This document shows positions 1-64,000 of a stretch of 64,000 bases of DNA, one piece after another; position 1 is the first letter of the stretch; every line of letters begins with the position of its first letter. Under the pieces are notes generated by a model. That model had not been told where the DNA came from and did not search any database. It saw only the letters and a list, made by a program, of their open reading frames with translations. The stretch spans positions 22,078 to 86,077 of the forward strand of contig NZ_JAEUMN010000162.1 in NCBI RefSeq assembly GCF_016793225.1, written 5' to 3'. The position numbers and the translations under genes are program-made. The DNA is from Phenylobacterium sp. GTDB taxonomy: Bacteria; Pseudomonadota; Alphaproteobacteria; Caulobacterales; Caulobacteraceae.

Positions 1-118
1 GTCCGTCGAAGAACTCGATGACGCAGAAGCCCTCGTCCATCGAGTCGAAGAGCGCGCGGTAGCGCACAAGGTCCTGAGTGACCTGCGCCTGATCCAGGCC
101 TTGTGTCGTTCCGCGCAT
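1..118 (-). CDS. PAS-domain sensor protein, N-terminal fragment
   Basis: Only the first 39 codons are in the window; the gene runs off the left edge. The start is the ATG read leftwards from 118. The visible residues include RYRALFDSMDEGFCVIEFFD, which is typical of the opening of PAS domains in bacterial sensor histidine kinases and response-regulator hybrids. No catalytic domain can be seen, so the output function is unknown. It has no upstream partner on the same strand; the next gene (ferredoxin) ends about 180 bases to the right and reads towards it. Confidence 0.6.
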   Translation of the reverse strand, partial: MRGTTQGLDQAQVTQDLVRYRALFDSMDEGFCVIEFFDG

Positions 119-260
119 CGCGTCCCCCGAAGCCAGGACAGGCTTCCGCCTTCCGGAAATGCGCAGCTTGGCAATTGGATGCATGGCGCGCGCACGAACG
201 CGCGGTCGCCGCCAAGGGCGGGCGGCGGGTCGGGGGATCGAAGAGATGGACCGCGGTCAG

Positions 261-281
261 CGGCCGGCGGCGAGCCGGCCG
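261..281 (-). terminator. GC-rich hairpin downstream of the ferredoxin gene
   Basis: A perfect 8-base-pair inverted repeat, CGGCCGGC and GCCGGCCG with a 5-base loop, lies 20 bases past the ferredoxin stop. There is no U-tract, so it could be a weak or Rho-assisted terminator, or only an RNA-stabilising hairpin. The rest of 119-300 shows no gene; it must hold the promoter of the leftward PAS gene. Confidence 0.4.
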
Positions 282-300
282 TCCGGGCGGGCGGCAGCCG

Positions 301-1871
<1,571 letters not shown>

Positions 1872-1891
1872 GGTTCTCCGATGCCCAAAAG

Positions 1892-1905
1892 TGACACTGG
1901 CGTCA
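1892..1905. promoter_or_regulatory. Candidate operator in the reductase/P450 divergent promoter
   Basis: TGACACTGGCGTCA has TGAC and GTCA arms spaced by six bases. It lies in the 137-base region between the divergently read ferredoxin reductase and P450. Half-sites of this kind are common for TetR-family repressors, and a TetR gene follows the P450. This is sequence symmetry only; the match is short. Confidence 0.35.
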
Positions 1906-2008
1906 ACTTGCGCCGCGGGTTCACGCCCCGTGCGGCGCGCAAGAGCGCTTGCGAAACAGCGTTTGGATAGGCCCCATCCTCATCGGGAAACGCCGATGGA
2001 GAGCGCTC

Positions 2009-3283
2009 ATGGACGACGGATCGCTGGATTTCAAGCAGGCCGCCGAAGCTGAGGCCTGGTCGACGCCCATCGAGGCCCTGAACCCGGCGCAGGCCGACCT
2101 GTTCGCCCATGACGCCATGTGGCCGATCTTCGATCGGCTGCGGAAGGAGGCGCCCGTCCACTGGAGCGCGCCGAACGAGGAGTTCGACGGCTACTGGTCG
2201 GTCAGCCGATACCAGGACATCATGGCCGTGGACACGAACCACGAGGTCTTCTCCTCGGCCGACGGCATCGTCCTGCAGACCCGCGAAGCCAAGATCGAGG
2301 CCGACAAGCGGCCGCGCGGCAACAGCTTCATCGGCATGGACCCGCCGGGCCACGACGTTCAGCGCAAGACCGTCAGCCCCGCCGTGGCGCCGGCCAACCT
2401 CCAGGCGCTGGCGCCGCTGATCCGCGAGCGCGCCGGCAAGATCCTGGACGGACTGCCGATCGGCGAGGAGTTCGACTGGGTCGACCTCGTCTCCAAGGAG
2501 CTCACGGCCATGACCCTGGCCACGCTCTTCGACTATCCGCAGGCGCGGCGGCGGGACCTGACCTTCTGGTCCGACATGTTCACCAACGCCCCGGGCTTCG
2601 GGCCGGCCAAGAGCTGGGAGCACAAGCGGGAGCAGGCCGACGCCTGCTTCGCCGCCTTCGACGACCTGTGGGCCGAGCGGGTGAACGCGGCGCCGAAGTT
2701 CGACCTGGTCTCGATGATGGCCCACGCCGAGGCCACCCGGAACCTCTCGGCCACCGACTATCACTCCAACGTCGTGCTGCTGATCATCGGCGGCAACGAC
2801 ACGACCCGGAACACCATCTCGGGTTCGGTCTACGCGCTCAACAAGAACCCCGACCAGTACGACAAGCTGCGGGCGAACCCGTCGCTGATCCCGTCGATGG
2901 TGTCCGAGACCATCCGCTGGCAGACGCCGCTGGCGCACATGGCGCGCACCGCGACGCGCGACTTCGAGCTCCAGGGCAGGACCATCCGCAAGGGCGACCG
3001 TGTCGTCATGTGGTACGTCTCGGGCAACCGCGACGACGCCCAGATCGAGAACCCCAACGCCTACGACATCGAACGCGCGCGGCCCCGCAACCACCTCTCG
3101 TTCGGCTTCGGCATCCACCGCTGCGTGGGCAATCGCCTGGCCGAGCTGCAGCTCACGATCATCTGGGAAGAGATCCTCGCCCGCTTCCCCGAGATCCGCC
3201 TGGTCCGCGAGCCCCTGCGCACCCACTCGGTGTTCGTGAAGGGCTACGAGACCCTCCCGGTGGTGATCCCGACGCGGAACTGA
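2009..3283 (+). CDS. Cytochrome P450, CYP153-like alkane/fatty-acid terminal hydroxylase
   Basis: A 424-residue soluble P450. The I-helix oxygen-activation motif GGNDTTRN is at about 261-268, the K-helix ExxR is in SETIRW, and the heme-binding loop FGFGIHRCVGNRLAELQL places the axial cysteine at residue 372. The wording of the I-helix, SETIRWQTPLAHMARTA and heme loop is characteristic of the CYP153 family, whose members hydroxylate the terminal methyl of medium-chain alkanes and related substrates. The reading frame extends 20 codons upstream, but ATG 2009 with GGAGAG upstream gives the natural N-terminus. The divergent reductase and ferredoxin are its likely redox partners. Confidence 0.9.
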   Translation: MDDGSLDFKQAAEAEAWSTPIEALNPAQADLFAHDAMWPIFDRLRKEAPVHWSAPNEEFDGYWSVSRYQDIMAVDTNHEVFSSADGIVLQTREAKIEADKRPRGNSFIGMDPPGHDVQRKTVSPAVAPANLQALAPLIRERAGKILDGLPIGEEFDWVDLVSKELTAMTLATLFDYPQARRRDLTFWSDMFTNAPGFGPAKSWEHKREQADACFAAFDDLWAERVNAAPKFDLVSMMAHAEATRNLSATDYHSNVVLLIIGGNDTTRNTISGSVYALNKNPDQYDKLRANPSLIPSMVSETIRWQTPLAHMARTATRDFELQGRTIRKGDRVVMWYVSGNRDDAQIENPNAYDIERARPRNHLSFGFGIHRCVGNRLAELQLTIIWEEILARFPEIRLVREPLRTHSVFVKGYETLPVVIPTRN

Positions 3284-3288
3284 AAAAT

Positions 3289-3329
3289 CCTCTCCCCCGC
3301 GCGCCGCCAGGCGCGACGAGAGGGAGAGG
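3289..3329. repeat. GC-rich inverted repeat (CCTCTCCC/GGGAGAGG)
   Basis: CCTCTCCC at 3289-3296 pairs with GGGAGAGG at 3322-3329, and an inner GCGCC/GGCGC stem sits between them. It begins 6 bases after the P450 stop, so it may end that transcript. Related arms occur at 3446-3470 and 42942-42977, so it belongs to a family of small dispersed palindromes. The 228-base gap 3284-3511 holds no other recognisable gene. Confidence 0.5.
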
Positions 3330-3445
3330 GTCGGGAGAGGGCGGCTGGGCGACGCTGTCGGTCCGGCGAGGGCCCGCCTGTGCTGCGGAGTTCGGGCCGC
3401 CGCCCTGCGGCCGCCTCGACAGCGCCGCCCTCACCCTTCCCTCTC

Positions 3446-3470
3446 CCTCTCCGCTTCGCGGGGGGAGAGG
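3446..3470. repeat. Second GC-rich inverted repeat with GCTTCGC core
   Basis: CCTCTCCGC, then a short TTC loop, then GCGGGGGGAGAGG. Its CCTCTCC/GGAGAGG arms match the copy at 3289-3329, and the GCTTCGC core resembles the GCGAAGC core of the copy at 42942-42977. It lies 42 bases upstream of the TetR start and may be a dispersed REP-like element rather than a regulatory site. Confidence 0.45.
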
Positions 3471-3511
3471 AGAATTGCGCGGCGCGCGTCAGCCTGACCT
3501 ATAGTCGCCGC

Positions 3512-4084
3512 ATGGAAGCGGGTCGGAAGTACCACGTGGGGGAGGTGAAGAGCCGGCTGCTGCGCGAGGCGCGGGGCATGCTCGAGGAGGGCCAGCCGCT
3601 GCACCTACGCGCCCTGGCGGCGCGGGCCGGGATCACCGCCGGGTCCATGTACCACCACTACGAGAACAAGACCGAGCTCCTGGGCGAACTGGCGGCCGGC
3701 GGGTTCAGGGAGCTGCGCCGCGATCTGGAGGCCGCCGAGCGCGCCGCGGTGGACGGCCAGCGCCTGCGCGCCTGGGCGACCGGCTATTTCCGCTACGCCC
3801 GCGCGGAGCCCGCGCTCTTCGCGCTGATGTTCGATCCCGAGGTGGCCGAGCTGGAGCCTGTGGCCGAGGCGCGGGCGGCCATGCTGGCCAGCCTCCACGC
3901 CCTCGTCGCCGACGTCGCCGCCGCCCTGGATCGTCCCGGCGCCCCGCTCGACAAGATTACGCTGGCCGTCTGGGCCGCCTCGCATGGGGCCGCCTCGCTG
4001 AGCCCGGCCGCCCGCGCCCAGTCCGACCTCATCGACGACGTCATCGCCGGCCTCGACGCCCTGTTCAGGCCGGAACGGGGATGA
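3512..4084 (+). CDS. TetR/AcrR-family transcriptional regulator
   Basis: A 190-residue one-component regulator. The N-terminal DNA-binding helix-turn-helix is seen as RALAARAGITAGSMYHHYENKTELLGEL at about residues 30-57, with the usual YxHYxNKxEL ending of TetR domains. The C-terminal 120 residues are helical and alanine-rich, as in WHG-type ligand-binding TetR domains. The ATG at 3512 is chosen because the open frame upstream runs through the GC-rich repeats. It follows the P450 on the same strand after 228 bases, so it is a candidate regulator of the P450/redox-partner genes; this is inferred. Confidence 0.85.
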   Translation: MEAGRKYHVGEVKSRLLREARGMLEEGQPLHLRALAARAGITAGSMYHHYENKTELLGELAAGGFRELRRDLEAAERAAVDGQRLRAWATGYFRYARAEPALFALMFDPEVAELEPVAEARAAMLASLHALVADVAAALDRPGAPLDKITLAVWAASHGAASLSPAARAQSDLIDDVIAGLDALFRPERG

Positions 4085-4190
4085 CCGTAGAGCAGTTGAG
4101 CCTTCATTCGCCCAGGGGGCGAAGCTTGTTGTCGGCGCTCCGCGTTCGATCAAGGGTGGCCCGGAAACACGCATTGAGTGGGGATGACCT

Positions 4191-4871
4191 ATGCGCAAAT
4201 TCGGGTTCGCCGCGGTGGCGATCGCGGCATCACTGCTGGGCGCGGCTCCGGCCGGCGCGGCGGCGCTTCTGACGTCAGACGCCGGTTACACGGGGCCGAT
4301 CCTGGACTTCGGCGCCTACAGCGGCCAGTTCTACGTCTTCACCGCCGGCCCGCTCTCGCTGCCGGGCGGCATCACCTATTCCTCCGAGAGCCCTGGTTCC
4401 GTTCTGGGGATCGGCGGCTACGGACTCAACGGCAACGGGAGCAGCGAGACGACCAACATCATCGGCACGAACGATCCGGGCGCGTTCGTGACCCTGGAGT
4501 TCGACACCGCCGTGGCGATGTTCGGGGGCGGCTTCAACTACGCCGCGGATGGCAACGGCACGCCCCTGTACGACGCCGTCATCATGCGGGCCTTCGACGA
4601 CGCCGACGTGCTGATCGCCGAGTATGACATCGGCGATCTGGCGCCCATCTCGACGCCCGGCGCGGTCGACGCCTTCGCCTTCCGCGGGATCGACGGCGGT
4701 GGCCGACTGATCAAGCGCTTCGAATTCGGCGGCTCGTACGCGATCCTGGCGGCCCAAGCCACGGAAACGGGCGGGGTGCCCGAGCCGGGGACCTGGGTGC
4801 TCATGATCCTGGGCTTCGGCGCCGCGGGCGCCATGCTGCGCCGCCGCCGCCTGGCGCCGACCGCCGCCTGA
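4191..4871 (+). CDS. PEP-CTERM (PEPxxWA) sorting-domain protein
   Basis: A 226-residue exported protein. Residues 1-24 form a signal peptide ending PAGAAA. The middle is a beta-rich, glycine-rich domain of unknown function. The C-terminus has the complete sorting signal: VPEPGTWVLMILGFGAAG, a hydrophobic segment and an RRRR tail. Such proteins are processed by an exosortase and often end up at the surface or in extracellular matrix. No exosortase or EPS gene is in this window, so the sorting partner must be elsewhere. It is monocistronic by its neighbours' orientation. Confidence 0.88.
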   Translation: MRKFGFAAVAIAASLLGAAPAGAAALLTSDAGYTGPILDFGAYSGQFYVFTAGPLSLPGGITYSSESPGSVLGIGGYGLNGNGSSETTNIIGTNDPGAFVTLEFDTAVAMFGGGFNYAADGNGTPLYDAVIMRAFDDADVLIAEYDIGDLAPISTPGAVDAFAFRGIDGGGRLIKRFEFGGSYAILAAQATETGGVPEPGTWVLMILGFGAAGAMLRRRRLAPTAA

Positions 4872-4879
4872 TCCGGTCC

Positions 4880-4907
4880 GGACGCGGCGGGCCAGCCTGC
4901 CGCGTCC
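4880..4907. terminator. Hairpin between convergent genes
   Basis: A perfect 9-base-pair stem, GGACGCGGC with GCCGCGTCC and a 10-base loop, lies 9 bases after the PEP-CTERM stop and before the converging Sel1 gene end at 4953. It has no U-tract. It may work for both converging transcripts. Confidence 0.4.
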
Positions 4908-4952
4908 GTCGCGATCCGCCCGGCCTCGACGCGCTGCTCAGGCCGACCGCGG

Positions 4953-5861
4953 CTAGCGTCGCTTGCGCATCACCCCGGCCAGCTGCCGGGCAAGGTCGCG
5001 GCGTTCGGCGGCTTCCTTGCGCTCGCTCGGGGCGCCCGCCTCGGCCGCCTTCGCATACCACTCCGCCGCCTCGTCCAGGCCCGACGGATCCCAGGCCTTC
5101 TCGCCGCGCTGGCTCAGCACCCACGCCGCGTTTCCGAGATGGAAGGTCGCATCCGCCCGCCCGCCTTCGTAGGCCAGCAGCCAGAGCTCCCTGGCCCTGC
5201 GCACGTCGCGGGGCACGCCGTCGGCGTTCCAGTAGATCTGGCCGAGCACGAAGGCCGCGTTGACCTGGCGCTGGGCGGCGGCCTTCTCGTACCAGGACCG
5301 CGCCAACGCCACGTCCTGCGCCACGACCTCGCCCATCAGATAGAAGTTGCCGAGGTCGGTCTGGGCGTCGCGGTCGCCGGCCTCCGCCCCCTCACGGCAC
5401 AGCTGGACGGCCCGAGCCTTGTCGCCGCCGGTCTCCAGCAGAAGGTTGCCCTCGGCGCAGCGGGACTTGGGGATGCCCATGTCGCCGGCCTTGCGAAACG
5501 TCGCGATCGCCTTCTGGAGATCCTTCGGCCCACACTTGCCGTACTGATAGGCCTCGCCCAGGAAGTGCATGGCGTCGCCCCGCTGCTGTGCGGCGGTCTC
5601 GAGCCAGGCGCAGCCGCGGGCGGCTTCCGCCGCCGGGCGCGGCTCGAACGCCATGCGCAGGCCGGCGAACATCTGCGCCTCCGCCGCGCCGCCTTCGGCC
5701 AGCCGCAGCAGGCTGGACTCGTCGCCCGCCCGCGCGCGCGCCAACGCGGCGTCGACCTCGGCGCTGACGGGGCGTGCGCCGGCCATCAGAGACGTCTGCG
5801 CCGCCGCCGGCGCGGCCGCGACCCAGAGCGCGAGGGCGAGGATCGCGGCGGCCGGCCGCAT
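4953..5861 (-). CDS. Sel1/TPR-repeat periplasmic protein
   Basis: A 302-residue exported protein with a signal peptide (residues 1-23, ending APAAAQ). From about residue 55 it has Sel1-like repeats such as GDMGIPKSRCAEGNLLLE, GNFYLMGEVVAQDVALARSWYEKAA and GQIYWNADGVPRDVRRARELW, which form an alpha-helical scaffold for protein-protein contacts. Its ATG overlaps the TGA of sdhB by one base (TGATG), so it is probably the last cistron of the succinate dehydrogenase transcript. The binding partner is unknown. Confidence 0.85.
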   Translation of the reverse strand: MRPAAAILALALWVAAAPAAAQTSLMAGARPVSAEVDAALARARAGDESSLLRLAEGGAAEAQMFAGLRMAFEPRPAAEAARGCAWLETAAQQRGDAMHFLGEAYQYGKCGPKDLQKAIATFRKAGDMGIPKSRCAEGNLLLETGGDKARAVQLCREGAEAGDRDAQTDLGNFYLMGEVVAQDVALARSWYEKAAAQRQVNAAFVLGQIYWNADGVPRDVRRARELWLLAYEGGRADATFHLGNAAWVLSQRGEKAWDPSGLDEAAEWYAKAAEAGAPSERKEAAERRDLARQLAGVMRKRR

Positions 5862-6646
5862 CAGACCACCCGGTCGACCAGCATCTTCTTGATCTCGGCG
5901 ATGGCCTTCGCCGGGTTCAGGCCCTTCGGGCACACCTGCGCGCAGTTCATGATGGTGTGGCAGCGGTAGAGCTTGAAGGGGTCCTCCAGCTCGTCCAGCC
6001 GCTCGCCGGTGGCCTCGTCGCGCGAGTCGATGATCCAGCGGTAGGCGTGCAGCAGCGCGGCCGGCCCCAGGTACTTCTCCTGGTTCCACCAGTAGCTCGG
6101 GCAGCTGGTCGAGCAGCAGGCGCAGAGGATGCACTCGTAGAGGCCGTCGAGCTTCTCGCGGTCCTCGGGAGACTGCTTCCACTCCTTCTGCGGCTCGGGC
6201 GTCTCGGTCTGCAGCCAGGGCTCGACCGACGCGTACTGCGCGTAGAACAGCGTCAGGTCCGGGACCAGGTCCTTCACCACCGGCATGTGGGGCAGGGGGC
6301 TGATCTGGATCTTCTCGCCGGGGCACTCCTCGTGGCCGTGGGTGCAGGCCAGCGTGTTGCGGCCGGCGATGTTCATGGCGCACGAGCCGCAGATCCCCTC
6401 GCGGCACGAGCGGCGGAACGTCAGCGTCGGATCGACGGTGTTCTTGATGTGGATGAGGATGTCGAGGACCATCGGGCCGCACTGGCTGGTGTCGACCTCG
6501 TAGGTGTCCCAGCGCGGGTTCTCGCCGGAGTCCGGATCGTAGCGGTAGATCCTGAAGGTCTTGACCTTCGAGGCGCCCGCCGGCGCCGGGTAGTGCTTAC
6601 CCGTCGGCTTGATCTTCGAGTTCTTGGGAAGGGTGAGCTGGACCAT
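5861..6646 (-). CDS. sdhB: Succinate dehydrogenase iron-sulfur subunit
   Basis: A 261-residue subunit of complex II that carries electrons from the flavoprotein to ubiquinone on the cytoplasmic face of the inner membrane. The [2Fe-2S] ligands are in [21 protein letters not shown]. The [4Fe-4S] and [3Fe-4S] ligands are in [17 protein letters not shown] and [17 protein letters not shown]. Length is normal. It lies 15 bases after sdhA in the order C-D-A-B usual for alphaproteobacteria. Confidence 0.97.
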
Positions 6647-6661
6647 TCGTCTATCCCTTCC

Positions 6662-8449
6662 TCAGTAGACCCGCGCCTTGGGCGGGAACGGCGCGATCTC
6701 GTTGGTCATGGTGTAGTCGTGCACCGGCCGGTAATCGATCTTCACCTTGCCGGTGGGGTCGTCGAACCAGGCCAGGGTGTGCTTCATCCAGGCCTTGTCG
6801 TCGCGGTCGGGGAAGTCCTCGTGCGCGTGGGCGCCGCGGCTTTCCTTGCGGTTCTCGGCGCCCACCACCGTGACGACCGCCTGGCCGATCAGGTTGTCGA
6901 GCTCGAGGGTCTCCATCAGATCCGAGTTCCAGACCATGGAGCGGTCGGTCACGCCGAGGTCCTTGCGCTTGGCTTCGACCGCGGCCATCCGCTTGACCCC
7001 GCTCGAGAGCGCCTCGCTGGTGCGGTAGACCGCCGCGTCCTCCTGCATGGCCATCTGCATCTCGAGGCGCAGCGCCGCGGTGGGCACCGGGCCCGACGCG
7101 TTGCGGAAGCGGTCGAGGCGGGCGAGGTGGCCCTCGGTGTGGTGCGGCTTCAGCTCGGGCTGGGTCGCGCCGGCCTTGAGCGTGTCGGCCGCGCGCAGCG
7201 CCGCCGAGCGCCCGAACACCACCAGATCGATCAGGCTGTTGGAGCCCAGGCGGTTGGCGCCGTGCACGCTGACGCACGCCGCTTCGCCCACGGCCATCAG
7301 GCCGGGCACCACCTGGTCGGGGTTCTTGCCGGCCTTGGTGACGACCTCCGAGTAGAAGTTCGTGGGGATGCCGCCCATGTTGTAGTGCACCGTGGGCAGC
7401 ACCGGGATCGGCTCCTTCGTCACGTCGACGCCGGCGAAGATCTTGGCGCTCTCCGAGATGCCCGGGAGGCGCTCGGCCAGGATCTTCGGATCCAGGTGGT
7501 CGAGGTGCAGGAAGATGTGGTCCTTCTTAGGACCCACGCCGCGGCCCTCGCGGATCTCCATGGTCATGGCGCGGCTCACCATGTCGCGCGGGGCCAGGTC
7601 CTTCACGGTGGGCGCGTAGCGCTCCATGAACCGCTCGCCCTGCGAGTTGGTCAGGTAGCCGCCCTCGCCGCGGGCGCCCTCGGTGATCAGGCAGCCCGAA
7701 CCGTAGATGCCGGTCGGGTGGAACTGCACGAACTCCATGTCCTGCAGGGGCAGGCCGGCCCGCAGCGCCATGCCGCCGCCGTCGCCGGTGCAGGTGTGGG
7801 CGCTGGTGGCCGAGAAATAGGCGCGGCCGTAGCCGCCGGTGGCCAGGATCACGAGCTGGGCCTGGAAGCGGTGCAGGCTGCCGTCGTCCAGCTTCCACGC
7901 CGTGACGCCGCGGCAGACGCCCTCGTCCATGATCAGGTCGAGGGCGAAGTACTCGATGAAGAACTCGGTGTCGTGCGCCAGCGACTGCCCGTACATGGTG
8001 TGCAGCATTGCGTGGCCGGTGCGGTCGGCCGCCGCGCAGGTGCGCTGGATCGGAGCCTCGCCGTAGTTCTTGGTCATGCCGCCGAAGGCGCGCTGGTAGA
8101 TCTTGCCGTCCGCCGTGCGGCTGAAGGGCACGCCCCAGTGTTCCAGTTCATAGACGGCGGCCGGCGCGTTGCGGCACAGGTACTCGATGGCGTCCTGGTC
8201 GCCCAGCCAGTCCGACCCCTTGACGGTGTCGTACATGTGCCAGCGCCAGTCGTCCTCGCCCATGTTGCCCAGGCTGGCCGAGATGCCGCCCTGCGCCGCC
8301 ACCGTGTGCGACCGCGTGGGGAACACCTTGGTGATGCAGGCGGTCTTCAGCCCCGCCTGGGCGCAGCCCAGCGCCGCGCGCAGGCCCGAGCCGCCGGCGC
8401 CGACGACGACGACATCGAACTTGTGATCGGTGAATTCGTAAGCCGCCAT
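6662..8449 (-). CDS. sdhA: Succinate dehydrogenase flavoprotein subunit
   Basis: A 595-residue catalytic subunit that oxidises succinate to fumarate. [12 protein letters not shown] near the N-terminus is the FAD-binding motif, and the histidine in [16 protein letters not shown] is the covalent FAD attachment site. The HPTG segment and the catalytic-arginine region [16 protein letters not shown] are present. It sits between sdhD (4-base gap) and sdhB (15-base gap). A 901-codon open frame on the opposite strand here is a GC shadow. Confidence 0.97.
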
Positions 8450-8453
8450 GGGA

Positions 8454-8837
8454 TCAGGCGCCCCCCAGCGCGACCTTGAGGACCGAGAAGATGGCCAGCG
8501 CCCCGGCCAGCCATCCGACGAAGAGGTTGAGGAGCAGGCAGGCCGCCTTGTTCAGGTGGCTGTAGACATAGTCCTCGATGACCACCCGCAGCCCCGAGAT
8601 CATGTGCGTGGTCGAGATGAAGATGGTCAGGATCACCAGGGTGGCGTTCACCGGCGAGCCGATCCACTCGACGGCGCTGTAGTAGTCCATCCCGGCCAGC
8701 AGGATGACGCTGTAGACGCCCCAGAGGACCAGCGGAACGAGCGCGATCGCGCCGACGCGTTCGCCCACCCAGTGCCCGACGCCGTGCTTGGCCGAGCCGA
8801 GCCCGCGGGCGCGGGAAAGCGGAGTGCGGTAGCTCAT
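8454..8837 (-). CDS. sdhD: Succinate dehydrogenase membrane anchor subunit
   Basis: A 127-residue integral membrane subunit with three predicted helices, at about residues 26-50, 60-82 and 102-125. The histidine in [17 protein letters not shown] is the usual heme b/quinone-site region of SdhD. Its ATG overlaps the sdhC TGA by four bases (ATGA), showing translational coupling. Confidence 0.92.
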
Positions 8838-9244
8838 GCCAGGGCTCCCGTCATGAAGGCGATCGCCCAGGCCGCCGCCGTGGCCGCGATGGTGAAGCCG
8901 AAGACCGTCCAGGCCGAGCCGTTGGCGCTCTTGATGTCCAGGCCGTGGCCGAAATCCCAGACCAGGTGCCGGACGCCGTTGGCGAGGTGGTAGAAGACCG
9001 ACGCGGTCATCCCCAGCATGACGAGCTTGCCCAGCGGCGAGCCCAGCAGGCCCATGAAGGCCTGGTAGGCCTCGGGCCCCATCGCCAGCGAAACCGCCCA
9101 GGCCGACACGATCAGGCCGGCCAGGTAGAGCCCGACCCCGGTGACCCTGTGCAGGATCGAGGTGAGCATGGTGACGTGCCAGCGCCAGATCTGCAGATGC
9201 GGCGACATGGGGCGGTCGGCGGGACCGCGTGGAACGCTTGTCAT
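8834..9244 (-). CDS. sdhC: Succinate dehydrogenase cytochrome b556 subunit
   Basis: A 136-residue first gene of the sdh operon. RPMSPHLQIWRWHVTMLTSI followed by HRVTGVGLYLAG is the SdhC signature, and HLANGVRHLVWD carries the heme-ligand histidine. Three membrane helices are evident. A GGGGAGG ribosome site precedes the ATG at 9244, and the promoter at 9285-9312 reads into it. Confidence 0.94.
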   Translation of the reverse strand: MTSVPRGPADRPMSPHLQIWRWHVTMLTSILHRVTGVGLYLAGLIVSAWAVSLAMGPEAYQAFMGLLGSPLGKLVMLGMTASVFYHLANGVRHLVWDFGHGLDIKSANGSAWTVFGFTIAATAAAWAIAFMTGALA

Positions 9245-9284
9245 GGCTTTAGCCGTGCCTCCCCAAAAGCCGTCGGCGAACCTG

Positions 9285-9312
9285 TTCTTAAGCGCCCGAC
9301 GAAGGGTGTCAA
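9285..9312 (-). promoter_or_regulatory. Predicted housekeeping promoter of the sdh operon
   Basis: Read leftwards, TTGACA at 9312-9307 and TAAGAA at 9290-9285 are separated by 16 bases. The surrounding bases (TTGACAC...GCTTAAGAAC) also fit the Caulobacter sigma-70 consensus TTGAC-N-GCTANAWC. It is 40 bases upstream of the sdhC start. The gap 9245-9594 (350 bases) also holds the LysR promoter and shows no extra gene. Confidence 0.65.
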
Positions 9313-9575
9313 CGAACGGCGGCGCTTGGAGGCCGCCTGGGCATGTCGATCCGACCCTGCGGGGGCGGCGGGCGCCCGATAGTGCGCCACCACGGGCGGG
9401 CGGCGCCTGCCGCAGACACAGGCCGCCTGCGGCCGGCGGCCTCGCCCGCCGCCAGCGGCGGCGTCACCTCGCATCGGTGCGGCGTGCATGGGAAACGGCA
9501 GGGCTCCACGCTTCGGATGACGCGAAGTTCTGCCGAGCCCTGGCGCTGACGACAATGCGTTCTTGCTGTAGCCTT

Positions 9576-9594
9576 CCTTCGCGAAAGGCGAAGG
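9576..9594 (+). promoter_or_regulatory. Hairpin covering the ribosome-binding site of the LysR gene
   Basis: CCTTCGC-GAAAG-GCGAAGG is a perfect 7-base-pair stem whose right arm is the Shine-Dalgarno region and ends one base before the ATG at 9595. If it forms in the mRNA, ribosome access to the start would be limited. Confidence 0.45.
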
Positions 9595-10476
9595 ATGCGT
9601 TTCGATCTGACGGACCTCAGGCTGTTCTGCGACGTGCTCGACGAAGGCTCGATCACGGCCGGCGCCGCCAAGAGCGCGCTGGCGCTGGCGGCCGCCTCGA
9701 CGCGGATCCGCAACATGGAGGCCGCCCTCGGCGCCGAACTCCTGACGCGGTCGCGCCACGGGGTCACGCCGACGGCCGCCGGACGCATGCTGCTCAAGCA
9801 CGCGCGGACGATGCTCTCCCAGGCGGCGCGGATGCGGGAGGACCTGTCGGCCTTCGCGGGCGCGCTCTCGGGCGAGGTGCGGCTGCTCGCCAACACCAAC
9901 GCCCTCACGGAGTTCCTCCCCGAGGCCCTGGCCTCGTTCCTCGCGGCCCATCCGCACGTGAGCGTCGATCTCGAGGAACGGCTTTCGGACGAGATCGTGG
10001 GGCTCATCGCCGAAGGCGTGGGCGACGTGGGCATCGTCGCCGGCACGGTGGAGGTGGGCGCGCTCGAGACCTATCCGTTCCGGCAGGACCGTTTCGTCGT
10101 CGTGGCGGCGCGCGGGCATCCGCTGTCGCGGCGCACGCGCGTCGCCTTCGCCGAGGTGCTGGACTACGACCTGATCGGCCTGGAGCGCTCGGCCTCGCTG
10201 CAGCGGTTCCTGACGGGGAAGGCGGCGCGCCTCGGCGTGCCGCTGCGGCTGCGCGTGCAGCTTCGCAGCTTCGACGCCGTCTGCCGGATGGTCGAGGCGG
10301 GCGTCGGCGTGGGCGTGGTGCCCCAGACGACGGCCGCGCGGGCGGCCAGGACCATGAACCTGGCGGTCATCGACCTGGCCGACGACTGGGCCCTGCGCGA
10401 GCTCACCATCGTTGTCCGCGCCGCGGCGGACCTGCGCCCCTACGCCCGCGAACTGGTCGAGAGCCTCAGGGCGTGA
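9595..10476 (+). CDS. LysR-family transcriptional regulator
   Basis: A 293-residue regulator. The N-terminal winged helix-turn-helix runs FDLTDLRLFCDVLDEGSITAGAAKSALALAAASTRIRNMEAALGAELL-like at residues 2-50 (described here by position), with the usual TPTAAG ending. It is followed by a periplasmic-binding-protein-like effector domain (residues 88-290). It stands alone, divergent from sdh, with no obvious same-strand target, so the regulated gene and ligand are unknown. The start is set by the ATG directly after a perfect hairpin containing the ribosome site. Confidence 0.92.
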   Translation: MRFDLTDLRLFCDVLDEGSITAGAAKSALALAAASTRIRNMEAALGAELLTRSRHGVTPTAAGRMLLKHARTMLSQAARMREDLSAFAGALSGEVRLLANTNALTEFLPEALASFLAAHPHVSVDLEERLSDEIVGLIAEGVGDVGIVAGTVEVGALETYPFRQDRFVVVAARGHPLSRRTRVAFAEVLDYDLIGLERSASLQRFLTGKAARLGVPLRLRVQLRSFDAVCRMVEAGVGVGVVPQTTAARAARTMNLAVIDLADDWALRELTIVVRAAADLRPYARELVESLRA

Positions 10477-10489
10477 CCCCGGACGGGCG

Positions 10490-10693
10490 CTAGGAGCTGC
10501 GCCGCATCGAGGAATCGCCGCGCCGGGACTGGGCGTTCAGGACGCTGGCCATGTGCCGCGCGTCCTCCTCGGAAAGGCCGCTCTGCGGCACGCCGCCGAC
10601 CACGGCAGGCTCGCCGGTGAAGATCAGGAAGGTGGTGTAGCCCGCGGGGTCCCTGCGGACGGCGTAGCGGTCGGTCTTGCGTTCGTCAGGCAT
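10490..10693 (-). CDS. Small conserved hypothetical protein
   Basis: A 67-residue cytosolic protein starting MPDERKTDRYAVRRDPAGYT. I do not recognise a family. It is hydrophilic at both ends, with a short hydrophobic core (TTFLIFTGEPAVVGG). The frame stays open 18 codons further upstream, but the ATG at 10693 removes a low-complexity leader. It converges on the LysR gene with a 13-base gap and is divergent from the DUF2945 gene. Confidence 0.5.
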   Translation of the reverse strand: MPDERKTDRYAVRRDPAGYTTFLIFTGEPAVVGGVPQSGLSEEDARHMASVLNAQSRRGDSSMRRSS

Positions 10694-10779
10694 GTCGGGG
10701 GCGAGATTGCCCGAACCCGGACGCGTGTCCAACCGGAACAAGGACACCGGCGGCTCGCTTTGCGTCTCACGGAGCGATC

Positions 10780-10992
10780 ATGACCGACAAGTCCTTCAAG
10801 CCGGGCGACGCCGTCGCCTGGGACCACAGCCAGGGAACCACGCAGGGCAAGGTCGTGCGCAAGCAGACGTCGCCCACCCGGATCAAGGGTCACAAGGTGG
10901 CGGCCTCGCCGGACAATCCGGAATACATCGTCAAGTCCGACAAGACGGGCGCGATCGCGGCCCACAAGCCGGGAGAGCTGCGCAGGCGCTGA
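10780..10992 (+). CDS. DUF2945 (hypervirulence-associated TUDOR-like) protein
   Basis: A 70-residue protein matching the DUF2945 pattern. FKPGDAVAWDHSQGTTQGKV near the N-terminus and PEYIVKSDKTGAIAAHKPGEL near the C-terminus are the conserved blocks of this small TUDOR-like domain. It is positively charged and soluble. Its role is unknown in any bacterium I can name. A CGGAG ribosome site precedes the ATG. Confidence 0.8.
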   Translation: MTDKSFKPGDAVAWDHSQGTTQGKVVRKQTSPTRIKGHKVAASPDNPEYIVKSDKTGAIAAHKPGELRRR

Positions 10993-10995
10993 GCC

Positions 10996-11421
10996 TCAGC
11001 GCAGGCCGTGGATCTGCGCCGACTCCTCGGCCAGGCTCTTGATCTCCCGGATCGCTTCGTCATGCGCGCCGCTGAGCGCGTTGGCGTGCTCCGGGGGGAG
11101 GGGACCCGTCGTGAACGCCAGCCGCGTCCTGTCGTCGATGGACTCGATCTCGAAGACCTCGGCGAACGGGCCCCGCGGGTCGTCGGCGTAGTCGAACCGG
11201 AGGAGCCGCTCGGGCCGGAAGGCCGTGACGGTGCCGCAGGCGCGGGTCGCCCCGTCCGGGGCCTTCCACGCGATGGGCTCGCCTTCGCGGAACGTCGTGC
11301 GCACCGAGATTCCTTCCAGGTAGGCCGCCGCCCACTCCTGGATCAGCTCTGGCGTGGTCAGCACGCGCCAGACCTCCGCGGGCGGGGCGTCGATCTCGAG
11401 GCTGCTTTTGATCAGGGGCAT
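10996..11421 (-). CDS. SRPBCC/AHSA1-type polyketide-cyclase-fold protein
   Basis: A 141-residue START-like protein. The N-terminal IDAPPAEVWRVLTTPELIQEW and the later GTVTAFRPERLLRFDYADDP and AFTTGPLP regions fit the AHSA1/CalC subgroup, which forms a hydrophobic ligand cavity. Many relatives lie beside ArsR repressors, but none is present here. It converges on the DUF2945 gene with a 3-base gap. Ligand unknown. Confidence 0.82.
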   Translation of the reverse strand: MPLIKSSLEIDAPPAEVWRVLTTPELIQEWAAAYLEGISVRTTFREGEPIAWKAPDGATRACGTVTAFRPERLLRFDYADDPRGPFAEVFEIESIDDRTRLAFTTGPLPPEHANALSGAHDEAIREIKSLAEESAQIHGLR

Positions 11422-11453
11422 GAAAGGCTCGACTGGATGGGAATTTCACCGTT

Positions 11454-11497
11454 GCGATCAGCAGCCTCGCGAGACCGGATGCGTCGCGTCTGATCGC
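11454..11497. promoter_or_regulatory. Inverted repeat upstream of the SRPBCC gene
   Basis: GCGATCAG at 11454-11461 and CTGATCGC at 11490-11497 form a perfect 8-base inverted repeat spaced by 28 bases, 33-76 bases upstream of the SRPBCC start. It could be a pair of operator half-sites. The gap 11422-11658 has no other gene. Confidence 0.25.
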
Positions 11498-11658
11498 TAT
11501 GGTTGAGTTCGAACGCTGAGACTTCGACCAGAGCCGACCCGGTCCCGCAATTCGATTCAACCCTGGGGTAGTCTCGTCCCGGAACAGGGCGACTTTTGGG
11601 AGAAGCTCGGCCGTACAGCGGGCTGCCAGAGGACGAAACGCTGCGGCCCGGCGTCGCG

Positions 11659-12030
11659 CTAGGGTCTGGCGGATGGCGCGCCGTAGCGCCGGCGGGCCAG
11701 GGCTATGGGGGCCAGCGCCGCGGCGACGCCCCCGACGTTCGCGGCGACGTCCTTCCACTGGAACGTGCCCGAGACCAGACCAAAGACCTGCATGAGCTCG
11801 AAGGTCATGGCGACGCCCAGGAAGCCCGCCCCGATCAGCCAGGGGCTCACCCGGGGCAGCGATACCGCGGTAAGCAGCGTCAGCAGGTAGCCGAAGGCGA
11901 CATGCTCCACCACGTCCGGGGGCGGGGCCATCGCCGCGGCGCTGTGGTGCGGGTCGAGCGCCCCTTTCACCGCGACCGCGAGGACGACGAGGAGGGCGGC
12001 GCGTCCGACCCAGGTCAGAAGGCTTTGCAT
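11659..12030 (-). CDS. VanZ-like membrane protein
   Basis: A 123-residue protein with four predicted membrane segments. The VVEHVAFGYLLTLLTAV and FELMQVF...FQWKDVAANVGGVAAAL blocks match the small VanZ-like family, named after a teicoplanin-resistance protein but of unknown biochemical activity in most bacteria. It is 27 bases downstream of htpX on the same strand and may be cotranscribed. Confidence 0.75.
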   Translation of the reverse strand: MQSLLTWVGRAALLVVLAVAVKGALDPHHSAAAMAPPPDVVEHVAFGYLLTLLTAVSLPRVSPWLIGAGFLGVAMTFELMQVFGLVSGTFQWKDVAANVGGVAAALAPIALARRRYGAPSARP

Positions 12031-12057
12031 CGTCGCGTCTTAGGCGACATCGGCGGC

Positions 12058-12984
12058 CTATGACCAGGGCCCGACCCGGCGCGTGGCGCCGGTGAGCGGA
12101 ACGGCCGTCTCGCGGCGTCCGCCCAGTCGCGCGGCGTGCTCCATCAGGGCCGCCACGCGGTTCTCGGTCGAGGGGTGGGTCGAGAACAGATTGTCCGCGC
12201 CGCCTCCGGCGAGCGGGTTGATGATGAACATGTGCGCCGTCGCCGGATTGCGCTCGGCATCCGGATTGTAGACCCCGCCGCGGGCATAGGCGTCGATGCG
12301 GCGGAGCGCGGAGGCGAGCGCCTCCGGGTCGCCGGAAAGCGCGGCGCCCTCGCGGTCGGCCTCGTATTCGCGGCCGCGGCTGATCGCCATCTGCACCAGG
12401 GCGGCGGCCATCGGGGCGACGATCATCATCACCAGCATGCCGACGACGCCGGTCGGCCGGCCGTCCTCATCGCGCCCGCCGAACAGGAAGGCGAAGTTGG
12501 CCAGCATGCCGATGGCGCCCGCGATCGTGGCGGTGACGGTCATGGTCAGGGTGTCGCGATGCTTCACGTGCGCGAGCTCGTGGGCCATGACGCCGCGGAT
12601 CTCGCGGCGGGACAGCATCTGCAGCAGGCCGCGCGTGGCGGCGACCGCGGCATGGCTCGGGTCGCGGCCGGTGGCGAAGGCGTTCGGCTGGTCCTGGTCG
12701 ATGATGTAGATCTTCGGAGCCGGCATCCCGGCGCGCTGGGCAAGCTCCAGCGTGTCGGTCACATAGTTGCGGATCAGCGGCTCGGGGTGAGAGTCGTCCA
12801 CCTCCTGCGCCCGGTACATGGACAGGACGATCTTGTCCGCGTTCCAGTAGCTGACCAGGTTCATCACGCCGGCCAGGGCGAAGGCCACGACCATGCCGGT
12901 CGGCCCCCCGATCAGGTAGCCGATGCCCACGAACAGCGCCGTCAGCGCCGCGAGCAGCATGAAGGTGCGAAGGTGGTTGCGCAT
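12058..12984 (-). CDS. htpX: Membrane zinc metalloprotease HtpX
   Basis: A 308-residue M48B protease of inner-membrane protein quality control. Two N-terminal membrane helices (about residues 7-45) precede the zinc motif [12 protein letters not shown] near 135-145; two further helices and the downstream EYEADREGA glutamate ligand are present. The open frame starts at TTG 12996, but ATG 12984 gives the usual HtpX N-terminus. It is divergent from the metallochaperone gene. Confidence 0.94.
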
Positions 12985-13030
12985 GGTCTCCGTCAAGCCG
13001 TCAGAACTTGCCGAGAGATATGGTGCGCAT

Positions 13031-13042
13031 CATACGCGTATG
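13031..13042. promoter_or_regulatory. Palindrome in the htpX/metallochaperone intergenic region
   Basis: CATACGCGTATG is a perfect 12-base palindrome 47 bases upstream of htpX and 115 upstream of the divergent GTPase. Leftwards, TATGAT within it could be the htpX -10 box. It could bind a dimeric regulator of one or both genes; it does not clearly match a known Zur box. Confidence 0.35.
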
Positions 13043-13156
13043 CAACCGCGTACGAGCGGCCGAGAATGCGGGCCTCGCGTCCGGGAGGCGGATCCGCCGC
13101 AGGGCTGATGCAACGCGGAGCGTTTGCCCGTTCCTATCCCGCGTTCTTGGCACTAC

Positions 13157-14257
13157 ATGACCGGCATGAGCGAAGCCGCGACCAAGACCCCCGTCACCGT
13201 CCTCACCGGCTATCTCGGCGCGGGCAAGACCACGCTCCTGAACCGTATCCTGTCGGAGGACCACGGCCGGAAGTACGCCGTGATCGTGAACGAGTTCGGC
13301 GAGATCGGGATCGACAACGACCTCATCGTCGGGGCCGACGAGGAAGTCTTCGAGATGAACAACGGGTGCGTCTGCTGCACGGTGCGCGGCGACCTGATCC
13401 GGGTCCTCTCGGGGCTCATGAAGCGCAAGGGCCGGTTCGACGGCATCATCGTCGAGACCACGGGCCTCGCCGACCCGGCGCCCGTGGCGCAGACCTTCTT
13501 CGTGGACGACGACGTGCGCGCGCGCACCGAGCTCGACAGCGTCACCACGGTGGTCGACGCAAAGCACCTGCCGCTCCGGCTCAAGGACTCCCGCGAGGCG
13601 GCCGAGCAGATCGCCTTCGCCGACCAGATCATCCTGAACAAGACCGACCTGGTCTCCGAGGCGGAACTGGCCGAGGTGGAGAAGGCCATCCGGACGCTGA
13701 ACCCCATGGCGCCGATCCGGCGCGCGCAGCGCTCGAACGTGCCGCTCGACGCCATCCTCGGGCGGCACGCCTTCGACCTGGCTCGGGTGACCGAACTCCA
13801 GCCCGACTTCCTGAACCCCGCCCATGGCGAGCCGGGGCACGTGCATGACGAGCACTGCGATCACGATCACGGGCACGAGCACCATCATCATGACCATGAG
13901 CACCACGACCATGGTCACGCGCACGATCACGGCCACATCCACGACCACGTGGCCGAGAGCGGGATCCGCTCGGTCTCGCTGAGATCGGACAAGCCCATCG
14001 ACGCCAATCGCGTCACCGCGTGGCTCAACAACGTGTTGCAGACCCAGGGCGTCGACATCCTGCGCGCCAAGGGCATCCTGGACATCAAGGGCGAGGAGCG
14101 GCGGCTGGTCTTCCAGGCGGTGCACATGATCCTGGAGGGCGACTTCCAGGGCGAGTGGAGGCCGGGCGACCAGCGCTACTCCCGTCTGGTCTTCATCGGC
14201 CGCAAGCTCGACGAGGCCGCGCTGAAGGCCGGGTTCGAGAGCTGCATCGCCGCCTGA
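13157..14257 (+). CDS. CobW/COG0523 G3E GTPase, zinc metallochaperone type
   Basis: A 366-residue GTPase. GYLGAGKTTLLNRIL is the Walker A motif, NNGCVCCTVRGDL carries the CxCC metal site, ETTGLADPAPV is Walker B, and NKTDL gives guanine specificity. Between about residues 230 and 265 is a histidine-rich loop (DHDHGHEHHHHDHEHHDHGH) typical of zinc-handling COG0523 proteins, then a CobW C-terminal domain. It probably delivers zinc to target enzymes under limitation. Start could also be ATG 13166; no strong ribosome site is visible. Divergent from htpX. Confidence 0.9.
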   Translation: MTGMSEAATKTPVTVLTGYLGAGKTTLLNRILSEDHGRKYAVIVNEFGEIGIDNDLIVGADEEVFEMNNGCVCCTVRGDLIRVLSGLMKRKGRFDGIIVETTGLADPAPVAQTFFVDDDVRARTELDSVTTVVDAKHLPLRLKDSREAAEQIAFADQIILNKTDLVSEAELAEVEKAIRTLNPMAPIRRAQRSNVPLDAILGRHAFDLARVTELQPDFLNPAHGEPGHVHDEHCDHDHGHEHHHHDHEHHDHGHAHDHGHIHDHVAESGIRSVSLRSDKPIDANRVTAWLNNVLQTQGVDILRAKGILDIKGEERRLVFQAVHMILEGDFQGEWRPGDQRYSRLVFIGRKLDEAALKAGFESCIAA

Positions 14258-14282
14258 GGCGGCCGCGCGGCCTGGCTCAGGC
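14252..14282. terminator. Bidirectional hairpin across two convergent stop codons
   Basis: GCCTGAG at 14252-14258 pairs with CTCAGGC at 14276-14282, with an inner GGCC-GCGC-GGCC stem. The outer arms contain the stop codons of the metallochaperone gene and of the converging 61-residue gene. There is no U-tract. Confidence 0.4.
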
Positions 14283-14462
14283 CGCGATCGGCTCGCTGAC
14301 GAGGCGCCGCAGGCAGTTGGCCGCGACGACGTCCGGCTTCAGCTGCCCGCACCAGGCGAAGCTGCGGCCGCCGCGCCATTCCAGTTCCAGCCGGCGCCCT
14401 TCGATCCGGTAGCGCCCGCGGTGGGTCCGGGGCCCCACCGACACCTCGATCAACTGCCACAT
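14277..14462 (-). CDS. Small conserved hypothetical protein
   Basis: A 61-residue protein, MWQLIEVSVGPRTHRGRYRI onwards, with several basic residues and two cysteines. I do not recognise a family. The regular alternation RYRIEGRRLELEWRGG suggests a small beta-sheet protein. It has coding-like codon usage and ends 20 bases from the metallochaperone stop. Upstream (14463-14569) nothing else is recognised. Confidence 0.5.
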   Translation of the reverse strand: MWQLIEVSVGPRTHRGRYRIEGRRLELEWRGGRSFAWCGQLKPDVVAANCLRRLVSEPIAA

Positions 14463-14569
14463 GTCCGTGTGCGCCTTCGCGCTCTTTTCGAGGTCGTTCT
14501 GACCCCACCTGAGCCGACAGGACTAAACGAAGGCGGTTACATGGCTGTTAATGCTGAATCTTCGGGTAG

Positions 14570-14995
14570 CTATAGCGCCTCGCCCACGAGGGCGACCTTG
14601 TGGTAGCCGGCCGCCTGCAGCGCGTTCATCACCGCGATGACCTTGCCGTAGGCCACGCCCTCGTCCCCGCGCAGGTAGATGCGGCCGGACGTGGGGTTCG
14701 GTCCGCCGATCGCGGCGCCCACGGCCGCCGGAAGATCTCCGAGCGTCGTCGCGCGGTCGCCCACGAAGGCGCGGCCGTCGAGGGTCACCGATACGACCAC
14801 CGGCGGCGCCGAGACGGCGTTCGTGGATCCCACCGGCGGAAGGTCGACCCGCACCGACACGGTCGAGACGGGAAGCGCCACCATGAAGATGATCAGCAGC
14901 ACCAGCATCACGTCCACGAAGGGCGTGACGTTGATCTCGGCGTTCTGGCGGATCGCGTAGGCGCCGTGGCTGTGGGAAGCGAGGGACGCGGCCAT
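14570..14995 (-). CDS. exbD: ExbD/TolR-family biopolymer transport protein, first copy
   Basis: A 141-residue inner-membrane protein with one N-terminal helix. NVTPFVDVMLVLLIIFMVALP contains the membrane aspartate that uses proton motive force in ExbBD motors, and the C-terminal periplasmic domain ends with IYLRGDEGVAYGKVIAVMNAL. The start ATG at 14995 is fixed by the AGGAGG ribosome site at 15001-15006. It has its own promoter with two adjacent palindromes, separated by a terminator from the second exbD upstream. No ExbB gene is adjacent. Confidence 0.9.
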   Translation of the reverse strand: MAASLASHSHGAYAIRQNAEINVTPFVDVMLVLLIIFMVALPVSTVSVRVDLPPVGSTNAVSAPPVVVSVTLDGRAFVGDRATTLGDLPAAVGAAIGGPNPTSGRIYLRGDEGVAYGKVIAVMNALQAAGYHKVALVGEAL

Positions 14996-15004
14996 GAGGA
15001 CCTC

Positions 15005-15052
15005 CTGTCGTAGACTACGACAGTAATATATTACATCCATAACTTTTCGCAA
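15005..15052 (-). promoter_or_regulatory. exbD promoter with two tandem palindromic operators
   Basis: Read leftwards, TTGCGA (15052-15047) and TATATT (15030-15025) are separated by 16 bases. GTAATATATTAC (15023-15034), a perfect 12-base palindrome, covers the -10 box. CTGTCGTAGACTACGACAG (15005-15023), a 19-base palindrome around one central base, covers the predicted start of transcription and touches the ribosome site. This layout is that of a tightly repressed promoter. The half-sites recall BlaI/MecI-type operators, but the regulator is unknown and none is encoded next to it. Confidence 0.6.
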
Positions 15053-15083
15053 GCCGACTCTGGCTTCCGGCGCCCCGGGCACG

Positions 15084-15114
15084 AAAAAGCCCGCCGGGGG
15101 CGACCCCGGCGGGC
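15084..15114 (-). terminator. Rho-independent terminator after the second exbD
   Basis: Read leftwards, a strong GC stem (about 11 pairs, GCCCGCCGGGG with CCCCGGCGGGC) is followed by five T residues (15088-15084). It ends the transcript of the exbD at 15137-15580 and separates it from the exbD at 14570-14995. Confidence 0.85.
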
Positions 15115-15136
15115 GTGTTCGAAGCGATCCGAAGGC

Positions 15137-15580
15137 CTAGAGCTCTTCGTTGATCAGGGCCACCTGATAGAAGCCGTTGCCCTGCAGCGTGTTCATCACG
15201 GCCATGAAGTCGCCGTAGAGGACGTCCCGGTCGGCGCGGATGTAGACGCGCTGTTCGGTCGGCGGGATCGCCGGATCGTCCTTCTGCAGCTGGACCGTCA
15301 GGTCGCCGGTCAGGCGGTCGAGGTTCGTCGGCGCTTCGCCGATGAAGACGCGGCCGCCGCGCTGGACGTTGATCAGCGTCGGCTCCTTCACCTTCGTGCC
15401 CGGAGGCGGCGGGATGGCCGGCGGCAGGTCGAGCTTGATCGACACCGTCGCGGCGGGGATCGACACCATGAAGATGATCAGGAGCACCAGCATGACGTCC
15501 ACGAAGGGCGTCACGTTCATGTCCGAGTTCTGGCCGAGGTCGAACTTGCTGCCGCCCCCTCCGCCAACCTTAGCGCCCAT
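15137..15580 (-). CDS. exbD: ExbD/TolR-family biopolymer transport protein, second copy
   Basis: A 147-residue protein with the ExbD pattern: SDMNVTPFVDVMLVLLIIFM with the membrane aspartate, a proline-rich linker (LPPAIPPPPGTKVKEP) and a periplasmic domain ending YIRADRDVLYGDFMAVMNTL. It begins with a glycine-rich stretch (KVGGGGGSKF). It is about 45% similar by eye to the other copy. No ExbB or TonB gene is adjacent, so it must pair with components encoded elsewhere or with the window's TonB receptors indirectly. Confidence 0.9.
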   Translation of the reverse strand: MGAKVGGGGGSKFDLGQNSDMNVTPFVDVMLVLLIIFMVSIPAATVSIKLDLPPAIPPPPGTKVKEPTLINVQRGGRVFIGEAPTNLDRLTGDLTVQLQKDDPAIPPTEQRVYIRADRDVLYGDFMAVMNTLQGNGFYQVALINEEL

Positions 15581-15731
15581 AAGTCCTGGTTCCTTACCCT
15601 GTGCGCGCGCGCACCCGCGCTTGTCGTCCGACCATTGGCAAGCCGCCGGGGGCTTGTAAAGCGCGAATGCGCCGAACGCCGGTCCGAGCCGACGCTTGCC
15701 CCGCGGGCGCCCAAAGCACTAGGGGAAGCGC

Positions 15732-16703
15732 ATGCTTTCCGCCTTCGACGCCTACGTCACCGCCGCCTTCTTCGACCGCGCCGGCCGCGGCGTCTTCGCC
15801 CTGGGCGACGGCACGGTCCGCTTCGAGGGCGGCGAGGTCGTGGAGGCCCATCCCGACGGCGCGGCGCTGTCGGCCTGCCTTCCTCCGGCGGGCGAAGGCG
15901 TCCTCACGGGCGGCGACGACGGCCGGGTCGTCCTCTCGACGCCCTCGGAGGCGCGCGAGCTCGCCGCCGTCCCCGGCCGCTGGATCGAGGCGGTGGCGGC
16001 GAGCCCCGAGTCGGGCCTCGTCGCCTTCTCCGCCGCCCGCGACCTGCACGTGCGCGACCCGGCGGACGCCGCGTTCTCGCGCACCTTCACCCACGAGAAG
16101 TCGGTCGCCGGGGTGGCCTTCGACCCCAAGGGCCGGCGCCTCGCGGTGGCGACCTACGGCGGCGTCGCGCTCTGGTACGCCCGCATCGCCGACCAGAAGC
16201 CGGTCTTCTTCAAGTGGGCGGGCAGCCACATCGCCGTCTGCTGGAGCCCCGACGGCAAGTTCCTGGTGTCGTCGATGCAGGAGAACCAGTTGCACGGCTG
16301 GCGCGTGGCCGATGAGAAGAACATGCGCATGGGCGGCTACCCCTCGAAGGTCCGCAGCCTGGCGTTCCTGTCCAAGGGGCGGCTCATGGCGACCTCGGGG
16401 GCCAACGGCGCCGTCTGCTGGCCGTTCGCCGGACCGGCCGGGCCCATGGGCCAGCAGGCCGCCGAGATCGGCTACGACGAGGCGGCGCTCACCACCCGCA
16501 TCGCCACCGCCCCCGACGCCACCTGGCTCGCGGCCGGGCTGGACGACGGCCGTGTCTGGGCTGCGGACGTCACGGGCCAGCGTCTCGTGCCGATCAAGTC
16601 CGAGAAGGGCGCCCCCATCTCGGCGCTGGCGATCTCGGCCGACGCCAGGCGGGTCGCCTGGGGCGACGAAGACGGCAACGCGGGCGTCGCGGACGTCGGC
16701 TAG
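15732..16703 (+). CDS. WD40-repeat beta-propeller protein
   Basis: A 323-residue cytosolic protein built from WD40-like blades, for example GVAFDPKGRRLAVATYGGVALW, AVCWSPDGKFLVSSMQENQLHGW, SLAFLSKGRLMATSGANGAVCW and ALAISADARRVAWGDEDGNAGV. No catalytic domain or signal peptide is seen, so it is probably a scaffold. It is divergent from the second exbD with 151 bases between them, the region that must hold both promoters. Confidence 0.85.
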   Translation: MLSAFDAYVTAAFFDRAGRGVFALGDGTVRFEGGEVVEAHPDGAALSACLPPAGEGVLTGGDDGRVVLSTPSEARELAAVPGRWIEAVAASPESGLVAFSAARDLHVRDPADAAFSRTFTHEKSVAGVAFDPKGRRLAVATYGGVALWYARIADQKPVFFKWAGSHIAVCWSPDGKFLVSSMQENQLHGWRVADEKNMRMGGYPSKVRSLAFLSKGRLMATSGANGAVCWPFAGPAGPMGQQAAEIGYDEAALTTRIATAPDATWLAAGLDDGRVWAADVTGQRLVPIKSEKGAPISALAISADARRVAWGDEDGNAGVADVG

Positions 16704-16753
16704 GCGCCCGAGGCGGTCTGTCCGCGTCGGGCAATGGGAACGGAGGGGCGTTC

Positions 16754-17056
16754 ATGACGGTAGTGGTGATTGGCTCCATGCGGTTTCCCGCCGACGCCAT
16801 GGCGAACGTGCGGCCTCACCTCGCGACGCTCGTCGCGGAGACCCGGACGCACGACGGCTGCGTGGAGTACAACGCCGCCGAGGATATCGGCGACCCGGGG
16901 CTGGTGCGCTTCTCGGAAATCTGGCCCAGCCATGATCTGCTGACGGCTCATCTCCAGGCGCCGCATATCGCGCCGTGGCGAGCCGTGGCGGCGCGCTACG
17001 GCGTTTCCGACCGCACGTTCACCGCCTTCGACGCCTCGAACCCGCGCGAGGTTTAA
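16754..17056 (+). CDS. Antibiotic-biosynthesis-monooxygenase-type (YgiN-like) protein
   Basis: A 100-residue ABM-fold protein. It has the pattern of these small dimeric ferredoxin-like barrels: GSMRFPADAMANVRPHLATL, then TRTHDGCVEYNAAED and FSEIWPSHDLLTAHLQAPHI. Relatives act as quinol monooxygenases or heme-handling enzymes; the substrate here cannot be read from sequence. It has GGAGGGGC upstream and follows the WD40 gene by 50 bases. Confidence 0.82.
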   Translation: MTVVVIGSMRFPADAMANVRPHLATLVAETRTHDGCVEYNAAEDIGDPGLVRFSEIWPSHDLLTAHLQAPHIAPWRAVAARYGVSDRTFTAFDASNPREV

Positions 17057-17078
17057 GGCCGCAGCCGCCGGCGCGAGG

Positions 17079-18191
17079 CTAGGCCCAAGCGCCGTAGGGG
17101 TCCTTGAAGGGCTTGCCCAGCGCTTCGGCGACGGCCGGATGGGTGAGGTGGCCGTCCAGCACGTTCAGGCCCCGCGCCAGGTGCTTGTTGGTCTTCAGCG
17201 CGTCCAGGCCCTTGTCGGCGAGCAGCAGGCCGAAGGGGAGGGTGGCGTGGCCCAGGGCCTCGGACGACGTCCGGGGCGCGGCGCCGGGCATGTTGGCGAC
17301 GCAATAGTGCACCACGCCGTCCACGGTGTAGGTCGGGTTCTTGTGGGTGGTGGGCCTGCTGGTCTCGAAGCAGCCGCCCTGGTCGATGGAGACGTCCACC
17401 AGCACCGAACCCGGCTTCATCCGCGACAGGTGCTCGCGCCGCACCATCTTGGGCGCCGCGGCGCCGGCGGTCAGCACGGCGCCGATCACCACGTCGGCCT
17501 TCAGGATCTCCTCCTCCACCGCGTCGATGGTGGAGTAGCGGGTGATCACCCGCCCGGCGAAGATGTCGTCGATGTAGCGCATGCGCGGGATCGATCGCTC
17601 GAGGATCACCACCTCGGCCCCCAGGCCCGCCGCCATCACCGCGGCGTTCGCGCCGACGACGCCCCCGCCCAGGATGCACACCCGCGCCGGCGGCACGCCG
17701 GGCACGCCGCAGATCAGGAGCCCCATGCCCCCGTTGTGCTTCAGCAGGGTCTCGGCCGCCGAGAAGACCGCGATCCGCCCGGCCACTTCCGACATCGGCG
17801 CCAGCAGCGGCAGGCCGCCGTTGACGTCGGTGACGGTCTCGTAGGCCACCGCCGCGCAGCCGCTGGCCAGCAGGCCCTCGGTCTGCGCCGGATCGGGCGC
17901 CAGGTGAAGGTAGGTGAAAAGGATGTGGTCCCTTGTGAGCTTCACCCACTCGACCGCCTGGGGCTCCTTCACCTTCACGATCATCTGCGCGCCCGAGAAG
18001 ACCGCGTCGGCGTCGGCCACGACCCGTGCGCCGGCCCGCTCGTAAAGGGCGTCCGCATAGCCCGCGCCCTCGCCGGCGCCCCGCTCGACGATCACCTCGT
18101 GGCCGTGGGCCACGTATTCCCGGACCGCTGTGGGCGTCAGGCCCACCCGGTATTCGTCAGGCTTGATCTCGCGAGGCACGCCGACGCGCAT
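17079..18191 (-). CDS. ald: Alanine dehydrogenase
   Basis: A 370-residue NAD-dependent enzyme interconverting L-alanine with pyruvate and ammonia. The N-terminal [20 protein letters not shown], the VKVKEPQ lysine region, the HLAPD catalytic histidine segment and the [13 protein letters not shown] motif are all present. Length equals the family norm (about 370). A palindrome at 18217-18229 upstream of the start is a candidate Lrp/AsnC-type site. Confidence 0.96.
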
Positions 18192-18216
18192 GACAAGTTC
18201 CTCCGGGGCAGGTTAT

Positions 18217-18229
18217 TGCCGTTACGGCA
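18217..18229. promoter_or_regulatory. Candidate Lrp/AsnC-type operator of ald
   Basis: TGCCG-TTA-CGGCA is a perfect 5+3+5 inverted repeat 26 bases upstream of the ald start. Alanine dehydrogenase genes are often controlled by Lrp/AsnC-family activators. No such regulator is adjacent. Confidence 0.35.
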
Positions 18230-18301
18230 GCCTTTGGGGGAATGGCGTTGCGGGGTCAAGGGTTTCGCCCGGCCGGCCAGGCGTCGAGCGGGGGGCCCGC
18301 G

Positions 18302-20083
18302 CTAGGCGCGCTGGCGACGCCGGGTCTCGGCCTGGACCTTGGCGGCGGCGGGCCGGGCCAGACGGTAGAGGGGATAGACGCCGTAGCCCTTCGCCAGCGG
18401 GGTCTTGCCCACGTAGTTGCAGTCGAACGGGTGGTCAGCCTCCATCTCGAGCACCGCGGCGAAGGGCTCGGTGACGTAGACGCTTCCCGAGGGCGTGACC
18501 GGCTCGATCCGCGCCGTCCGCGAGACCTCCGTGCCGTAGTAGGTGGTGCGGCGGCTGACCGGGTCGTAGCCGGCGTAGGTGGCGCCGTAGTGCAGCGCGA
18601 TGCGCATGCCCGTGCCCTCGGGCACGCCCAGGGCCTTGCAGTCCACCTTCGCGAACTGCTCCGAAAGGTCGAGCGCGCAGGCGGCCGCCGAGCGCGCGTC
18701 CTCGAAGACGACATAGAGGGCGTCGCCCCAGGTGTTGCCCACGCGGATGACGTCGGAATAGTCCTCGAGCGTCACGGCGGCGCGGTGCATGACCTCGTCC
18801 CAGAAGACCGGCAGCACGCGCTCGTCCAGCGTCGTGAAGCCCGGGAAGTCGGTGAACATGATCCCGAAGGTCCCGCGTTCGACCTTCGACCGCGGCGGCG
18901 GCGGCGGCATCACCGGCCGCTTGAGCGGGCCGTCACGCACCACGTGGGAACGCCCGCCGGCCGCCTGCCAGGCCGAGATGTCGGAACCGGACAGCGTGCC
19001 CGCCCCGCCGGACTCCAGGACCGCGATCTGCACCGCCTCGCCGTTCAGGTGCCGCGCCCGGAGCCGCGCCATGCCCATGGTCACCTTGGAGCCGTAGGCG
19101 AACTGCATCATCTCGCCGACGTAGCTCATGTTGCTGGCGATGGTGAGAGACGTGGCGCGCTGGCGGCAGCTCACGTAGCGCCGCACCCAGTCGTCCCCGG
19201 CCGGCGCCACCGACTGGGCGATGAAGTCGGCTTCGGTGAAGGGCAGCACGACGTCCAGCTCGCAGCCGGCGGCCAGGAGTTCCTCGGCGATGAGGATGTC
19301 GCTGCCCGACGCGAGCGCGCCATAGGCGAAGCCCACCTTCTCGCGCTGGATGATCTCGCGGACCTGGGCGGCGACGCGAGCTTCAAGCTCGGGGTCGGCC
19401 ACGAAGATGTTGCCGCAGAACATGGCCACCTTGGGCGGGCGCACATGGTGCAGCAGGCCCTCGATCCCCGCGGCGTCGCGGCTCACGGCCTTCAGGCGCT
19501 GCAGCTGCAGGAAGGTGGTCGAACGCGAGCCGACGTCGGCGTCCGGCGCCTCGGTGGCCCGCTGCAGCACCTTGTCGGCGCCTTCCACGTCGCCAAGCAC
19601 CACCATCGCCTCGGCCAGGGTGGCGAGCGTGTAGTAGTCCTGCCCGCCCCCGGCGAGGACCTGCTGGACCACGATGCGGGCGAGCCGCTGGGCGGTGGCG
19701 GGACGTCCGGCGATCTGCGCCAGCGTGGCCGCGTTGATGGCGGGATAGCTGGACCGTGTCCGACGATAGACGGCCGAATAGAGCCGGCAGGCCTGGAGCA
19801 GCTTGCCGCGGTTGGGCTCCGCACCGGCGGCGAACGCCTGATCCTTGAGCAGCCGCGCCTTCAGCGACAGCGCGTCGACGTCGCCCTTCGCCTCGAGCTG
19901 GTACTCGTCGTAGAGACGCAGGCCGCGCTCGGTGTCGCCGAGCCGGGCGAGGGTCAGGACCTCGAGGTAGCCCAGCCCCTGATGGCCCATCTTCTTGCCG
20001 CGCGTGACTTCGTCGTAGGCCGCGAGAAGGTCTCCGCGCGCGAGTGCGGACCGGATCGAGTCGATAGTCTCGTCGCCGACCAT
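18302..20083 (-). CDS. TRAFs-binding/TPR protein fused to adenylate/guanylate cyclase
   Basis: A 593-residue fusion. Residues 1-330 resemble the DUF4071/TRAFs-binding domain with TPR-like helices (GDLLAAYDEV, GLGYLEVLTLARLGDTERGL) and a nucleotide-hydrolase-like segment near KVAMFCGNIFV and GSDILIAEELLAAG. The C-terminal 200 residues are a class III cyclase: FGIMFTDFPGFTTLDE has the first metal aspartate, GNTWGDALYVVF the second, and EVSRTARIEP the catalytic arginine, although the usual asparagine before it is replaced. It probably makes a cyclic nucleotide on a protein scaffold. The frame also allows starts at 20131 and 20227. Confidence 0.82.
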   Translation of the reverse strand: MVGDETIDSIRSALARGDLLAAYDEVTRGKKMGHQGLGYLEVLTLARLGDTERGLRLYDEYQLEAKGDVDALSLKARLLKDQAFAAGAEPNRGKLLQACRLYSAVYRRTRSSYPAINAATLAQIAGRPATAQRLARIVVQQVLAGGGQDYYTLATLAEAMVVLGDVEGADKVLQRATEAPDADVGSRSTTFLQLQRLKAVSRDAAGIEGLLHHVRPPKVAMFCGNIFVADPELEARVAAQVREIIQREKVGFAYGALASGSDILIAEELLAAGCELDVVLPFTEADFIAQSVAPAGDDWVRRYVSCRQRATSLTIASNMSYVGEMMQFAYGSKVTMGMARLRARHLNGEAVQIAVLESGGAGTLSGSDISAWQAAGGRSHVVRDGPLKRPVMPPPPPRSKVERGTFGIMFTDFPGFTTLDERVLPVFWDEVMHRAAVTLEDYSDVIRVGNTWGDALYVVFEDARSAAACALDLSEQFAKVDCKALGVPEGTGMRIALHYGATYAGYDPVSRRTTYYGTEVSRTARIEPVTPSGSVYVTEPFAAVLEMEADHPFDCNYVGKTPLAKGYGVYPLYRLARPAAAKVQAETRRRQRA

Positions 20084-20348
20084 TCCCGCGGCCCCGTGAC
20101 GTCGGGCCCGGTCTGCGGCCCTGTCCCCCATGTTCGGGGTAGCCGCGTCCGTGGATGCAGGCAAGTTCTCTCGCCTCCTGCGGGATGGCCCCGTCGCCGC
20201 AACCACGAGCAAACCGCGACGCGACACGACTCGTCGGCTCGGCTAGAGCGGGCAGGGCGGAGCGGGTGGGTTGCGTCCGGTTCGGTGCGGGTCGCGCCCA
20301 CCCGAGCTTCGACGAGCACGGCGCGGGCCGCCGGAGAGGAGAACGACG

Positions 20349-20891
20349 TTGGCCCCTGATGGGCGGTCCGGGCGGCCGGGCGAGGAGAGTCCGCTGATCC
20401 GCGCCTTCTTCGAGAAGCGCGAGAACCTCGTCCTGTTCCTCGCCGCGCGCACGCGCGACCTCGCGACCGCCGAAGATCTGGTCCAGGACCTCTACCTCAA
20501 GATCGCCGCCCAGCCCTCGGAGGAAGTGAAGGCGCCGTCGGCGCTCCTCTACCGCATGGCCGGCAACCTCCTGATCGACCACGTCCGGAGCCGCCAGCGG
20601 GCCTCGCGGCGCGAAGGCCAGTGGCGGATGGACACGCGCGTGGCCGGCGGCGCGGAGGAACTGGCGCAGGAGCCCGCCGCCGACGAAGTGGTGATCGGCC
20701 GCGAGCGCGCCCGCCAGCTGGCGGAGGCCGTCGAGGCCCTGCCGCCCAAGATGGGCCAGGCCTTCCGACTGCATAAGATCGAGGGAAAGAGCCAGGCCGA
20801 GACCGCCCAGGCCATGGGGGTGTCGGTGAAGATGATCGAACAACACATCGCGGCGGCGCTGAAGCACCTGACCCAGAGGCTGCGCGGATGA
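20349..20891 (+). CDS. ECF sigma factor, FecI type
   Basis: A 180-residue sigma factor. Region 2 is seen in LVLFLAARTRDLATAEDLVQDLYL and LLIDHVRSRQRASRRE; region 4 is seen in LPPKMGQAFRLHKIEGKSQAETAQAMGVS. I chose the TTG at 20349 because GGAGAGGAGAA lies six bases upstream; the open frame from 20271 has no such site. It is followed by fecR and a TonB receptor with an STN domain, the classic surface-signalling order. It should transcribe the fecR/receptor genes from the element at 20908-20944. Confidence 0.92.
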   Translation: MAPDGRSGRPGEESPLIRAFFEKRENLVLFLAARTRDLATAEDLVQDLYLKIAAQPSEEVKAPSALLYRMAGNLLIDHVRSRQRASRREGQWRMDTRVAGGAEELAQEPAADEVVIGRERARQLAEAVEALPPKMGQAFRLHKIEGKSQAETAQAMGVSVKMIEQHIAAALKHLTQRLRG

Positions 20892-20907
20892 TGTGTGAAA
20901 TGTCGGC

Positions 20908-20944
20908 TCGGCGACCTAGGGGCGTCCCGGCGCGGCGCCGTCTT
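20908..20944 (+). promoter_or_regulatory. Candidate FecI-type promoter upstream of fecR
   Basis: A 37-base block beginning TCGGCGACCT and ending GCGGCGCCGTCT lies between the sigma gene and fecR. The same block with identical spacing (29 of 37 bases) recurs at 24367-24403. A paired box of this kind with a CGTC-type end, in front of fecR, fits a promoter for the adjacent ECF sigma factor. This is inferred from repetition and position. Confidence 0.5.
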
Positions 20945-20985
20945 ACCAGCGGTTCGGCGCAATGGGCGTCGTTCGAGGCGGGCCT

Positions 20986-21942
20986 ATGACCAGCTTGGCG
21001 ATGGACAGGGACGGGCAGGCGGCGCAAGCCAGCGCCTGGCTCGTGCGCCTTTCCGCCGGCGACGGCGGAGAGTCCGAGGCGCTGGCGTTCGACGCCTGGC
21101 TGGACGAGACGCCCGGCAACCGCGAGGCCTACGCCGCCGCGCTGGCGACCTGGCACGAGTATTCCGCAGGCGCGGACGCGGTGGGCGTGGAGATCGCCCG
21201 GCCGGCGCGCCGGCCCGTTTCGCTGTCCCGCCGGTGGATGGCGGGCGCCGGCGGCCTCGCCATCGCGGCGACGGTGGCCCTGGCGGTCCTGCCGGCTCTC
21301 ACGACCACGACAGCGACCTATGCGACCACCAAGGGCGAGCACCGGCAGGTGGCCCTGGCGGACGGCTCGAAGATCGACCTGAACGCCGAGACGCGCCTCT
21401 CGGTGAAGTACGGCCTGCTCCGGCGCGAGGTCACCCTGACCGACGGCGAAGCGCTCTTCGACGTGGCGCACGACACGCGCCGGCCGTTCACGGTGGCGGC
21501 CGCGGGGCGGATGGTCCGGGTGCTGGGGACCCAGTTCGATGTCCGCAGCCGCTCGGGCGACGTCGTCGTGACAGTGGCCCGCGGACGGGTCGAGGTGCGG
21601 CCCAACGCCACGTCCACCCAGGCGTTCACGCTCGTGCGGGGCCAGCGGCTCGAGGTCGAACGCACCGGCCGGGCGCAGCTGCACACGGTCGACCCGCAGG
21701 AAGCCTACAGCTGGCGCGCCGGCCGCCTGGTGTACCGCAACCAGCCGCTCGCCGAGGTGGTGGCCGACCTGAACCGGCAGTTCGTCCAGCAGGTCGAGAT
21801 CGGCGATCCGGCCCTGGCGCAGACTCCGATCACCGGCGTGATCGTCCTCGACGATCCGCAGTCCGTGGTGGCGCGTCTGAGCTTGATGCTCCCCATAAGA
21901 TCGGTACCTTCCGACCGGGGGCTGCTTCTGCTTCGGAAGTAA
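20986..21942 (+). CDS. FecR-family anti-sigma/signalling protein
   Basis: A 318-residue inner-membrane regulator. The N-terminal DUF4880-like part (AQASAWLVRLSAGDGGESEALAFDAWLDE) binds the sigma factor in the cytosol. One helix at about residues 85-107 crosses the membrane, and the FecR periplasmic domain follows (YATTKGEHRQVALADGSKIDLN, LTDGEALFDVAHDT, FDVRSRSGDVVVTVARGRV). It would relay receptor occupancy to the ECF sigma factor. The start ATG follows GAGGCGGG. Confidence 0.93.
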   Translation: MTSLAMDRDGQAAQASAWLVRLSAGDGGESEALAFDAWLDETPGNREAYAAALATWHEYSAGADAVGVEIARPARRPVSLSRRWMAGAGGLAIAATVALAVLPALTTTTATYATTKGEHRQVALADGSKIDLNAETRLSVKYGLLRREVTLTDGEALFDVAHDTRRPFTVAAAGRMVRVLGTQFDVRSRSGDVVVTVARGRVEVRPNATSTQAFTLVRGQRLEVERTGRAQLHTVDPQEAYSWRAGRLVYRNQPLAEVVADLNRQFVQQVEIGDPALAQTPITGVIVLDDPQSVVARLSLMLPIRSVPSDRGLLLLRK

Positions 21943-21974
21943 GGCCGAAGGACAAGTCGGAGCTAACCATCCGC

Positions 21975-24356
21975 GTGCGTCGGGACCTGGTGGCCGCCAC
22001 CACGTGCGTCGTGTTGGCGATGAGCGGCGGCGACCCCGCCCAGGCCGCAGGCGCGCGGGTCCAGTTCAAGGTCGCGCCCAAGTCCTACTCCGAAGCGCTG
22101 CTGGACATGGCCCAGCAGGCGAACGTCACCCTGATCGGCGCGGGCGCCTGCATCGGACAGTCGCCGGGCGTGTCCGGGGTGCTGACGATCGAACAGGCGC
22201 TCGATCAGCTCCTGGCGGGGGCGCCCTGCACGGCGCGGCTGGTGGCCGCCGGCACTGTGGAGGTGGCGCCGATCCTGCGGCCCGAGGCCCCGCGCCCCTC
22301 ACCGCCCGTGACCGTCTCGGAACTGCTCGTGACCGCGACGAAGCGGGTGCGCGACCCCCGGCAGATCGCCGTGGCGGTGACGGCGATCCCGCGCGGGCAG
22401 CTGCTGTCCACCGGCGCCACCGACGCCGGCGAAGCGGCCGGACAGCTCGCGGGCGTCCTCGCCACCAACCTCGGCCCGGGCCGCAACAAGCTGCTGCTGC
22501 GCGGGCTCTCGGACGGGGCCTACACGGGTCGCGCCCGCTCGATCGTGGCGACGTTCCTCGACGACATACCGGTCAACTACAACGCCCCCGATCCCGACCT
22601 GCGGCTGACGGATGTCGAGCGCGTGGAGGTCGCAAGGGGCCCCCAGGGCGCGCTCTACGGCGCCGGGTCGCTCTCGGGCCTCTACCGGATCGTCGCGCGC
22701 AAGCCCGACCTCGAAGCCTTCCACGCCGAGCTGCGCGGGACCGCGGCGATCACCGAGAGCGGGGATCCGAGCTACGCCGTCGAGGGCTACGCCAACTACC
22801 CGCTGACGCTGTTCGGCCAGACCATCGGCCTGCGCCTCGCCGCCTACCAGGAGGAACAGGGCGGCTACCTCGAGAACGTGCGGCTGATGCGCAGCAACGT
22901 CGACCGCACCGTGCGGCGGGGCGCGCGGCTCATCATGCTCTACGAGCCGACGGACGACCTGACGTTCACCGTCACGTTGGCGGGCCAGCACCTGCGTTCG
23001 GACGACACCCACTACACGACGCCCGGCATGAAGCTGACGCGGGACACGCGTTCGCCCGAGCCGCACGTCAACGACATCGAGCTCGCCACCGCCACGGTGC
23101 GGCGCTCGTGGGGGTGGGGCGAACTGACCTCGGCGACGGGCGTGGTCCGTCACCGCTACGGCAGCCTGTTCGACTCGACGGCCAGCAAGGACCTCTACAC
23201 ACGCTTCGCCGAGACCGCGGCCTATGCCGAGCGCACGCGCACCACCATGCTGGTGGAGGATCTGGTGCTCACCTCGCGCGGCGCCGGCCGCCTCGAGTGG
23301 CTCGCGGGCGTCTACGGCTCGTACACGCGCGTGCATACGCCCACCGAGTTCCTGGCGCAGCTCTCGTTCTCGCCGGTGCTGATCCCGGTCTACGGCGACG
23401 ACCGGCGCGATCGGATCCGCGAGCTGGCCGCCTATGGCGAGGTTTCCTACGAGGTGCTGCCCGGCTGGACCGTTGCGGTCGGCGCGCGCGCCTTCCAGAT
23501 CGAGACCCGGACCCGCTCGTCGGTGGTGTCCGAACGCTTCCAGCCCCGCAGTTTTGACCGCGAGGTCAAGTTCAGCGGCGTCTCGCCCAAGCTCTCGCTC
23601 CAGAAGACCTTCGGCGGGGGAAACCTGGCCTATGTGGTGATGTCCGAAGGCTACCGGTCCGGCGGCATAAACTCGGGCGGCGCCGTGCCTCTGCTGCCCG
23701 AACGCGAGGTCTTCGGCCCGGACCGGCTCACCAACTTCGAGGCCGGCCTGAAGCTCGAGGCGTTCCGCCGGCGTCTGGGCGTGAACACGGCCCTCTTCTA
23801 CGACCTTTGGGACGACATCCAGACGGACCAGTTCCGGGACTCGGGAATTCCCTTCACCACCAATGCGGGCGACGCCCAGGTCATCGGCGTCGAGACCGAG
23901 GTCACCTGGCGCACCGACTTCGGTCTCACGGCGCAGCTGAACGCCCGGATCAGCCGCACCCGGACGGGCCGGCCGAACCCCGCCTTCATCCGCACGCCCC
24001 TCGCCGACGGCCTGCCGGGGGCGCCCCCCATCTCCGCTGGGGCCGTGCTCAGCTACGACACCGCGATCGGCGACGACTGGACGCTGCGGCTGATCGGCCA
24101 GGCCAGCTACGTCGGCCGCTCCCGGGTCAGCTTCGAGGCGGCGCAGCCGCGCACCCGCGAGTACGGCCGCGCGAAGCTGTCTGCGGAACTGACCAACGGC
24201 GCCTGGGGCGCGCAGCTCTTCGTGATCAATCCGCTGAACGACTACAGCGACACCTTCGCCTTCGGGAACCCGTTCACACAGAACCAGGCCAAGATCCGTC
24301 AGGTGACGCCGCAGCGGCCGCGGACCATCGGCATCACCGTGTCGCGCGGGCTGTAG
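21975..24356 (+). CDS. TonB-dependent receptor with STN signalling domain (FecA-like)
   Basis: A 793-residue outer-membrane receptor. GTG 21975 gives a signal peptide (to AQAAGA), and the sequence VQFKVAPKSYSEALLDMAQQ that follows is the STN domain contacting FecR. A TonB-box-like VSELLVTATKRV and a plug domain (TDVERVEVARGPQGALYGAGSLSGLYRIVARKP, by position 22612-22710) precede a 22-strand barrel ending in a phenylalanine-poor but typical GITVSRGL. It starts 32 bases after fecR. Cargo unknown, possibly a ferric chelate. Confidence 0.92.
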   Translation: MRRDLVAATTCVVLAMSGGDPAQAAGARVQFKVAPKSYSEALLDMAQQANVTLIGAGACIGQSPGVSGVLTIEQALDQLLAGAPCTARLVAAGTVEVAPILRPEAPRPSPPVTVSELLVTATKRVRDPRQIAVAVTAIPRGQLLSTGATDAGEAAGQLAGVLATNLGPGRNKLLLRGLSDGAYTGRARSIVATFLDDIPVNYNAPDPDLRLTDVERVEVARGPQGALYGAGSLSGLYRIVARKPDLEAFHAELRGTAAITESGDPSYAVEGYANYPLTLFGQTIGLRLAAYQEEQGGYLENVRLMRSNVDRTVRRGARLIMLYEPTDDLTFTVTLAGQHLRSDDTHYTTPGMKLTRDTRSPEPHVNDIELATATVRRSWGWGELTSATGVVRHRYGSLFDSTASKDLYTRFAETAAYAERTRTTMLVEDLVLTSRGAGRLEWLAGVYGSYTRVHTPTEFLAQLSFSPVLIPVYGDDRRDRIRELAAYGEVSYEVLPGWTVAVGARAFQIETRTRSSVVSERFQPRSFDREVKFSGVSPKLSLQKTFGGGNLAYVVMSEGYRSGGINSGGAVPLLPEREVFGPDRLTNFEAGLKLEAFRRRLGVNTALFYDLWDDIQTDQFRDSGIPFTTNAGDAQVIGVETEVTWRTDFGLTAQLNARISRTRTGRPNPAFIRTPLADGLPGAPPISAGAVLSYDTAIGDDWTLRLIGQASYVGRSRVSFEAAQPRTREYGRAKLSAELTNGAWGAQLFVINPLNDYSDTFAFGNPFTQNQAKIRQVTPQRPRTIGITVSRGL

Positions 24357-24366
24357 AAAAATTCTA

Positions 24367-24403
24367 TCGGCGACCTGGGGGTTCCACCGTGCGGCGCCGT
24401 CTC
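24367..24403 (+). promoter_or_regulatory. Second copy of the FecI-type promoter element, orphan
   Basis: It begins 11 bases after the TonB receptor stop and matches 20908-20944 over 37 bases without gaps. No fecR follows; the next possible coding stretch is only 38 codons (24421-24537). It may start a small RNA, or be left over from duplication of a fecR/receptor unit. Confidence 0.45.
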
Positions 24404-24789
24404 CACCGCGACCTTCGATTTATGGAGAGCGTAGGTCGAACAGCAGGCGCGTGTGACGAAGCGCCTCAGTCCGTGTGGCGTGTGATCCCGAGCCCAAGAT
24501 CGCGCCACGCCTTGGCTCGGCGCGGTTTCGGCCCCTGATGGCGGCCGGGACCGCGCCTCCCCGCTCGCGCCTCGCGAGAACAGATTTGGCCGATCGAAGC
24601 TCTGGTGCTACCTTCTGCACGTTGACCGCGGTCGGCTCGGGCCGCGATCCACACGCGTCGGCTCTCCAGTCGCTGACACGAGACCACCGCCCCGGTCCGA
24701 GGACGTCACACCTCGGCCGGGGCTCCTCGTTTCTGGGCCCCCCTTTCCGAGACCCCTTTCCTTGACGCTCGAGACCCGCCGGCGCGCCG
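24404..24789. other. Gene-poor intergenic region
   Basis: This stretch shows no convincing gene on either strand. It holds a 38-codon frame (24421-24537) without a ribosome site and, near its right side, the hairpin at 24689-24723. It lies between the receptor stop and the end of the leftward hydrolase gene. Confidence 0.4.
24689..24723. terminator. Strong GC hairpin between the receptor and hydrolase genes
   Basis: GCCCCGGTCCGAGG pairs with CCTCGGCCGGGGC (one bulged base) around an 8-base loop, then TCCTCGTTTC follows. It lies between two convergent units and is likely a terminator, though without a long U-tract. Confidence 0.45.
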
Positions 24790-25698
24790 CTACGGCGGCG
24801 GCCAGGCGCGCGCCAGGAAGGCGGCGATGCGGGCGACCGCCTCGTCCGCCTCGGGCAGGGCGCCGCCGAACATCTGCCAGACGTGGATCATGTCGGGCCA
24901 GACCTCGAGCTCGACCGAGACGCCCGCGGCCTCGGCGCGCTGCGCCAGGGTGACGGCGTCGTCGAGCAGGACCTCGTCCGACCCGGCCTGGACGAGGAGC
25001 CGCGGCAGGCCCGAAAGGTCGGCGGCCAGGGGCGAGGCCAGCGGGGCGGCCGGATCCTGGCCCTGGAGGTACTGGTCGGCCATCTCCAGCAGGATACGGC
25101 GCGTGAGCAGCGGATCGGCGCCGGCCCGGGTCTCGTACGAGCCGCCGGTGCAGGCGAGGTCGACCCACGGGCTCAGCGCGACCGCGGCGGCCGGCGCGGG
25201 CAGGCCGGCGTCCCGGATGGCGATCAGCGCCGCGATGGCCAGCCCGCCGCCGGCCGACTCCCCGCCGATGGCGATGCGCGCGGGCTCCGCTCCGTCCGCC
25301 AGCAGCGCGCGATACGCCGCCACCGCGTCCTCCACGGCGGCCGGGAACGGGTGGTCGGGCGCGAGGCGGTAGTCCAGGCTCACCACACGGGCGGCGGTGG
25401 CGAGGGCGAGCGCGGTGGTCAGGCCGCGGCTGCCGGCCGGGTCGCCCATCACGTAGCCGCCGCCGTGCAGGTGCAGGAAGACGTTCGGACCGCCGCCCGG
25501 CTCCCGTTCGAGGGTCTCGACCGGCCGTCCGGCCAGCGCGCCGGCGGCGACCCGTAGCCCCGGCGGCGGCGGCGGCTGCCCGGCGGCGAAGACCGCCGCC
25601 TGCGCGCGGCGGTGTGCGATGGAGGCGTCGGGGCCGCCCAGCAGCGACAGGAGCATCGCGCGCACGCCATCGATGGGGCGCTCGGGGCGCGCGCTCAT
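24790..25698 (-). CDS. Alpha/beta hydrolase, hormone-sensitive-lipase family
   Basis: A 302-residue esterase. HLHGGGYVMGD is the oxyanion-hole HGGG motif, GGESAGGGLA contains the nucleophilic serine, and the histidine in WPDMIHVWQMF is catalytic. Its ATG overlaps the stop of the Baeyer-Villiger monooxygenase gene by four bases (ATGA), so the two are translationally coupled. The pair suggests that the ester or lactone made by the monooxygenase is opened by this enzyme. Confidence 0.92.
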   Translation of the reverse strand: MSARPERPIDGVRAMLLSLLGGPDASIAHRRAQAAVFAAGQPPPPPGLRVAAGALAGRPVETLEREPGGGPNVFLHLHGGGYVMGDPAGSRGLTTALALATAARVVSLDYRLAPDHPFPAAVEDAVAAYRALLADGAEPARIAIGGESAGGGLAIAALIAIRDAGLPAPAAAVALSPWVDLACTGGSYETRAGADPLLTRRILLEMADQYLQGQDPAAPLASPLAADLSGLPRLLVQAGSDEVLLDDAVTLAQRAEAAGVSVELEVWPDMIHVWQMFGGALPEADEAVARIAAFLARAWPPP

Positions 25699-27311
25699 CC
25701 GTTCGGCCCTGCGCCCAGCCGGAAGCCCTCGTACCCGCGCTGCGCCACCTCCAGGCAGCGCTCGCGGTAGGCCGCGAACCCGCCCACGTACACGCCGAAG
25801 CGGCGCGGCTTTCCGGGGATGTTGGCGCCGAAGTACCAGGACCCGTCCGCCTTCGGGTACAGCGTATGGGCGACCGCGGCGTCGGATTCGGCCACCCAGG
25901 CCGCCTCGGCGGTCTCGGTGGCCTCGACGGTGGCGACGCCGCGCGTGCGCATGTGCTCCAGGCAGTCGGCGATCCAGTCCACATGCTGCTCGACGGCCGT
26001 CGGCATGTTCGCCAGGACCGACGGGCTGAGGGGGCCCGTGACGGTGAACAGGTTGGGGAAGCCCGCGATGCCGAGGCCGAGGTAGCTCTTCGGCCCTTCG
26101 GCCCATCGGTCGGCCAGCCGGACGCCGCCGCGGCCCCTCACGTCGATGGCGAGCAGGGCCCCGGTGATGGCGTCGAAGCCCGTGGCGACGACCAGGTCGT
26201 CCAGGTCGTACGCCGCGTCCGCCGTGCGCAGGACGTGGCCCGCAACCTCGCGGATCGGCGCGCTGCGCACGTCGACCAGCGTCACGTTGGGACGGTTGAA
26301 GGTCTCGTAGTAGTCGTCGTCCAGCGGCGGGCGTTTCACGCCGATCGGATGGTCGTTGGGGATCAGCCGCTGCGCGGTCGCCGGGTCGCGCACCGTGCGC
26401 AGGATGTGGGCGCGCACGAAGTCCTGCGCCGTGCGGTTGGCGCGCTCGTCGCTGAAGAGGTCGGTGAAGGCGCTGAAGAACCGCATGCCGCCCTGGTCCC
26501 AGAAGGCCTGGTAGGCCGCTTCCCGCGCCGCGTCGCTGACCTCCAGCGCCGACTGCTCCGGCGGGTCGAACGGCACCGCCCCGCCCGAGGCCAGGCAGCG
26601 GGCGCGGATCTCGGCGTAGTTGGCCTTCACCCAGGCGTCGAAGTCCGGGTCGGTCGGGCGGTTCCAGGCCGGCAGCACCCAGTTGGCCGTGCGCTGGAAC
26701 ACCGTCAGATGCTCGGCCTGCTCGGCGATGCGCGGGATCGCCTGCACCGCAGAGGCGCCGGTGCCGATCACGCCGACGCGGCGGCCTCGGAAGTCGACGG
26801 GGTCATGCGGCCACTGGGCGGTGTGGAACAGCCGCCCCTGGAAGTCGCGAAGGCCCGGGATGTCCGGCCAGTTCACCTGCGACAGGCAGCCCATCGCCGT
26901 CACCAGGGACCGCGTGGTCGTCTCGAACCCGTCCGTCGTGCGCAGCCGCCAACCGCCCAGGGACTCGTCGAAATGCGCCGCCGCCACCCTGGCGCCGAAG
27001 CGATAGCGCCGGCGCAGATCGAAGCGGTCGGCGACGTGCTTCAGGTAGCTGAGGATCTCGGGCTGCTCGGAGTAGCGCAGGCTCCAGTTCCAGTCCTGCT
27101 GCAGGCCGTCGTCGAAGGCGTAGCTGTAGTAGTAGCTCTCGCAGTCGCACCGCGCGCCCGGATAGCGGTTCCAGTACCAGACGCCCCCGACGTCGTCGGC
27201 CTGTTCCAGGCCCAGGACGTCGAGGCCCTGCTCGCCGAAGCGATGGACGGCGTAGAGCCCCCCGAAGCCCGCGCCGATGACGACCACGTCGTACTGCGGT
27301 TCCGCGCCCAT
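25695..27311 (-). CDS. Flavin-containing Baeyer-Villiger-type monooxygenase
   Basis: A 538-residue FAD- and NADPH-dependent enzyme that inserts oxygen next to a ketone. GAGFGGLYAVH binds FAD, FQGRLFHTAQWP is the BVMO fingerprint FxGxxxHxxxWP, and GVIGTGASAVQAIP binds NADPH. Length and order match cyclohexanone/steroid monooxygenases. I take ATG 27311; an ATG at 27335 overlaps the operator and is less likely. It is the first cistron of a two-gene operon with the hydrolase and is preceded by the operator at 27335-27346. Confidence 0.94.
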   Translation of the reverse strand: MGAEPQYDVVVIGAGFGGLYAVHRFGEQGLDVLGLEQADDVGGVWYWNRYPGARCDCESYYYSYAFDDGLQQDWNWSLRYSEQPEILSYLKHVADRFDLRRRYRFGARVAAAHFDESLGGWRLRTTDGFETTTRSLVTAMGCLSQVNWPDIPGLRDFQGRLFHTAQWPHDPVDFRGRRVGVIGTGASAVQAIPRIAEQAEHLTVFQRTANWVLPAWNRPTDPDFDAWVKANYAEIRARCLASGGAVPFDPPEQSALEVSDAAREAAYQAFWDQGGMRFFSAFTDLFSDERANRTAQDFVRAHILRTVRDPATAQRLIPNDHPIGVKRPPLDDDYYETFNRPNVTLVDVRSAPIREVAGHVLRTADAAYDLDDLVVATGFDAITGALLAIDVRGRGGVRLADRWAEGPKSYLGLGIAGFPNLFTVTGPLSPSVLANMPTAVEQHVDWIADCLEHMRTRGVATVEATETAEAAWVAESDAAVAHTLYPKADGSWYFGANIPGKPRRFGVYVGGFAAYRERCLEVAQRGYEGFRLGAGPNG

Positions 27312-27334
27312 GGGCCCTCGCTCGTTCGATAGCA

Positions 27335-27346
27335 TAACGGACGTTA
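27335..27346. promoter_or_regulatory. AACG-NN-CGTT operator, BVMO/SDR divergent promoter
   Basis: TAACGGACGTTA is a 5+2+5 inverted repeat 24 bases upstream of the BVMO start and 70 bases before the divergent SDR start. Read leftwards it is followed by TATGCT (27336-27331), a likely -10 box. The same palindrome occurs at 28986 (one mismatch), 29021 and 33132. Confidence 0.6.
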
Positions 27347-27416
27347 CGCAGACGCTATCGGCTTCTTCGGGCCTGTGTAAAGGTGCGGGCCGACACGAGG
27401 GGGTCGGAGCGGGAGG

Positions 27417-28220
27417 ATGTCCGTGGGGCGGATGGCAGGCAAGGTGGCGCTGGTGACCGGCGCGGCGGGCGGCATCGGCCGGGCCTGCGCGCTGCTCCTG
27501 GCCCGCGAGGGCGCCCGGGTCTTCGCCGGGGATGTGGACATGGAGGGGCTCGCGGGCACCGCCGCGCTGGCCCGGGACGGCGACGCCGTCGAGACCGTGC
27601 GGCTGGACGTCACCTCCGAGGACGATTGGGCCGAGGTCGTGGGCCGGATCAGCGCCGCCGCGGGGGCGCTGCACGTGCTGGTCAACAACGCGGGCCTCTG
27701 CATCAGCGCCCAGCTGCTCGAGACGACGAACGATGTCTGGCGCCGGCAGATGTCGGTGAACCTGGACGGGGTGTTCTTCGGCACGCGGGCGGCCATGCCG
27801 CTCCTGGCGCGGGCCGGCGGCGCGGCGGTCGTCAACGTCTCGTCCGTGGCCGGCCTGGACGGCCTGCCGGGGCTCTCGGCCTACTGCGCCACCAAGGGGG
27901 GCGTGCGGCTGTTCACCAAGGCCGTGGCGCTCGAATGCGCGCAGGCGCGCAACGGCGTGCGGGTGAACTCGGTCCACCCCGGGGCCATCGAGACGCCGAT
28001 CTGGGTGAAGATGCAGAACGACGGTCGGCTGGACCCCGGCTCGAATTCGGCCGAGGCGCTGATGGACGCCACACGCCAGGCGGCCGCGGAGGCCACGCCG
28101 CTCGGCTTCGCCGGTCTGCCCGAGGACATCGCCGAGGGCGTGCTCTACCTGTGCTCGGACGCCGCCCGTTTCGTCACGGGCGCCGAACTGGTGATCGACG
28201 GCGGCGTACACGCGGGCTGA
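27417..28220 (+). CDS. Short-chain dehydrogenase/reductase
   Basis: A 267-residue classical SDR. TGAAGGIG near residue 15 binds NAD(P)H, NNAGL is the structural motif, and the catalytic Ser-Tyr-Lys triad is in VSSVAG and YCATKGG (YxxxK). DVD after the second strand favours NAD(H). Being divergent from the BVMO operon across the shared operator, it could oxidise an alcohol to the ketone used by the monooxygenase. This pathway role is inferred. Confidence 0.93.
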   Translation: MSVGRMAGKVALVTGAAGGIGRACALLLAREGARVFAGDVDMEGLAGTAALARDGDAVETVRLDVTSEDDWAEVVGRISAAAGALHVLVNNAGLCISAQLLETTNDVWRRQMSVNLDGVFFGTRAAMPLLARAGGAAVVNVSSVAGLDGLPGLSAYCATKGGVRLFTKAVALECAQARNGVRVNSVHPGAIETPIWVKMQNDGRLDPGSNSAEALMDATRQAAAEATPLGFAGLPEDIAEGVLYLCSDAARFVTGAELVIDGGVHAG

Positions 28221-28299
28221 CGGCGCGGCGACCGTATTCGGCGCGGCGGCGCTGTGCTAACGCGCCAGTCGCGCAGGTTGCGCGAAGCGTGAGGACGTC

Positions 28300-28932
28300 A
28301 TGGCCCGGCAGGCTGACCACGAGCAGAGGAGGCGCCAGTTCGCCGCGGCGGCCCTGGCGGTGATCTCGCGCGACGGCCTGGAAGGCCTGACCATGCGCAA
28401 CGTGGCCAAGGAGGCCGGCTTCACGACCGGCGCGCTGACCCACTACTTCCAGTCCAAGGACGAGGTGCTGATCGCGGTGTCCGAACACGGCGCCGAGATC
28501 GTGCGGCCGATGATGGACGAGGCGGCCACCGGCGTGTCAGCGCGCGAAGCGCTTCGCGACCTGCTGCACACGATCCTGCCCGCCTCGGCCGCCATGAAGG
28601 CCCAGTGGCGGTTCTGGGTCGCGTTCTGGGAGCGCGGCGCCCACAGCCCCCAGGTGCAGCGCGTGATGCGCGAGCGGTACTTCGAGTACATGAACCGCGT
28701 GGCCAGCGTGATCCGCCGGGCCCAGGAGCAGGGCGAGGCGCCCCGCGACCTGGACGTCGACCAGGTGGCGCGGGAGATCGTGGCGACGATCGACGGGCTT
28801 GCGGTCCAGGTGCTGCTCGGCGCGGCGAAGTTCACCGGCGCGGCCCAGCGCCAGTTCGTGGACACGATGCTCGACGCGCGGCTCGGCGCCGTCGCGGCCT
28901 CGCCGCCGAAGGCGTCCCGCGCCGCCGGCTGA
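28300..28932 (+). CDS. TetR-family regulator, BetI-like
   Basis: A 210-residue repressor-type protein. The helix-turn-helix at about residues 25-55 contains TMRNVAKEAGFTTGALTHYF followed by SKDEVLIAV, close to BetI-like TetR domains. The C-terminal domain would bind an effector. It lies 79 bases after the SDR and 178 before the VOC gene, inside the block carrying the four shared palindromes, so it is the best candidate for the regulator that binds them. Confidence 0.9.
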   Translation: MARQADHEQRRRQFAAAALAVISRDGLEGLTMRNVAKEAGFTTGALTHYFQSKDEVLIAVSEHGAEIVRPMMDEAATGVSAREALRDLLHTILPASAAMKAQWRFWVAFWERGAHSPQVQRVMRERYFEYMNRVASVIRRAQEQGEAPRDLDVDQVAREIVATIDGLAVQVLLGAAKFTGAAQRQFVDTMLDARLGAVAASPPKASRAAG

Positions 28933-28985
28933 GCGACGCCTGACGACCGGTCGGTCGGACGCGCCTCCGGCTTCATGCCATTGCA

Positions 28986-28997
28986 GAACAAGCGTTA
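28986..28997. promoter_or_regulatory. AACG-NN-CGTT operator, imperfect copy
   Basis: GAACAAGCGTTA has one mismatch in the left arm against the AACG-NN-CGTT pattern and lies in the first direct repeat upstream of the VOC gene. A flanking CAAGCG...CGCTTG dyad (28989-29009) also surrounds it. Confidence 0.45.
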
Positions 28998-29020
28998 TAC
29001 GATCGCTTGCCCATTTTGCA

Positions 29021-29032
29021 GAACGAGCGTTA
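29021..29032. promoter_or_regulatory. AACG-NN-CGTT operator, VOC/receptor promoter
   Basis: GAACGAGCGTTA contains a perfect 4+2+4 palindrome. It overlaps TATGCT (29031-29036), which is 18 bases after TTGCCC (29007-29012), giving a promoter that a bound repressor would block. It precedes the VOC gene start by about 80 bases. Confidence 0.58.
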
Positions 29033-29110
29033 TGCTCGGCTCCAGAAGACGAGCGCCGGGGCGATCGCGCAGAGCGTGAGGCCGCCGCGCCACATGGGGA
29101 GTGTGCGGTC

Positions 29111-29632
29111 ATGTCCGACGCGGAATGGGCGCTGTCGCGCCTCTATCACACCGTCATCAACTGCCGCGATCTGGACGAGTCCGTCGCGTTCTACCGAAAG
29201 CTCGGCTTCGAGGTCCTCAACGACCGCCGCAACGTCGACTGGCCCGACTTCGTGGCCGGGATCTTCGGCCTGTCGAAGGCGAAGGGGCGGGGCGTCCTGA
29301 TGGTCCTGCCCTCGGACCCGGACGGTCCCATGATGGACCTCATCGAATGGATGGAGCCCAAGGCCGCCTTCCCGGATCCTGCGGCGCGCAAGACCCAGGT
29401 GCCGCGGATCATCGCCTTCAGGACCCAGAACGTGCATGCCGCCTACGAGGCGCTCAGCAAGTCGGGCGTGGTGTTCACCCAGGCCCCGCACGTGCCGGAC
29501 GCGGCGCTCGGGATCGTGGGCACGGCCTGCTGCTACGATCCGAACGGCAACATCATCGAGATGATCGAACTCCAGCCGGGCGTCCGGCACTCACGAGCCA
29601 ACGAGGCGCTGGGCAACAAGGCGTCGAACTGA
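29111..29632 (+). CDS. VOC/glyoxalase-like metalloprotein
   Basis: A 173-residue vicinal-oxygen-chelate protein with two beta-alpha-beta-beta-beta units. LYHTVINCRDLDESVAFYRKL opens the fold and supplies the first metal histidine, and YDPNGNIIEMIEL supplies the last metal glutamate. The family includes dioxygenases, isomerases and lactoylglutathione lyases. It is the first gene of the rightward cluster with the TonB receptor; the reaction is unknown. GGGGAG precedes the ATG. Confidence 0.85.
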   Translation: MSDAEWALSRLYHTVINCRDLDESVAFYRKLGFEVLNDRRNVDWPDFVAGIFGLSKAKGRGVLMVLPSDPDGPMMDLIEWMEPKAAFPDPAARKTQVPRIIAFRTQNVHAAYEALSKSGVVFTQAPHVPDAALGIVGTACCYDPNGNIIEMIELQPGVRHSRANEALGNKASN

Positions 29633-29689
29633 ACTTCGGCCCGCGCGGGGCCGCAGATGACCAACGATAAATCGGGGAGGGATCGGCAG

Positions 29690-31981
29690 ATGGCCAGGAT
29701 GTTCGGGCGCCAGGCGCGCCTTCTGGGCAGCGTGGCGGCGCTTGCGCTCGCGGGTGGAGCGGCGCAGGCCGCGGACCAGGCGGAAACCGCGATCAGCGAA
29801 GTGGTGGTCACGGCGCAGTTCCGCGAGGAGAACGTCCAGAAGGTCCCGATCCCGATCACCGCCGTAGGCGGCGAGGACCTCGAGAAGCAGGGGGTCGTCG
29901 GCTTCAAGGAACTGGGCATGCGGGTGCCGTCGCTGCGCTTCGGCGCGGGCGTCACGGGCGGTGAGAACGTGATCACCATGCGGGGCCTGGGCAGCCAGAA
30001 CACCACCCCCGGCGGCGACTCGCCCGTCGCGTACAACATCGACGGCGTCTACGTGCAGCGCACCACCTCGATCGATCCCGAATTCTACGACATCGCCCGG
30101 GTCGAGGTGCTGCGGGGGCCCCAGGGCACCCTCTACGGCCGCAACTCGGTGGGCGGCTCGATCAATGTGATCACCAACAAGCCCACCGGCCAGTTCGGCG
30201 CCGGCTTCGACGCCATGGTCGGGAACTACGACGCACGCACCTTCCGCGGCTTCTTGAACGTGCCGCTGGTGACCGAGGGCGACATGCAGATCGCCGCGCG
30301 CCTGACGGCGGTGTCGGCCGAGCACGATCCCTACACCAAGAACCTCTCGGCCAAGCCGACCGCCACGAACGAGCTGGACCGGCTCGACTACCAGATGATC
30401 CGGGCCCAGATCGCCATCGACTTCACCCCGCAGGCGCGCCTCCTTCTCGCGGCGCATCGCACGTGGGGCGAAGGCGTGGCCGCCACCGCGACGGCCTGGT
30501 GGCAGACGCCGGCGCGCTACACGCGGCCGCCGCTCGGGATTCCCGCCGGATCGGCGTGCGACTTCAGCACCGCGGCCAGGTTCGATCCCCGCCGGGTCTG
30601 CCACGACTACCCCGACGTCGGCAGCAACGACACCGAGCTCTACTCCGGCACGTTCGACGTCGAGCTTCCGTTTGCGAACCTGACGACCGTGACGGCCTAC
30701 GGGACCAGCCACGTCGACCAGATCAGCGACGGCGACGGCTCGGACCTCCCGATCTCGGTCGGCGAGGCGTGGCGCCTGGATGCGAAGCAGTTCTCCCAGG
30801 AGGTCCGCTTCGCGTCCAACCAGGAAAGCGCCCTGACCTGGGTGGTCGGCGGCATCTACTTCTACGGCAAGAACTTCCAGGACTTCGTCTACCGCGACCT
30901 GGGCTTCAACGACTTCGGCCCGACCGCGCCCTTCAACCGCTTCAACTTTCTGAGCGAGGGCACGAGCAAGACGCGCTCCTGGGCCGCGTTCGGGCAGTTC
31001 GACTATGACTTCGGCAAGAACGGCGGGCCGCCGGTGATCCTGACCGCGGGTCTGCGCTACACCCACGACAAGAAGTCCGGCTTCAACCAGCTCGACTACC
31101 AGCTGCCGATCGCCTGCGGCGGCAGCTGCGGGGTCTTCTCGGGCCCCTTCAGCAAGACGTGGAACCGCATCACCGGCAAGGTCGGCCTGAGCTACCAGGC
31201 CAGCGAGGACACCATGTTCTTCGTCTCGGTGGCGCGCGGCTATCTGGCCGGCGGCAACATCACCGGCCTGGGCAACATCTACGATCCGGAGACGCTGACG
31301 TCGTTCGACGCGGGCGTGAAGTCCCGCTTCCTCGACGACCGGGTGCAGCTGAACATCGCCGCCTACCATCAGCGCATCAAGAATCTGCAGGTGTTCATCC
31401 AGAGCGCCACGCAGTCGGGCATCAACAACGTCGACGGCGCCACCAACGTGAACGGCGTCGAGGCCGAGCTCACGGCCGTGCCCGTGGACAACCTGCGGCT
31501 CAACGCGACCGTCACGCTGACCGACGCGGAGTACGGCCGCTACATCACCCGCGCCGCCCGCTTCGGCGGACCGGGGCCGGGGTGCGATGCGGTGACCCTG
31601 CTCTGCAACTTCAAGGGCAACAACCTCAACCAGACGCCGGACTACACGGTGAACCTGGGCGCGGAGTACCGGTTCGAGACGGAGATGGGCGCGATCACGC
31701 CGCGGATCGACGTCTATTTCTCGGGTCGGGTGGACTTCCTGGCGGACAACTTCATCACCTCGCGCCAGAAGGCCTACCACACCACCAATGCGCGGGTGAC
31801 CTGGGAAAGCCCCGACAACCGCTACCGGGTCGAGGCGTTCGTCGCCAACATCGAGGACGACGACATCATCTCGAACGACGGCCTGCAGTCGATCTCGCTG
31901 GGCCAGCAGGCCCTGCAGCCCGACAACTTCGTCTACTATCCGCCCCGGACCTACGGGATCCGGATCGGCGCGAGCTTCTAG
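29690..31981 (+). CDS. TonB-dependent receptor
   Basis: A 763-residue outer-membrane receptor. A signal peptide ends AQAAD, the TonB box is ISEVVVTAQ, and the plug contains IARVEVLRGPQGTLYGRNSVGGSINVITNKP-type sequence near 30085-30185. The barrel ends with TYGIRIGASF, a typical terminal phenylalanine. I prefer ATG 29690, with GGGGAGG nine bases upstream, over 29657. No STN domain is present, so uptake but not signalling is likely. Its place in the catabolic cluster suggests it imports the substrate. Confidence 0.92.
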   Translation: MARMFGRQARLLGSVAALALAGGAAQAADQAETAISEVVVTAQFREENVQKVPIPITAVGGEDLEKQGVVGFKELGMRVPSLRFGAGVTGGENVITMRGLGSQNTTPGGDSPVAYNIDGVYVQRTTSIDPEFYDIARVEVLRGPQGTLYGRNSVGGSINVITNKPTGQFGAGFDAMVGNYDARTFRGFLNVPLVTEGDMQIAARLTAVSAEHDPYTKNLSAKPTATNELDRLDYQMIRAQIAIDFTPQARLLLAAHRTWGEGVAATATAWWQTPARYTRPPLGIPAGSACDFSTAARFDPRRVCHDYPDVGSNDTELYSGTFDVELPFANLTTVTAYGTSHVDQISDGDGSDLPISVGEAWRLDAKQFSQEVRFASNQESALTWVVGGIYFYGKNFQDFVYRDLGFNDFGPTAPFNRFNFLSEGTSKTRSWAAFGQFDYDFGKNGGPPVILTAGLRYTHDKKSGFNQLDYQLPIACGGSCGVFSGPFSKTWNRITGKVGLSYQASEDTMFFVSVARGYLAGGNITGLGNIYDPETLTSFDAGVKSRFLDDRVQLNIAAYHQRIKNLQVFIQSATQSGINNVDGATNVNGVEAELTAVPVDNLRLNATVTLTDAEYGRYITRAARFGGPGPGCDAVTLLCNFKGNNLNQTPDYTVNLGAEYRFETEMGAITPRIDVYFSGRVDFLADNFITSRQKAYHTTNARVTWESPDNRYRVEAFVANIEDDDIISNDGLQSISLGQQALQPDNFVYYPPRTYGIRIGASF

Positions 31982-32022
31982 GAGAGGGGGTCGGGCCCCT
32001 CGGGTCCGGCCCCGCGACGCCC

Positions 32023-33066
32023 ATGTCGATGGAGTGGCCCGTACGCGCCGACTGGCTGGCCCAGGTGCGAGAAGCGCCCCTGGAGCCCGGGCTGCCGATC
32101 ATCGACGCGCATCATCATCTCTGGAAGCTGCCGCACGACACCTATCTGCTCGACGAGTTCCTGGACGACGCAGACCCGCAGCGCGGCGGTCACAACGTGG
32201 TCGCCAGCGTCTTCGCCGAGTGCGCGGCCATGTACCGGCCGGACGGCCCTGCGCATCTTCGGTCGATCGGAGAGGTCGAGTTCGCCAACGGGGTGGGCGC
32301 GCAGGCCGCCAGCGGCGCCTTCGGCCCGGTCCTGGCCTGCGCCGCGATGTTCGGCTCGGCCGACCTCATGCTGGGCGAGCGCGTGGGCGAGGTGCTGGAC
32401 ATCCATCTGGCGCGGGCGCCCGAGCGCTACCGCGGGATCCGGCCTATCGTGTGCGCCGATCCCCATGGCGTGCTGGATCCGTGGCCCAGTTCGCCCTCGG
32501 ACATGATGGAGAGCGCCGCGTTCCGGGCGGGCGCGCGGGAGCTGCAGCGGCGCAACCTCTCGCTCGACATCTGGGTGTTTCACCACCAGCTGGACCAGGT
32601 GGCCGGCCTCGCGGCCGCCCTGCCGGGGCTGACCGTGATCCTGGATCACATCGGCACCCCGCTCGGCATGGGCTGGTACGCCGGGCGGCGCGAGGAGGTG
32701 TGGGCGCGATGGCGCGCGGGGATGGCCGCCGTGGCGGCCTGTCCGAACGTCCTGCTGAAGCTGGGCGGCCTGAACATGCACTTCAACGGCTTCGACTGGC
32801 ACACGCGGCCGAAGCCGCCGTCCTCCGACGAGCTCGCCGCCGCCAACGGGCCCTACTATGCGGCCGCCATCGAGCTTTTCGGGCCGGACCGCTGCATGTT
32901 CGAGAGCAACTTCCCGATGGACAAGCGGGCGTGCAGCTACGGGGTCCTGTGGAACGCGCACAAGAAGATGGCCGCCGGCTTCAGCGCCGACGAGAAGCGC
33001 CTGATGTTCCACGATGTCGCGGCGCGCGCCTACCGGATCGAAGGTCTCCCGGAGCCGGCGACATGA
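32023..33066 (+). CDS. Amidohydrolase-2 family metal-dependent hydrolase
   Basis: A 347-residue TIM-barrel enzyme. IIDAHHHLWKLP carries the metal-binding HxH, VILDHIGTP the third-strand histidine, and FESNFPMDK the late aspartate/serine region. Relatives open lactones or decarboxylate ring-cleavage products. It follows the receptor by 41 bases. ATG codons occur at 32023 and 32029; either could be used. Substrate unknown. Confidence 0.88.
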   Translation: MSMEWPVRADWLAQVREAPLEPGLPIIDAHHHLWKLPHDTYLLDEFLDDADPQRGGHNVVASVFAECAAMYRPDGPAHLRSIGEVEFANGVGAQAASGAFGPVLACAAMFGSADLMLGERVGEVLDIHLARAPERYRGIRPIVCADPHGVLDPWPSSPSDMMESAAFRAGARELQRRNLSLDIWVFHHQLDQVAGLAAALPGLTVILDHIGTPLGMGWYAGRREEVWARWRAGMAAVAACPNVLLKLGGLNMHFNGFDWHTRPKPPSSDELAAANGPYYAAAIELFGPDRCMFESNFPMDKRACSYGVLWNAHKKMAAGFSADEKRLMFHDVAARAYRIEGLPEPAT

Positions 33067-33131
33067 CCTGACCACGCGGCATCACCTGACCGCGCCGGCG
33101 CGATTGACTCGGCTCGGAATGCCCGATTACG

Positions 33132-33149
33132 TAACGGTCGTTATATAAT
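33132..33149 (+). promoter_or_regulatory. AACG-NN-CGTT operator and -10 box of the flavin monooxygenase gene
   Basis: TAACGGTCGTTA (33132-33143) is the best palindrome of the set and is immediately followed by TATAAT (33144-33149). A bound repressor would cover the core promoter. Two ACCTGACC direct repeats lie upstream at 33066-33073 and 33084-33091. Confidence 0.62.
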
Positions 33150-33168
33150 GAACGGAAGGACGCCCAGA

Positions 33169-34359
33169 GTGAAGTTCGACATCTTCTGTGAGATCCAGCG
33201 GGCCTTCCCCTGGGAGGGCGGGCAGAACGAGGCCAGCCTGTTCCAGGAGATCCTGGAGCAGGCGCGCGCGGCGGACGCGGCGGGCTTCACCACCTGGTGG
33301 CAGGTCGAGCACCACGGCGCCCCCGAGTTCAGCTACTCGGCTGCTCCCGAGGTCGTCCTGACGGCGATCGCCATGTCGACGCGGCGGCTGCGGGTCGGGC
33401 ACGCGGGCGTCCTTGCCCCCTTCGCCATCAACTCGCCGCTGCGCGTCGCCGAGCGCGGCGCCACGCTGGACGTGCTGTCGGGCGGACGCTTCGACATGGG
33501 CCTCGCCAAGTCGGGCGGGAAGGAGTGGGAGACGTTCGGCGTCGATCCGGAAAAGGCGCGCGACCAGACGCGCGACGCCATGCACATCCTGCCCCGCATC
33601 TGGACCGAGCCCGAGTTCTCGTGGGACGGGCCGGACTACAAGGTCCCGCCGCGCGAGATCGTGCCGAAGCCGGTGCAGTCGCCGCACCCGCCGCTGTGGC
33701 AGACCTGCGGGTCGCCGGAGAGCTTCTACATGGCCGGCGAAATGGGCGTCGGCGCGCTGGGCACCACGCTGCTGAGCCCCGTGAAGTTCCTGGGCGAGAT
33801 GCTGCGCGAGCACGACCGCGGGCTGGCGGCGTGCAAGACCCCGGCCGGGAAGTTCGTCAACGGCGAGAAGGGCTGCTTCACCTTCGTCCACATCGCCGAG
33901 ACGCGGGCGCAGGCCATCGCCAACGGCGCCGCCTGGTCGGCCCTCTGGTACGTCAACGCCGCGCCGCGGGTGTTCAAGGTGCCGCGCCGGGTCTGGTACG
34001 ACGTGATCAAGGCGGGTCTCCACCCGAACTCCGCGCGCGACACCGCCGCCCTCGCCAAGCTCGATCCGAACGAGACGGTGATCCACGACGACGACCCGCC
34101 GGTGGTGGTGCTGCTCAAGCGGATGGCCCAGGGCGAGGACATCAGCCACGAGGAGGCGCACGAGGTGCTGGAGCCCCTCGACTGCGTGGTCATCGGCGAT
34201 CCCGACCACTGCGCCGAGAAGCTGAAGGGCTACGAGGCCATCGGGGCGGACCGGATGATGTGCATGATGCAGTACGGCTCGATCCCGCACGCGGCGGTGC
34301 TGAAGAGCATCGAGCTGGCCGGCCGCCTGCTGTTGCCCGCCTTCGCCCGCGCAGCCTGA
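33169..34359 (+). CDS. Luciferase-like (LLM class) flavin-dependent monooxygenase
   Basis: A 396-residue FMN-dependent oxygenase of the bacterial-luciferase fold. FDIFCEIQ opens the first strand, EHH follows in QVEHHGAPEF, and ERGATLDVLSGGRFDMGLAKSG is the conserved central block. GTG 33169 is chosen because GGAAGGA lies eight bases upstream and ATG 33148 overlaps the TATAAT box. A reduced flavin must come from a reductase elsewhere. With the BVMO it gives the cluster two different flavin oxygenases. Confidence 0.88.
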   Translation: MKFDIFCEIQRAFPWEGGQNEASLFQEILEQARAADAAGFTTWWQVEHHGAPEFSYSAAPEVVLTAIAMSTRRLRVGHAGVLAPFAINSPLRVAERGATLDVLSGGRFDMGLAKSGGKEWETFGVDPEKARDQTRDAMHILPRIWTEPEFSWDGPDYKVPPREIVPKPVQSPHPPLWQTCGSPESFYMAGEMGVGALGTTLLSPVKFLGEMLREHDRGLAACKTPAGKFVNGEKGCFTFVHIAETRAQAIANGAAWSALWYVNAAPRVFKVPRRVWYDVIKAGLHPNSARDTAALAKLDPNETVIHDDDPPVVVLLKRMAQGEDISHEEAHEVLEPLDCVVIGDPDHCAEKLKGYEAIGADRMMCMMQYGSIPHAAVLKSIELAGRLLLPAFARAA

Positions 34360-34374
34360 GGCGCGGGCCCGCCG

Positions 34375-36015
34375 TCAGTTGGCGCCTTCGAGCAGGCGGC
34401 GGGCGATGACCTGCGCCTGGATCTCGCCGGCGCCCTCGAAGATGTTCAGGATCCGGGCGTCGGCCAGCACGCGGCTCACCTGGCTCTCGAGCGCGAAGCC
34501 GTTGCCGCCGTGGATCTGCACGGCGTTGTCGGCCGCCGCCCAGGCGACCCGCGCGGCGACCAGCTTGGCCATGCCGGCCTCGAGGTCGCAGCGCCGGCCG
34601 GCGTCCTTCGACCGCGCCGCGAACCACGTCAGCTGGCGCGCGCCCAGGAGCTCGGCGGCCATCATCGCCAGCTTGTTGGCCACGCGGGGGAATTCGGCGA
34701 TCGGCTGGCCGAACTGCTTGCGCGTCAGGGCGTAGTCGAGGGCCAGGTCGAGGGCGTTCTGGCCGACCCCGATGGCGCGCGCCGCGGTCTGGATCCGGGC
34801 GCTCTCGAAGGTCGCCATGAGCTGGGCGAAGCCCTGGCCCTCCTGGCCGCCCAGGAGGTTCTCGTGCGGCACCTCGAAACCGTCGAAGCCGATCTCGTAC
34901 TCCTTCATCCCGCGGTAGCCGATGACCCCGATCTCGCCGCCGCTCATCCCGGGGGCCGGGAACGGGTTGCCGGGTTCGCCCCGCGGCTTCTCGGCGAGCA
35001 GCATCGACAGGCCGCGGTGGTCCTTCTTGCTCGCGTCGGTGCGCACGAGGAGCGTCATCAGGTCGGCGCGCGCGGCGTGGGTGATCCAGGTCTTGGCGCC
35101 GTAGATCCGCCAGCCCTTGTCCCACCGCAGGCCGCGGGTCTTGAGGCTGCCCAGGTCGGACCCCGTGTCCGGCTCGGTGAAGACCGCCGTGGGGATGATG
35201 GCGCCCGAGACGACCCCCGGCAGGAAGCGCGCCTTCTGCTCCTCGGTCCCGTGCGCCAGGAGCAGTTCGGTGGCGATCTCCGACCGGGTCGCCAGCGAGC
35301 CGGCGCCGATCCAGCCCCGGGAGAGGGATTCGGTGACGACGCACATGGCCACCTTGTCGAGCCCGGAACCGCCCCAGGCCTCGGGCGCGGTCAGGCCGAA
35401 CACCCCGAGGTCGCCCAGTTCCTGCAGCAGCTCCAGCGGGATCAGCTCGTCCTTCAGGTGCCACTGGTGGGCGAAGGGCGCGATCTTCTCCTGGGCGAAG
35501 GCGTGGAACTGGTCGCGCACCAAGAGCAGCGTCTCGTCCAGGCCGCCGTCCTCCAGGGCGGGACGCCCCCGCGCCTCGGCCAGAAGCTGTACGATGCGGC
35601 TCTTGGCGGCCTGCGAAACGCCGGGCCGAAGCCGCCCCAGGATATGTGTCAGGCGCTCGGCGGGGGCGAACACGTCCGCGGGGCGAAAGGTCTCGCCCTG
35701 GCTCATCGGGATGCCGCCCACGAGCTGGCTCAGATACTCGTGCGCGAGAAGCTGCGCGGGCAGCGCCTCGGCCTCGGTCATCCGCGGGCCCAGGTCGCGC
35801 GCCCAGGCCGCCACCTGCCGCAGGGTCTCGGCGTAGGACGCCGCCCACGCCAGCCCGTGCGCCACGTGCTGTTCGGCGTCCAGCAGCTGCCGGTCCAGGC
35901 GGTCGTCCCTGCGGACGCGGCTCGAGACGGCGGCGCCCACGGCGGACACCAGCGCGGCCGCCTCGTCGGAAGCCTGTTCCAGAAGTTCGGGAAGATTCGG
36001 CAGCGCTGGGCTCAT
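34375..36015 (-). CDS. mcd: Acyl-CoA dehydrogenase, probably (2S)-methylsuccinyl-CoA dehydrogenase
   Basis: A 546-residue flavoprotein, longer than ordinary acyl-CoA dehydrogenases because of an extra N-terminal helical domain (residues 1-160). EQHVAHGLAWAASYAETLRQ and LSQLVGGIPMSQGETFRP in that domain are what I know from methylsuccinyl-CoA dehydrogenases of the ethylmalonyl-CoA pathway. The catalytic body has the FTEPDTGSDLGSLKTRG FAD/substrate region and the C-terminal IHGGNGFALES. No other ethylmalonyl-CoA gene is in view, so the specific name is likely but not certain. Confidence 0.78.
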   Translation of the reverse strand: MSPALPNLPELLEQASDEAAALVSAVGAAVSSRVRRDDRLDRQLLDAEQHVAHGLAWAASYAETLRQVAAWARDLGPRMTEAEALPAQLLAHEYLSQLVGGIPMSQGETFRPADVFAPAERLTHILGRLRPGVSQAAKSRIVQLLAEARGRPALEDGGLDETLLLVRDQFHAFAQEKIAPFAHQWHLKDELIPLELLQELGDLGVFGLTAPEAWGGSGLDKVAMCVVTESLSRGWIGAGSLATRSEIATELLLAHGTEEQKARFLPGVVSGAIIPTAVFTEPDTGSDLGSLKTRGLRWDKGWRIYGAKTWITHAARADLMTLLVRTDASKKDHRGLSMLLAEKPRGEPGNPFPAPGMSGGEIGVIGYRGMKEYEIGFDGFEVPHENLLGGQEGQGFAQLMATFESARIQTAARAIGVGQNALDLALDYALTRKQFGQPIAEFPRVANKLAMMAAELLGARQLTWFAARSKDAGRRCDLEAGMAKLVAARVAWAAADNAVQIHGGNGFALESQVSRVLADARILNIFEGAGEIQAQVIARRLLEGAN

Positions 36016-36100
36016 GAGTCCAATATGACAGGCTTGCGGTGCATCGGGCGAGGCGGCCCTGCTGTACCCGGTTCGTCAAGCTCTACAAGGGAGACGCCGC

Positions 36101-36727
36101 ATGCTGATCGTCCATCACCTCAACGACAGCCGCTCGCAACGCATCCTCTGGCTCCTGGAGGAACTGGGCGTTCCGTACGAGATCAAGCGCTACGAGCGCG
36201 ACGCCACGACCCGGCTGGCGCCGGCGGCGCTGACGGCGGTCCACCCGCTGGGCAAGAGCCCCGTGATCAGCGACGGCGACAGGGTCGTCCACGAGTCCGG
36301 CGCCATCATCGACTACATCATCCGCCGCCACGGCGGGGGCCGCCTGGCGCCGCCCGTCGGCAGCGACGCCTACGAGACCTACAACCAGTGGCTCCACTAC
36401 GCCGAAGGCTCGGCGATGCTGCCGCTGATGCTCAGCATGTACGTCGCGCGCCTCGGCGAGGCCGGCGCGCCCTTGCATCCACGCATCGAAAGCGAGCTGG
36501 ACAACCACCTGGGCTATGTCGAGCAGAGCCTCGCCGGCCGCGAGTGGCTGCTGGACCAGGGGCTGACCGGCGCCGACATCAACATGTCGTTCGTGGGCGA
36601 AGTGGCCGGCGTGTTCGGCCGCTTCCCCAAGTACCCCGCCATCCAGGCCTGGGTGGAGCGCTTCCAGGCGCGCCCGGCCTACAAGGCGGCGCTGGAGAAG
36701 GGCGGGGCCTACAGCTTCGCGCGGTGA
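36101..36727 (+). CDS. Glutathione S-transferase
   Basis: A 208-residue GST. The N-terminal thioredoxin-like domain has SRSQRILWLLEELGVPYEIK (catalytic-serine region) and HPLGKSPVISDGDRVVHESG (cis-proline and glutathione-binding ES). The C-terminal helical domain contains LTGADINMSFV. It is divergent from the acyl-CoA dehydrogenase across 85 bases and its stop touches the end of the converging hydrolase. Substrate unknown. Confidence 0.9.
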   Translation: MLIVHHLNDSRSQRILWLLEELGVPYEIKRYERDATTRLAPAALTAVHPLGKSPVISDGDRVVHESGAIIDYIIRRHGGGRLAPPVGSDAYETYNQWLHYAEGSAMLPLMLSMYVARLGEAGAPLHPRIESELDNHLGYVEQSLAGREWLLDQGLTGADINMSFVGEVAGVFGRFPKYPAIQAWVERFQARPAYKAALEKGGAYSFAR

Positions 36728-37525
36728 CTACTCGAACGGCGGGAACTCGTCCTCGAGCAACCCGTCCAGGAAGTCGAGCACCGTCGCCTTGAACGCGGCG
36801 TGCGGGATCGCCGAGAAGTGGTCGCAGCCCGGCAGGGTGACGGCCTTGCCATAGGGGAACACCCGCGCCAGCGCCTCCGGGTCGCCGGCCAGGTCGTCGC
36901 CGACGCCGGCGACGACCAGCACCGGCATGTCCAGGCGGCCCAGGGTCTCGCGCGTCAGGGGCGGGCTCTGGGCCTGGGAGAAGGCGGCCAGCGCCTGGCG
37001 GTCCTCGCCCTGCTCGTCGGCGAACTGGCGGAAGCTGCGCAGGAACTCGGTCTTGATCGTGGACGGGTCCTCGGCGGTCATGGCGGAGACGATCGTCTCG
37101 CCGTTCTCGGGCGCCCGCGGCGGATCGAACAGCTTCCCGCCCACGCCGCCCAGCATCAGGTTGTTCACGCGGTCGGGATGGTCCAGGGCCATCTGCATCG
37201 CCGTGCGCGTCCCCATCGAGTAGCCCAGCACCTCGGGCTGGCGGACGCCCAGGTGATCCAGCAGGGCGATGGCGTCGCGGGCCAAGGTCTCGCGGCCGTA
37301 GGCGGCCGGATCGTGGCTCTTCTCGCTTTCGCCGTGGCCGCGCTGGTCCATCGCGATCACGCGGAATCCGCGTCGGCCCAGCGCCGCGTACCAGCCGGTC
37401 CGCTTCCAGCCCTCGTTCCGGTTCGAGGCGAAGCCGTGCAGCAGCAGGATCGTGCGCTCGGCCGGGCCGGGCGGGGCGATGTCGTCGTAGGCGATCTGGA
37501 CGCCGTTCAGGGTCGCGGTGGGCAT
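36728..37525 (-). CDS. Alpha/beta hydrolase
   Basis: A 265-residue hydrolase. The oxyanion segment LLLHGFASN, the nucleophile elbow GYSMGTRTA, an aspartate in VAGVGDDLAG and the terminal histidine in GCDHFSAIPH give a full triad. It starts 17 bases from the end of the carboxypeptidase-like gene on the same strand and may be cotranscribed downstream of it. It could act on esters or lactones; no specific substrate can be read. Confidence 0.88.
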   Translation of the reverse strand: MPTATLNGVQIAYDDIAPPGPAERTILLLHGFASNRNEGWKRTGWYAALGRRGFRVIAMDQRGHGESEKSHDPAAYGRETLARDAIALLDHLGVRQPEVLGYSMGTRTAMQMALDHPDRVNNLMLGGVGGKLFDPPRAPENGETIVSAMTAEDPSTIKTEFLRSFRQFADEQGEDRQALAAFSQAQSPPLTRETLGRLDMPVLVVAGVGDDLAGDPEALARVFPYGKAVTLPGCDHFSAIPHAAFKATVLDFLDGLLEDEFPPFE

Positions 37526-37541
37526 GGCGCGAACCGTACGG

Positions 37542-38456
37542 TCAGGGCGGCTCCCCCGTCCACTCCCAGTGCCACGGTTCGAAGGGGTAGTTCACGAAGC
37601 CGAAGCGCCGCGCATTGGCCACCAGCCAGCGGTAGGTCGGCGTGCGGCTCATGTGCAGCCGGTTTGCATCGGCGCTGGAGTCGGGGCCGAAGCCGGGCGC
37701 CTGGCCCACGTACATGTCCGCGGCGAGGCCGGTGCGGTGGGCCGAACAGCGGGCGCGCACGATGCCGTCGCAGTTGCCCTCGGCCTGGCAGCGGGCGGCG
37801 TCGGCCGCCGGGCTCCGGTAGCCGGAGAAGATCTTCAGGCTGTTCGGATCCTCGGCGATCGCGGGAACCTCGGCCTTGGCCGCCGCCACCATCTCGCGAT
37901 AGGCCGCCAGCGCGCCGGGGCGCAGCCAGACCTGCTTGCCGCCGTAGCCTTCCTCGGGCCGTGCGGCGGTGATCCGGTCGGGCGTGTCCGGGCAGCCGCC
38001 GAACGAGGTGAAGCGCACGAACTCGCGCCGGGTCTGGACCGTCCCCTTCATGGCCACGAAGGTCGGCTCGCTCAGGACCCCGTCCGCGGCGGCCTGGGCG
38101 TTGTCCTCCTGCCAGGCCGCGAGCGCCGCGGCGAAGCCCTCGGAGTTCGCCGGGCAGGTCGTCCGGATCTCCTGCTGGATGAGCGGGACGTAGATTTCCC
38201 AGCCCGTCTCCGCGCGGCCGAACGGCGCCCAGGCCAGCGTCGTGAGCGAATTCGCGTTCGCCTGGGCGGCGTTGCGCCAGCCCGGGTGGCGGCAGTCCGC
38301 GCTGACCGGCCCGGCGACGTCCGCGGCGCCGAGGGGCGCTTGCCGTCCGGGGGGATGCGCGGGCGCGCACGAGGTGACGCGCAGGACGAGGAGCCCCAGC
38401 AGCAGCAGGGCCGCCGCCGAGGCGCCCAGGAACCGCATGACGTCTCGAACCTTCAT
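37542..38456 (-). CDS. D-alanyl-D-alanine carboxypeptidase, VanY/M15-like
   Basis: A 304-residue exported zinc peptidase. An N-terminal hydrophobic segment (about 7-27) anchors or exports it. The M15 zinc ligands are visible in [14 protein letters not shown] (HxxxxxxD) and EPWHWEWTG (HWE). The C-terminal 150 residues form the VanY domain; the first 130 residues are not recognised. It would trim peptidoglycan side chains. It is divergent from the L,D-transpeptidase gene with 46 bases between starts, so the two cell-wall enzymes share a promoter region. Confidence 0.86.
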
Positions 38457-38502
38457 CCACATCTCGCCGCCAGGAAGTCGCGGCGTAACGCGGAGGTCCA
38501 GC

Positions 38503-39603
38503 ATGAAGTTCGCCACTGTCCTGCTCGCCGGCCTGTCAACGACCGCCCTCGGCGCGTGCGACCTGCGCATCACGCCGAAGCCCGAGACGGAGACGGCGGC
38601 CGCGGCCGCCCCCGCCGCCCCCGCGCCGGCTCCCGTCACTGAGGCGCCGCCCCCGCCGGCGCAGAGGTCCGCCTCACCCCTGGCGACGGCCATCGACGAG
38701 GCGGTGTTCAGCGCCCAGCTTTCGGATCCGAAGGGCAGGCGCGACCTGCTGGTCCGGGCCCAGGTGCTGCTCGACCGCGCCCATTTCTCGCCCGGCGTCA
38801 TCGACGGGCGCGACGGCGAGAACATGCGCAATGCGATCGCCGCCTACGAACGGGCGAACGACCTTCCCGAGGACGGCGTGCTCGATGTCCAGGTCTGGGA
38901 TCGGCTGACCGCCGATGCAGGCCCCGTGCTCACCGACTATGTGATCACGGACGCCGACGTGAAGGGGCCCTTCACCCCGCGCATCCCCGAGGACTACGCC
39001 GAGATGGCTAAGCTCGAGCGCCTGGCCTACTCGGGGCCTCTGGAGGCGCTGGCCGAGCGGTTCCACATGGACGCGGCGCTGCTCCAGGCGCTGAACCCCG
39101 ACGTCGACTTCCGCCGGGCGGATTCGACGATCGTGGTGGCCTACCCGGCGCGCGAGGCGCTGCCGGGCCGGGTGGCGACGATCGAGGTGGACAAGGCGCG
39201 CAAGCAGCTTCGCGCCTTCGACTCGGCCGGCAAGCTGCTCGCCGCCTACCCGGCGACGGTCGGCTCGAGCGAGCTCCCGACCCCGTCAGGCGAGCTGGTG
39301 GTGACCACCGTCGCGCCGGCGCCCACCTGGACCTACGACCCGACAAAGCTGAGCTTCGGGGACCGCAAGGCCGGCAAGCAGACCATCGCGGCGGGCCCCA
39401 ACAACCCGGTCGGCGCGGTCTGGATCGACCTGTCGAAGGATACCTACGGTATCCACGGAGCGCCCGATCCGCGCCTGGTCGGCAAGGTGGCGAGCCACGG
39501 CTGCGTTCGCCTGACCAACTGGGATGCGGTGCAGCTCTCCAAGGCGGTGACGCGGGGCACGCGCGTGGTCTTCACCGGGGAGGCGGCGCCGGCGAGCGCC
39601 TAG
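38503..39603 (+). CDS. L,D-transpeptidase lipoprotein
   Basis: A 366-residue cell-wall enzyme. It has a signal peptide with the LGAC lipobox at about residues 16-19, a proline/alanine-rich linker, a peptidoglycan-binding-like region ([20 protein letters not shown]-like at about 94-112) and a YkuD catalytic domain with [11 protein letters not shown], placing the active cysteine at residue 334. It forms 3-3 crosslinks or attaches proteins. ATG 38503 follows the ribosome site CGGAGG; the longer frame to 38242 overlaps the divergent gene. Confidence 0.9.
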
Positions 39604-40691
39604 CTGCGCCAGCGCAGGAGGGCGGGCTCCACCGGGTTGACGAAGGGCCGGCCCTCGCGCCGGCTGGCGGACCACTCGCGCTTCAGGGCCTGGTACCACT
39701 TGGCCTGCCGGTCGGCGTCGTCCACCCAGAGCAGGCTGGGATCCTGGCGCAGGCCGCGGTTCTGCAGGCGCACCATGTCGGCGTCCTGTCGCAGGAAGGT
39801 GCGGGCCATCGCGCCGATGACCGGCTTCAGGAGCGTGAAGGCCGGGTGATCCGACCAGACGATCTGCGTCACCTCGGTGCGCGTTTCGTCCAGTGGCGTG
39901 AGGCAGGTCAGCGACAGCACCTGGCGGCGGCCCACGACCACATGCTCCCAGCGCAGGCCCGGCAGCCGGAACGTGATCTCCGTCAGCGGCTGGCCGCCCA
40001 GGATGGCGTAGGCCCGGCTGTTGCGGCTGGGCTCATGACGGACCATGGCGAACCCCTGCTCGCGCGGCTCGAAGCGCTTCTGCTTGTCGTGCTCGCTGCC
40101 GGCCGTGCGCCACCACCACTGGCGGTGCACATAGGGACCGTGCGCCGGGTCCATCAGCCCCACCACCGCCTGGTCGATGTGGGCCTCGAAGACCATGCGG
40201 TCCACCAGCTTCGGCTGACCTCCGACGACGCCGGGGAACGTCGGCGGCGGCCCGTCGGGCTCGGAGCCGGGCGTGGCGCCCACCCAGAGGAAGACCAGCC
40301 CCTGACTCTCCGCGACGGGGTAGCGTCGCACGCGGATTCGGCCCACGTCCATCGCCTGGTCGGCGGTGAGGGACGGGATCGCGGTGCAGGCGCCGTCCGC
40401 TCCGAAGCGCCAGCCGTGGTAGGGGCAGGCCACCGTCTCCGCGCCCGAAGCGTCGCGGTGGAAGCGGCCGGCCGACAGCGGGGCGGCGCGGTGCGGGCAC
40501 ACGTCGTGCAGCGCGAACAGGCGGCCGCCGGGGCTGCGGCCCAGGACCACCGGCTCGCCGAGCAGCTCCCGGTGGACCAGCCTGCCCGGTCGCAGCTCGC
40601 TCGAAACGGCGGCCAGGTACCAGACGTCCGTCAGGTATCCCCGCCCGAAACGGCCGTCCGCTCGGGCCGCGCGGGTCTCGCCGTCAGCCAT
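39600..40691 (-). CDS. Rieske non-heme iron oxygenase, aromatic-ring-hydroxylase alpha type
   Basis: A 363-residue oxygenase. The Rieske cluster ligands are in CPHRAAPLS and CPYHGWRFG (CxH and CxxH). The mononuclear iron site is [11 protein letters not shown]. Length fits the single-component VanA/ketosteroid-hydroxylase-like class rather than large ring dioxygenases. No reductase or ferredoxin is adjacent; the electron source is unknown. It overlaps the converging L,D-transpeptidase end by four bases. Confidence 0.9.
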
Positions 40692-40829
40692 GGTCGGGTG
40701 CGCTCATGCTGAGTCCCAAGTACCCGCCGCGCGCGGGCTGCGTCCACCGTAACACCTGCGGACGAGCTTTCTTTCCGCCGGGGAGGGCGCCTCAGACTGC
40801 CGGCGTTGCGGCGGAAAGGGAGAAGACCG

Positions 40830-41318
40830 ATGGCGCGCAAGACGATCGGCGACGCGTTCGGCGGCAAGGTCACGACCCTCGAGGAACAGCGCGCCATCTG
40901 GGCCGAGGCGCTGCACGAGGACGCCATCTGGGAGAGCCCGGTCTTCGAGCGCCCGATCCAGGTGATCGGCCGCCAGGCGACCGGCCGCTTCTTCGAGCTC
41001 CTGCTCAGCGTGGTTCCGCAGTTCTCGACCACCCTGGTCGCGGCCTATCCGACCCGCGATCCCGACACGACGATCATCGAGAGCCACGGCGGCGGGCCCA
41101 CCGTCGATGGCGGGCGCTACACCCAGCGCTACTTCTCGCTGATCACCCAGAAGGACGGCCTAGCCTTCCGGATGCGCGAGTACTGCAACCCGTTCCAGAC
41201 CTACAAGGCCTACGGCAAGGCCCGGTGGGAGGCCGCGGTCGACGAGATCATGCGCGGCAATGCGCCGTGGCCGGCCTCGCAGGCGCCCGATCCGATCAGC
41301 CTGCCGCCGACCGTCTGA
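40830..41318 (+). CDS. NTF2/SnoaL-like fold protein
   Basis: A 162-residue protein with the NTF2-like cone layout: WAEALHEDAIWESPVF in the first helical part, then sheet segments around RYTQRYFSLITQKDGL and MREYCNPFQTYKAYG. Relatives such as PhzA/B and SnoaL are isomerases or cyclases. ATG 40830 follows GGGAGAAG. It is divergent from the Rieske oxygenase and converges with the alpha-glucosidase, overlapping it by 23 bases. Role unknown. Confidence 0.75.
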   Translation: MARKTIGDAFGGKVTTLEEQRAIWAEALHEDAIWESPVFERPIQVIGRQATGRFFELLLSVVPQFSTTLVAAYPTRDPDTTIIESHGGGPTVDGGRYTQRYFSLITQKDGLAFRMREYCNPFQTYKAYGKARWEAAVDEIMRGNAPWPASQAPDPISLPPTV

Positions 41319-42933
41319 GGAAGCACGCGGCGTAGGGAGACAGGCCCACGGACTCGCCGCGCAGGTCGGCCTCGCCCGCGCGAAGGGGCAGCAGGTCGAC
41401 CTCGCTCAGCGTCGGATGGGCGAACACCTGCGGCGCGCCCGAGAAGTTGAAGACGCAGAGCACGTCGCCGCTCTCATGGCGCCTGACGAAGGCCACGAGC
41501 GGCTCCGCGACGCCCAGGAACTCGATGTCGCCGACGCCGAGGGCCGGCGTGGCCTTCCGGAGCGCGATCATCTCCCGGGCGAAGCTGAGGACCGAATCGG
41601 GGTCGGCGGCCTGCGCCTCGACCGAGAGCTCCCGGTGCTCGGCGGCGAGCGGCAGCCACGGCTCGCCGGTGGTGAACCCCATCTGTTCGCCGGTGGTCCA
41701 CGGCATGGGCGTGCGGCACCCATCACGGCCGCCGTCGTACGGCCAGTAGAGGTCGCCCACCGGATCGCGCAGCTGGTCGCGGGTCAGCGACGCCTGCGGC
41801 AGGCCCAGCTCCTCGCCCTGGTAGATCAGGGTCGTGCCCTTGAGCGCCACGAGCAGGGCGAACAGCATCTTCGCCAGCTCGGGCGAGGCGTCCCGGCCGC
41901 CGAAGCGGCTGACCGTGCGCGGCACGTCGTGGTTCGAGAAGCTGATGGTGGGCCAGTGGTCCGGGAACCGCGACAGCGTCTCGTAGTGGCGCGTGACGAA
42001 GCCCGACTCCAGCTTGCGCGCCAGCAGCATCACGAAGGTGTAGCCCGAGTGCAGCCCATCGGTCGGGGTGCAGTACGCGCCGCAGCGCTCCTCCTCCTCG
42101 GAGAACTCGCCGAAGACGAAGCGGTCGCCGCCGTTGCGCCCGTCGTGCGCCTCCACCCGCCGGCGGATGACGTCGAGCATCGCCACGTTCTCCTCGAGGT
42201 TGGAGTCGTAGAGATGCCGCTGCAGGTTGCCCGCGTGGCTCCAGTGCAGGCCGCGCCGCTCGTCCATCGGCACGGCCGGGTTGGGCGTGAGGTCGGCGTC
42301 GTGCAGGTAGGTGCCGGCGACGTCGAGACGGAAGCCGTCGACGCCCTTCGAGAGCCAGAAGTCCAGCACCGAGAGCGCGGCCTCCCGGGCGGCGTCGTCC
42401 CGCCAGTTCAGCTTGGGCTGCTGGCGCAGGAACTTGTGGTGGTAGTGCTGCCGCCGCGCCGGCTGGTAGGCCCAGGCCGGACCGCCGAACACGCTGAGCC
42501 AGTTGTTGGGCGCGGTCCCGTCCGGCTGCGGGTCGGCCCAGACGTACCAGTTCGCCTTCGGGCCCTCGCGGCCCCCGGTGAGGCTTTCCACGAACCAGGG
42601 GTGGACGTCGGAGGTGTGGGACAGGACCTCGTCCAGCACCACCTTCAGCCCCCGCGCATGCGCCTCGTCCAGCAGCGCCTGGAAATCCTCGTGCGTGCCG
42701 TAGTCGGCCTGGATCCCCTCGAAGTCGGCGATGTCGTAGCCCCAGTCGCGGTTGGGCGACGGGTGGATGGGCGAGAGCCAGACGCCGTCCACGCCCAGGC
42801 CCTGGATGTAGTCCAGCTTCGACATCAGCCCCGGCAGATCGCCGTGCCCGTCCCCATCGGAGTCGCAGAAGCTGCGGACGTAGACGTGATAGAGGATCGC
42901 GCCCTTCCACCACGGATCGGTTGCGGCGCTCAT
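41296..42933 (-). CDS. Alpha-glucosidase, GH13
   Basis: A 545-residue glycoside hydrolase. GDLPGLMSKLDYIQGLGVDG is the start of the barrel; DGFRLDVAGT holds the nucleophile aspartate, FGEFSEEE the acid/base glutamate and ISFSNHDVPR the third catalytic aspartate. It lacks a signal peptide, so it acts on imported malto-oligosaccharides or sucrose-like sugars in the cytosol. No maltose transporter is adjacent. Confidence 0.92.
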   Translation of the reverse strand: MSAATDPWWKGAILYHVYVRSFCDSDGDGHGDLPGLMSKLDYIQGLGVDGVWLSPIHPSPNRDWGYDIADFEGIQADYGTHEDFQALLDEAHARGLKVVLDEVLSHTSDVHPWFVESLTGGREGPKANWYVWADPQPDGTAPNNWLSVFGGPAWAYQPARRQHYHHKFLRQQPKLNWRDDAAREAALSVLDFWLSKGVDGFRLDVAGTYLHDADLTPNPAVPMDERRGLHWSHAGNLQRHLYDSNLEENVAMLDVIRRRVEAHDGRNGGDRFVFGEFSEEEERCGAYCTPTDGLHSGYTFVMLLARKLESGFVTRHYETLSRFPDHWPTISFSNHDVPRTVSRFGGRDASPELAKMLFALLVALKGTTLIYQGEELGLPQASLTRDQLRDPVGDLYWPYDGGRDGCRTPMPWTTGEQMGFTTGEPWLPLAAEHRELSVEAQAADPDSVLSFAREMIALRKATPALGVGDIEFLGVAEPLVAFVRRHESGDVLCVFNFSGAPQVFAHPTLSEVDLLPLRAGEADLRGESVGLSPYAACFLRRSAAG

Positions 42934-42941
42934 GGGTGCTT

Positions 42942-43060
42942 CCCCTCTGGGGCGCTCCTTGCGAAGCGGGAGAGGGGGCTGGCCCGCCGGTCCCTCCGCC
43001 CCGGCTGGAACCCCCTCCGTCCTGCGCCGGCGGCGCGATCCGCCTCCCCCGCGGGGGAGG
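42942..43060. repeat. GC-rich palindromes between GH13 and ClpP-like genes
   Basis: CCCCTCT (42942-42948) pairs with AGAGGGG (42971-42977) around a GCGAAGC core like the repeat at 3446-3470. CCTCCCCCGCGGGGGAGG (43043-43060) is a perfect 18-base palindrome 7 bases past the ClpP-like stop and may end that transcript. No gene is seen between 42934 and 43066. Confidence 0.5.
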
Positions 43061-43066
43061 ACCTGG

Positions 43067-43708
43067 TCAGACCTCGGACGCGTCGGTGATGATCTTGCCG
43101 ACCAGACCGTAGTCGACCGCCTGCTCGGCGCTCATCCAGAAGTTCCGCTGGGTGTCCTTGACCACGCGCTCGTAGGTCTGGCCGGTCTCGCGGGCGATCA
43201 TCCGGTTGACGCGTTCCTGCATCTTGATGATCTCCTCGGCCTCGATCTGGATGTCCGAGGCCTGGCCGCGCACGCCGCCGGCGGGCTGGTGCAGCAGGAA
43301 GCGGGTGTTCGGCAGGCAGAGGCGGTTTTCCTTGGTGGCGCCCAGGAAGATGTGCGCGCCGGCCGAGGCCACCCAGCCGGTGCCGATCACCTTCACCTGC
43401 GCCCCGCAGAAGCGGATCATGTCGTGGATCGTGTCGCCGCTCTCCACGTGGCCGCCCGGCGAATTGATGAACACGCGGATCGGCTTGTCGCTCTCGGCGG
43501 CGAGGGCGGTGATCTGGGCGGTGACGCGCTCGGCCAGGCGCATGTCGATCTCGCCGAAGATCAGCACGGTGCGCGACTTGAAGAGCGCGTTCTGCACCGG
43601 CCCGGACGTCATCGGCATGTCGGGCAGGCGGCCCTTGTCCTCGTCGTCGCCGTCTTCGTCGAGGTAGGAGATCCACTTCAGCATCGGTCGCGCGTCCTTC
43701 GCCGCCAC
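43067..43708 (-). CDS. ClpP-family serine protease, paralogue
   Basis: A 213-residue protein (or 205 if it starts at ATG 43684). The catalytic serine is in TGWVASAGAHIF and the histidine in TRFLLHQPAGG; GHVESGDTIHDMIRF is the strand before the active site. The order matches ClpP, but it lacks the usual tight ClpP wording (GQAASMGAFLL), and no clpX or tig gene is adjacent. It is probably a non-canonical ClpP subunit rather than the housekeeping one. Confidence 0.86.
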   Translation of the reverse strand: MAAKDARPMLKWISYLDEDGDDEDKGRLPDMPMTSGPVQNALFKSRTVLIFGEIDMRLAERVTAQITALAAESDKPIRVFINSPGGHVESGDTIHDMIRFCGAQVKVIGTGWVASAGAHIFLGATKENRLCLPNTRFLLHQPAGGVRGQASDIQIEAEEIIKMQERVNRMIARETGQTYERVVKDTQRNFWMSAEQAVDYGLVGKIITDASEV

Positions 43709-43787
43709 TGCGGCTCTTGTCTGGTCCCCTGGAGTTATTGGTCCGCGGCGGTTCCGGCAAGTGCGCAGGTCGTCCGGCCGCCGCGGG

Positions 43788-45266
43788 CTATCCCGCGCTG
43801 GTCACGATCAGCCGCGCGTAGAACTGGATCATCTTCTCCAGGTTGCTGAGCGTCAGGTGCTCGTTGGTGCCGTGGATCATCTGAACGTCGGCCATCGAGA
43901 ACTCCACCGGCTGGAAGCGGTACACGTCCTTGGCGACCGGCGTCAGGAACCGGCTGTCGGTGCCCGCGGTCACCAGGCTGGGCGCCACCGGGGCCTCGGC
44001 CACCGCGCCGGCGGTGGCGGCGATCATCTTCCAGCCCCAGGACCGGGTGGACGAGACCGGCGAGGGCTCGTTCGGCGGCGAGGCCCACTCCAGCCTGACC
44101 GGAAGATCGCCCACGGCGCTCCGGGCCCGCGCCATGACCGTGGCCGAGGTGTCGCCGGGCGCGATGCGGTAGTTGATCCACGCGGTGGCGTCCTGCGGCA
44201 GAACGTTCTCCTTGGGACTGCCCTTCAGCATCGTGGGCGCGATGGTGGTGTGCAGCAGCGCCGCCCCGGCGGGCGTGGCGGCCGCCTGGTCGACCAGCAG
44301 CCGCCCGAACAGCCATTCGTTCGCCACCGCCATGCGCACCGGGAACGACGCCTGGGGCGCCACGGTGCGGATCATCGCCGCGCCCGGCCCGCGGAACTCC
44401 AGGGGGAACGGATTGCCGTTGATGGCGGTCACCGCGCGGGCCAGGGTCGCCACGCCCCCGCCGTCCGCAGGCGGGGCCGACGAGTGACCCCCCGGCGCGG
44501 GCGCCGTCACCTTCAAGGTGCCGTAGCCCTTCTCGGCCGTGCCGACGACCGCCAGCTTGCCGCCGGTCAGCGGATTGTCGAGGAGCACCGCGAGGCCTTC
44601 GTCCAGCACGAACTCGGCCGTGACGCCCCGGGCCTTCAGGTAGTCGGCCGCAGCCCGGGCGCCCTGCCCGATCACCTCCTCGTCGCCGCCGAAGACCAGG
44701 ATCACGGTGCGCTTCGGCCGGAACCCCTGGCGGGCCAGGGTCTCCACCGCCTCGAGGATCCCGATCAGGGATCCCTTGTCGTCGACCGCGCCGCGCCCCC
44801 AGACCGCGCCGTCCGCCACCGCGCCGCCGAACGGCGGGTGCTTCCAGTCGCCCTCGGTCCCCGGCGTGACCGGCACCACGTCCTGGTGCGCCATCAGGAT
44901 GATCGGCGGGAGCGCCGGATCGCTGCCCGCCCAGGTGTAGAGCAGCGTCCGGCTGGCCAGCTCGACGCGGCTCATTGCGCCGTGCGCGACCGGATAGGCG
45001 GTGCGCAGGAACCCGTGGAGCCGGGTCCACTCGGCGTCCACGTCCTCGGCGCGGTCCTGATGGCGCACGGTGGGGATCTGGATGGCGAGGCTCAGGTGCT
45101 CCGCCGCCCGGGCCACGTCGATGGCGACCGGCGCCGCGACCTGCACGCCCGAGACGTCGGCCGCGTCCGAGGGTTTCAGGGCCAGGGTCCGTGCGACGAC
45201 CACGACGACCAGCACCAGGGCCGCGGCCAGGACGCCCAGGGCGATCCGCCCGAGAACACGCATCAT
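43788..45266 (-). CDS. M20 zinc carboxypeptidase
   Basis: A 492-residue peptidase with an N-terminal membrane helix (about 2-25). LMAHQDVVPV supplies the first zinc histidine and aspartate, WGRGAVDDKGSL the bridging aspartate, GGDEEVIG the catalytic and metal glutamates, and IHGTNEHL the last histidine. It resembles carboxypeptidase S-like enzymes. Two ATG codons (45266, 45263) follow the ribosome site GGAGG. Substrate unknown; it is likely periplasmic and membrane-tethered. Confidence 0.9.
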   Translation of the reverse strand: MMRVLGRIALGVLAAALVLVVVVVARTLALKPSDAADVSGVQVAAPVAIDVARAAEHLSLAIQIPTVRHQDRAEDVDAEWTRLHGFLRTAYPVAHGAMSRVELASRTLLYTWAGSDPALPPIILMAHQDVVPVTPGTEGDWKHPPFGGAVADGAVWGRGAVDDKGSLIGILEAVETLARQGFRPKRTVILVFGGDEEVIGQGARAAADYLKARGVTAEFVLDEGLAVLLDNPLTGGKLAVVGTAEKGYGTLKVTAPAPGGHSSAPPADGGGVATLARAVTAINGNPFPLEFRGPGAAMIRTVAPQASFPVRMAVANEWLFGRLLVDQAAATPAGAALLHTTIAPTMLKGSPKENVLPQDATAWINYRIAPGDTSATVMARARSAVGDLPVRLEWASPPNEPSPVSSTRSWGWKMIAATAGAVAEAPVAPSLVTAGTDSRFLTPVAKDVYRFQPVEFSMADVQMIHGTNEHLTLSNLEKMIQFYARLIVTSAG

Positions 45267-45343
45267 CGAGAGTCCTCCCGACCCCGACCGAGCTTTGACG
45301 CCGGCGCCATTGAACCGCAAGCCGGCTGGGCCATTCCGCCGGG

Positions 45344-46072
45344 GTGATCCGCCTCAAGCCCGCGTCGCCGGAAGCCCTGGCCCTCGCCGGGTTGCTCGGC
45401 GGTCACCTGGATGTCGCCATCGTCGCGATCCTCCTCGGCGTCGCCGTGGCGCGCTGGGCTCCGCCCGAGGATCTCCCCTGGACGCCGCTGGAGCTCGCGG
45501 CCCCCGTCGGCCTCGCCACGGTCGGCAAGTTCGAGCGCGCGGCGGGCGACCCCGCGCAATGCCGCGCCATCCTGCGCGAGGGCGGCGTCGCGTTCGCCGA
45601 GCACCCTGACCGAGTCTCCGGCAGTTGCTCGACGCGCAATGCGCTGCGGCCGGCCGGGCCCGTGCCGCTGGCCCCGGCGGCGCCGGTGATGACCTGCCCG
45701 CAGGCGCTCGCCTACGCGTTCTGGGCGCGCCACACGGTGCAGCCCGCGGCCGAGGCCGAGCTCGGCGTCCGCATCGCGCGGATCGAGCACTACGGGACCT
45801 ACGCCTGCCGCAACGTCTACGGCCGCGCGACCGGGGCCAGGAGCCAGCATGCCTACGCCAACGCGCTCGATGTCGCCGCCTTTAGGACCGAGGGCGGAAA
45901 GCGCGTCAGCGTGCTGAACGACTTCGCGGACCCCGGCCCCGAGGGCCGGTTCCTCCGGCGGGCGCGCGACGGCGCCTGCCGCTGGTTCCGCGCCGTGCTG
46001 AGCCCCGACTACAACGCCGCGCACCGCGACCACCTTCACCTGGACCGCGGGCGGTTCGACGCGTGCCGCTGA
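45344..46072 (+). CDS. Extensin-like C-terminal domain protein
   Basis: A 242-residue protein starting at GTG 45344. One membrane helix (about 15-38) precedes an extensin-like domain containing CPQALAYAFWARH, YGTYACRNVYGR, SQHAYANALDVAAF and HRDHLHLD. The H...D and HxH pattern resembles M15-type zinc sites, so a peptidoglycan peptidase role is possible but unproven. It is divergent from the M20 peptidase. Confidence 0.8.
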   Translation: MIRLKPASPEALALAGLLGGHLDVAIVAILLGVAVARWAPPEDLPWTPLELAAPVGLATVGKFERAAGDPAQCRAILREGGVAFAEHPDRVSGSCSTRNALRPAGPVPLAPAAPVMTCPQALAYAFWARHTVQPAAEAELGVRIARIEHYGTYACRNVYGRATGARSQHAYANALDVAAFRTEGGKRVSVLNDFADPGPEGRFLRRARDGACRWFRAVLSPDYNAAHRDHLHLDRGRFDACR

Positions 46073-46073
46073 A

Positions 46074-47978
46074 CTACCTGGGCCGGAAGGCGAGCAGCAC
46101 GTTCCCGGGCGCCTGGCCGAACATGCCGTAGCCGGACCCCACGAGCACCAGCCCGTTGACGCCCACGATCGAGGCCGCGTCGATCGAGCCGCCCTTGCCG
46201 GGCACGCCGTTGAGGGTCGGGAAGTCGCGCAGGGTGTCGTAGGACCACAGCGCCTTGCCCGTGCGCGTGTCGATGGCGAAGAGACGCCCGTCGAGGCTGC
46301 CCTGGATCGCCACGCCGTCGATGACCGTCGGCGCGCCGGAGAAGCCGTACAGGCGCTCGCACCGCGGCGCCTTCTTGCCCCGCTCACCGGCGCAGTCGGG
46401 GCCGACCGAGTACTGCCACCTGATCGCGCCCGTATTGGCGTCGACGCCGTAGAGCCCCGGGGTCAGCTTCGCGTCGATCGGCGGGCCGCCGGGAAGCTGG
46501 CGGCCGACCGCGGCCACCGGCACGATCACGGTGTCGTCCAGGAAGGCGATGCCCCAGTGGATGCCGCCGTTCGGCGCGCCCGTGCCGATGTCGGTCCGCC
46601 ACACGACCTTGCCGGTGTCCGGATCCAGGGCCCAGACCGTTCCGGACTTCTGGCCCGCCAGCACGAGTTCGCGGCCGCTGCGGAGCTTCACCGACATGAA
46701 GGAGGCGCCGAAGTCGACGTCGCGATAGACGGTCTCGGGCGCCTTCACGCAGTTGAGCCGGCCCGCGGGCGGGCTCAGGCCGCAGCCCACGTTGAAGATG
46801 TCGTCCGCCGTCGCCTGGTGGCTCCAGGCCTCGGTTCCGTCCTTCAGGCGGATGGCGATCAGGGCGTCGGTGTTGCGGTGGGCGGGCGGCGAGTTGGACT
46901 CCCCGGTCCCGAAGAAGATCAGCCCGCGCTTCTCGTCCACCACGGGCGAGTTCCAGATCGGCGCGCCGGACGGACCCAGAAGCGGCTTGCCGTCACCGCG
47001 GTCCCGCACCGGCTGCGCGTCCGGCATGGTGTCGTATCGCCACTGCTGCGCGCCGGTCTTCGGGTCCAGCGACAGCACGTAGCCGTGGTTGGTGCAGCAG
47101 GCGACGCTGTTGTTGGCCGCCACCATGATCTCGAACTGGCTGACCGGGACGATGATGCGGTCCTTCAGCACGCGCGGCGTGCCCGTGGTCATCGAGTAGG
47201 CGTACGAGCCCACGTGCTTCGTCCAGAGCGCCTTGCCGGTGCGCGCGTCGACGACATGGACCGTGGTGTCCAGGCCGGCGAACGCCAGTACCGGGACGCC
47301 GTCGGCGAGGACGCCGTAGGCGGCGCTGGTCCGCAGCGGCGCGCCCGGGGCCCGGTACACCCACTTCACGCAGGGCTTCGCCGGGTCGCTGACGTCGAAG
47401 GCGTACATGGCCGAGGACTCGGCCACGGGGAGGAACACCATGTCGCCCACCACGGCCGGCTGCGCGCGGATCATGGTCGTCTCGGGGAAGCCGATGGCCC
47501 ACGCCAGGTCGAGCCGCGAGAGCGAGGCCCTGCTGAGACCGGTCTGGCGGGCCGACAGGGTCCGGGTCTGCCGCGCGTCGAAGCCGAAGGTGGTGACGGT
47601 GGGGGCGCCCTTCAGGTCCACGTTCCGGCCCGGGCAGGCCATCGCCTGGCTCCAGGTCTCGACCGAGGCCTGCGAGCGGCCGGTCAGGTAGTTGATCAGC
47701 TGGCCCCGTTCCTCTGGCGACAGCCCCTCGGCCATCGCCTTCATCTTGCCCTGGGACATGGCGAACTCGAGCGTCTGGACGCTCATGCCTTCCAGCGCGG
47801 CCTTCGCGGGGGACCGCGTGGCCTCGGGATTGTCGTGGCAGGACGCGCACTTGAGCCGGTAGAGCGCCTGGCCGGGATGCGGCATCTGGCTCGCCGTCTG
47901 CGCCGACAGCGACGACCCGGCCGCCCACACGCCGGCCGCCGCCAGCATCCCCGCGGCGATGCCCCAAAGACCCCGCAT
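46074..47978 (-). CDS. PQQ-dependent quinohemoprotein dehydrogenase with N-terminal cytochrome c
   Basis: A 634-residue periplasmic enzyme. A signal peptide (to SLSAQ) is followed by a c-type heme motif CASCH and its domain (about 35-110), then an eight-bladed PQQ propeller with repeats such as DARTGKALWTKH, DPKTGAQQWRYD, DPDTGKVVWRTD and DTRTGKALWSYD. Adjacent cysteines in SVACCTNHG are the disulfide next to PQQ. The N-terminal cytochrome order resembles polyvinyl-alcohol dehydrogenases. Converges on the extensin-like gene (1-base gap). Confidence 0.88.
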   Translation of the reverse strand: MRGLWGIAAGMLAAAGVWAAGSSLSAQTASQMPHPGQALYRLKCASCHDNPEATRSPAKAALEGMSVQTLEFAMSQGKMKAMAEGLSPEERGQLINYLTGRSQASVETWSQAMACPGRNVDLKGAPTVTTFGFDARQTRTLSARQTGLSRASLSRLDLAWAIGFPETTMIRAQPAVVGDMVFLPVAESSAMYAFDVSDPAKPCVKWVYRAPGAPLRTSAAYGVLADGVPVLAFAGLDTTVHVVDARTGKALWTKHVGSYAYSMTTGTPRVLKDRIIVPVSQFEIMVAANNSVACCTNHGYVLSLDPKTGAQQWRYDTMPDAQPVRDRGDGKPLLGPSGAPIWNSPVVDEKRGLIFFGTGESNSPPAHRNTDALIAIRLKDGTEAWSHQATADDIFNVGCGLSPPAGRLNCVKAPETVYRDVDFGASFMSVKLRSGRELVLAGQKSGTVWALDPDTGKVVWRTDIGTGAPNGGIHWGIAFLDDTVIVPVAAVGRQLPGGPPIDAKLTPGLYGVDANTGAIRWQYSVGPDCAGERGKKAPRCERLYGFSGAPTVIDGVAIQGSLDGRLFAIDTRTGKALWSYDTLRDFPTLNGVPGKGGSIDAASIVGVNGLVLVGSGYGMFGQAPGNVLLAFRPR

Positions 47979-48110
47979 GCGCTTCCCCCGACATTCCGGG
48001 CGGCTCTGACGCGGCCGCCTCGTTTTTCGAAGATACGGCATCCCGGCCGCGCGTCCAGCCGACGCCGGCTTGACCTCACGGCGCCCGGCGTCGCAAATGC
48101 GCGCTCAAAT

Positions 48111-48124
48111 CAAACAAATGTTTG
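48111..48124. promoter_or_regulatory. Operator in the leader of the SDR gene
   Basis: CAAACAAATGTTTG is a perfect 6+2+6 inverted repeat. Its right end abuts the ribosome site GGAGGAG (48125-48131) of the SDR gene, so a bound repressor or the symmetry itself would act at the start region. No regulator is adjacent. Confidence 0.5.
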
Positions 48125-48136
48125 GAGGAGCCCGCG

Positions 48137-48931
48137 ATGGCCGTTCTGGAAGCCCCCAAGGTGAGCGCCAAGGGTCTGTTCGACCTCACCGGCAAGGTGG
48201 CCGTGATCACCGGATCCTCCCGCGGCATCGGCCGCGCCATCGCCGAGCGCTTCGCGCAGCAGGGCGCCAAGGTGGCGATCTCGTCGCGCAAGGCCGGTCC
48301 CTGCGAGGAAGTCGCCGCCGCGATCAACGCCGAGTATCCCGGCCACGCCATCGCCGTGCCGGCCAACATCTCCTCGAAGGAGGATCTCCAGCGGCTGATG
48401 GACGAGACCCGCAAGGCGTTCGGCCAGATCGACATCCTGGTCTGCAACGCCGCGTCGAACCCGTTCTACGGCAGCCAGCTCGACATCAGCGACGACGCCT
48501 TCAACAAGATCCTCTCGAACAACATCGTGGCCAACAACTGGATGGTCCAGATGGTCGCGCCCGAGATGAAGGCCCGCATGGACGGGTCGATCATCATCAT
48601 CTCGTCCATCGGCGGCCTGCGCGGCAGCCAGGTGATCGGCGCCTACTGCATCTCCAAGGCCGCCGACATGCAGCTCGCCCGCAACCTCGCCGGCGAGCTG
48701 GGCCCCTACAACATCCGCGTCAACTGCGTCGCGCCCGGCCTGGTGAAGACCGACTTCGCCAAGGCGCTGTGGGACACGCCGGCCGGCGAGGAGCGCGCCA
48801 GCTCGGGCACGCCGCTGCGCCGCCTGGGGGAGCCGGACGACATCGCCGGCGCCGCCGTCTACCTGGCGTCGCGCGCGGGGGCCTGGACCACGGGCCAGAC
48901 GATCGTGGTGGACGGCGGCTCCACCTCCTGA
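48137..48931 (+). CDS. Short-chain dehydrogenase/reductase
   Basis: A 264-residue SDR. TGSSRGIG binds NAD(P)H, CNAAS replaces the usual NNAG, and ISSIGG with YCISKAA gives the Ser-Tyr-Lys triad. SRK after the second strand suggests NADP(H). ATG 48137 follows GGAGGAG with six bases between. It is preceded by a perfect 14-base palindrome. It is close to enoyl-reductase-like or alcohol SDRs; substrate unknown. Confidence 0.9.
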   Translation: MAVLEAPKVSAKGLFDLTGKVAVITGSSRGIGRAIAERFAQQGAKVAISSRKAGPCEEVAAAINAEYPGHAIAVPANISSKEDLQRLMDETRKAFGQIDILVCNAASNPFYGSQLDISDDAFNKILSNNIVANNWMVQMVAPEMKARMDGSIIIISSIGGLRGSQVIGAYCISKAADMQLARNLAGELGPYNIRVNCVAPGLVKTDFAKALWDTPAGEERASSGTPLRRLGEPDDIAGAAVYLASRAGAWTTGQTIVVDGGSTS

Positions 48932-49038
48932 CCTTGACCCGTCCCGATTGGCGTGAGTCAGGCCGATCGGAGGATTCCTGCGGCTGACTGATCTCGGGCG
49001 GTCGGCTGCAACCGGAACGGAGTCGCGCCCGACGAAGA

Positions 49039-49053
49039 GTTCTGCTTTTGTTC
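49039..49053 (+). promoter_or_regulatory. Candidate LexA (SOS) box before the zinc-ribbon gene
   Basis: GTTCTGCTTTTGTTC fits the alphaproteobacterial LexA pattern GTTC-N7-GTTC and lies 6-20 bases before ATG 49059. Because it is so close, the start might instead be ATG 49074. Confidence 0.5.
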
Positions 49054-49058
49054 TGTTC

Positions 49059-49376
49059 ATGGACAACAAGCGGATGCGCGCCATTCCCCTGGGCGCCGAG
49101 GCGTCGGTGGGCGACTTCCAGCGGTACCCCGGCTGCCGATTCACGATCACCTGCAGCCTGTGCGGCTGGACGAAGGCCTACAACCCGGAACGGGTGGTGC
49201 GCCGCCTGCGCGAACTCCGTGCCGGCGGCTACGCCACGCCGCTGAGCCGGGTCGGCGCCCGCGTCCAGTGGCCCTGCCCGGGTTGCGGGCGGCTGAAGTG
49301 GCGCGCAGGCCTGGCCTGGCCCGCGGGCCTGCAGCCCGACGAAGTGCGGCGGATGACCAACCGGTACCGCAACTAG
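49059..49376 (+). CDS. Small zinc-ribbon protein, unknown function
   Basis: A 105-residue protein with two CxxC pairs, CSLCGW at about 33-38 and CPGCGR at about 73-78, separated by an arginine-rich helix (RVVRRLRELRAG). This is a probable zinc ribbon that could bind nucleic acid or protein. I do not recognise the family. A GTTC-N7-GTTC box just upstream suggests DNA-damage induction. It stands alone between an SDR and a leftward lipoprotein gene. Confidence 0.7.
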   Translation: MDNKRMRAIPLGAEASVGDFQRYPGCRFTITCSLCGWTKAYNPERVVRRLRELRAGGYATPLSRVGARVQWPCPGCGRLKWRAGLAWPAGLQPDEVRRMTNRYRN

Positions 49377-49422
49377 CCTCCCGGCCGTGCATTCGCCTCG
49401 TGGCGCACCGGCGTTTGACGGC

Positions 49423-50040
49423 CTATCGCAGGGATCCCAGCGCCACGGCGGCCGAAGCCTCCTCGAGCCGGGCGCGCTCGGGGCCCCAGGCGGTCTCGGC
49501 CGCCTGGTAGCTCTTCCCGAGCGCCTCGATCGTCGCGGTCATGGACGCCTGCTCGGCCGAAAGCGCGGCGCAGCCCTCGTAGGCGGCAAGCTCGGGCGTC
49601 GTCCCGCACAGGGTCAGCGCCGCCTCCAGGGCGGTGGTCTGGCTGGCGGCCGAGGTCCGGAGGGCGCTGAGTCCCTCGGCGAGCCCCTTGCGCACCTTCT
49701 CTGCTTCCGCGCGGGCGCTCGTGACGCCCCGGGCGTCGCCTCGGGCCGCCGCGGCCGAGGCCTGGCCGGCGAGCGTGCGGATGCGCGCCTGCGCCTTGTC
49801 GATCCCCGCGAGTTCGGCCGTGGCCGCCGCGCCGTAGTCCTGAGCCGCCTTGAGGGCCGCATCCACGGCGTCGGCGCCCTCGGGCCGCAGGGGCGCGGCG
49901 GGCAGGGCCGGCGCCGCGGGCGCAGCGGCCGTCTTCGGCGCGGGCGTCTCCGTGCTGGCCGTCGGCGCCCCCGGTGAACAGCCCGCCAGCGCCAGGGCGC
50001 CCGCCGTCATCATCGCCGCCGTCATCACAACGCTACGCAT
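49423..50040 (-). CDS. Lipoprotein, coiled-coil rich, unknown function
   Basis: A 205-residue lipoprotein. MRSVVMTAAMMTAGALALAG followed by C is a type II signal with the lipobox LAGC. After a proline/alanine linker the rest is alpha-helical and alanine/glutamate-rich (AAQDYGAAATAELAGIDKAQ, ARAEAEKVRKGLAEGLSALR) with two cysteines around LCGTTPELAAYEGCAAL. No family recognised. Confidence 0.75.
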   Translation of the reverse strand: MRSVVMTAAMMTAGALALAGCSPGAPTASTETPAPKTAAAPAAPALPAAPLRPEGADAVDAALKAAQDYGAAATAELAGIDKAQARIRTLAGQASAAAARGDARGVTSARAEAEKVRKGLAEGLSALRTSAASQTTALEAALTLCGTTPELAAYEGCAALSAEQASMTATIEALGKSYQAAETAWGPERARLEEASAAVALGSLR

Positions 50041-50193
50041 CACCGTGAACTCCCGTCGGCCCTGCGCGATAGCGGGCTTGCGACGCTTCCATGTCAAGCG
50101 CCCCAGGTCGTGGCGAGGCTGACGCGACGTCCGCCTTGTCTCCCCGTCGTCCCGGTCGTCTGATGTCGCCGTCAGGGAACAGCGGGAAGCGCC

Positions 50194-51039
50194 ATGTACG
50201 ATCTCTCGGGCAAGGTGGCCGTCATCACCGGCGCGGCCAGCGGCATGGGGCGGGCGGCCGCCATCCTGTTCGCGCAGCAGGGCGCCCACGTCGTCCTCGC
50301 CGACCTCAACGCCGCCGGGGGCGAGGAGACCGCCGCCGAGGCCTCGCGGGCCGGGCCGAAGTGCGTCTTCCAGCGCACCGACGTGTCGCAGGAAGCGGAC
50401 GTCGCGTCCATGGTCGGGCGCGCCGTCTCGGAGTTCGGCAAGCTCGACATCCTGTTCAACAACGCGGGCATCGGCGGCGCCGTCGGGCCGCTGGAGAACA
50501 TCGCCGTGGAAGACTGGGACCGGACCCAGGCGGTCTGCCTGCGGGGCGTCTTCCTCGGCATCAAGCACGCGATCGGCCCGATGCGGGCGAACGGCAAGGG
50601 CGCCATCGTCTCCACCGCCTCCACCGCGGGCATCGACGGCTATTCGGGCCTGCATGCCTACTGCGCGGCCAAGGCCGGCGTCGTGAACCTCACCCGTTCG
50701 GCCGCCCTGCAGCTCGCCTGCGACTTCATCCGCGTGAACTGCATCGCGCCGGGCGGCGTCTCGACGCCGATCGTCTGGAACGGCACGGCGAACCGGGATG
50801 CGGTCGAGGGCATGCTGCTTAACGCCCAGCCCCTGCCGCAGGTGGGCCAGCCGATCGACATCGCCAACGCCGCGCTGTTCCTCGCCAGCGACGCCGCCCA
50901 GTTCATCACCGGTCACACGCTGGTGGTGGACGGCGGGGCCACGGCGGGCGCCCTCGTCACGGCGCCGAAACGGGGCGGTCAGCCCACCGGCTACGGCGCC
51001 CAGCGGACCTTCGCCGGTCCCAGCTACGAGCTGGGCTAG
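50194..51039 (+). CDS. Short-chain dehydrogenase/reductase
   Basis: A 281-residue SDR. TGAASGMG binds the cofactor, NNAGIGG is the structural motif, and the catalytic serine, tyrosine and lysine are in STASTAGIDGY and YCAAKAG. ADL after the second strand favours NAD(H). The C-terminus extends about 25 residues beyond the usual GG end. It lies between the leftward lipoprotein gene and divL and has no obvious pathway partners. Substrate unknown. Confidence 0.9.
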   Translation: MYDLSGKVAVITGAASGMGRAAAILFAQQGAHVVLADLNAAGGEETAAEASRAGPKCVFQRTDVSQEADVASMVGRAVSEFGKLDILFNNAGIGGAVGPLENIAVEDWDRTQAVCLRGVFLGIKHAIGPMRANGKGAIVSTASTAGIDGYSGLHAYCAAKAGVVNLTRSAALQLACDFIRVNCIAPGGVSTPIVWNGTANRDAVEGMLLNAQPLPQVGQPIDIANAALFLASDAAQFITGHTLVVDGGATAGALVTAPKRGGQPTGYGAQRTFAGPSYELG

Positions 51040-53357
51040 CTCGCGAACCCGAGTTCCGGCTGGGTGATCGCCTGCGCTTCCTCGGGAAGGTGGCAGGTGA
51101 AGGTGGCTCCGGCGCCCGGCTCGCTCTCCAGCGCCACCCAGCCCCCGTGCAGCTCCGTGAGCGCCTTGACCAGGGCGAGGCCCAGCCCGGGACCGCCCCG
51201 CTCGCGGCCGATGAAGCGGTCGAAGATGTGCGCCTGGACGTGGAACGGGATGCCGCGCCCGGTGTCCGAAACCTGCAGCTGGACCTCGCCCAGGGCCTTG
51301 CGGGCCGCGAGCGTGACCGTGCCCCCCGGCGGCGTCTGCCCGATGGCGTTCTCCATCAGGTGGTCGAGGATCTGGCTCAGCCGCCGGCGGTCGCCGCGGA
51401 TGACGCCGACGTCTCCGGGGCGTTCCAGGACGATCGAGACCTTCCCGGGCTCGGCCTCGGACCGCCAGCGCGCGGCGACCTCGATCAGCAGGTCGGCCAC
51501 GTTCACCGGCCCCAGGTCGAGCGCCATCTCGTCGGCGTCGATCTCCGCCATGTCGAGCACGTCGTCGATCGAGCGCGCCAGCTGCGTAGCCGCCGACTTC
51601 ACCGCCGCCGCATAGCCGCGGGCGCGCTCCGACAGCCCGTCGCCCGAATGCTCGAGCAGCTCGGAGTAGCCGATGATGGTGGTGAGCGGGGTGCGCAGCT
51701 CGTAGCTGACATTGCCGACGAAATCGCGCTTCAGGCGCTCGGTCTCGGTGAGGGCCTGCTCGCGGTCGGCCAGCGCGCTCTCCAGGCGCCGCGCATCCGT
51801 GACGTCGGTGAAGGCGATCAGCGTGGCGCCGTCGGGGAGCGGGCGGGTCCGGTACTCGATGACCCGGTCGTCCGACGTCTGGGACTCGCCCGTGATCGGC
51901 ATCCGTGCGGCGGGGTCGGGGTCGGTGACCCGGCCCTTCAGCTCCTTCCAGAACGCCATGTCGTGCAGCTTGTGGACGCAGAGCTCGACCACGCCCTCGA
52001 AGCCGCCGGCCGCCTCGAGCTGCAGCGGCGTGATGTTCCAGAAGCGCTCGAAGCTCTCGTTGTGCAGGCGCAGCCGCCCGTCCGACCCGAACACCGCGAC
52101 GGCGTCCGAAAGCTTGTCCAGCGTGGCCTGCTGCACCTGCACCAGGGCGCTGAACTGGGCCTTCATGCGCAGCTCGCCGGTGATGTCGGAGAACAGCAGC
52201 AGGATGCCGCCGAGGGGGTGGGGCTGGCGCGAGACGCGCAGCGTCCGTCCGTCGGGCGTCGACCACATCTCGTCGGGCGTGGCGTCGAGCCGCTCGTAGC
52301 GGTCGAGCTCGGCGGCCTTCCACCTGGCGTAGTCGGCCGTCTCGGGCAGCCGGCGACGCTGGCGCAGCCGGTCCAGCACCTCGCCGTGCGTGGGCCGCTC
52401 GCTCAGCCAGGCCGGCTCCAGGCCCCACAGCTCGGCGAAGGCCGTGTTGTGGAAGCTGAGGCGCTTGGCCTTGTCGAAGATCACGACGGCGTCGTCGATC
52501 CGGTTCAGGGTCTCGTCGTGGGCCTCGATGTTGCGCTTGATGTCCTCGCGCGCCTCCTCGAGCTCGGTCTGGTCGTCCGTCCACACGCCCACGCCGCCGC
52601 CGTCGAGCGGCTGGGCGGTGATGTGGAAGGCGCGGCGGCGCCCGTTCAGCGACAGCCAGCGCAGGCTCTCGCGACGCTGGCCCAGGTTCGCCGCCTCGCT
52701 GGCGATGGCGTCGGCGCCGCGGTCGAAGGTCGCGCCGCGCTGCGCCGCCTCGTCGAGCGAGCCGGCGTCCACCGCCTTCAGCCAGGCGCCGTTCACCCAC
52801 ACCGGCGACCCGTCGGCCGCGGCGATCCAGGCGGGTTCGCTGCGCGAGTTCAGGAAGGCGGCGAAGCGGGGCGCGGTGGGCAGGCCCTGGTCTTCGCCCA
52901 GCACGCCGGATACGCGCAGCCAGGCCAGGGCCCCGGCGGCGCGCCCCTCGACGGTGACCACGCCCGCGGGCCCCTTCACCTCGAACGCGCAGGCCTCGCC
53001 ACGCTCGAACAGCGCGCGAAGCCTCCGGGCGTGGTCGGGATCCGCCCGCATCAGAGCGTTCAGCACCACCTGCGGGTCGCACCCGCTGAGGCCCAGCGCC
53101 TCGCAGCAGACGCCGAGGCTCTCCTCGCCCGAGGCCAGCAGCGCCTGGCCGTCCTCCACGGCGAGCAGGGCGGAGTCGAAGGCCTCGGCCGAGGCCTGGG
53201 CGGTCTCGGCGCGCGCCTCCAGCTGGCGGATCCTGCCCGCGAGCTCGGCCACGCGGCGATCCGCGGCGCGGCGCTGGGCGAACGCCCAGAGCACCGCGGA
53301 CAGCGCCAGGCTGACCGCGCCCGCAGCGGCCGCGAGGATCAGGTCTTGCGCGCTCAT
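51036..53357 (-). CDS. divL: DivL-type PAS kinase with tyrosine at the phospho-acceptor site
   Basis: A 773-residue membrane-linked sensor kinase. An N-terminal helix (about 6-25) is followed by several PAS domains and then an HWE-like kinase core. The dimerisation helix reads KRDFVGNVSYELRTPLTTI: the histidine normally phosphorylated is a tyrosine (residue 552), as in Caulobacter DivL (Tyr550, 769 residues). The ATP-binding boxes LMENAIG, DTGRGIP and GGPGLGLALVKAL remain. DivL controls CckA and thus CtrA in cell-cycle polarity. The gene is single and divergent from the 53450 gene. Confidence 0.93.
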   Translation of the reverse strand: MSAQDLILAAAAGAVSLALSAVLWAFAQRRAADRRVAELAGRIRQLEARAETAQASAEAFDSALLAVEDGQALLASGEESLGVCCEALGLSGCDPQVVLNALMRADPDHARRLRALFERGEACAFEVKGPAGVVTVEGRAAGALAWLRVSGVLGEDQGLPTAPRFAAFLNSRSEPAWIAAADGSPVWVNGAWLKAVDAGSLDEAAQRGATFDRGADAIASEAANLGQRRESLRWLSLNGRRRAFHITAQPLDGGGVGVWTDDQTELEEAREDIKRNIEAHDETLNRIDDAVVIFDKAKRLSFHNTAFAELWGLEPAWLSERPTHGEVLDRLRQRRRLPETADYARWKAAELDRYERLDATPDEMWSTPDGRTLRVSRQPHPLGGILLLFSDITGELRMKAQFSALVQVQQATLDKLSDAVAVFGSDGRLRLHNESFERFWNITPLQLEAAGGFEGVVELCVHKLHDMAFWKELKGRVTDPDPAARMPITGESQTSDDRVIEYRTRPLPDGATLIAFTDVTDARRLESALADREQALTETERLKRDFVGNVSYELRTPLTTIIGYSELLEHSGDGLSERARGYAAAVKSAATQLARSIDDVLDMAEIDADEMALDLGPVNVADLLIEVAARWRSEAEPGKVSIVLERPGDVGVIRGDRRRLSQILDHLMENAIGQTPPGGTVTLAARKALGEVQLQVSDTGRGIPFHVQAHIFDRFIGRERGGPGLGLALVKALTELHGGWVALESEPGAGATFTCHLPEEAQAITQPELGFAS

Positions 53358-53449
53358 CACGCCCCGAATCAGTTCCTGCGCAGCTTAGGCCCCGCTTGGC
53401 CCCCGGGCACGCGCTACCCACGTTCTAATCCGGCAGATAATCGTCGAGA

Positions 53450-54025
53450 ATGCGCCCGATGACCGCGATCCTCTACCCGGTGGCGACCAATGCGGAGCAG
53501 GCCCTGAGCCGCCCGCTGGGCCGCGCCGCGCGCGAAAGCGAGGCGGTGCGCCGCGCGGGCGAGGCCGTGGTCTTCACCAGCGACGCCGTCGGGCCGGCGT
53601 TCGCCACGCGCGAGGCGGCGCTCGACGCCTACCGCGGCCGGGTCGAGGACGAACGCACGGGCGCGTCGCCCGAAGCCGTGGACCGCTACTGCCGGCTCGT
53701 CGAGCAGGTCGCCGACGGCGCGCCGCGGCCCAGGCCCGTGGAGCCGGTCTATGCCGACGGGCGGCGCTGGCCCGATCCGCCCAGGGCGGCCCGGACGGTC
53801 TGGCGGCTCTCCGTCTCGTACTGGCGGGTGGGGACGGCTGAGCGGCCCCTGGAGACGCCGCAGGCGCGGCAGGCGCGCAAGTCGAAACAGGCGCTCGACC
53901 CCGACACCCTGCGCGCCATCGCCCGGGCGCCGCTCCGGCCCACCCGGCCGCAGCAGCCGCTCGACATCGGCCTGTTCGAGGTCCGGCCCCCGGAGGCCCC
54001 CCACATCGTGATGCCGGATGAGTGA
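53450..54025 (+). CDS. Conserved hypothetical protein
   Basis: A 191-residue soluble protein, starting at ATG 53450 or 53459. It is rich in arginine and proline and has no clear domain. ASPEAVDRYCRLVEQVAD and TVWRLSVSYWRVG are the most structured parts. It overlaps the metallopeptidase gene by eight bases, so both are one transcript. Its position next to divL is noted but no function is inferred. Confidence 0.6.
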   Translation: MRPMTAILYPVATNAEQALSRPLGRAARESEAVRRAGEAVVFTSDAVGPAFATREAALDAYRGRVEDERTGASPEAVDRYCRLVEQVADGAPRPRPVEPVYADGRRWPDPPRAARTVWRLSVSYWRVGTAERPLETPQARQARKSKQALDPDTLRAIARAPLRPTRPQQPLDIGLFEVRPPEAPHIVMPDE

Positions 54026-54428
54026 GCCGACCCCCTGGGGCCGCGCCCCTTCCCTGGACGACCTCGCCGAACTCGCCGAGCGCGCCTTCGCCGGGCTGCC
54101 CGAGGGCTTCCGCACGCTGGCCGGCGACGTGGTCTTCCGCGTGGACGACTTCCCGCCCGACGACGTCCTTGAGGACCTGGGGATCGAGGACAGCTTCGGC
54201 CTCACGGGCCTGTACTCGGGCGTGAGCCTCGCCGAACGCAGCGTCTTCGGGCCCGAGCCCGAGCCCTCGCGCGTCTTCCTCTACCGCCGCCCGATCCTCG
54301 ACGAGTGGGCGGAACACGGGGAGATCTCGCTGGAGGAGCTGGTGACCCACGTCCTCGTGCACGAGATCGGCCACCACTTCGGGCTGTCCGACGCGCAGAT
54401 CGACGCGATCGAGGCGGCGGTGGAATAG
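54018..54428 (+). CDS. Metallopeptidase-fold (zincin-like) family protein
   Basis: A 136-residue protein of the small zincin-like family. VTHVLVHEIGHHFGLSDAQI has the HExxHxxGxxD zinc motif of the superfamily. The N-terminal half (FRTLAGDVVFRVDDFPPDDV) is conserved in alphaproteobacterial relatives. Peptidase activity has not been shown for many of them. It overlaps the upstream gene by 8 bases and is followed by the diiron protein after 106 bases. Confidence 0.85.
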   Translation: MSEPTPWGRAPSLDDLAELAERAFAGLPEGFRTLAGDVVFRVDDFPPDDVLEDLGIEDSFGLTGLYSGVSLAERSVFGPEPEPSRVFLYRRPILDEWAEHGEISLEELVTHVLVHEIGHHFGLSDAQIDAIEAAVE

Positions 54429-54534
54429 GCCGCCGGCGCGCGCGCCCCCAGAACCTGACGCGCGCGTCACTTTCCTTGACTGAACGGTGTTAAGACCGCA
54501 TTTTCTCCGGCCGGACCCCAGCGAGGATTTTGGC

Positions 54535-55662
54535 ATGGCCGCCGACGGCAACATCACCAAGGACGTGATCTACGACGCGGTGTCTCCCGACGACTTCGAG
54601 TCGATGCTCGAGCTCGACCGCTACAACGCCCGCTCGACCGCCTTCGACAAGATCATCTCGGCCACCCACGACCACTTCTGGGACCCGCTCGACAAGAAGT
54701 ACATCGACTTCGACGAGCCCTTCGACATGGAAAACACCATGATCCTCCCCGAGGAGATGGTGATCTCGCTGCAGACCGACTACGTGTCGAACGCGCTGAA
54801 GACGCAGAAGGACCGGGTCCGCTTCGTCAACCAGTTCACCCTGCGCACCTTCTCCTCGATCCTGCATGGCGAACAGGGCGCGCTGAACCTGTCGGCCAGC
54901 CTCTGCCACGTGCTGAAGGACCAGGGCGCACAGGAGTACGCCGCCAACCAGACGCGCGAGGAAGCCCGCCACGTCACAGCCTTCGCCAAGTACATCAAGG
55001 CCCGCTGGGGCCGTCCGGTGGAGTGCGGTCCGACGCTGAAGGCGCTGCTGGTCGACATCATCCACTCGCCCGAGGTCTACAAGAAGATCATCGGCATGCA
55101 GATGCTGGTCGAAGGCCTGGCCATGGGCGCCTTCGCCACGATCTTCAAGCTGACCAACGACCCGCTGGCCCGCAAGCTGACCCAGCTGGTGATGACCGAC
55201 GAGGCATTCCACCACAAGTTCGGGAAGATCTGGGCCGACCGCACGATCCCGCACCTGACGGAGAAGGAGCACGAGATCATCGAGCTCTGGGCCGCCCAGT
55301 GCTTCCAGACCCTGCTCTTCAACCTCGTGGGCCCGACGCAGCAGCGCAGCCTCTACGAGGAGTTCGGCCTGGATCCCGAGATCGTCATCGCCGAACTGGG
55401 CAAGCTGATCACGGACGACACCCGCCGCGAGGGCATGAAGGAGCAGACCAACATATTCCGCGTGCTGGTGAAGACCTTGCTCAACGCCGGCATCATCACC
55501 GACCGGACCAAGGCGTTCTACGGCATGTACGTCGACATGGACGAGCTGAAGGCCGAGGGCGACAAGATGGTCGGCGACGACATCGCCGAGGAGGGCATCC
55601 GCTTCCTCCAGGAGATCAACTTCGCCGACAAGGCCAAGCAGGTCCTGATCGCCGCCGAATAG
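54535..55662 (+). CDS. Ferritin-like diiron carboxylate protein
   Basis: A 375-residue protein with two EExxH-type half-sites: LHGEQGALNLSA then TREEARHVTAF in the first pair of helices, and VEGLAMGAF then TDEAFHHKF in the second. This is the iron layout of the R2-like/AurF-like superfamily of diiron oxidases. It lacks the ribonucleotide reductase radical tyrosine context and has no large subunit nearby, so I do not call it NrdB. It has a ribosome site GCGAGG and a TTGACT at 54476-54481, and ends in a strong terminator. Substrate unknown. Confidence 0.8.
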   Translation: MAADGNITKDVIYDAVSPDDFESMLELDRYNARSTAFDKIISATHDHFWDPLDKKYIDFDEPFDMENTMILPEEMVISLQTDYVSNALKTQKDRVRFVNQFTLRTFSSILHGEQGALNLSASLCHVLKDQGAQEYAANQTREEARHVTAFAKYIKARWGRPVECGPTLKALLVDIIHSPEVYKKIIGMQMLVEGLAMGAFATIFKLTNDPLARKLTQLVMTDEAFHHKFGKIWADRTIPHLTEKEHEIIELWAAQCFQTLLFNLVGPTQQRSLYEEFGLDPEIVIAELGKLITDDTRREGMKEQTNIFRVLVKTLLNAGIITDRTKAFYGMYVDMDELKAEGDKMVGDDIAEEGIRFLQEINFADKAKQVLIAAE

Positions 55663-55690
55663 ATGGCCGCCGCACGGACCCGGTTTCGAA

Positions 55691-55718
55691 GAGGCTCCGC
55701 GAAGGCGGAGCCTCTTTT
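55691..55718 (+). terminator. Rho-independent terminator of the diiron protein gene
   Basis: GAGGCTCCGC-GAAG-GCGGAGCCTC, a perfect 10-base-pair stem, followed by TTTT and then CC. It starts 29 bases past the stop codon and ends the single-gene transcript. Confidence 0.9.
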
Positions 55719-55840
55719 CCTTTGGCTTTGCCGCCGCTTGCCGCGAGGCGACCGTTCATCCTCCGGTCACCAAAGCTGCGTCCCAATGGCGCGGCGCCGG
55801 GATTGGCGTTTGGCCCTCGTTTCGTATATTGCACTGCAAC

Positions 55841-56371
55841 ATGCCCCGATCGTTGCTCCCGACGGCGCTTGGCGCCGCCCTGTTGCTCGCTCCCTTCGCC
55901 CCGGCCCAGGCCGCGGTCGAGCCCACGGGGCGCATCGAGATCTCCAAGATGATGGGCCGCTGGTACGAGGTGGCCCGCACGCCGAACGCGCTGCAGCGCG
56001 GCTGCGTCGCCGGCGCCTCCGACTGGAAGCCGGCCCCGAACGGGTTCGCGGTCGTCCAGTCCTGCCACAAGGGCGGGTCCAACGGCCCGCTCTCGGTCTG
56101 GAAGGCGAAGGCCACCGTGTCCGACCCCCGGACGAACGCCAAGCTGAAGATGAGCTTCTTCGGCGGCGTGGTGAGCCAGAACTACGTCGTGCTCGAGCAC
56201 CGGCCCGACCAGGGCTGGCTCGCGCTCGCCACCGCCGACGGCAAGTACTTCTGGCTGATGGCCCAGCGGCCGGTCCTGCCCGCGGCCGCCCGGAGCCAGG
56301 CGCTGGCCCGCTTCCGCCAGCTCGGCTTCGACGTGGGCCGCCTGGAGTTTCCGCTGCCGATGGGCAGCTGA
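55841..56371 (+). CDS. Lipocalin family protein
   Basis: A 176-residue exported lipocalin. Signal peptide at residues 1-25. MMGRWYEVARTPN is the GxW fingerprint, and the remaining barrel includes WKAKATVSDPRTNAKLKMSF and GKYFWLMAQRP. Bacterial lipocalins (Blc-like) bind fatty acids or lysophospholipids at the envelope. The frame begins upstream at TTG 55829, but ATG 55841 starts the signal peptide. It follows the diiron gene's terminator, so it has its own promoter. Confidence 0.88.
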   Translation: MPRSLLPTALGAALLLAPFAPAQAAVEPTGRIEISKMMGRWYEVARTPNALQRGCVAGASDWKPAPNGFAVVQSCHKGGSNGPLSVWKAKATVSDPRTNAKLKMSFFGGVVSQNYVVLEHRPDQGWLALATADGKYFWLMAQRPVLPAAARSQALARFRQLGFDVGRLEFPLPMGS

Positions 56372-56384
56372 GCGCCGGATTCTG

Positions 56385-56407
56385 TTGACTCGGAACGAAG
56401 GCGGAAC
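56385..56407 (+). promoter_or_regulatory. SOS promoter of mmcB with LexA box
   Basis: TTGACT (56385-56390) is a -35 box. GAAC-GAAGGCG-GAAC (56393-56407) is a perfect LexA operator (GAAC-N7-GAAC) lying directly downstream of it, where bound LexA would block the promoter. It is 12 bases before the mmcB start. Confidence 0.75.
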
Positions 56408-56418
56408 AAGGTGATCGC

Positions 56419-56865
56419 ATGGACGTCACCGTCGTCGTCACCCGGCCCGAGACCACCGCCACCGTCACGCGCGGCGCGGCGCGCCTGCTGAGCGCCCTGG
56501 GCTATGCGCCGCTCGCGGAAGTGACCCTGCCGAACGGCCGGCGCGCCGACCTGATGGCGCTGGGGCCCAAGGGCGAGATCTTCATCGTCGAGGTGAAGTC
56601 GGGGGTCGAGGACTTCCGGGTCGACCTGAAGTGGCCCGAGTACCTGCCCTACTGCGACGCCTTCGCCTTCGCCGTCGCCCCGGAGTTCCCGCGCGAGATC
56701 CTGCCCGATGAGCCGGGCCTCATCGTCGCCGACGGCTTCGGCGGCGCGATTCTCCGCGAAGCGCCCGCTGCCCCGCTCGCGGGCGCCCGGCGCAAGGCCC
56801 TGACGCTGGCCTTCGCGCGCCTCGCCGCCATGCGCGCCGCCGGCGTGGCGGCGACCGAGCTCTAA
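56419..56865 (+). CDS. mmcB: MmcB-family DNA repair nuclease-like protein
   Basis: A 148-residue protein of the MmcB family, with a PD-(D/E)XK nuclease-like core: NGRRADLMALG and FIVEVKSGVEDFRVD contain the acidic and lysine residues. MmcB protects Caulobacter against mitomycin C damage. The perfect SOS box immediately upstream supports this. It is a single gene between the lipocalin and the four-helix-bundle gene. Confidence 0.92.
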   Translation: MDVTVVVTRPETTATVTRGAARLLSALGYAPLAEVTLPNGRRADLMALGPKGEIFIVEVKSGVEDFRVDLKWPEYLPYCDAFAFAVAPEFPREILPDEPGLIVADGFGGAILREAPAAPLAGARRKALTLAFARLAAMRAAGVAATEL

Positions 56866-56921
56866 AGGAACACCTCCGCGCCGACCGGGGTTGTGCTGCC
56901 GCTCAACCCATGGAGTCGCAG

Positions 56922-57377
56922 ATGCACAACGAACGCGAACACGCGGTCAAGGTCCTGAACAGCCTGATCGAAACCACCCTCGACAGCGCCAACGGCTACC
57001 GGGAGGCGGCCGAGAACGCCTCCGAAGGGCAGCTCAGGACCATGTTCGCCGAGCGCGCCGCGCGCCGGATGGAGCTGACGCGCCAGCTGCAGCAGGAGGT
57101 GCGGAGTTTCGGCGGGGAGCCCGAAGACGATCAGTCGTTGCTCGGCAAGGCGCACAACAAGTTCGTCGACCTGAAGAACGCCATCCTGGGCGGGCGCGAC
57201 GACACCGCCGTGATCGACGAAGTGGAGCGCGGCGAGGACTTCATCAAGGGCAAGTTCGAGGCCGCGCTGGACGACGGGGACCTGCCCATGGAGGCGCGCC
57301 AGGTGGTGACGCGCGCGTGCGAGCAGATCCGCCTCGAGCACGACGAAGTCAGCGCCATGAAGCGGGCGCGCCACTGA
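56922..57377 (+). CDS. PA2169-family four-helix-bundle protein (DUF2383)
   Basis: A 151-residue helical protein. LNSLIETTLDSANGYREAAENAS is the family signature, and the following helices (FAERAARRMELTRQLQQEV, ACEQIRLEHDEVSAM) complete a ferritin-like bundle. Function is unknown. I prefer ATG 56922, six bases after GGAG, to ATG 56910. It converges on the regA gene. Confidence 0.88.
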   Translation: MHNEREHAVKVLNSLIETTLDSANGYREAAENASEGQLRTMFAERAARRMELTRQLQQEVRSFGGEPEDDQSLLGKAHNKFVDLKNAILGGRDDTAVIDEVERGEDFIKGKFEAALDDGDLPMEARQVVTRACEQIRLEHDEVSAMKRARH

Positions 57378-57422
57378 CGCCCGACGGCCGGTCCTTTCCC
57401 GACCGCGGGGGAGGGCCGGCGC

Positions 57423-57980
57423 CTACTTCGGGGCGCGCTTGGCGAGAATCCGCTGCAGCGTGCGGCGGTGCATGTTGAGGCGGCGCGCGGTTTCCGAGAC
57501 GTTGTGATTGCACAGCTCGTAGACGCGCTGGATGTGCTCCCACCGCACGCGGTCGGCGCTCATCGGGTTGTCGGGCGGCGCCGGGGCTTGGTCCCCCCGC
57601 GCCAGCAGCGCGCGCACCACGTCGTCGGCGTCCGCAGGCTTCGACAGGTAGTCCACGGCGCCCGCCTTCACCGCCTGGACGGCCGTGGCGATGTTGCCGT
57701 AGCCGGTCAGCATGATGATCCGCGCGTCGGGCCGCGCATCCCGGACAGCCTCGACCACCTTCAGGCCCGAGCCGTCTTCCAGGCGCATGTCGAGCACGGC
57801 GTACGCCGGCGCGCGTTGACGCACCGCCTGCATCGCCTCCTGGACGCTGCCCACCAGCGTCGGCTCGAAGCCCCGCTGCTCCAGCGCGCGGCCGAGGCGC
57901 GTCCGCAGCGGCGCGTCGTCGTCCAGCACGAGCAGACTGCGATCGGCGAGGCCCGCGACTTCAGCGGAAAGGTCGGTCAT
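57423..57980 (-). CDS. regA: Redox response regulator RegA/PrrA/ActR
   Basis: A 185-residue response regulator. The receiver phospho-site is Asp64 in YAVLDMRLEDG, and the Thr-Lys switch is in MLTGYGN and YLSKPAD. The C-terminal Fis-type helix-turn-helix VSETARRLNMHRRTLQRIL binds DNA. It is read leftwards downstream of regB with 76 bases between them. RegA controls redox-dependent genes such as respiration, carbon and nitrogen metabolism in alphaproteobacteria. Confidence 0.93.
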   Translation of the reverse strand: MTDLSAEVAGLADRSLLVLDDDAPLRTRLGRALEQRGFEPTLVGSVQEAMQAVRQRAPAYAVLDMRLEDGSGLKVVEAVRDARPDARIIMLTGYGNIATAVQAVKAGAVDYLSKPADADDVVRALLARGDQAPAPPDNPMSADRVRWEHIQRVYELCNHNVSETARRLNMHRRTLQRILAKRAPK

Positions 57981-58056
57981 GCGTCGTCCCTCCGGAAGGA
58001 TGCGTCAGACTGTCGCACCTTGATGGCTTCGTGCAAGCGCTGCCGTGTCTCCAGCA

Positions 58057-59397
58057 TCAAGACGCCTCCACCCGCGACCTGGGCCAGCGCACCGCCACCA
58101 CGGCGCCGCGCGGCTTCGCATTGTGAAACGTCACTTCCGCCCCAGTTCGTTCCAAGAGCGTCTTGGCGATGAAGAATCCGAGACCCATACCGACGTGGCC
58201 GGTCCGTGATCCCTCGGCGCCCGGGCGGCTCGTGACATAGGGCTCGCCCAGCTTCGCCAGGATGTCGGGCGCGAACCCCGGGCCGTCGTCGCGCACCTCG
58301 ATCGTGATCGTGTCCGCGTCGAAGCGGGCGGACACCAGGATCTCGGACCGGGCGAAGTCCACGGCGTTCTCCAGGAAGGTCGTGAACGCGTGGGTGATCT
58401 CCGGCAGGCGGCGGACATCGGGCGCCTTCAGGTCCTTGGCGCCGGTGACGATGGCCTCGACCCGCACCTCCTTGCTCGCATTGGCGTGAGGCTCGATCAC
58501 CTCCTGCACCAGCTGGCGCAGCGAGAGGCGTTCGTGCACGGCGTCGGAGGCCCGGTCAGGCGTGGCGGTCAGGCGCTTCAGGATCTCGCGGCACCGCTCG
58601 GCCTGGGCGATCAGCAGCTCGGCGTCCTCCTTGACGGTCGCCGTCTGCGCCTCGCGCGCCATCTCCTTGGCGACGATGGCGATGGTCGCCAGCGGCGTGC
58701 CCAGCTCGTGGGCGGCGGCGGCGGCCAGCGCGCCCAGCGCCGAGAGCCGTTGCTCGCGCGCCAGGACCGTCTGGGTCACATCGAGCGCGAGCGAGATGCG
58801 GGCGGCCTCCACCACGGACTGCCGGACGTAGCCGGCGACGAGCGCGATGCCGGCGATGTTCGCGACGCCGGCGATGACCCGGAACTCCAGGCTGAACCGC
58901 TCGGAGCCGGGATAGGGCAGGTAGACGATCGCCAGCAGCATCGAGGCCGCCGAGGCCAGCCCCGCCACGAAGAGCAGCGGACGCAGGGGCAGGGTCGCCG
59001 CCGCCAGCGTGACGGGCGCGATCAGGAGCAGCACGAACGGGTTGGCCGTGCCGCCCACGAGGCTCACCACGGCGGAGAGCTGGAGCACGTCGATCGACAG
59101 CTGTCCGATCGCCTCGCGGTCGGCCATCACCCGCTGCATCGGGCCGGACACGCGGGTGGCGAGGTTGATCGCGGCGCCCGCCGCGATCACGCCCGCGCAC
59201 GCCAGGTAGGGCGCGTCGTACCGCAGCAGGAACGCCATGGCGGCCACCAGCACGGCCTCGCCGACGATCACCATCCAGCGGACGTTCACCAGGGTCCGCA
59301 CCCGCAGGTGGCCCCGGCGGATGTCGGCGGTGTCCCACACGTCTTGCGGCGCGTTGGGCGCCGCCGTATCGAGGCTGCTGACCGGGGCGTGGGTCAT
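58057..59397 (-). CDS. regB: Redox sensor histidine kinase RegB/PrrB/ActS
   Basis: A 446-residue membrane kinase with six helices (about 40-190). GGTANPF at 115-121 is the conserved ubiquinone-binding motif, His230 in AAAHELGTPLATI is the phospho-acceptor, and Cys269 in AERCREIL is at the place of the redox-active cysteine of RegB. The C-terminal ATPase contains DGPGFAPDI and GMGLGFFIAKTLL. It signals to RegA. It is divergent from senC by 39 bases. Confidence 0.94.
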   Translation of the reverse strand: MTHAPVSSLDTAAPNAPQDVWDTADIRRGHLRVRTLVNVRWMVIVGEAVLVAAMAFLLRYDAPYLACAGVIAAGAAINLATRVSGPMQRVMADREAIGQLSIDVLQLSAVVSLVGGTANPFVLLLIAPVTLAAATLPLRPLLFVAGLASAASMLLAIVYLPYPGSERFSLEFRVIAGVANIAGIALVAGYVRQSVVEAARISLALDVTQTVLAREQRLSALGALAAAAAHELGTPLATIAIVAKEMAREAQTATVKEDAELLIAQAERCREILKRLTATPDRASDAVHERLSLRQLVQEVIEPHANASKEVRVEAIVTGAKDLKAPDVRRLPEITHAFTTFLENAVDFARSEILVSARFDADTITIEVRDDGPGFAPDILAKLGEPYVTSRPGAEGSRTGHVGMGLGFFIAKTLLERTGAEVTFHNAKPRGAVVAVRWPRSRVEAS

Positions 59398-59436
59398 TCC
59401 GCGGCCCCCCGCGGCGGCCCCGGCGAAGGAGTGCGC

Positions 59437-60048
59437 ATGTCCAGGCGGATCCTGGCGGTCATTGCGGTCTTGGCTGTCGCGTTGGCCATACTCACCGCTC
59501 TCGCCGTCCGCAGGGGCGTACTCGGCCCCACCGACCAGAGCGCGGCCGTGGGCGGACCGTTCCAACTGGTCGACACATCCGGACGTACGGTCGATCAGGA
59601 CGTCCTGAAGGGCAAGTGGAGCGTGGTGTTCTTCGGCTTCACCCACTGTCCGGACATCTGCCCGACGACCCTGTTCGAGATGGGCCAGGTGGAGCCGCTG
59701 CTCGGCGCAGAGGCCGCAAAGGTCCAGACCGTGCTGATCTCGGTGGACCCCCAGCGCGACACGGTGGAGCAGATGCGCGCCTATGTGGCGAACCCGGCGT
59801 TTCCCAAGCGGCTGATCGGCCTCACCGGCACGCTGGCCCAGGTGGACGTCGCCGCCAAGGCCTACCGGGTGTTCTACCAGAAGTCCGGCGAGGGCCCCGA
59901 CTACCAGGTGAACCACGCGGCCTACAGCTACCTGATGAACCCGAAGGGCCGCCTGGCGTGCGTCCTGCCCTACGAACTGACGCCCGAGCAGACGGCGGCG
60001 AAGATCAGGACCGCCATGCAGGCGGGCCCCGCCGCGGACCATTGCTGA
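59437..60048 (+). CDS. senC: SCO1/SenC/PrrC-family copper protein
   Basis: A 203-residue membrane-anchored thioredoxin-fold protein. One N-terminal helix (about 5-26) precedes the copper-binding THCPDICPTT (Cys71, Cys75), and the later histidine is in VNHAAYSYLM. SenC/PrrC assembles the CuA site of cytochrome oxidase and, in Rhodobacter, sits in the prr/reg cluster. Here it is divergent from regB, so the order is split but the association kept. Confidence 0.93.
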   Translation: MSRRILAVIAVLAVALAILTALAVRRGVLGPTDQSAAVGGPFQLVDTSGRTVDQDVLKGKWSVVFFGFTHCPDICPTTLFEMGQVEPLLGAEAAKVQTVLISVDPQRDTVEQMRAYVANPAFPKRLIGLTGTLAQVDVAAKAYRVFYQKSGEGPDYQVNHAAYSYLMNPKGRLACVLPYELTPEQTAAKIRTAMQAGPAADHC

Positions 60049-60137
60049 CGCTCGCAGAGACCGCCTTGTTCTGCGGCGCCGCATAGCTGTGCTGTTTCGC
60101 CGCTTGCGGGATTCGTCTCGCGGCGCGCATCCTTCGC

Positions 60138-60183
60138 CTTGCGCAAGCCGTTAACACCCGACAGGGTATGTTGCGGCGCACAA
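60138..60183. promoter_or_regulatory. TGC...GCA palindromes in the phaZ promoter
   Basis: CTTGCGCAAG (60138-60147) is a perfect 10-base palindrome, and TGTTGCGGCGCACAA (60169-60183) is an imperfect one ending 11 bases before the phaZ start. TGC/GCA-type sites are used by the PHB regulator PhaR in several bacteria. The link is suggestive only; no phaR gene is in the window. Confidence 0.3.
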
Positions 60184-60193
60184 GGTTCAGACG

Positions 60194-61525
60194 ATGCTCT
60201 ACACGCTCTATGAGGCCGGCTACTACGCAGCTTCGCCGCTCCGCTGGGCGGCGCTGGCGGCGCGTGACTTCTGGAGTTCGCCGCTCAACCCCGCGTCCGA
60301 CACCGAGGTGGGCAAGCGCCTCTACGCCACGTCGGACCTGTTCGCGAACCTGACGCGCCGCTACGGCAAGCCGGACTGGAACATCGGCTCGGTCGCCATC
60401 AACGGCAGCCGGGTTCGGGTGCGCACGCAGGAGGTCTGGTCCAGCCCCTGGTGCAAGCTCACGCACTTCGCGCGCGACATGAGCGACCTGCGCCGCGCCG
60501 GAAAGACCGAGCTGGAGCCGGCGGTCCTGATCGCGGCGCCGCTGTCCGGCCACTATGCGACCCTGCTTCGCGGCACGGTGGAGGCCTTCCTCCAGGACCA
60601 CGAGGTCTTCATCACCGAGTGGACGAACGCGCGCGACGTGCCGCTCGTCGAGGGCCGTTTCGACTTCCACGACTACATCGACCACGTCCGGGAGATGCTG
60701 CGCCAGTTGGGCCCGCGCCCGCATGTGGTCGCCGTCTGCCAGCCCGGGCCGCCGGTGCTCGCGGCGGTCTCGCTCATGGCCGAGGACAACGAGGAGTGCC
60801 GTCCCGCCTCGATGACCTTCATGGGCTCGCCGATCGATGCGCGCCTCTCGCCCACGGTGACCAACAAGCTGGCCGAGGAGCGGCCGTTCGCTTGGTTCGA
60901 GTCCAACATGATCTACAACGTACCGCCGCCCCACCTGGGCGCGGGCCGGCGCGTCTATCCGGGCTTCGTGCAGCTGGCGAGCTTCATGTCGATGAACCTC
61001 GACAAGCACCAGGAGGCGCACCGGCGCTACCTGTCCCACCTGATGGAAGGCGACGGGGACTCGGCCGACAAGCACCTGGAGTTCTACGACGAGTACCTCT
61101 CGGTGCTCGATCTCACCGAAGAGTTCTACCTGCAGACCGTGGACGTGGTCTTCCAGCGCTACCTGCTGCCCAAGGGCGAGCTGGAGCATCGCGGCCGGCG
61201 GGTGAAGCCCGAGCGGATCACCGACGTGGGCCTGCTCACCGTCGAGGGCGAGAACGACGACATCTCGGGCATCGGCCAGACGCAGGCGGCGCACAGGCTC
61301 TGCCTCGGCCTCCCGGTCGAGATGAAGGAAGACTACATCCAGCCGCACGTCGGCCACTACGGCGTGTTCAACGGCAAGCGCTTCCGCGAGGAGATCTACC
61401 CCCGGGTGCGCGACTTCGTGCGCCGGATGGAGAAGGACGTGAAGCGGCGCCCGGCGGCGGCCGCCGCGCGGGCCACCGAGGCCGACGGCGTCGTGCAGAT
61501 CCGTCCGCGGGCCGCCAAGACCTAG
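60194..61525 (+). CDS. phaZ: Intracellular polyhydroxyalkanoate depolymerase
   Basis: A 443-residue enzyme. VCQPGPPVLAAV is the conserved box holding the nucleophile Cys182 of class-I intracellular PHB depolymerases, in place of the serine lipase box. LIAAPLSGHYATLLRGTVEA and FITEWTNARDVPL are further family blocks, and HVGHYGVFNGKRFREEIYP near the end holds the catalytic histidine. It mobilises PHB granules to 3-hydroxybutyrate oligomers. No phaC or phasin is adjacent. Confidence 0.93.
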   Translation: MLYTLYEAGYYAASPLRWAALAARDFWSSPLNPASDTEVGKRLYATSDLFANLTRRYGKPDWNIGSVAINGSRVRVRTQEVWSSPWCKLTHFARDMSDLRRAGKTELEPAVLIAAPLSGHYATLLRGTVEAFLQDHEVFITEWTNARDVPLVEGRFDFHDYIDHVREMLRQLGPRPHVVAVCQPGPPVLAAVSLMAEDNEECRPASMTFMGSPIDARLSPTVTNKLAEERPFAWFESNMIYNVPPPHLGAGRRVYPGFVQLASFMSMNLDKHQEAHRRYLSHLMEGDGDSADKHLEFYDEYLSVLDLTEEFYLQTVDVVFQRYLLPKGELEHRGRRVKPERITDVGLLTVEGENDDISGIGQTQAAHRLCLGLPVEMKEDYIQPHVGHYGVFNGKRFREEIYPRVRDFVRRMEKDVKRRPAAAAARATEADGVVQIRPRAAKT

Positions 61526-61552
61526 CCGCGTCTGTCGCCTAACCTGGGCGCG

Positions 61553-62296
61553 ATGAACTTCCTGAGTCGCCCCTCGAGCCTGTCCGACGGCGATCATCTC
61601 GAGATCGCGGGGGCCCGCGTGCGCCTCAAGGTCAATGTGCGGGCCCGGCGGGTCTCGCTCCGGCTCGACCGCACGCGACGGGAGGTCGTGGCCACGGCGC
61701 CCTCCGTGCGCCGGCTGCCGGAAGCCGCCGCCTTCGCCCGAGAGCGCGCCGGCTGGATCGCCGAGCGGATGGCCGAACTGCCCGCAGCAGCGACGCTGGC
61801 GCCCGGGATGCTGATCGAGGTCTTCGGCCGGCCCGTGCGGCTGGAGTCCGGCGCGGGGCGTGCGCGCTGGATCGAACCCGTCGACGGCTCGACGGCCCGC
61901 ATCGCCGCCATGGGCGAAGGCGAGGGGTTTTCCCGCGCCGTCATGCTCGTCCTCAAGAGGAAGGCCGCCGAGGTGCTCACGGCGCGCACCGCGCACTACG
62001 CAGCCCGGCTGGGCGCGCCGATGCCGAAGGTGACGGTGGCGGACGCGAAGTCGCGCTGGGGGTCGTGCCGGCCCGGCCCGCGCGGCGGGCCCGGGTCGAT
62101 CCGCTACTCCTGGCGGCTGGCCCTGGCGCCGTTCGAGGTGGCCGACTACGTCGCGGCCCACGAGTGCGCGCACCTCCTCGAGCTGAACCACGGCCCGCGC
62201 TTCTGGGCCCACGTCCGCAGCCTGGTCGGCGACGAACGCCGCCATCGCGCCTGGCTGCGGGCTGAGGGGGCCAGGCTGCACGCCTTCGGGCGCTGA
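61553..62296 (+). CDS. YgjP-like metallopeptidase (DUF45, M48 type)
   Basis: A 247-residue protein. YVAAHECAHLLELNHGPRFW has the HExxH zinc motif and the downstream histidine of the YgjP/WLM-type family. VADAKSRWGSCRPGP is another conserved block. The N-terminal half is the usual small beta-domain. It follows phaZ by 27 bases on the same strand. The physiological substrate is unknown. Confidence 0.9.
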   Translation: MNFLSRPSSLSDGDHLEIAGARVRLKVNVRARRVSLRLDRTRREVVATAPSVRRLPEAAAFARERAGWIAERMAELPAAATLAPGMLIEVFGRPVRLESGAGRARWIEPVDGSTARIAAMGEGEGFSRAVMLVLKRKAAEVLTARTAHYAARLGAPMPKVTVADAKSRWGSCRPGPRGGPGSIRYSWRLALAPFEVADYVAAHECAHLLELNHGPRFWAHVRSLVGDERRHRAWLRAEGARLHAFGR

Positions 62297-62331
62297 CCGG
62301 CCGTCCGCCGGGCCGGGGTCCCTGCTGCGTC

Positions 62332-64000
62332 CTAGAAGGGCGGCTCCTGCTGGCGGCGCTCGCGGTCGCGGGCCCGCGGCGGCGGCGGCGCATCCTCGAA
62401 CTCGGACGGGGGCGCCTCCTCGCGGTCGCCGCGGAAGAAGTCGGTCACCCCTTCCAGGATCTGATCGATCGGCCCCTCGTCCTCGGGCGGCGGAGCGAGG
62501 TCGCCGCCCGGGATCGGGGCGACCTTCAGGCGGGGCAGGGCGGCGGTCATGTAGTCGCGCCAGATCCCGGCCGGCGCGCCGCCGCCGGTCACCCGGCGCA
62601 TGGGCTTGTTGTCGTCCTTGCCCACCCAGACGGCGGTCACGAAGCCGCCTGTGTACCCCACGAACCAGGCGTCCCTGTAGTCGGACGTGGTGCCGGTCTT
62701 GCCGGCCAGGTCGTAGCCGCGGACGCTGGCGCGGGTACCGGTCCCGCCGGTGATCGTCCCGCGCATCATCGTGACCATGTAGGCGAGCGCGGGCTGGCCG
62801 ATCACCTGGGCGCGGGGCGCCTTGTCCATGTTGTGGTCGTAGAGCACGCGCCCGCCGGCCGTGCGGATCCGTTCGATGCCGTATCCGCGGGCCAGGAAGC
62901 CGCCGTTGGCGAACGGCGCATAGGCCTGGGCCATCTCGAGCGGCGAGACTTCCACGGCGCCCAGCGCCATCGAGGGGTCGAGCTGGATGGGCGAGGAGAT
63001 CCCCAGCCGCCGGGCGGTCGCCGCCACGTTCGCCGTGCCCACCTCGTTGGCGAGCCTCGCCGCGACCGTGTTCACCGACTGCGCGAACGCCGTGCGGATC
63101 GTGATCGGCCCCAGGAACTCGCCGGTGTAGTTGCGCGGCTCCCACTCGCCGATCTTGATCGGCTCGTCCACGACCGGCGTCTCGGGCGTGCGGCCGGCCT
63201 CCATGGCGGTGAGGTAGACGAAGGGCTTGAAGGCCGAGCCCGCCTGCCGACGCGCCATCGTGGCGCGGTCGAACTGCGTCTGCAGGTAGCTGGTGCCGCC
63301 GACGTAGGCGCGGATCCGGCCTTCCCCGTCGATGGAGACCAGCGCGGCCTGCTCGACGCCCTGGCCCTTGGCGGCGTTCACCCCGGCCAGCACCGACTGC
63401 TCGGCGCTCGCCTGCAGCGGCAGGTCGAGGGTGGTCTCCACGACGAGATCCTCGGTCGGCTCGCCCACGAGCGTGCGCACCTGGTCGTCGACCCAGTCCG
63501 TGAAGTACTGCGCCCGCTGGTTGGCCAGCACGGGGTTCACGCGGACCTTTGTGCGGATCGCCGCCTCGCGCTCGGCGGGCGTGATGAAGCCGTACTCGAC
63601 CATCTCGTCGAGCACGATGGTGGCCCGGCGCGCCGCCCGGTCCGTGGAGGCCACGGGCGAGTAGCGCGAGGGCCCCTTCATGAGTCCGGCCAGCAGGGCG
63701 CTCTCGCCCAGGGACAGCTGGGCGGCCGGCTTGCCGAAGTAGCGCTGCGAGGCCGCCTCGATGCCGTAGGCGCCGGCGCCGAAGTAGACGCGGTTGAGAT
63801 ACAGCTCGAGGATCTGCTTCTTCGAGAACTTGGCCTCGAGCCAGACGGCCAGGATCAGCTCCTGGGCCTTGCGGCGATAGTTCTGGTTGGGCGTCAGGAA
63901 CAGGTTGCGGGCGAGCTGCTGGGTGATCGTCGACCCGCCGCGCAGGGGCCCGCCGCTGTCCTTGTTGCGCATGTTGTAGATCTGGCTTCGGACGATGCCC
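62332..64000 (-). CDS. Penicillin-binding protein 1A, C-terminal 556 codons
   Basis: The gene runs off the right edge. The transglycosylase part begins inside the window with GGSTITQQLARNLFLTPNQN, which follows the first catalytic-glutamate motif, and continues through YLNRVYFGAGAYGIEAASQRYF. The transpeptidase has the nucleophile serine in AGSAFKPFVY, SVN in FAQSVNTVAA and KTG in LAGKTGTTSDYRD. It has a long proline/acidic C-terminal tail. It is a bifunctional class A peptidoglycan synthase. Confidence 0.95.
   Translation of the reverse strand, partial: GIVRSQIYNMRNKDSGGPLRGGSTITQQLARNLFLTPNQNYRRKAQELILAVWLEAKFSKKQILELYLNRVYFGAGAYGIEAASQRYFGKPAAQLSLGESALLAGLMKGPSRYSPVASTDRAARRATIVLDEMVEYGFITPAEREAAIRTKVRVNPVLANQRAQYFTDWVDDQVRTLVGEPTEDLVVETTLDLPLQASAEQSVLAGVNAAKGQGVEQAALVSIDGEGRIRAYVGGTSYLQTQFDRATMARRQAGSAFKPFVYLTAMEAGRTPETPVVDEPIKIGEWEPRNYTGEFLGPITIRTAFAQSVNTVAARLANEVGTANVAATARRLGISSPIQLDPSMALGAVEVSPLEMAQAYAPFANGGFLARGYGIERIRTAGGRVLYDHNMDKAPRAQVIGQPALAYMVTMMRGTITGGTGTRASVRGYDLAGKTGTTSDYRDAWFVGYTGGFVTAVWVGKDDNKPMRRVTGGGAPAGIWRDYMTAALPRLKVAPIPGGDLAPPPEDEGPIDQILEGVTDFFRGDREEAPPSEFEDAPPPPRARDRERRQQEPPF

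What the first reader, a model, noticed from the sequence alone, without database searches (positions are those of the whole stretch)
27335..33149. A four-site AACG-NN-CGTT operator set defines a new TetR-type catabolic regulon
TAACGGACGTTA (27335), GAACAAGCGTTA (28986, one mismatch), GAACGAGCGTTA (29021) and TAACGGTCGTTA (33132) all lie in promoter regions of one 8-kb block. Three of them touch a -10-like TATGCT or TATAAT in the same relative position. They cover the BVMO/hydrolase operon and divergent SDR, the VOC/TonB receptor/amidohydrolase operon, and the LLM monooxygenase. The TetR gene at 28300 sits in the middle. I noticed no further copy in the rest of the window.
Basis: partly seen in the sequence, partly recalled or inferred. 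Interest (0 to 1): 0.75.

Follow-up and report, generated by a model that had tools for sequence, protein, structure and literature searches.

The report
TetR operators controlling ketone-degradation genes
Four short palindromes in this bacterium's DNA are very probably the binding sites of a local on/off switch protein for one set of uptake and breakdown genes; the kind of switch is ordinary, but I found no description of this regulator and its gene set.

Summary
A matrix trained on relatives ranks these four first in the window at 19-27 bits, the next at 9. The genus is Phenylobacterium. Across 80 loci with an LLM relative, 35 of 35 with this TetR nearby carry at least two sites; 39 of 45 without it carry none. 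Of the six exceptions, three have the TetR on another contig, two have none found and one is marginal. The window's genome has no second TetR of the clade. So 28300-28932 most likely encodes a local repressor of the BVMO/esterase, VOC/TonB/amidohydrolase and LLM units. Corrections: the SDR-side operator of relatives is lost here; TATAAT at 33144 is probably not the LLM -10, and LLM probably starts at GTG 33169; the core AACGNNCGTT is already published for Thermus PaaR; paralogous TetRs can have similar sites. New member of a known kind. Binding, ligand and substrate are untested.

The parts
24790..25698 (-). alpha/beta hydrolase, hormone-sensitive-lipase-like (probable esterase), second gene of the BVMO operon
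   Evidence: Pfam Abhydrolase_3 2.7e-58; best NCBIfam rows are HSL subfamilies, below cut-off; start overlaps the BVMO stop
25695..27311 (-). type I Baeyer-Villiger monooxygenase
   Evidence: end-to-end match to steroid monooxygenase 4ap3 (605 bits) and phenylacetone monooxygenase 1w4x
27336..27345 (.). operator 1 (AACGGACGTT), one base shared with minus-strand TATGCT of the presumed BVMO promoter
   Evidence: 20.1 bits; kept in 6 of 6 aligned BVMO-SDR intergenic regions
27385..27394 (.). decayed SDR-proximal operator; the aligned place holds an operator in L075, L077, L079, L080 and L082
   Evidence: alignment A3
27417..28220 (+). short-chain dehydrogenase/reductase
   Evidence: Pfam adh_short_C2 1e-57
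28300..28932 (+). TetR-family repressor, possibly co-transcribed with SDR
   Evidence: PF00440 and PF13977; clade alignment A2; model pLDDT 90; only clade member in the genome
28987..28996 (.). operator 2 (AACAAGCGTT), upstream of the presumed VOC -35, 35 bp from operator 3; a -10-like TATACG adjoins it
   Evidence: 19.3 bits; column-conserved in 8 aligned promoters
29022..29031 (.). operator 3 (AACGAGCGTT), in the spacer of TTGCCC (29007)-N18-TATGCT (29031)
   Evidence: 20.0 bits; alignment A4
29111..29632 (+). VOC/glyoxalase-fold enzyme
   Evidence: PF00903 4.7e-13
29657..31981 (+). TonB-dependent outer-membrane receptor
   Evidence: PF00593, PF07715
32023..33066 (+). amidohydrolase 2 family hydrolase
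   Evidence: PF04909 7.4e-32
33133..33142 (.). operator 4 (AACGGTCGTT) at the LLM promoter, probably over the transcription start
   Evidence: 27.0 bits; TTGAC at 33104 invariant in 8 aligned promoters
33169..34359 (+). luciferase-like (LLM) flavin monooxygenase; start proposed at GTG 33169 instead of ATG 33148
   Evidence: PF00296 1.4e-48 (scanned from 33148); conserved TGAAGT at the start and Shine-Dalgarno-like GGAAGGA

Best explanation
The four palindromes are operators of the TetR-family repressor encoded at 28300-28932. A dimer binds about TAACRNNYGTTA and blocks RNA polymerase at the BVMO, VOC/TonB/amidohydrolase and LLM promoters. Binding of a substrate or intermediate to its BetI-type C-terminal domain would release it and switch on uptake (TonB receptor) and oxidation (LLM and BVMO, then esterase and SDR) of a ketone-bearing compound, by analogy steroid- or terpenoid-like. 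Shown by sequence: the sites, their promoter positions, conservation and co-occurrence with the TetR. Inferred: binding, repression, ligand, pathway.
For: A matrix from 37 sites of 12 relatives ranks the four sites 1-4 in the window. With no motif given, AAC-N4-GTT is the third-ranked dyad upstream of LLM: 29 of 35 loci with the TetR (0.82 expected) against 5 of 45 without (1.45 expected). 35 of 35 loci with the TetR have two or more sites of 12 bits or above. In 14 genomes 26 of 29 distinct ATAACRNNYGTTAY places lie in this cluster (pattern chosen after seeing cluster sites). The helix region EAGFTTGALTHYF is identical in all 13 aligned TetRs, the window's included. The genome has one clade TetR, 441 bits against 35 for the next. 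Operators lie in the -35/-10 spacer or at the presumed start site.
Against: No binding or expression data. L085 and L086 have strong sites upstream of LLM but no clade TetR was found in their assemblies. Some genomes counted as lacking the TetR near LLM have one elsewhere: 14 of 20 searched have a match at 1e-12 or better, from 336 down to 56 bits. Of the 12 TetR loci fetched there only 3 have a site of 12 bits or above; L194 (254 bits), L196 (145) and L197 (127) have none in the stretch held. TAACRNNYGTTA is no commoner than its reversed control in those 20 genomes (23 against 127 places). Three matches lie outside the cluster in relatives. Paralogous TetRs can sit beside similar sites. Nine of the 35 loci are contigs also used for training.
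Confidence: 0.88

Rival explanations
1. The sites are true operators but the main protein reading them is another regulator of the genome, and the neighbouring TetR shares them or is a bystander.
For: TetRs at 30-37% identity have sites of 12 bits or above beside them in 10 of 16 loci; L085 and L086 have sites without a found TetR.
Against: No second TetR of the clade in this genome: next best 35 bits. Sites track this TetR in 35 of 35 loci and are absent in 39 of 45 without it nearby.
Confidence: 0.07
2. The palindromes are part of the promoters themselves (an unusual extended -10 or sigma recognition element), not repressor sites.
For: At three sites the outermost base of the palindrome is the first base of a TATGCT or TATACG hexamer.
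Against: The place relative to the presumed promoter varies: spacer at VOC, start site at LLM, upstream of -35 for operator 2. The extended element has no other exact copy in the genome. In relatives it occurs in pairs at varied spacing (14, about 33-36, 49-54 bp).
Confidence: 0.03
3. Chance cluster of a 10-mer.
For: 22 places genome-wide, and the one-mismatch motif is not enriched in the window.
Against: Matrix from relatives, dyads found without a motif, and four-of-four specificity.
Confidence: 0.02

Closest known systems
PaaR (TTHA0973) of Thermus thermophilus, TetR repressor of phenylacetate genes
   Same: TetR repressor of a catabolic gene set; published consensus CNAACGNNCGTTNG holds the same core (PMC6651687, abstract and passages seen).
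   Different: The outer C and G are found at 0 of 4 sites; no phenylacetate gene among the 9 proteins scanned.
pdc (progesterone degradation) cluster of Caenibius tardaugens and Novosphingobium aromaticivorans
   Same: BVMO, LLM and a TetR gene; there both monooxygenases turn progesterone into testosterone acetate (PMC12239570: abstract, section 7 and passages seen).
   Different: BVMO and LLM are each 30% identical to the pNL2 proteins; the TetR beside the pNL2 BVMO scores 6.6 bits with our clade profile and gives no blastp row; the two pNL2 stretches hold no site above 6.3 bits. I identified these pNL2 genes by position, not by old locus tag. No LuxR among the 9 window proteins scanned.
Steroid and phenylacetone monooxygenases (4ap3, 1w4x)
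   Same: BVMO aligns end to end at about 600 bits.
   Different: Substrate untested; sequence alone does not fix it.
BetI and other TetR_C_6 regulators; Rhodococcus 2nx4 and 2gfn
   Same: Same C-terminal domain and fold: TM 0.81 (2nx4_A) and 0.73 (2gfn_B) on the query.
   Different: Below the NCBIfam BetI cut-off (81.7 of 201.3 bits); 2nx4 and 2gfn are listed without a tested function.

Membership tests
TetR-family local repressor | N-terminal TetR helix-turn-helix domain | tested here: met
   PF00440 51.8 bits, cut-off 24
TetR-family local repressor | all-helical C-terminal ligand/dimer domain | tested here: met
   PF13977 91 bits, cut-off 27; nine-helix model, mean pLDDT 90
TetR-family local repressor | palindromic operators in promoters of neighbouring genes | tested here: met
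TetR-family local repressor | binds the operators and is released by a ligand | not testable with these tools
   needs EMSA and ligand screen
PaaR | operator CNAACGNNCGTTNG | tested here: not met
   core exact at three sites, outer C/G at 0 of 4 (sequence; consensus)
PaaR | controls phenylacetate (paa) genes | tested here: not met
   none of the 9 proteins scanned is a Paa protein; genes elsewhere in the genome not examined
pdc cluster | TetR orthologous to the one beside the pdc BVMO | tested here: not met
   6.6 bits with the clade profile, no blastp row
pdc cluster | BVMO and LLM that oxidise progesterone | not testable with these tools
   30% identity to each pNL2 protein; needs enzyme assay
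BetI (choline repressor) | NCBIfam equivalog score | tested here: not met
   TIGR03384 81.7 bits, cut-off 201.3

The most novel reading that the evidence does not exclude
TetR, TonB receptor, VOC enzyme, a hydrolase and LLM form the core of an undescribed catabolic system, shared by Alphaproteobacteria and Pseudomonadales and marked by its own operator (ATAACRNNYGTTAT, often in pairs), for taking up and oxidising a bulky ketone. In Phenylobacterium this operator captured a steroid-monooxygenase-like BVMO/esterase/SDR module that removes an acetyl side chain, a parallel invention to the pdc progesterone pathway.
Probability: 0.35. Interest if true: 0.55.

Novelty: new member of a known kind. 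Interest (0 to 1): 0.4.

Why it matters
The operator gives a handle on an unannotated pathway: regulator, promoters and candidate genes are a defined set, so one binding assay and one ligand screen could show what compound these bacteria take up and break down. The regulator/operator pair could also serve as a biosensor part. As a regulatory principle it is ordinary.

Tried and rejected
Substrate: Pfam, NCBIfam and PDB sequence searches give enzyme classes only; no row listed reached its NCBIfam cut-off (lists for SDR, TonB and LLM were cut at 25 rows). Plasmid searches found no relative of LLM, BVMO or TetR at 60% identity or more. Literature: searches gave the pdc paper as the one close parallel I recognised; one search listed 10 of 71 papers and I did not view the rest. 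PaaR, pdc and BetI membership were rejected as tabulated. The sigma-70 scan found no consensus promoter in 25000-36000, so promoter calls rest on the alignments. My first dyad run used 24 loci picked after seeing sites and is superseded on all 80. Out-of-cluster sites in three relatives gave no coherent extra target: L180 lies inside an ORF, L179 lies between ORFs about 250 bp from a small Fic-like ORF, L181 lies between the 3' ends of two ORFs (names are my reading of the sequence). In this genome, 15 of the 19 other AACGNNCGTT places were scored; the best score in their stretches is 9.6 bits.

Full report
Observation. The bare 10-mer has 3 matches in the window against 0.64 expected and 22 places in the 4.6-Mb genome, 3 of them here. 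With one mismatch it is not enriched in the window (11 against 16.7 expected). With flanks, KAACRNNCGTTAT, it occurs exactly four times in the genome, all here; the pattern was read from these sites, so this is partly circular.

Test on relatives. TetR relatives were sought in 249 genomes of the family; 28, the own genome included, had a match at E of 1e-20 or better. I fetched stretches for the 13 others with 45-81% identity. All 13 keep TetR, TonB, VOC and LLM genes (LLM cut by the contig end in L073) and all 13 have AACRNNYGTT palindromes near them. BVMO (68-87%) and SDR (65-81%) are within the stretch in 5 of 13 (L062, L063, L065, L066, L067), the hydrolase in 4, the amidohydrolase in 5. 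A matrix was made from 37 sites in 12 of these loci; L062, the nearest, was left out, and three sites inside ORFs were dropped beforehand. It scores the window: 33133 27.0, 27336 20.1, 29022 20.0, 28987 19.3 bits, then 9.2. Training sites were picked by the core pattern, so this tests rank and flanks. In 100 first-order Markov windows the top score was 17.1; the mean number at 12 bits or above was 0.17.

Spread and co-occurrence. A scan of named genomes with the LLM alignment kept the best 80 of 139 loci. A clade TetR (150 bits or more) is in 35 of 80 loci; all 35 have at least two sites of 12 bits or more, and 29 of 35 have one in the 250 bp upstream of LLM. Of the 45 without it, 39 have none; L085, L086, L096, L097 and L108 have one to three sites, on short contigs or with LLM near a contig end, and L138 has one marginal site of 12.0 bits about 10 kb from LLM. 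I searched whole genomes for 20 of the 45: 14 of 20 have a clade-like TetR somewhere, including those of L096, L097 and L108 (254, 262, 127 bits) and L091 (336 bits; its contig starts inside LLM); none was found for L085 and L086. So 'without' means not near LLM. Of 12 TetR loci fetched there, 3 have a site of 12 bits or above beside the gene (L192, L193, L195); L194 (254 bits) and the other eight have none in the stretch held. TAACRNNYGTTA in these 20 genomes is no commoner than its reversed control (23 against 127 places). Loci are related, so counts are not independent events. Without any motif given, three-base dyads upstream of LLM include AAC-N4-GTT in 29 of 35 (0.82 expected) against 5 of 45 (1.45 expected).

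Specificity. ATAACRNNYGTTAY in 14 genomes gives 20 forward and 21 reverse matches against 2 and 5 for the reversed control, at 29 distinct places, 26 of them in the cluster. The window's genome holds one TetR of the clade, 441 bits against 35 for the next. Against clean specificity: TetRs at 30-37% identity in related genomes have a site of 12 bits or more in the held stretch (about 1.5 kb each side) in 10 of 16 loci; larger stretches of eight such loci show the same or variant half-sites by the TetR gene in several.

Promoter anatomy. At VOC the alignment of eight promoters supports TTGCCC (29007)-N18-TATGCT (29031) with operator 3 in the spacer and operator 2 upstream of -35. At LLM, TTGAC (33104) is invariant in eight sequences and TTACGT follows after 17 bases, which puts the start inside operator 4; with TATAAT (33144) as -10 the start would fall in the Shine-Dalgarno-like GGAAGGA. 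The conserved TGAAGT points to GTG 33169 as the start codon. At BVMO/SDR operator 1 is kept in six of six sequences, while the SDR-side operator of the five relatives is replaced in the window. SDR, and TetR if co-transcribed, may be less tightly repressed here; inference.

Function. BVMO is closest in sequence to steroid and phenylacetone monooxygenases. The hydrolase is hormone-sensitive-lipase-like. Ketone to ester to alcohol to ketone is the general logic of such a trio (my knowledge). LLM is luciferase-like; the pdc LLM, 30% identical in its pNL2 homologue, is a Baeyer-Villiger enzyme for progesterone (PMC12239570: abstract, section 7, passages). In several more distant relatives a cyclase-family hydrolase lies between or near VOC and LLM (family of six; two tested, PF04199).

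Known systems. The core AACGNNCGTT is in print for PaaR (PMC6651687, abstract and passages; PMC9493321 seen as a listing only). A survey of proteobacterial regulons names the TetR-type FabR, FadP, LiuQ, PsrA and RutR in the passages I saw (PMC5343134), none with this gene set. In the open-licence library I found no paper with the longer motif or this gene set (listings); subscription papers are not covered. I file the regulator as a new member of the TetR local repressors.

Noticed in passing
window 20271-24356 +: ECF sigma factor, FecR-type protein and TonB receptor with a weak STN match: an ordinary signalling trio.
   Followed up: partly
window 18302-20227 -: Protein with a TPR-S sensor part and an adenylate/guanylate cyclase domain.
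   Followed up: no
window 39600-40691 -: Rieske oxygenase with a VanA-like C-terminal part, near the catabolic block.
   Followed up: no
L106, L107, L116, L118: In Pseudomonadales and a few others operators come as overlapping pairs 14 bp apart, in Caulobacteraceae often as pairs about 33-36 bp apart: possibly different modes of double-dimer binding.
   Followed up: partly
L179:5574: A perfect palindrome ATAACGTTCGTTAT outside the cluster in one relative, near a small Fic-like ORF; no evident link.
   Followed up: partly
L063:16481-19741, L064:16091-19483: A fused biotin carboxylase/carboxyltransferase of about 1100 residues follows LLM in L063, L064, L066 and L070 (L063 tested with Pfam), hinting at an acyl-CoA carboxylation step.
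   Followed up: partly
L182:9553 and 9567: A TetR with 35% identity has the same operator as an overlapping pair beside it, so the operator type reaches beyond the orthologous clade.
   Followed up: partly
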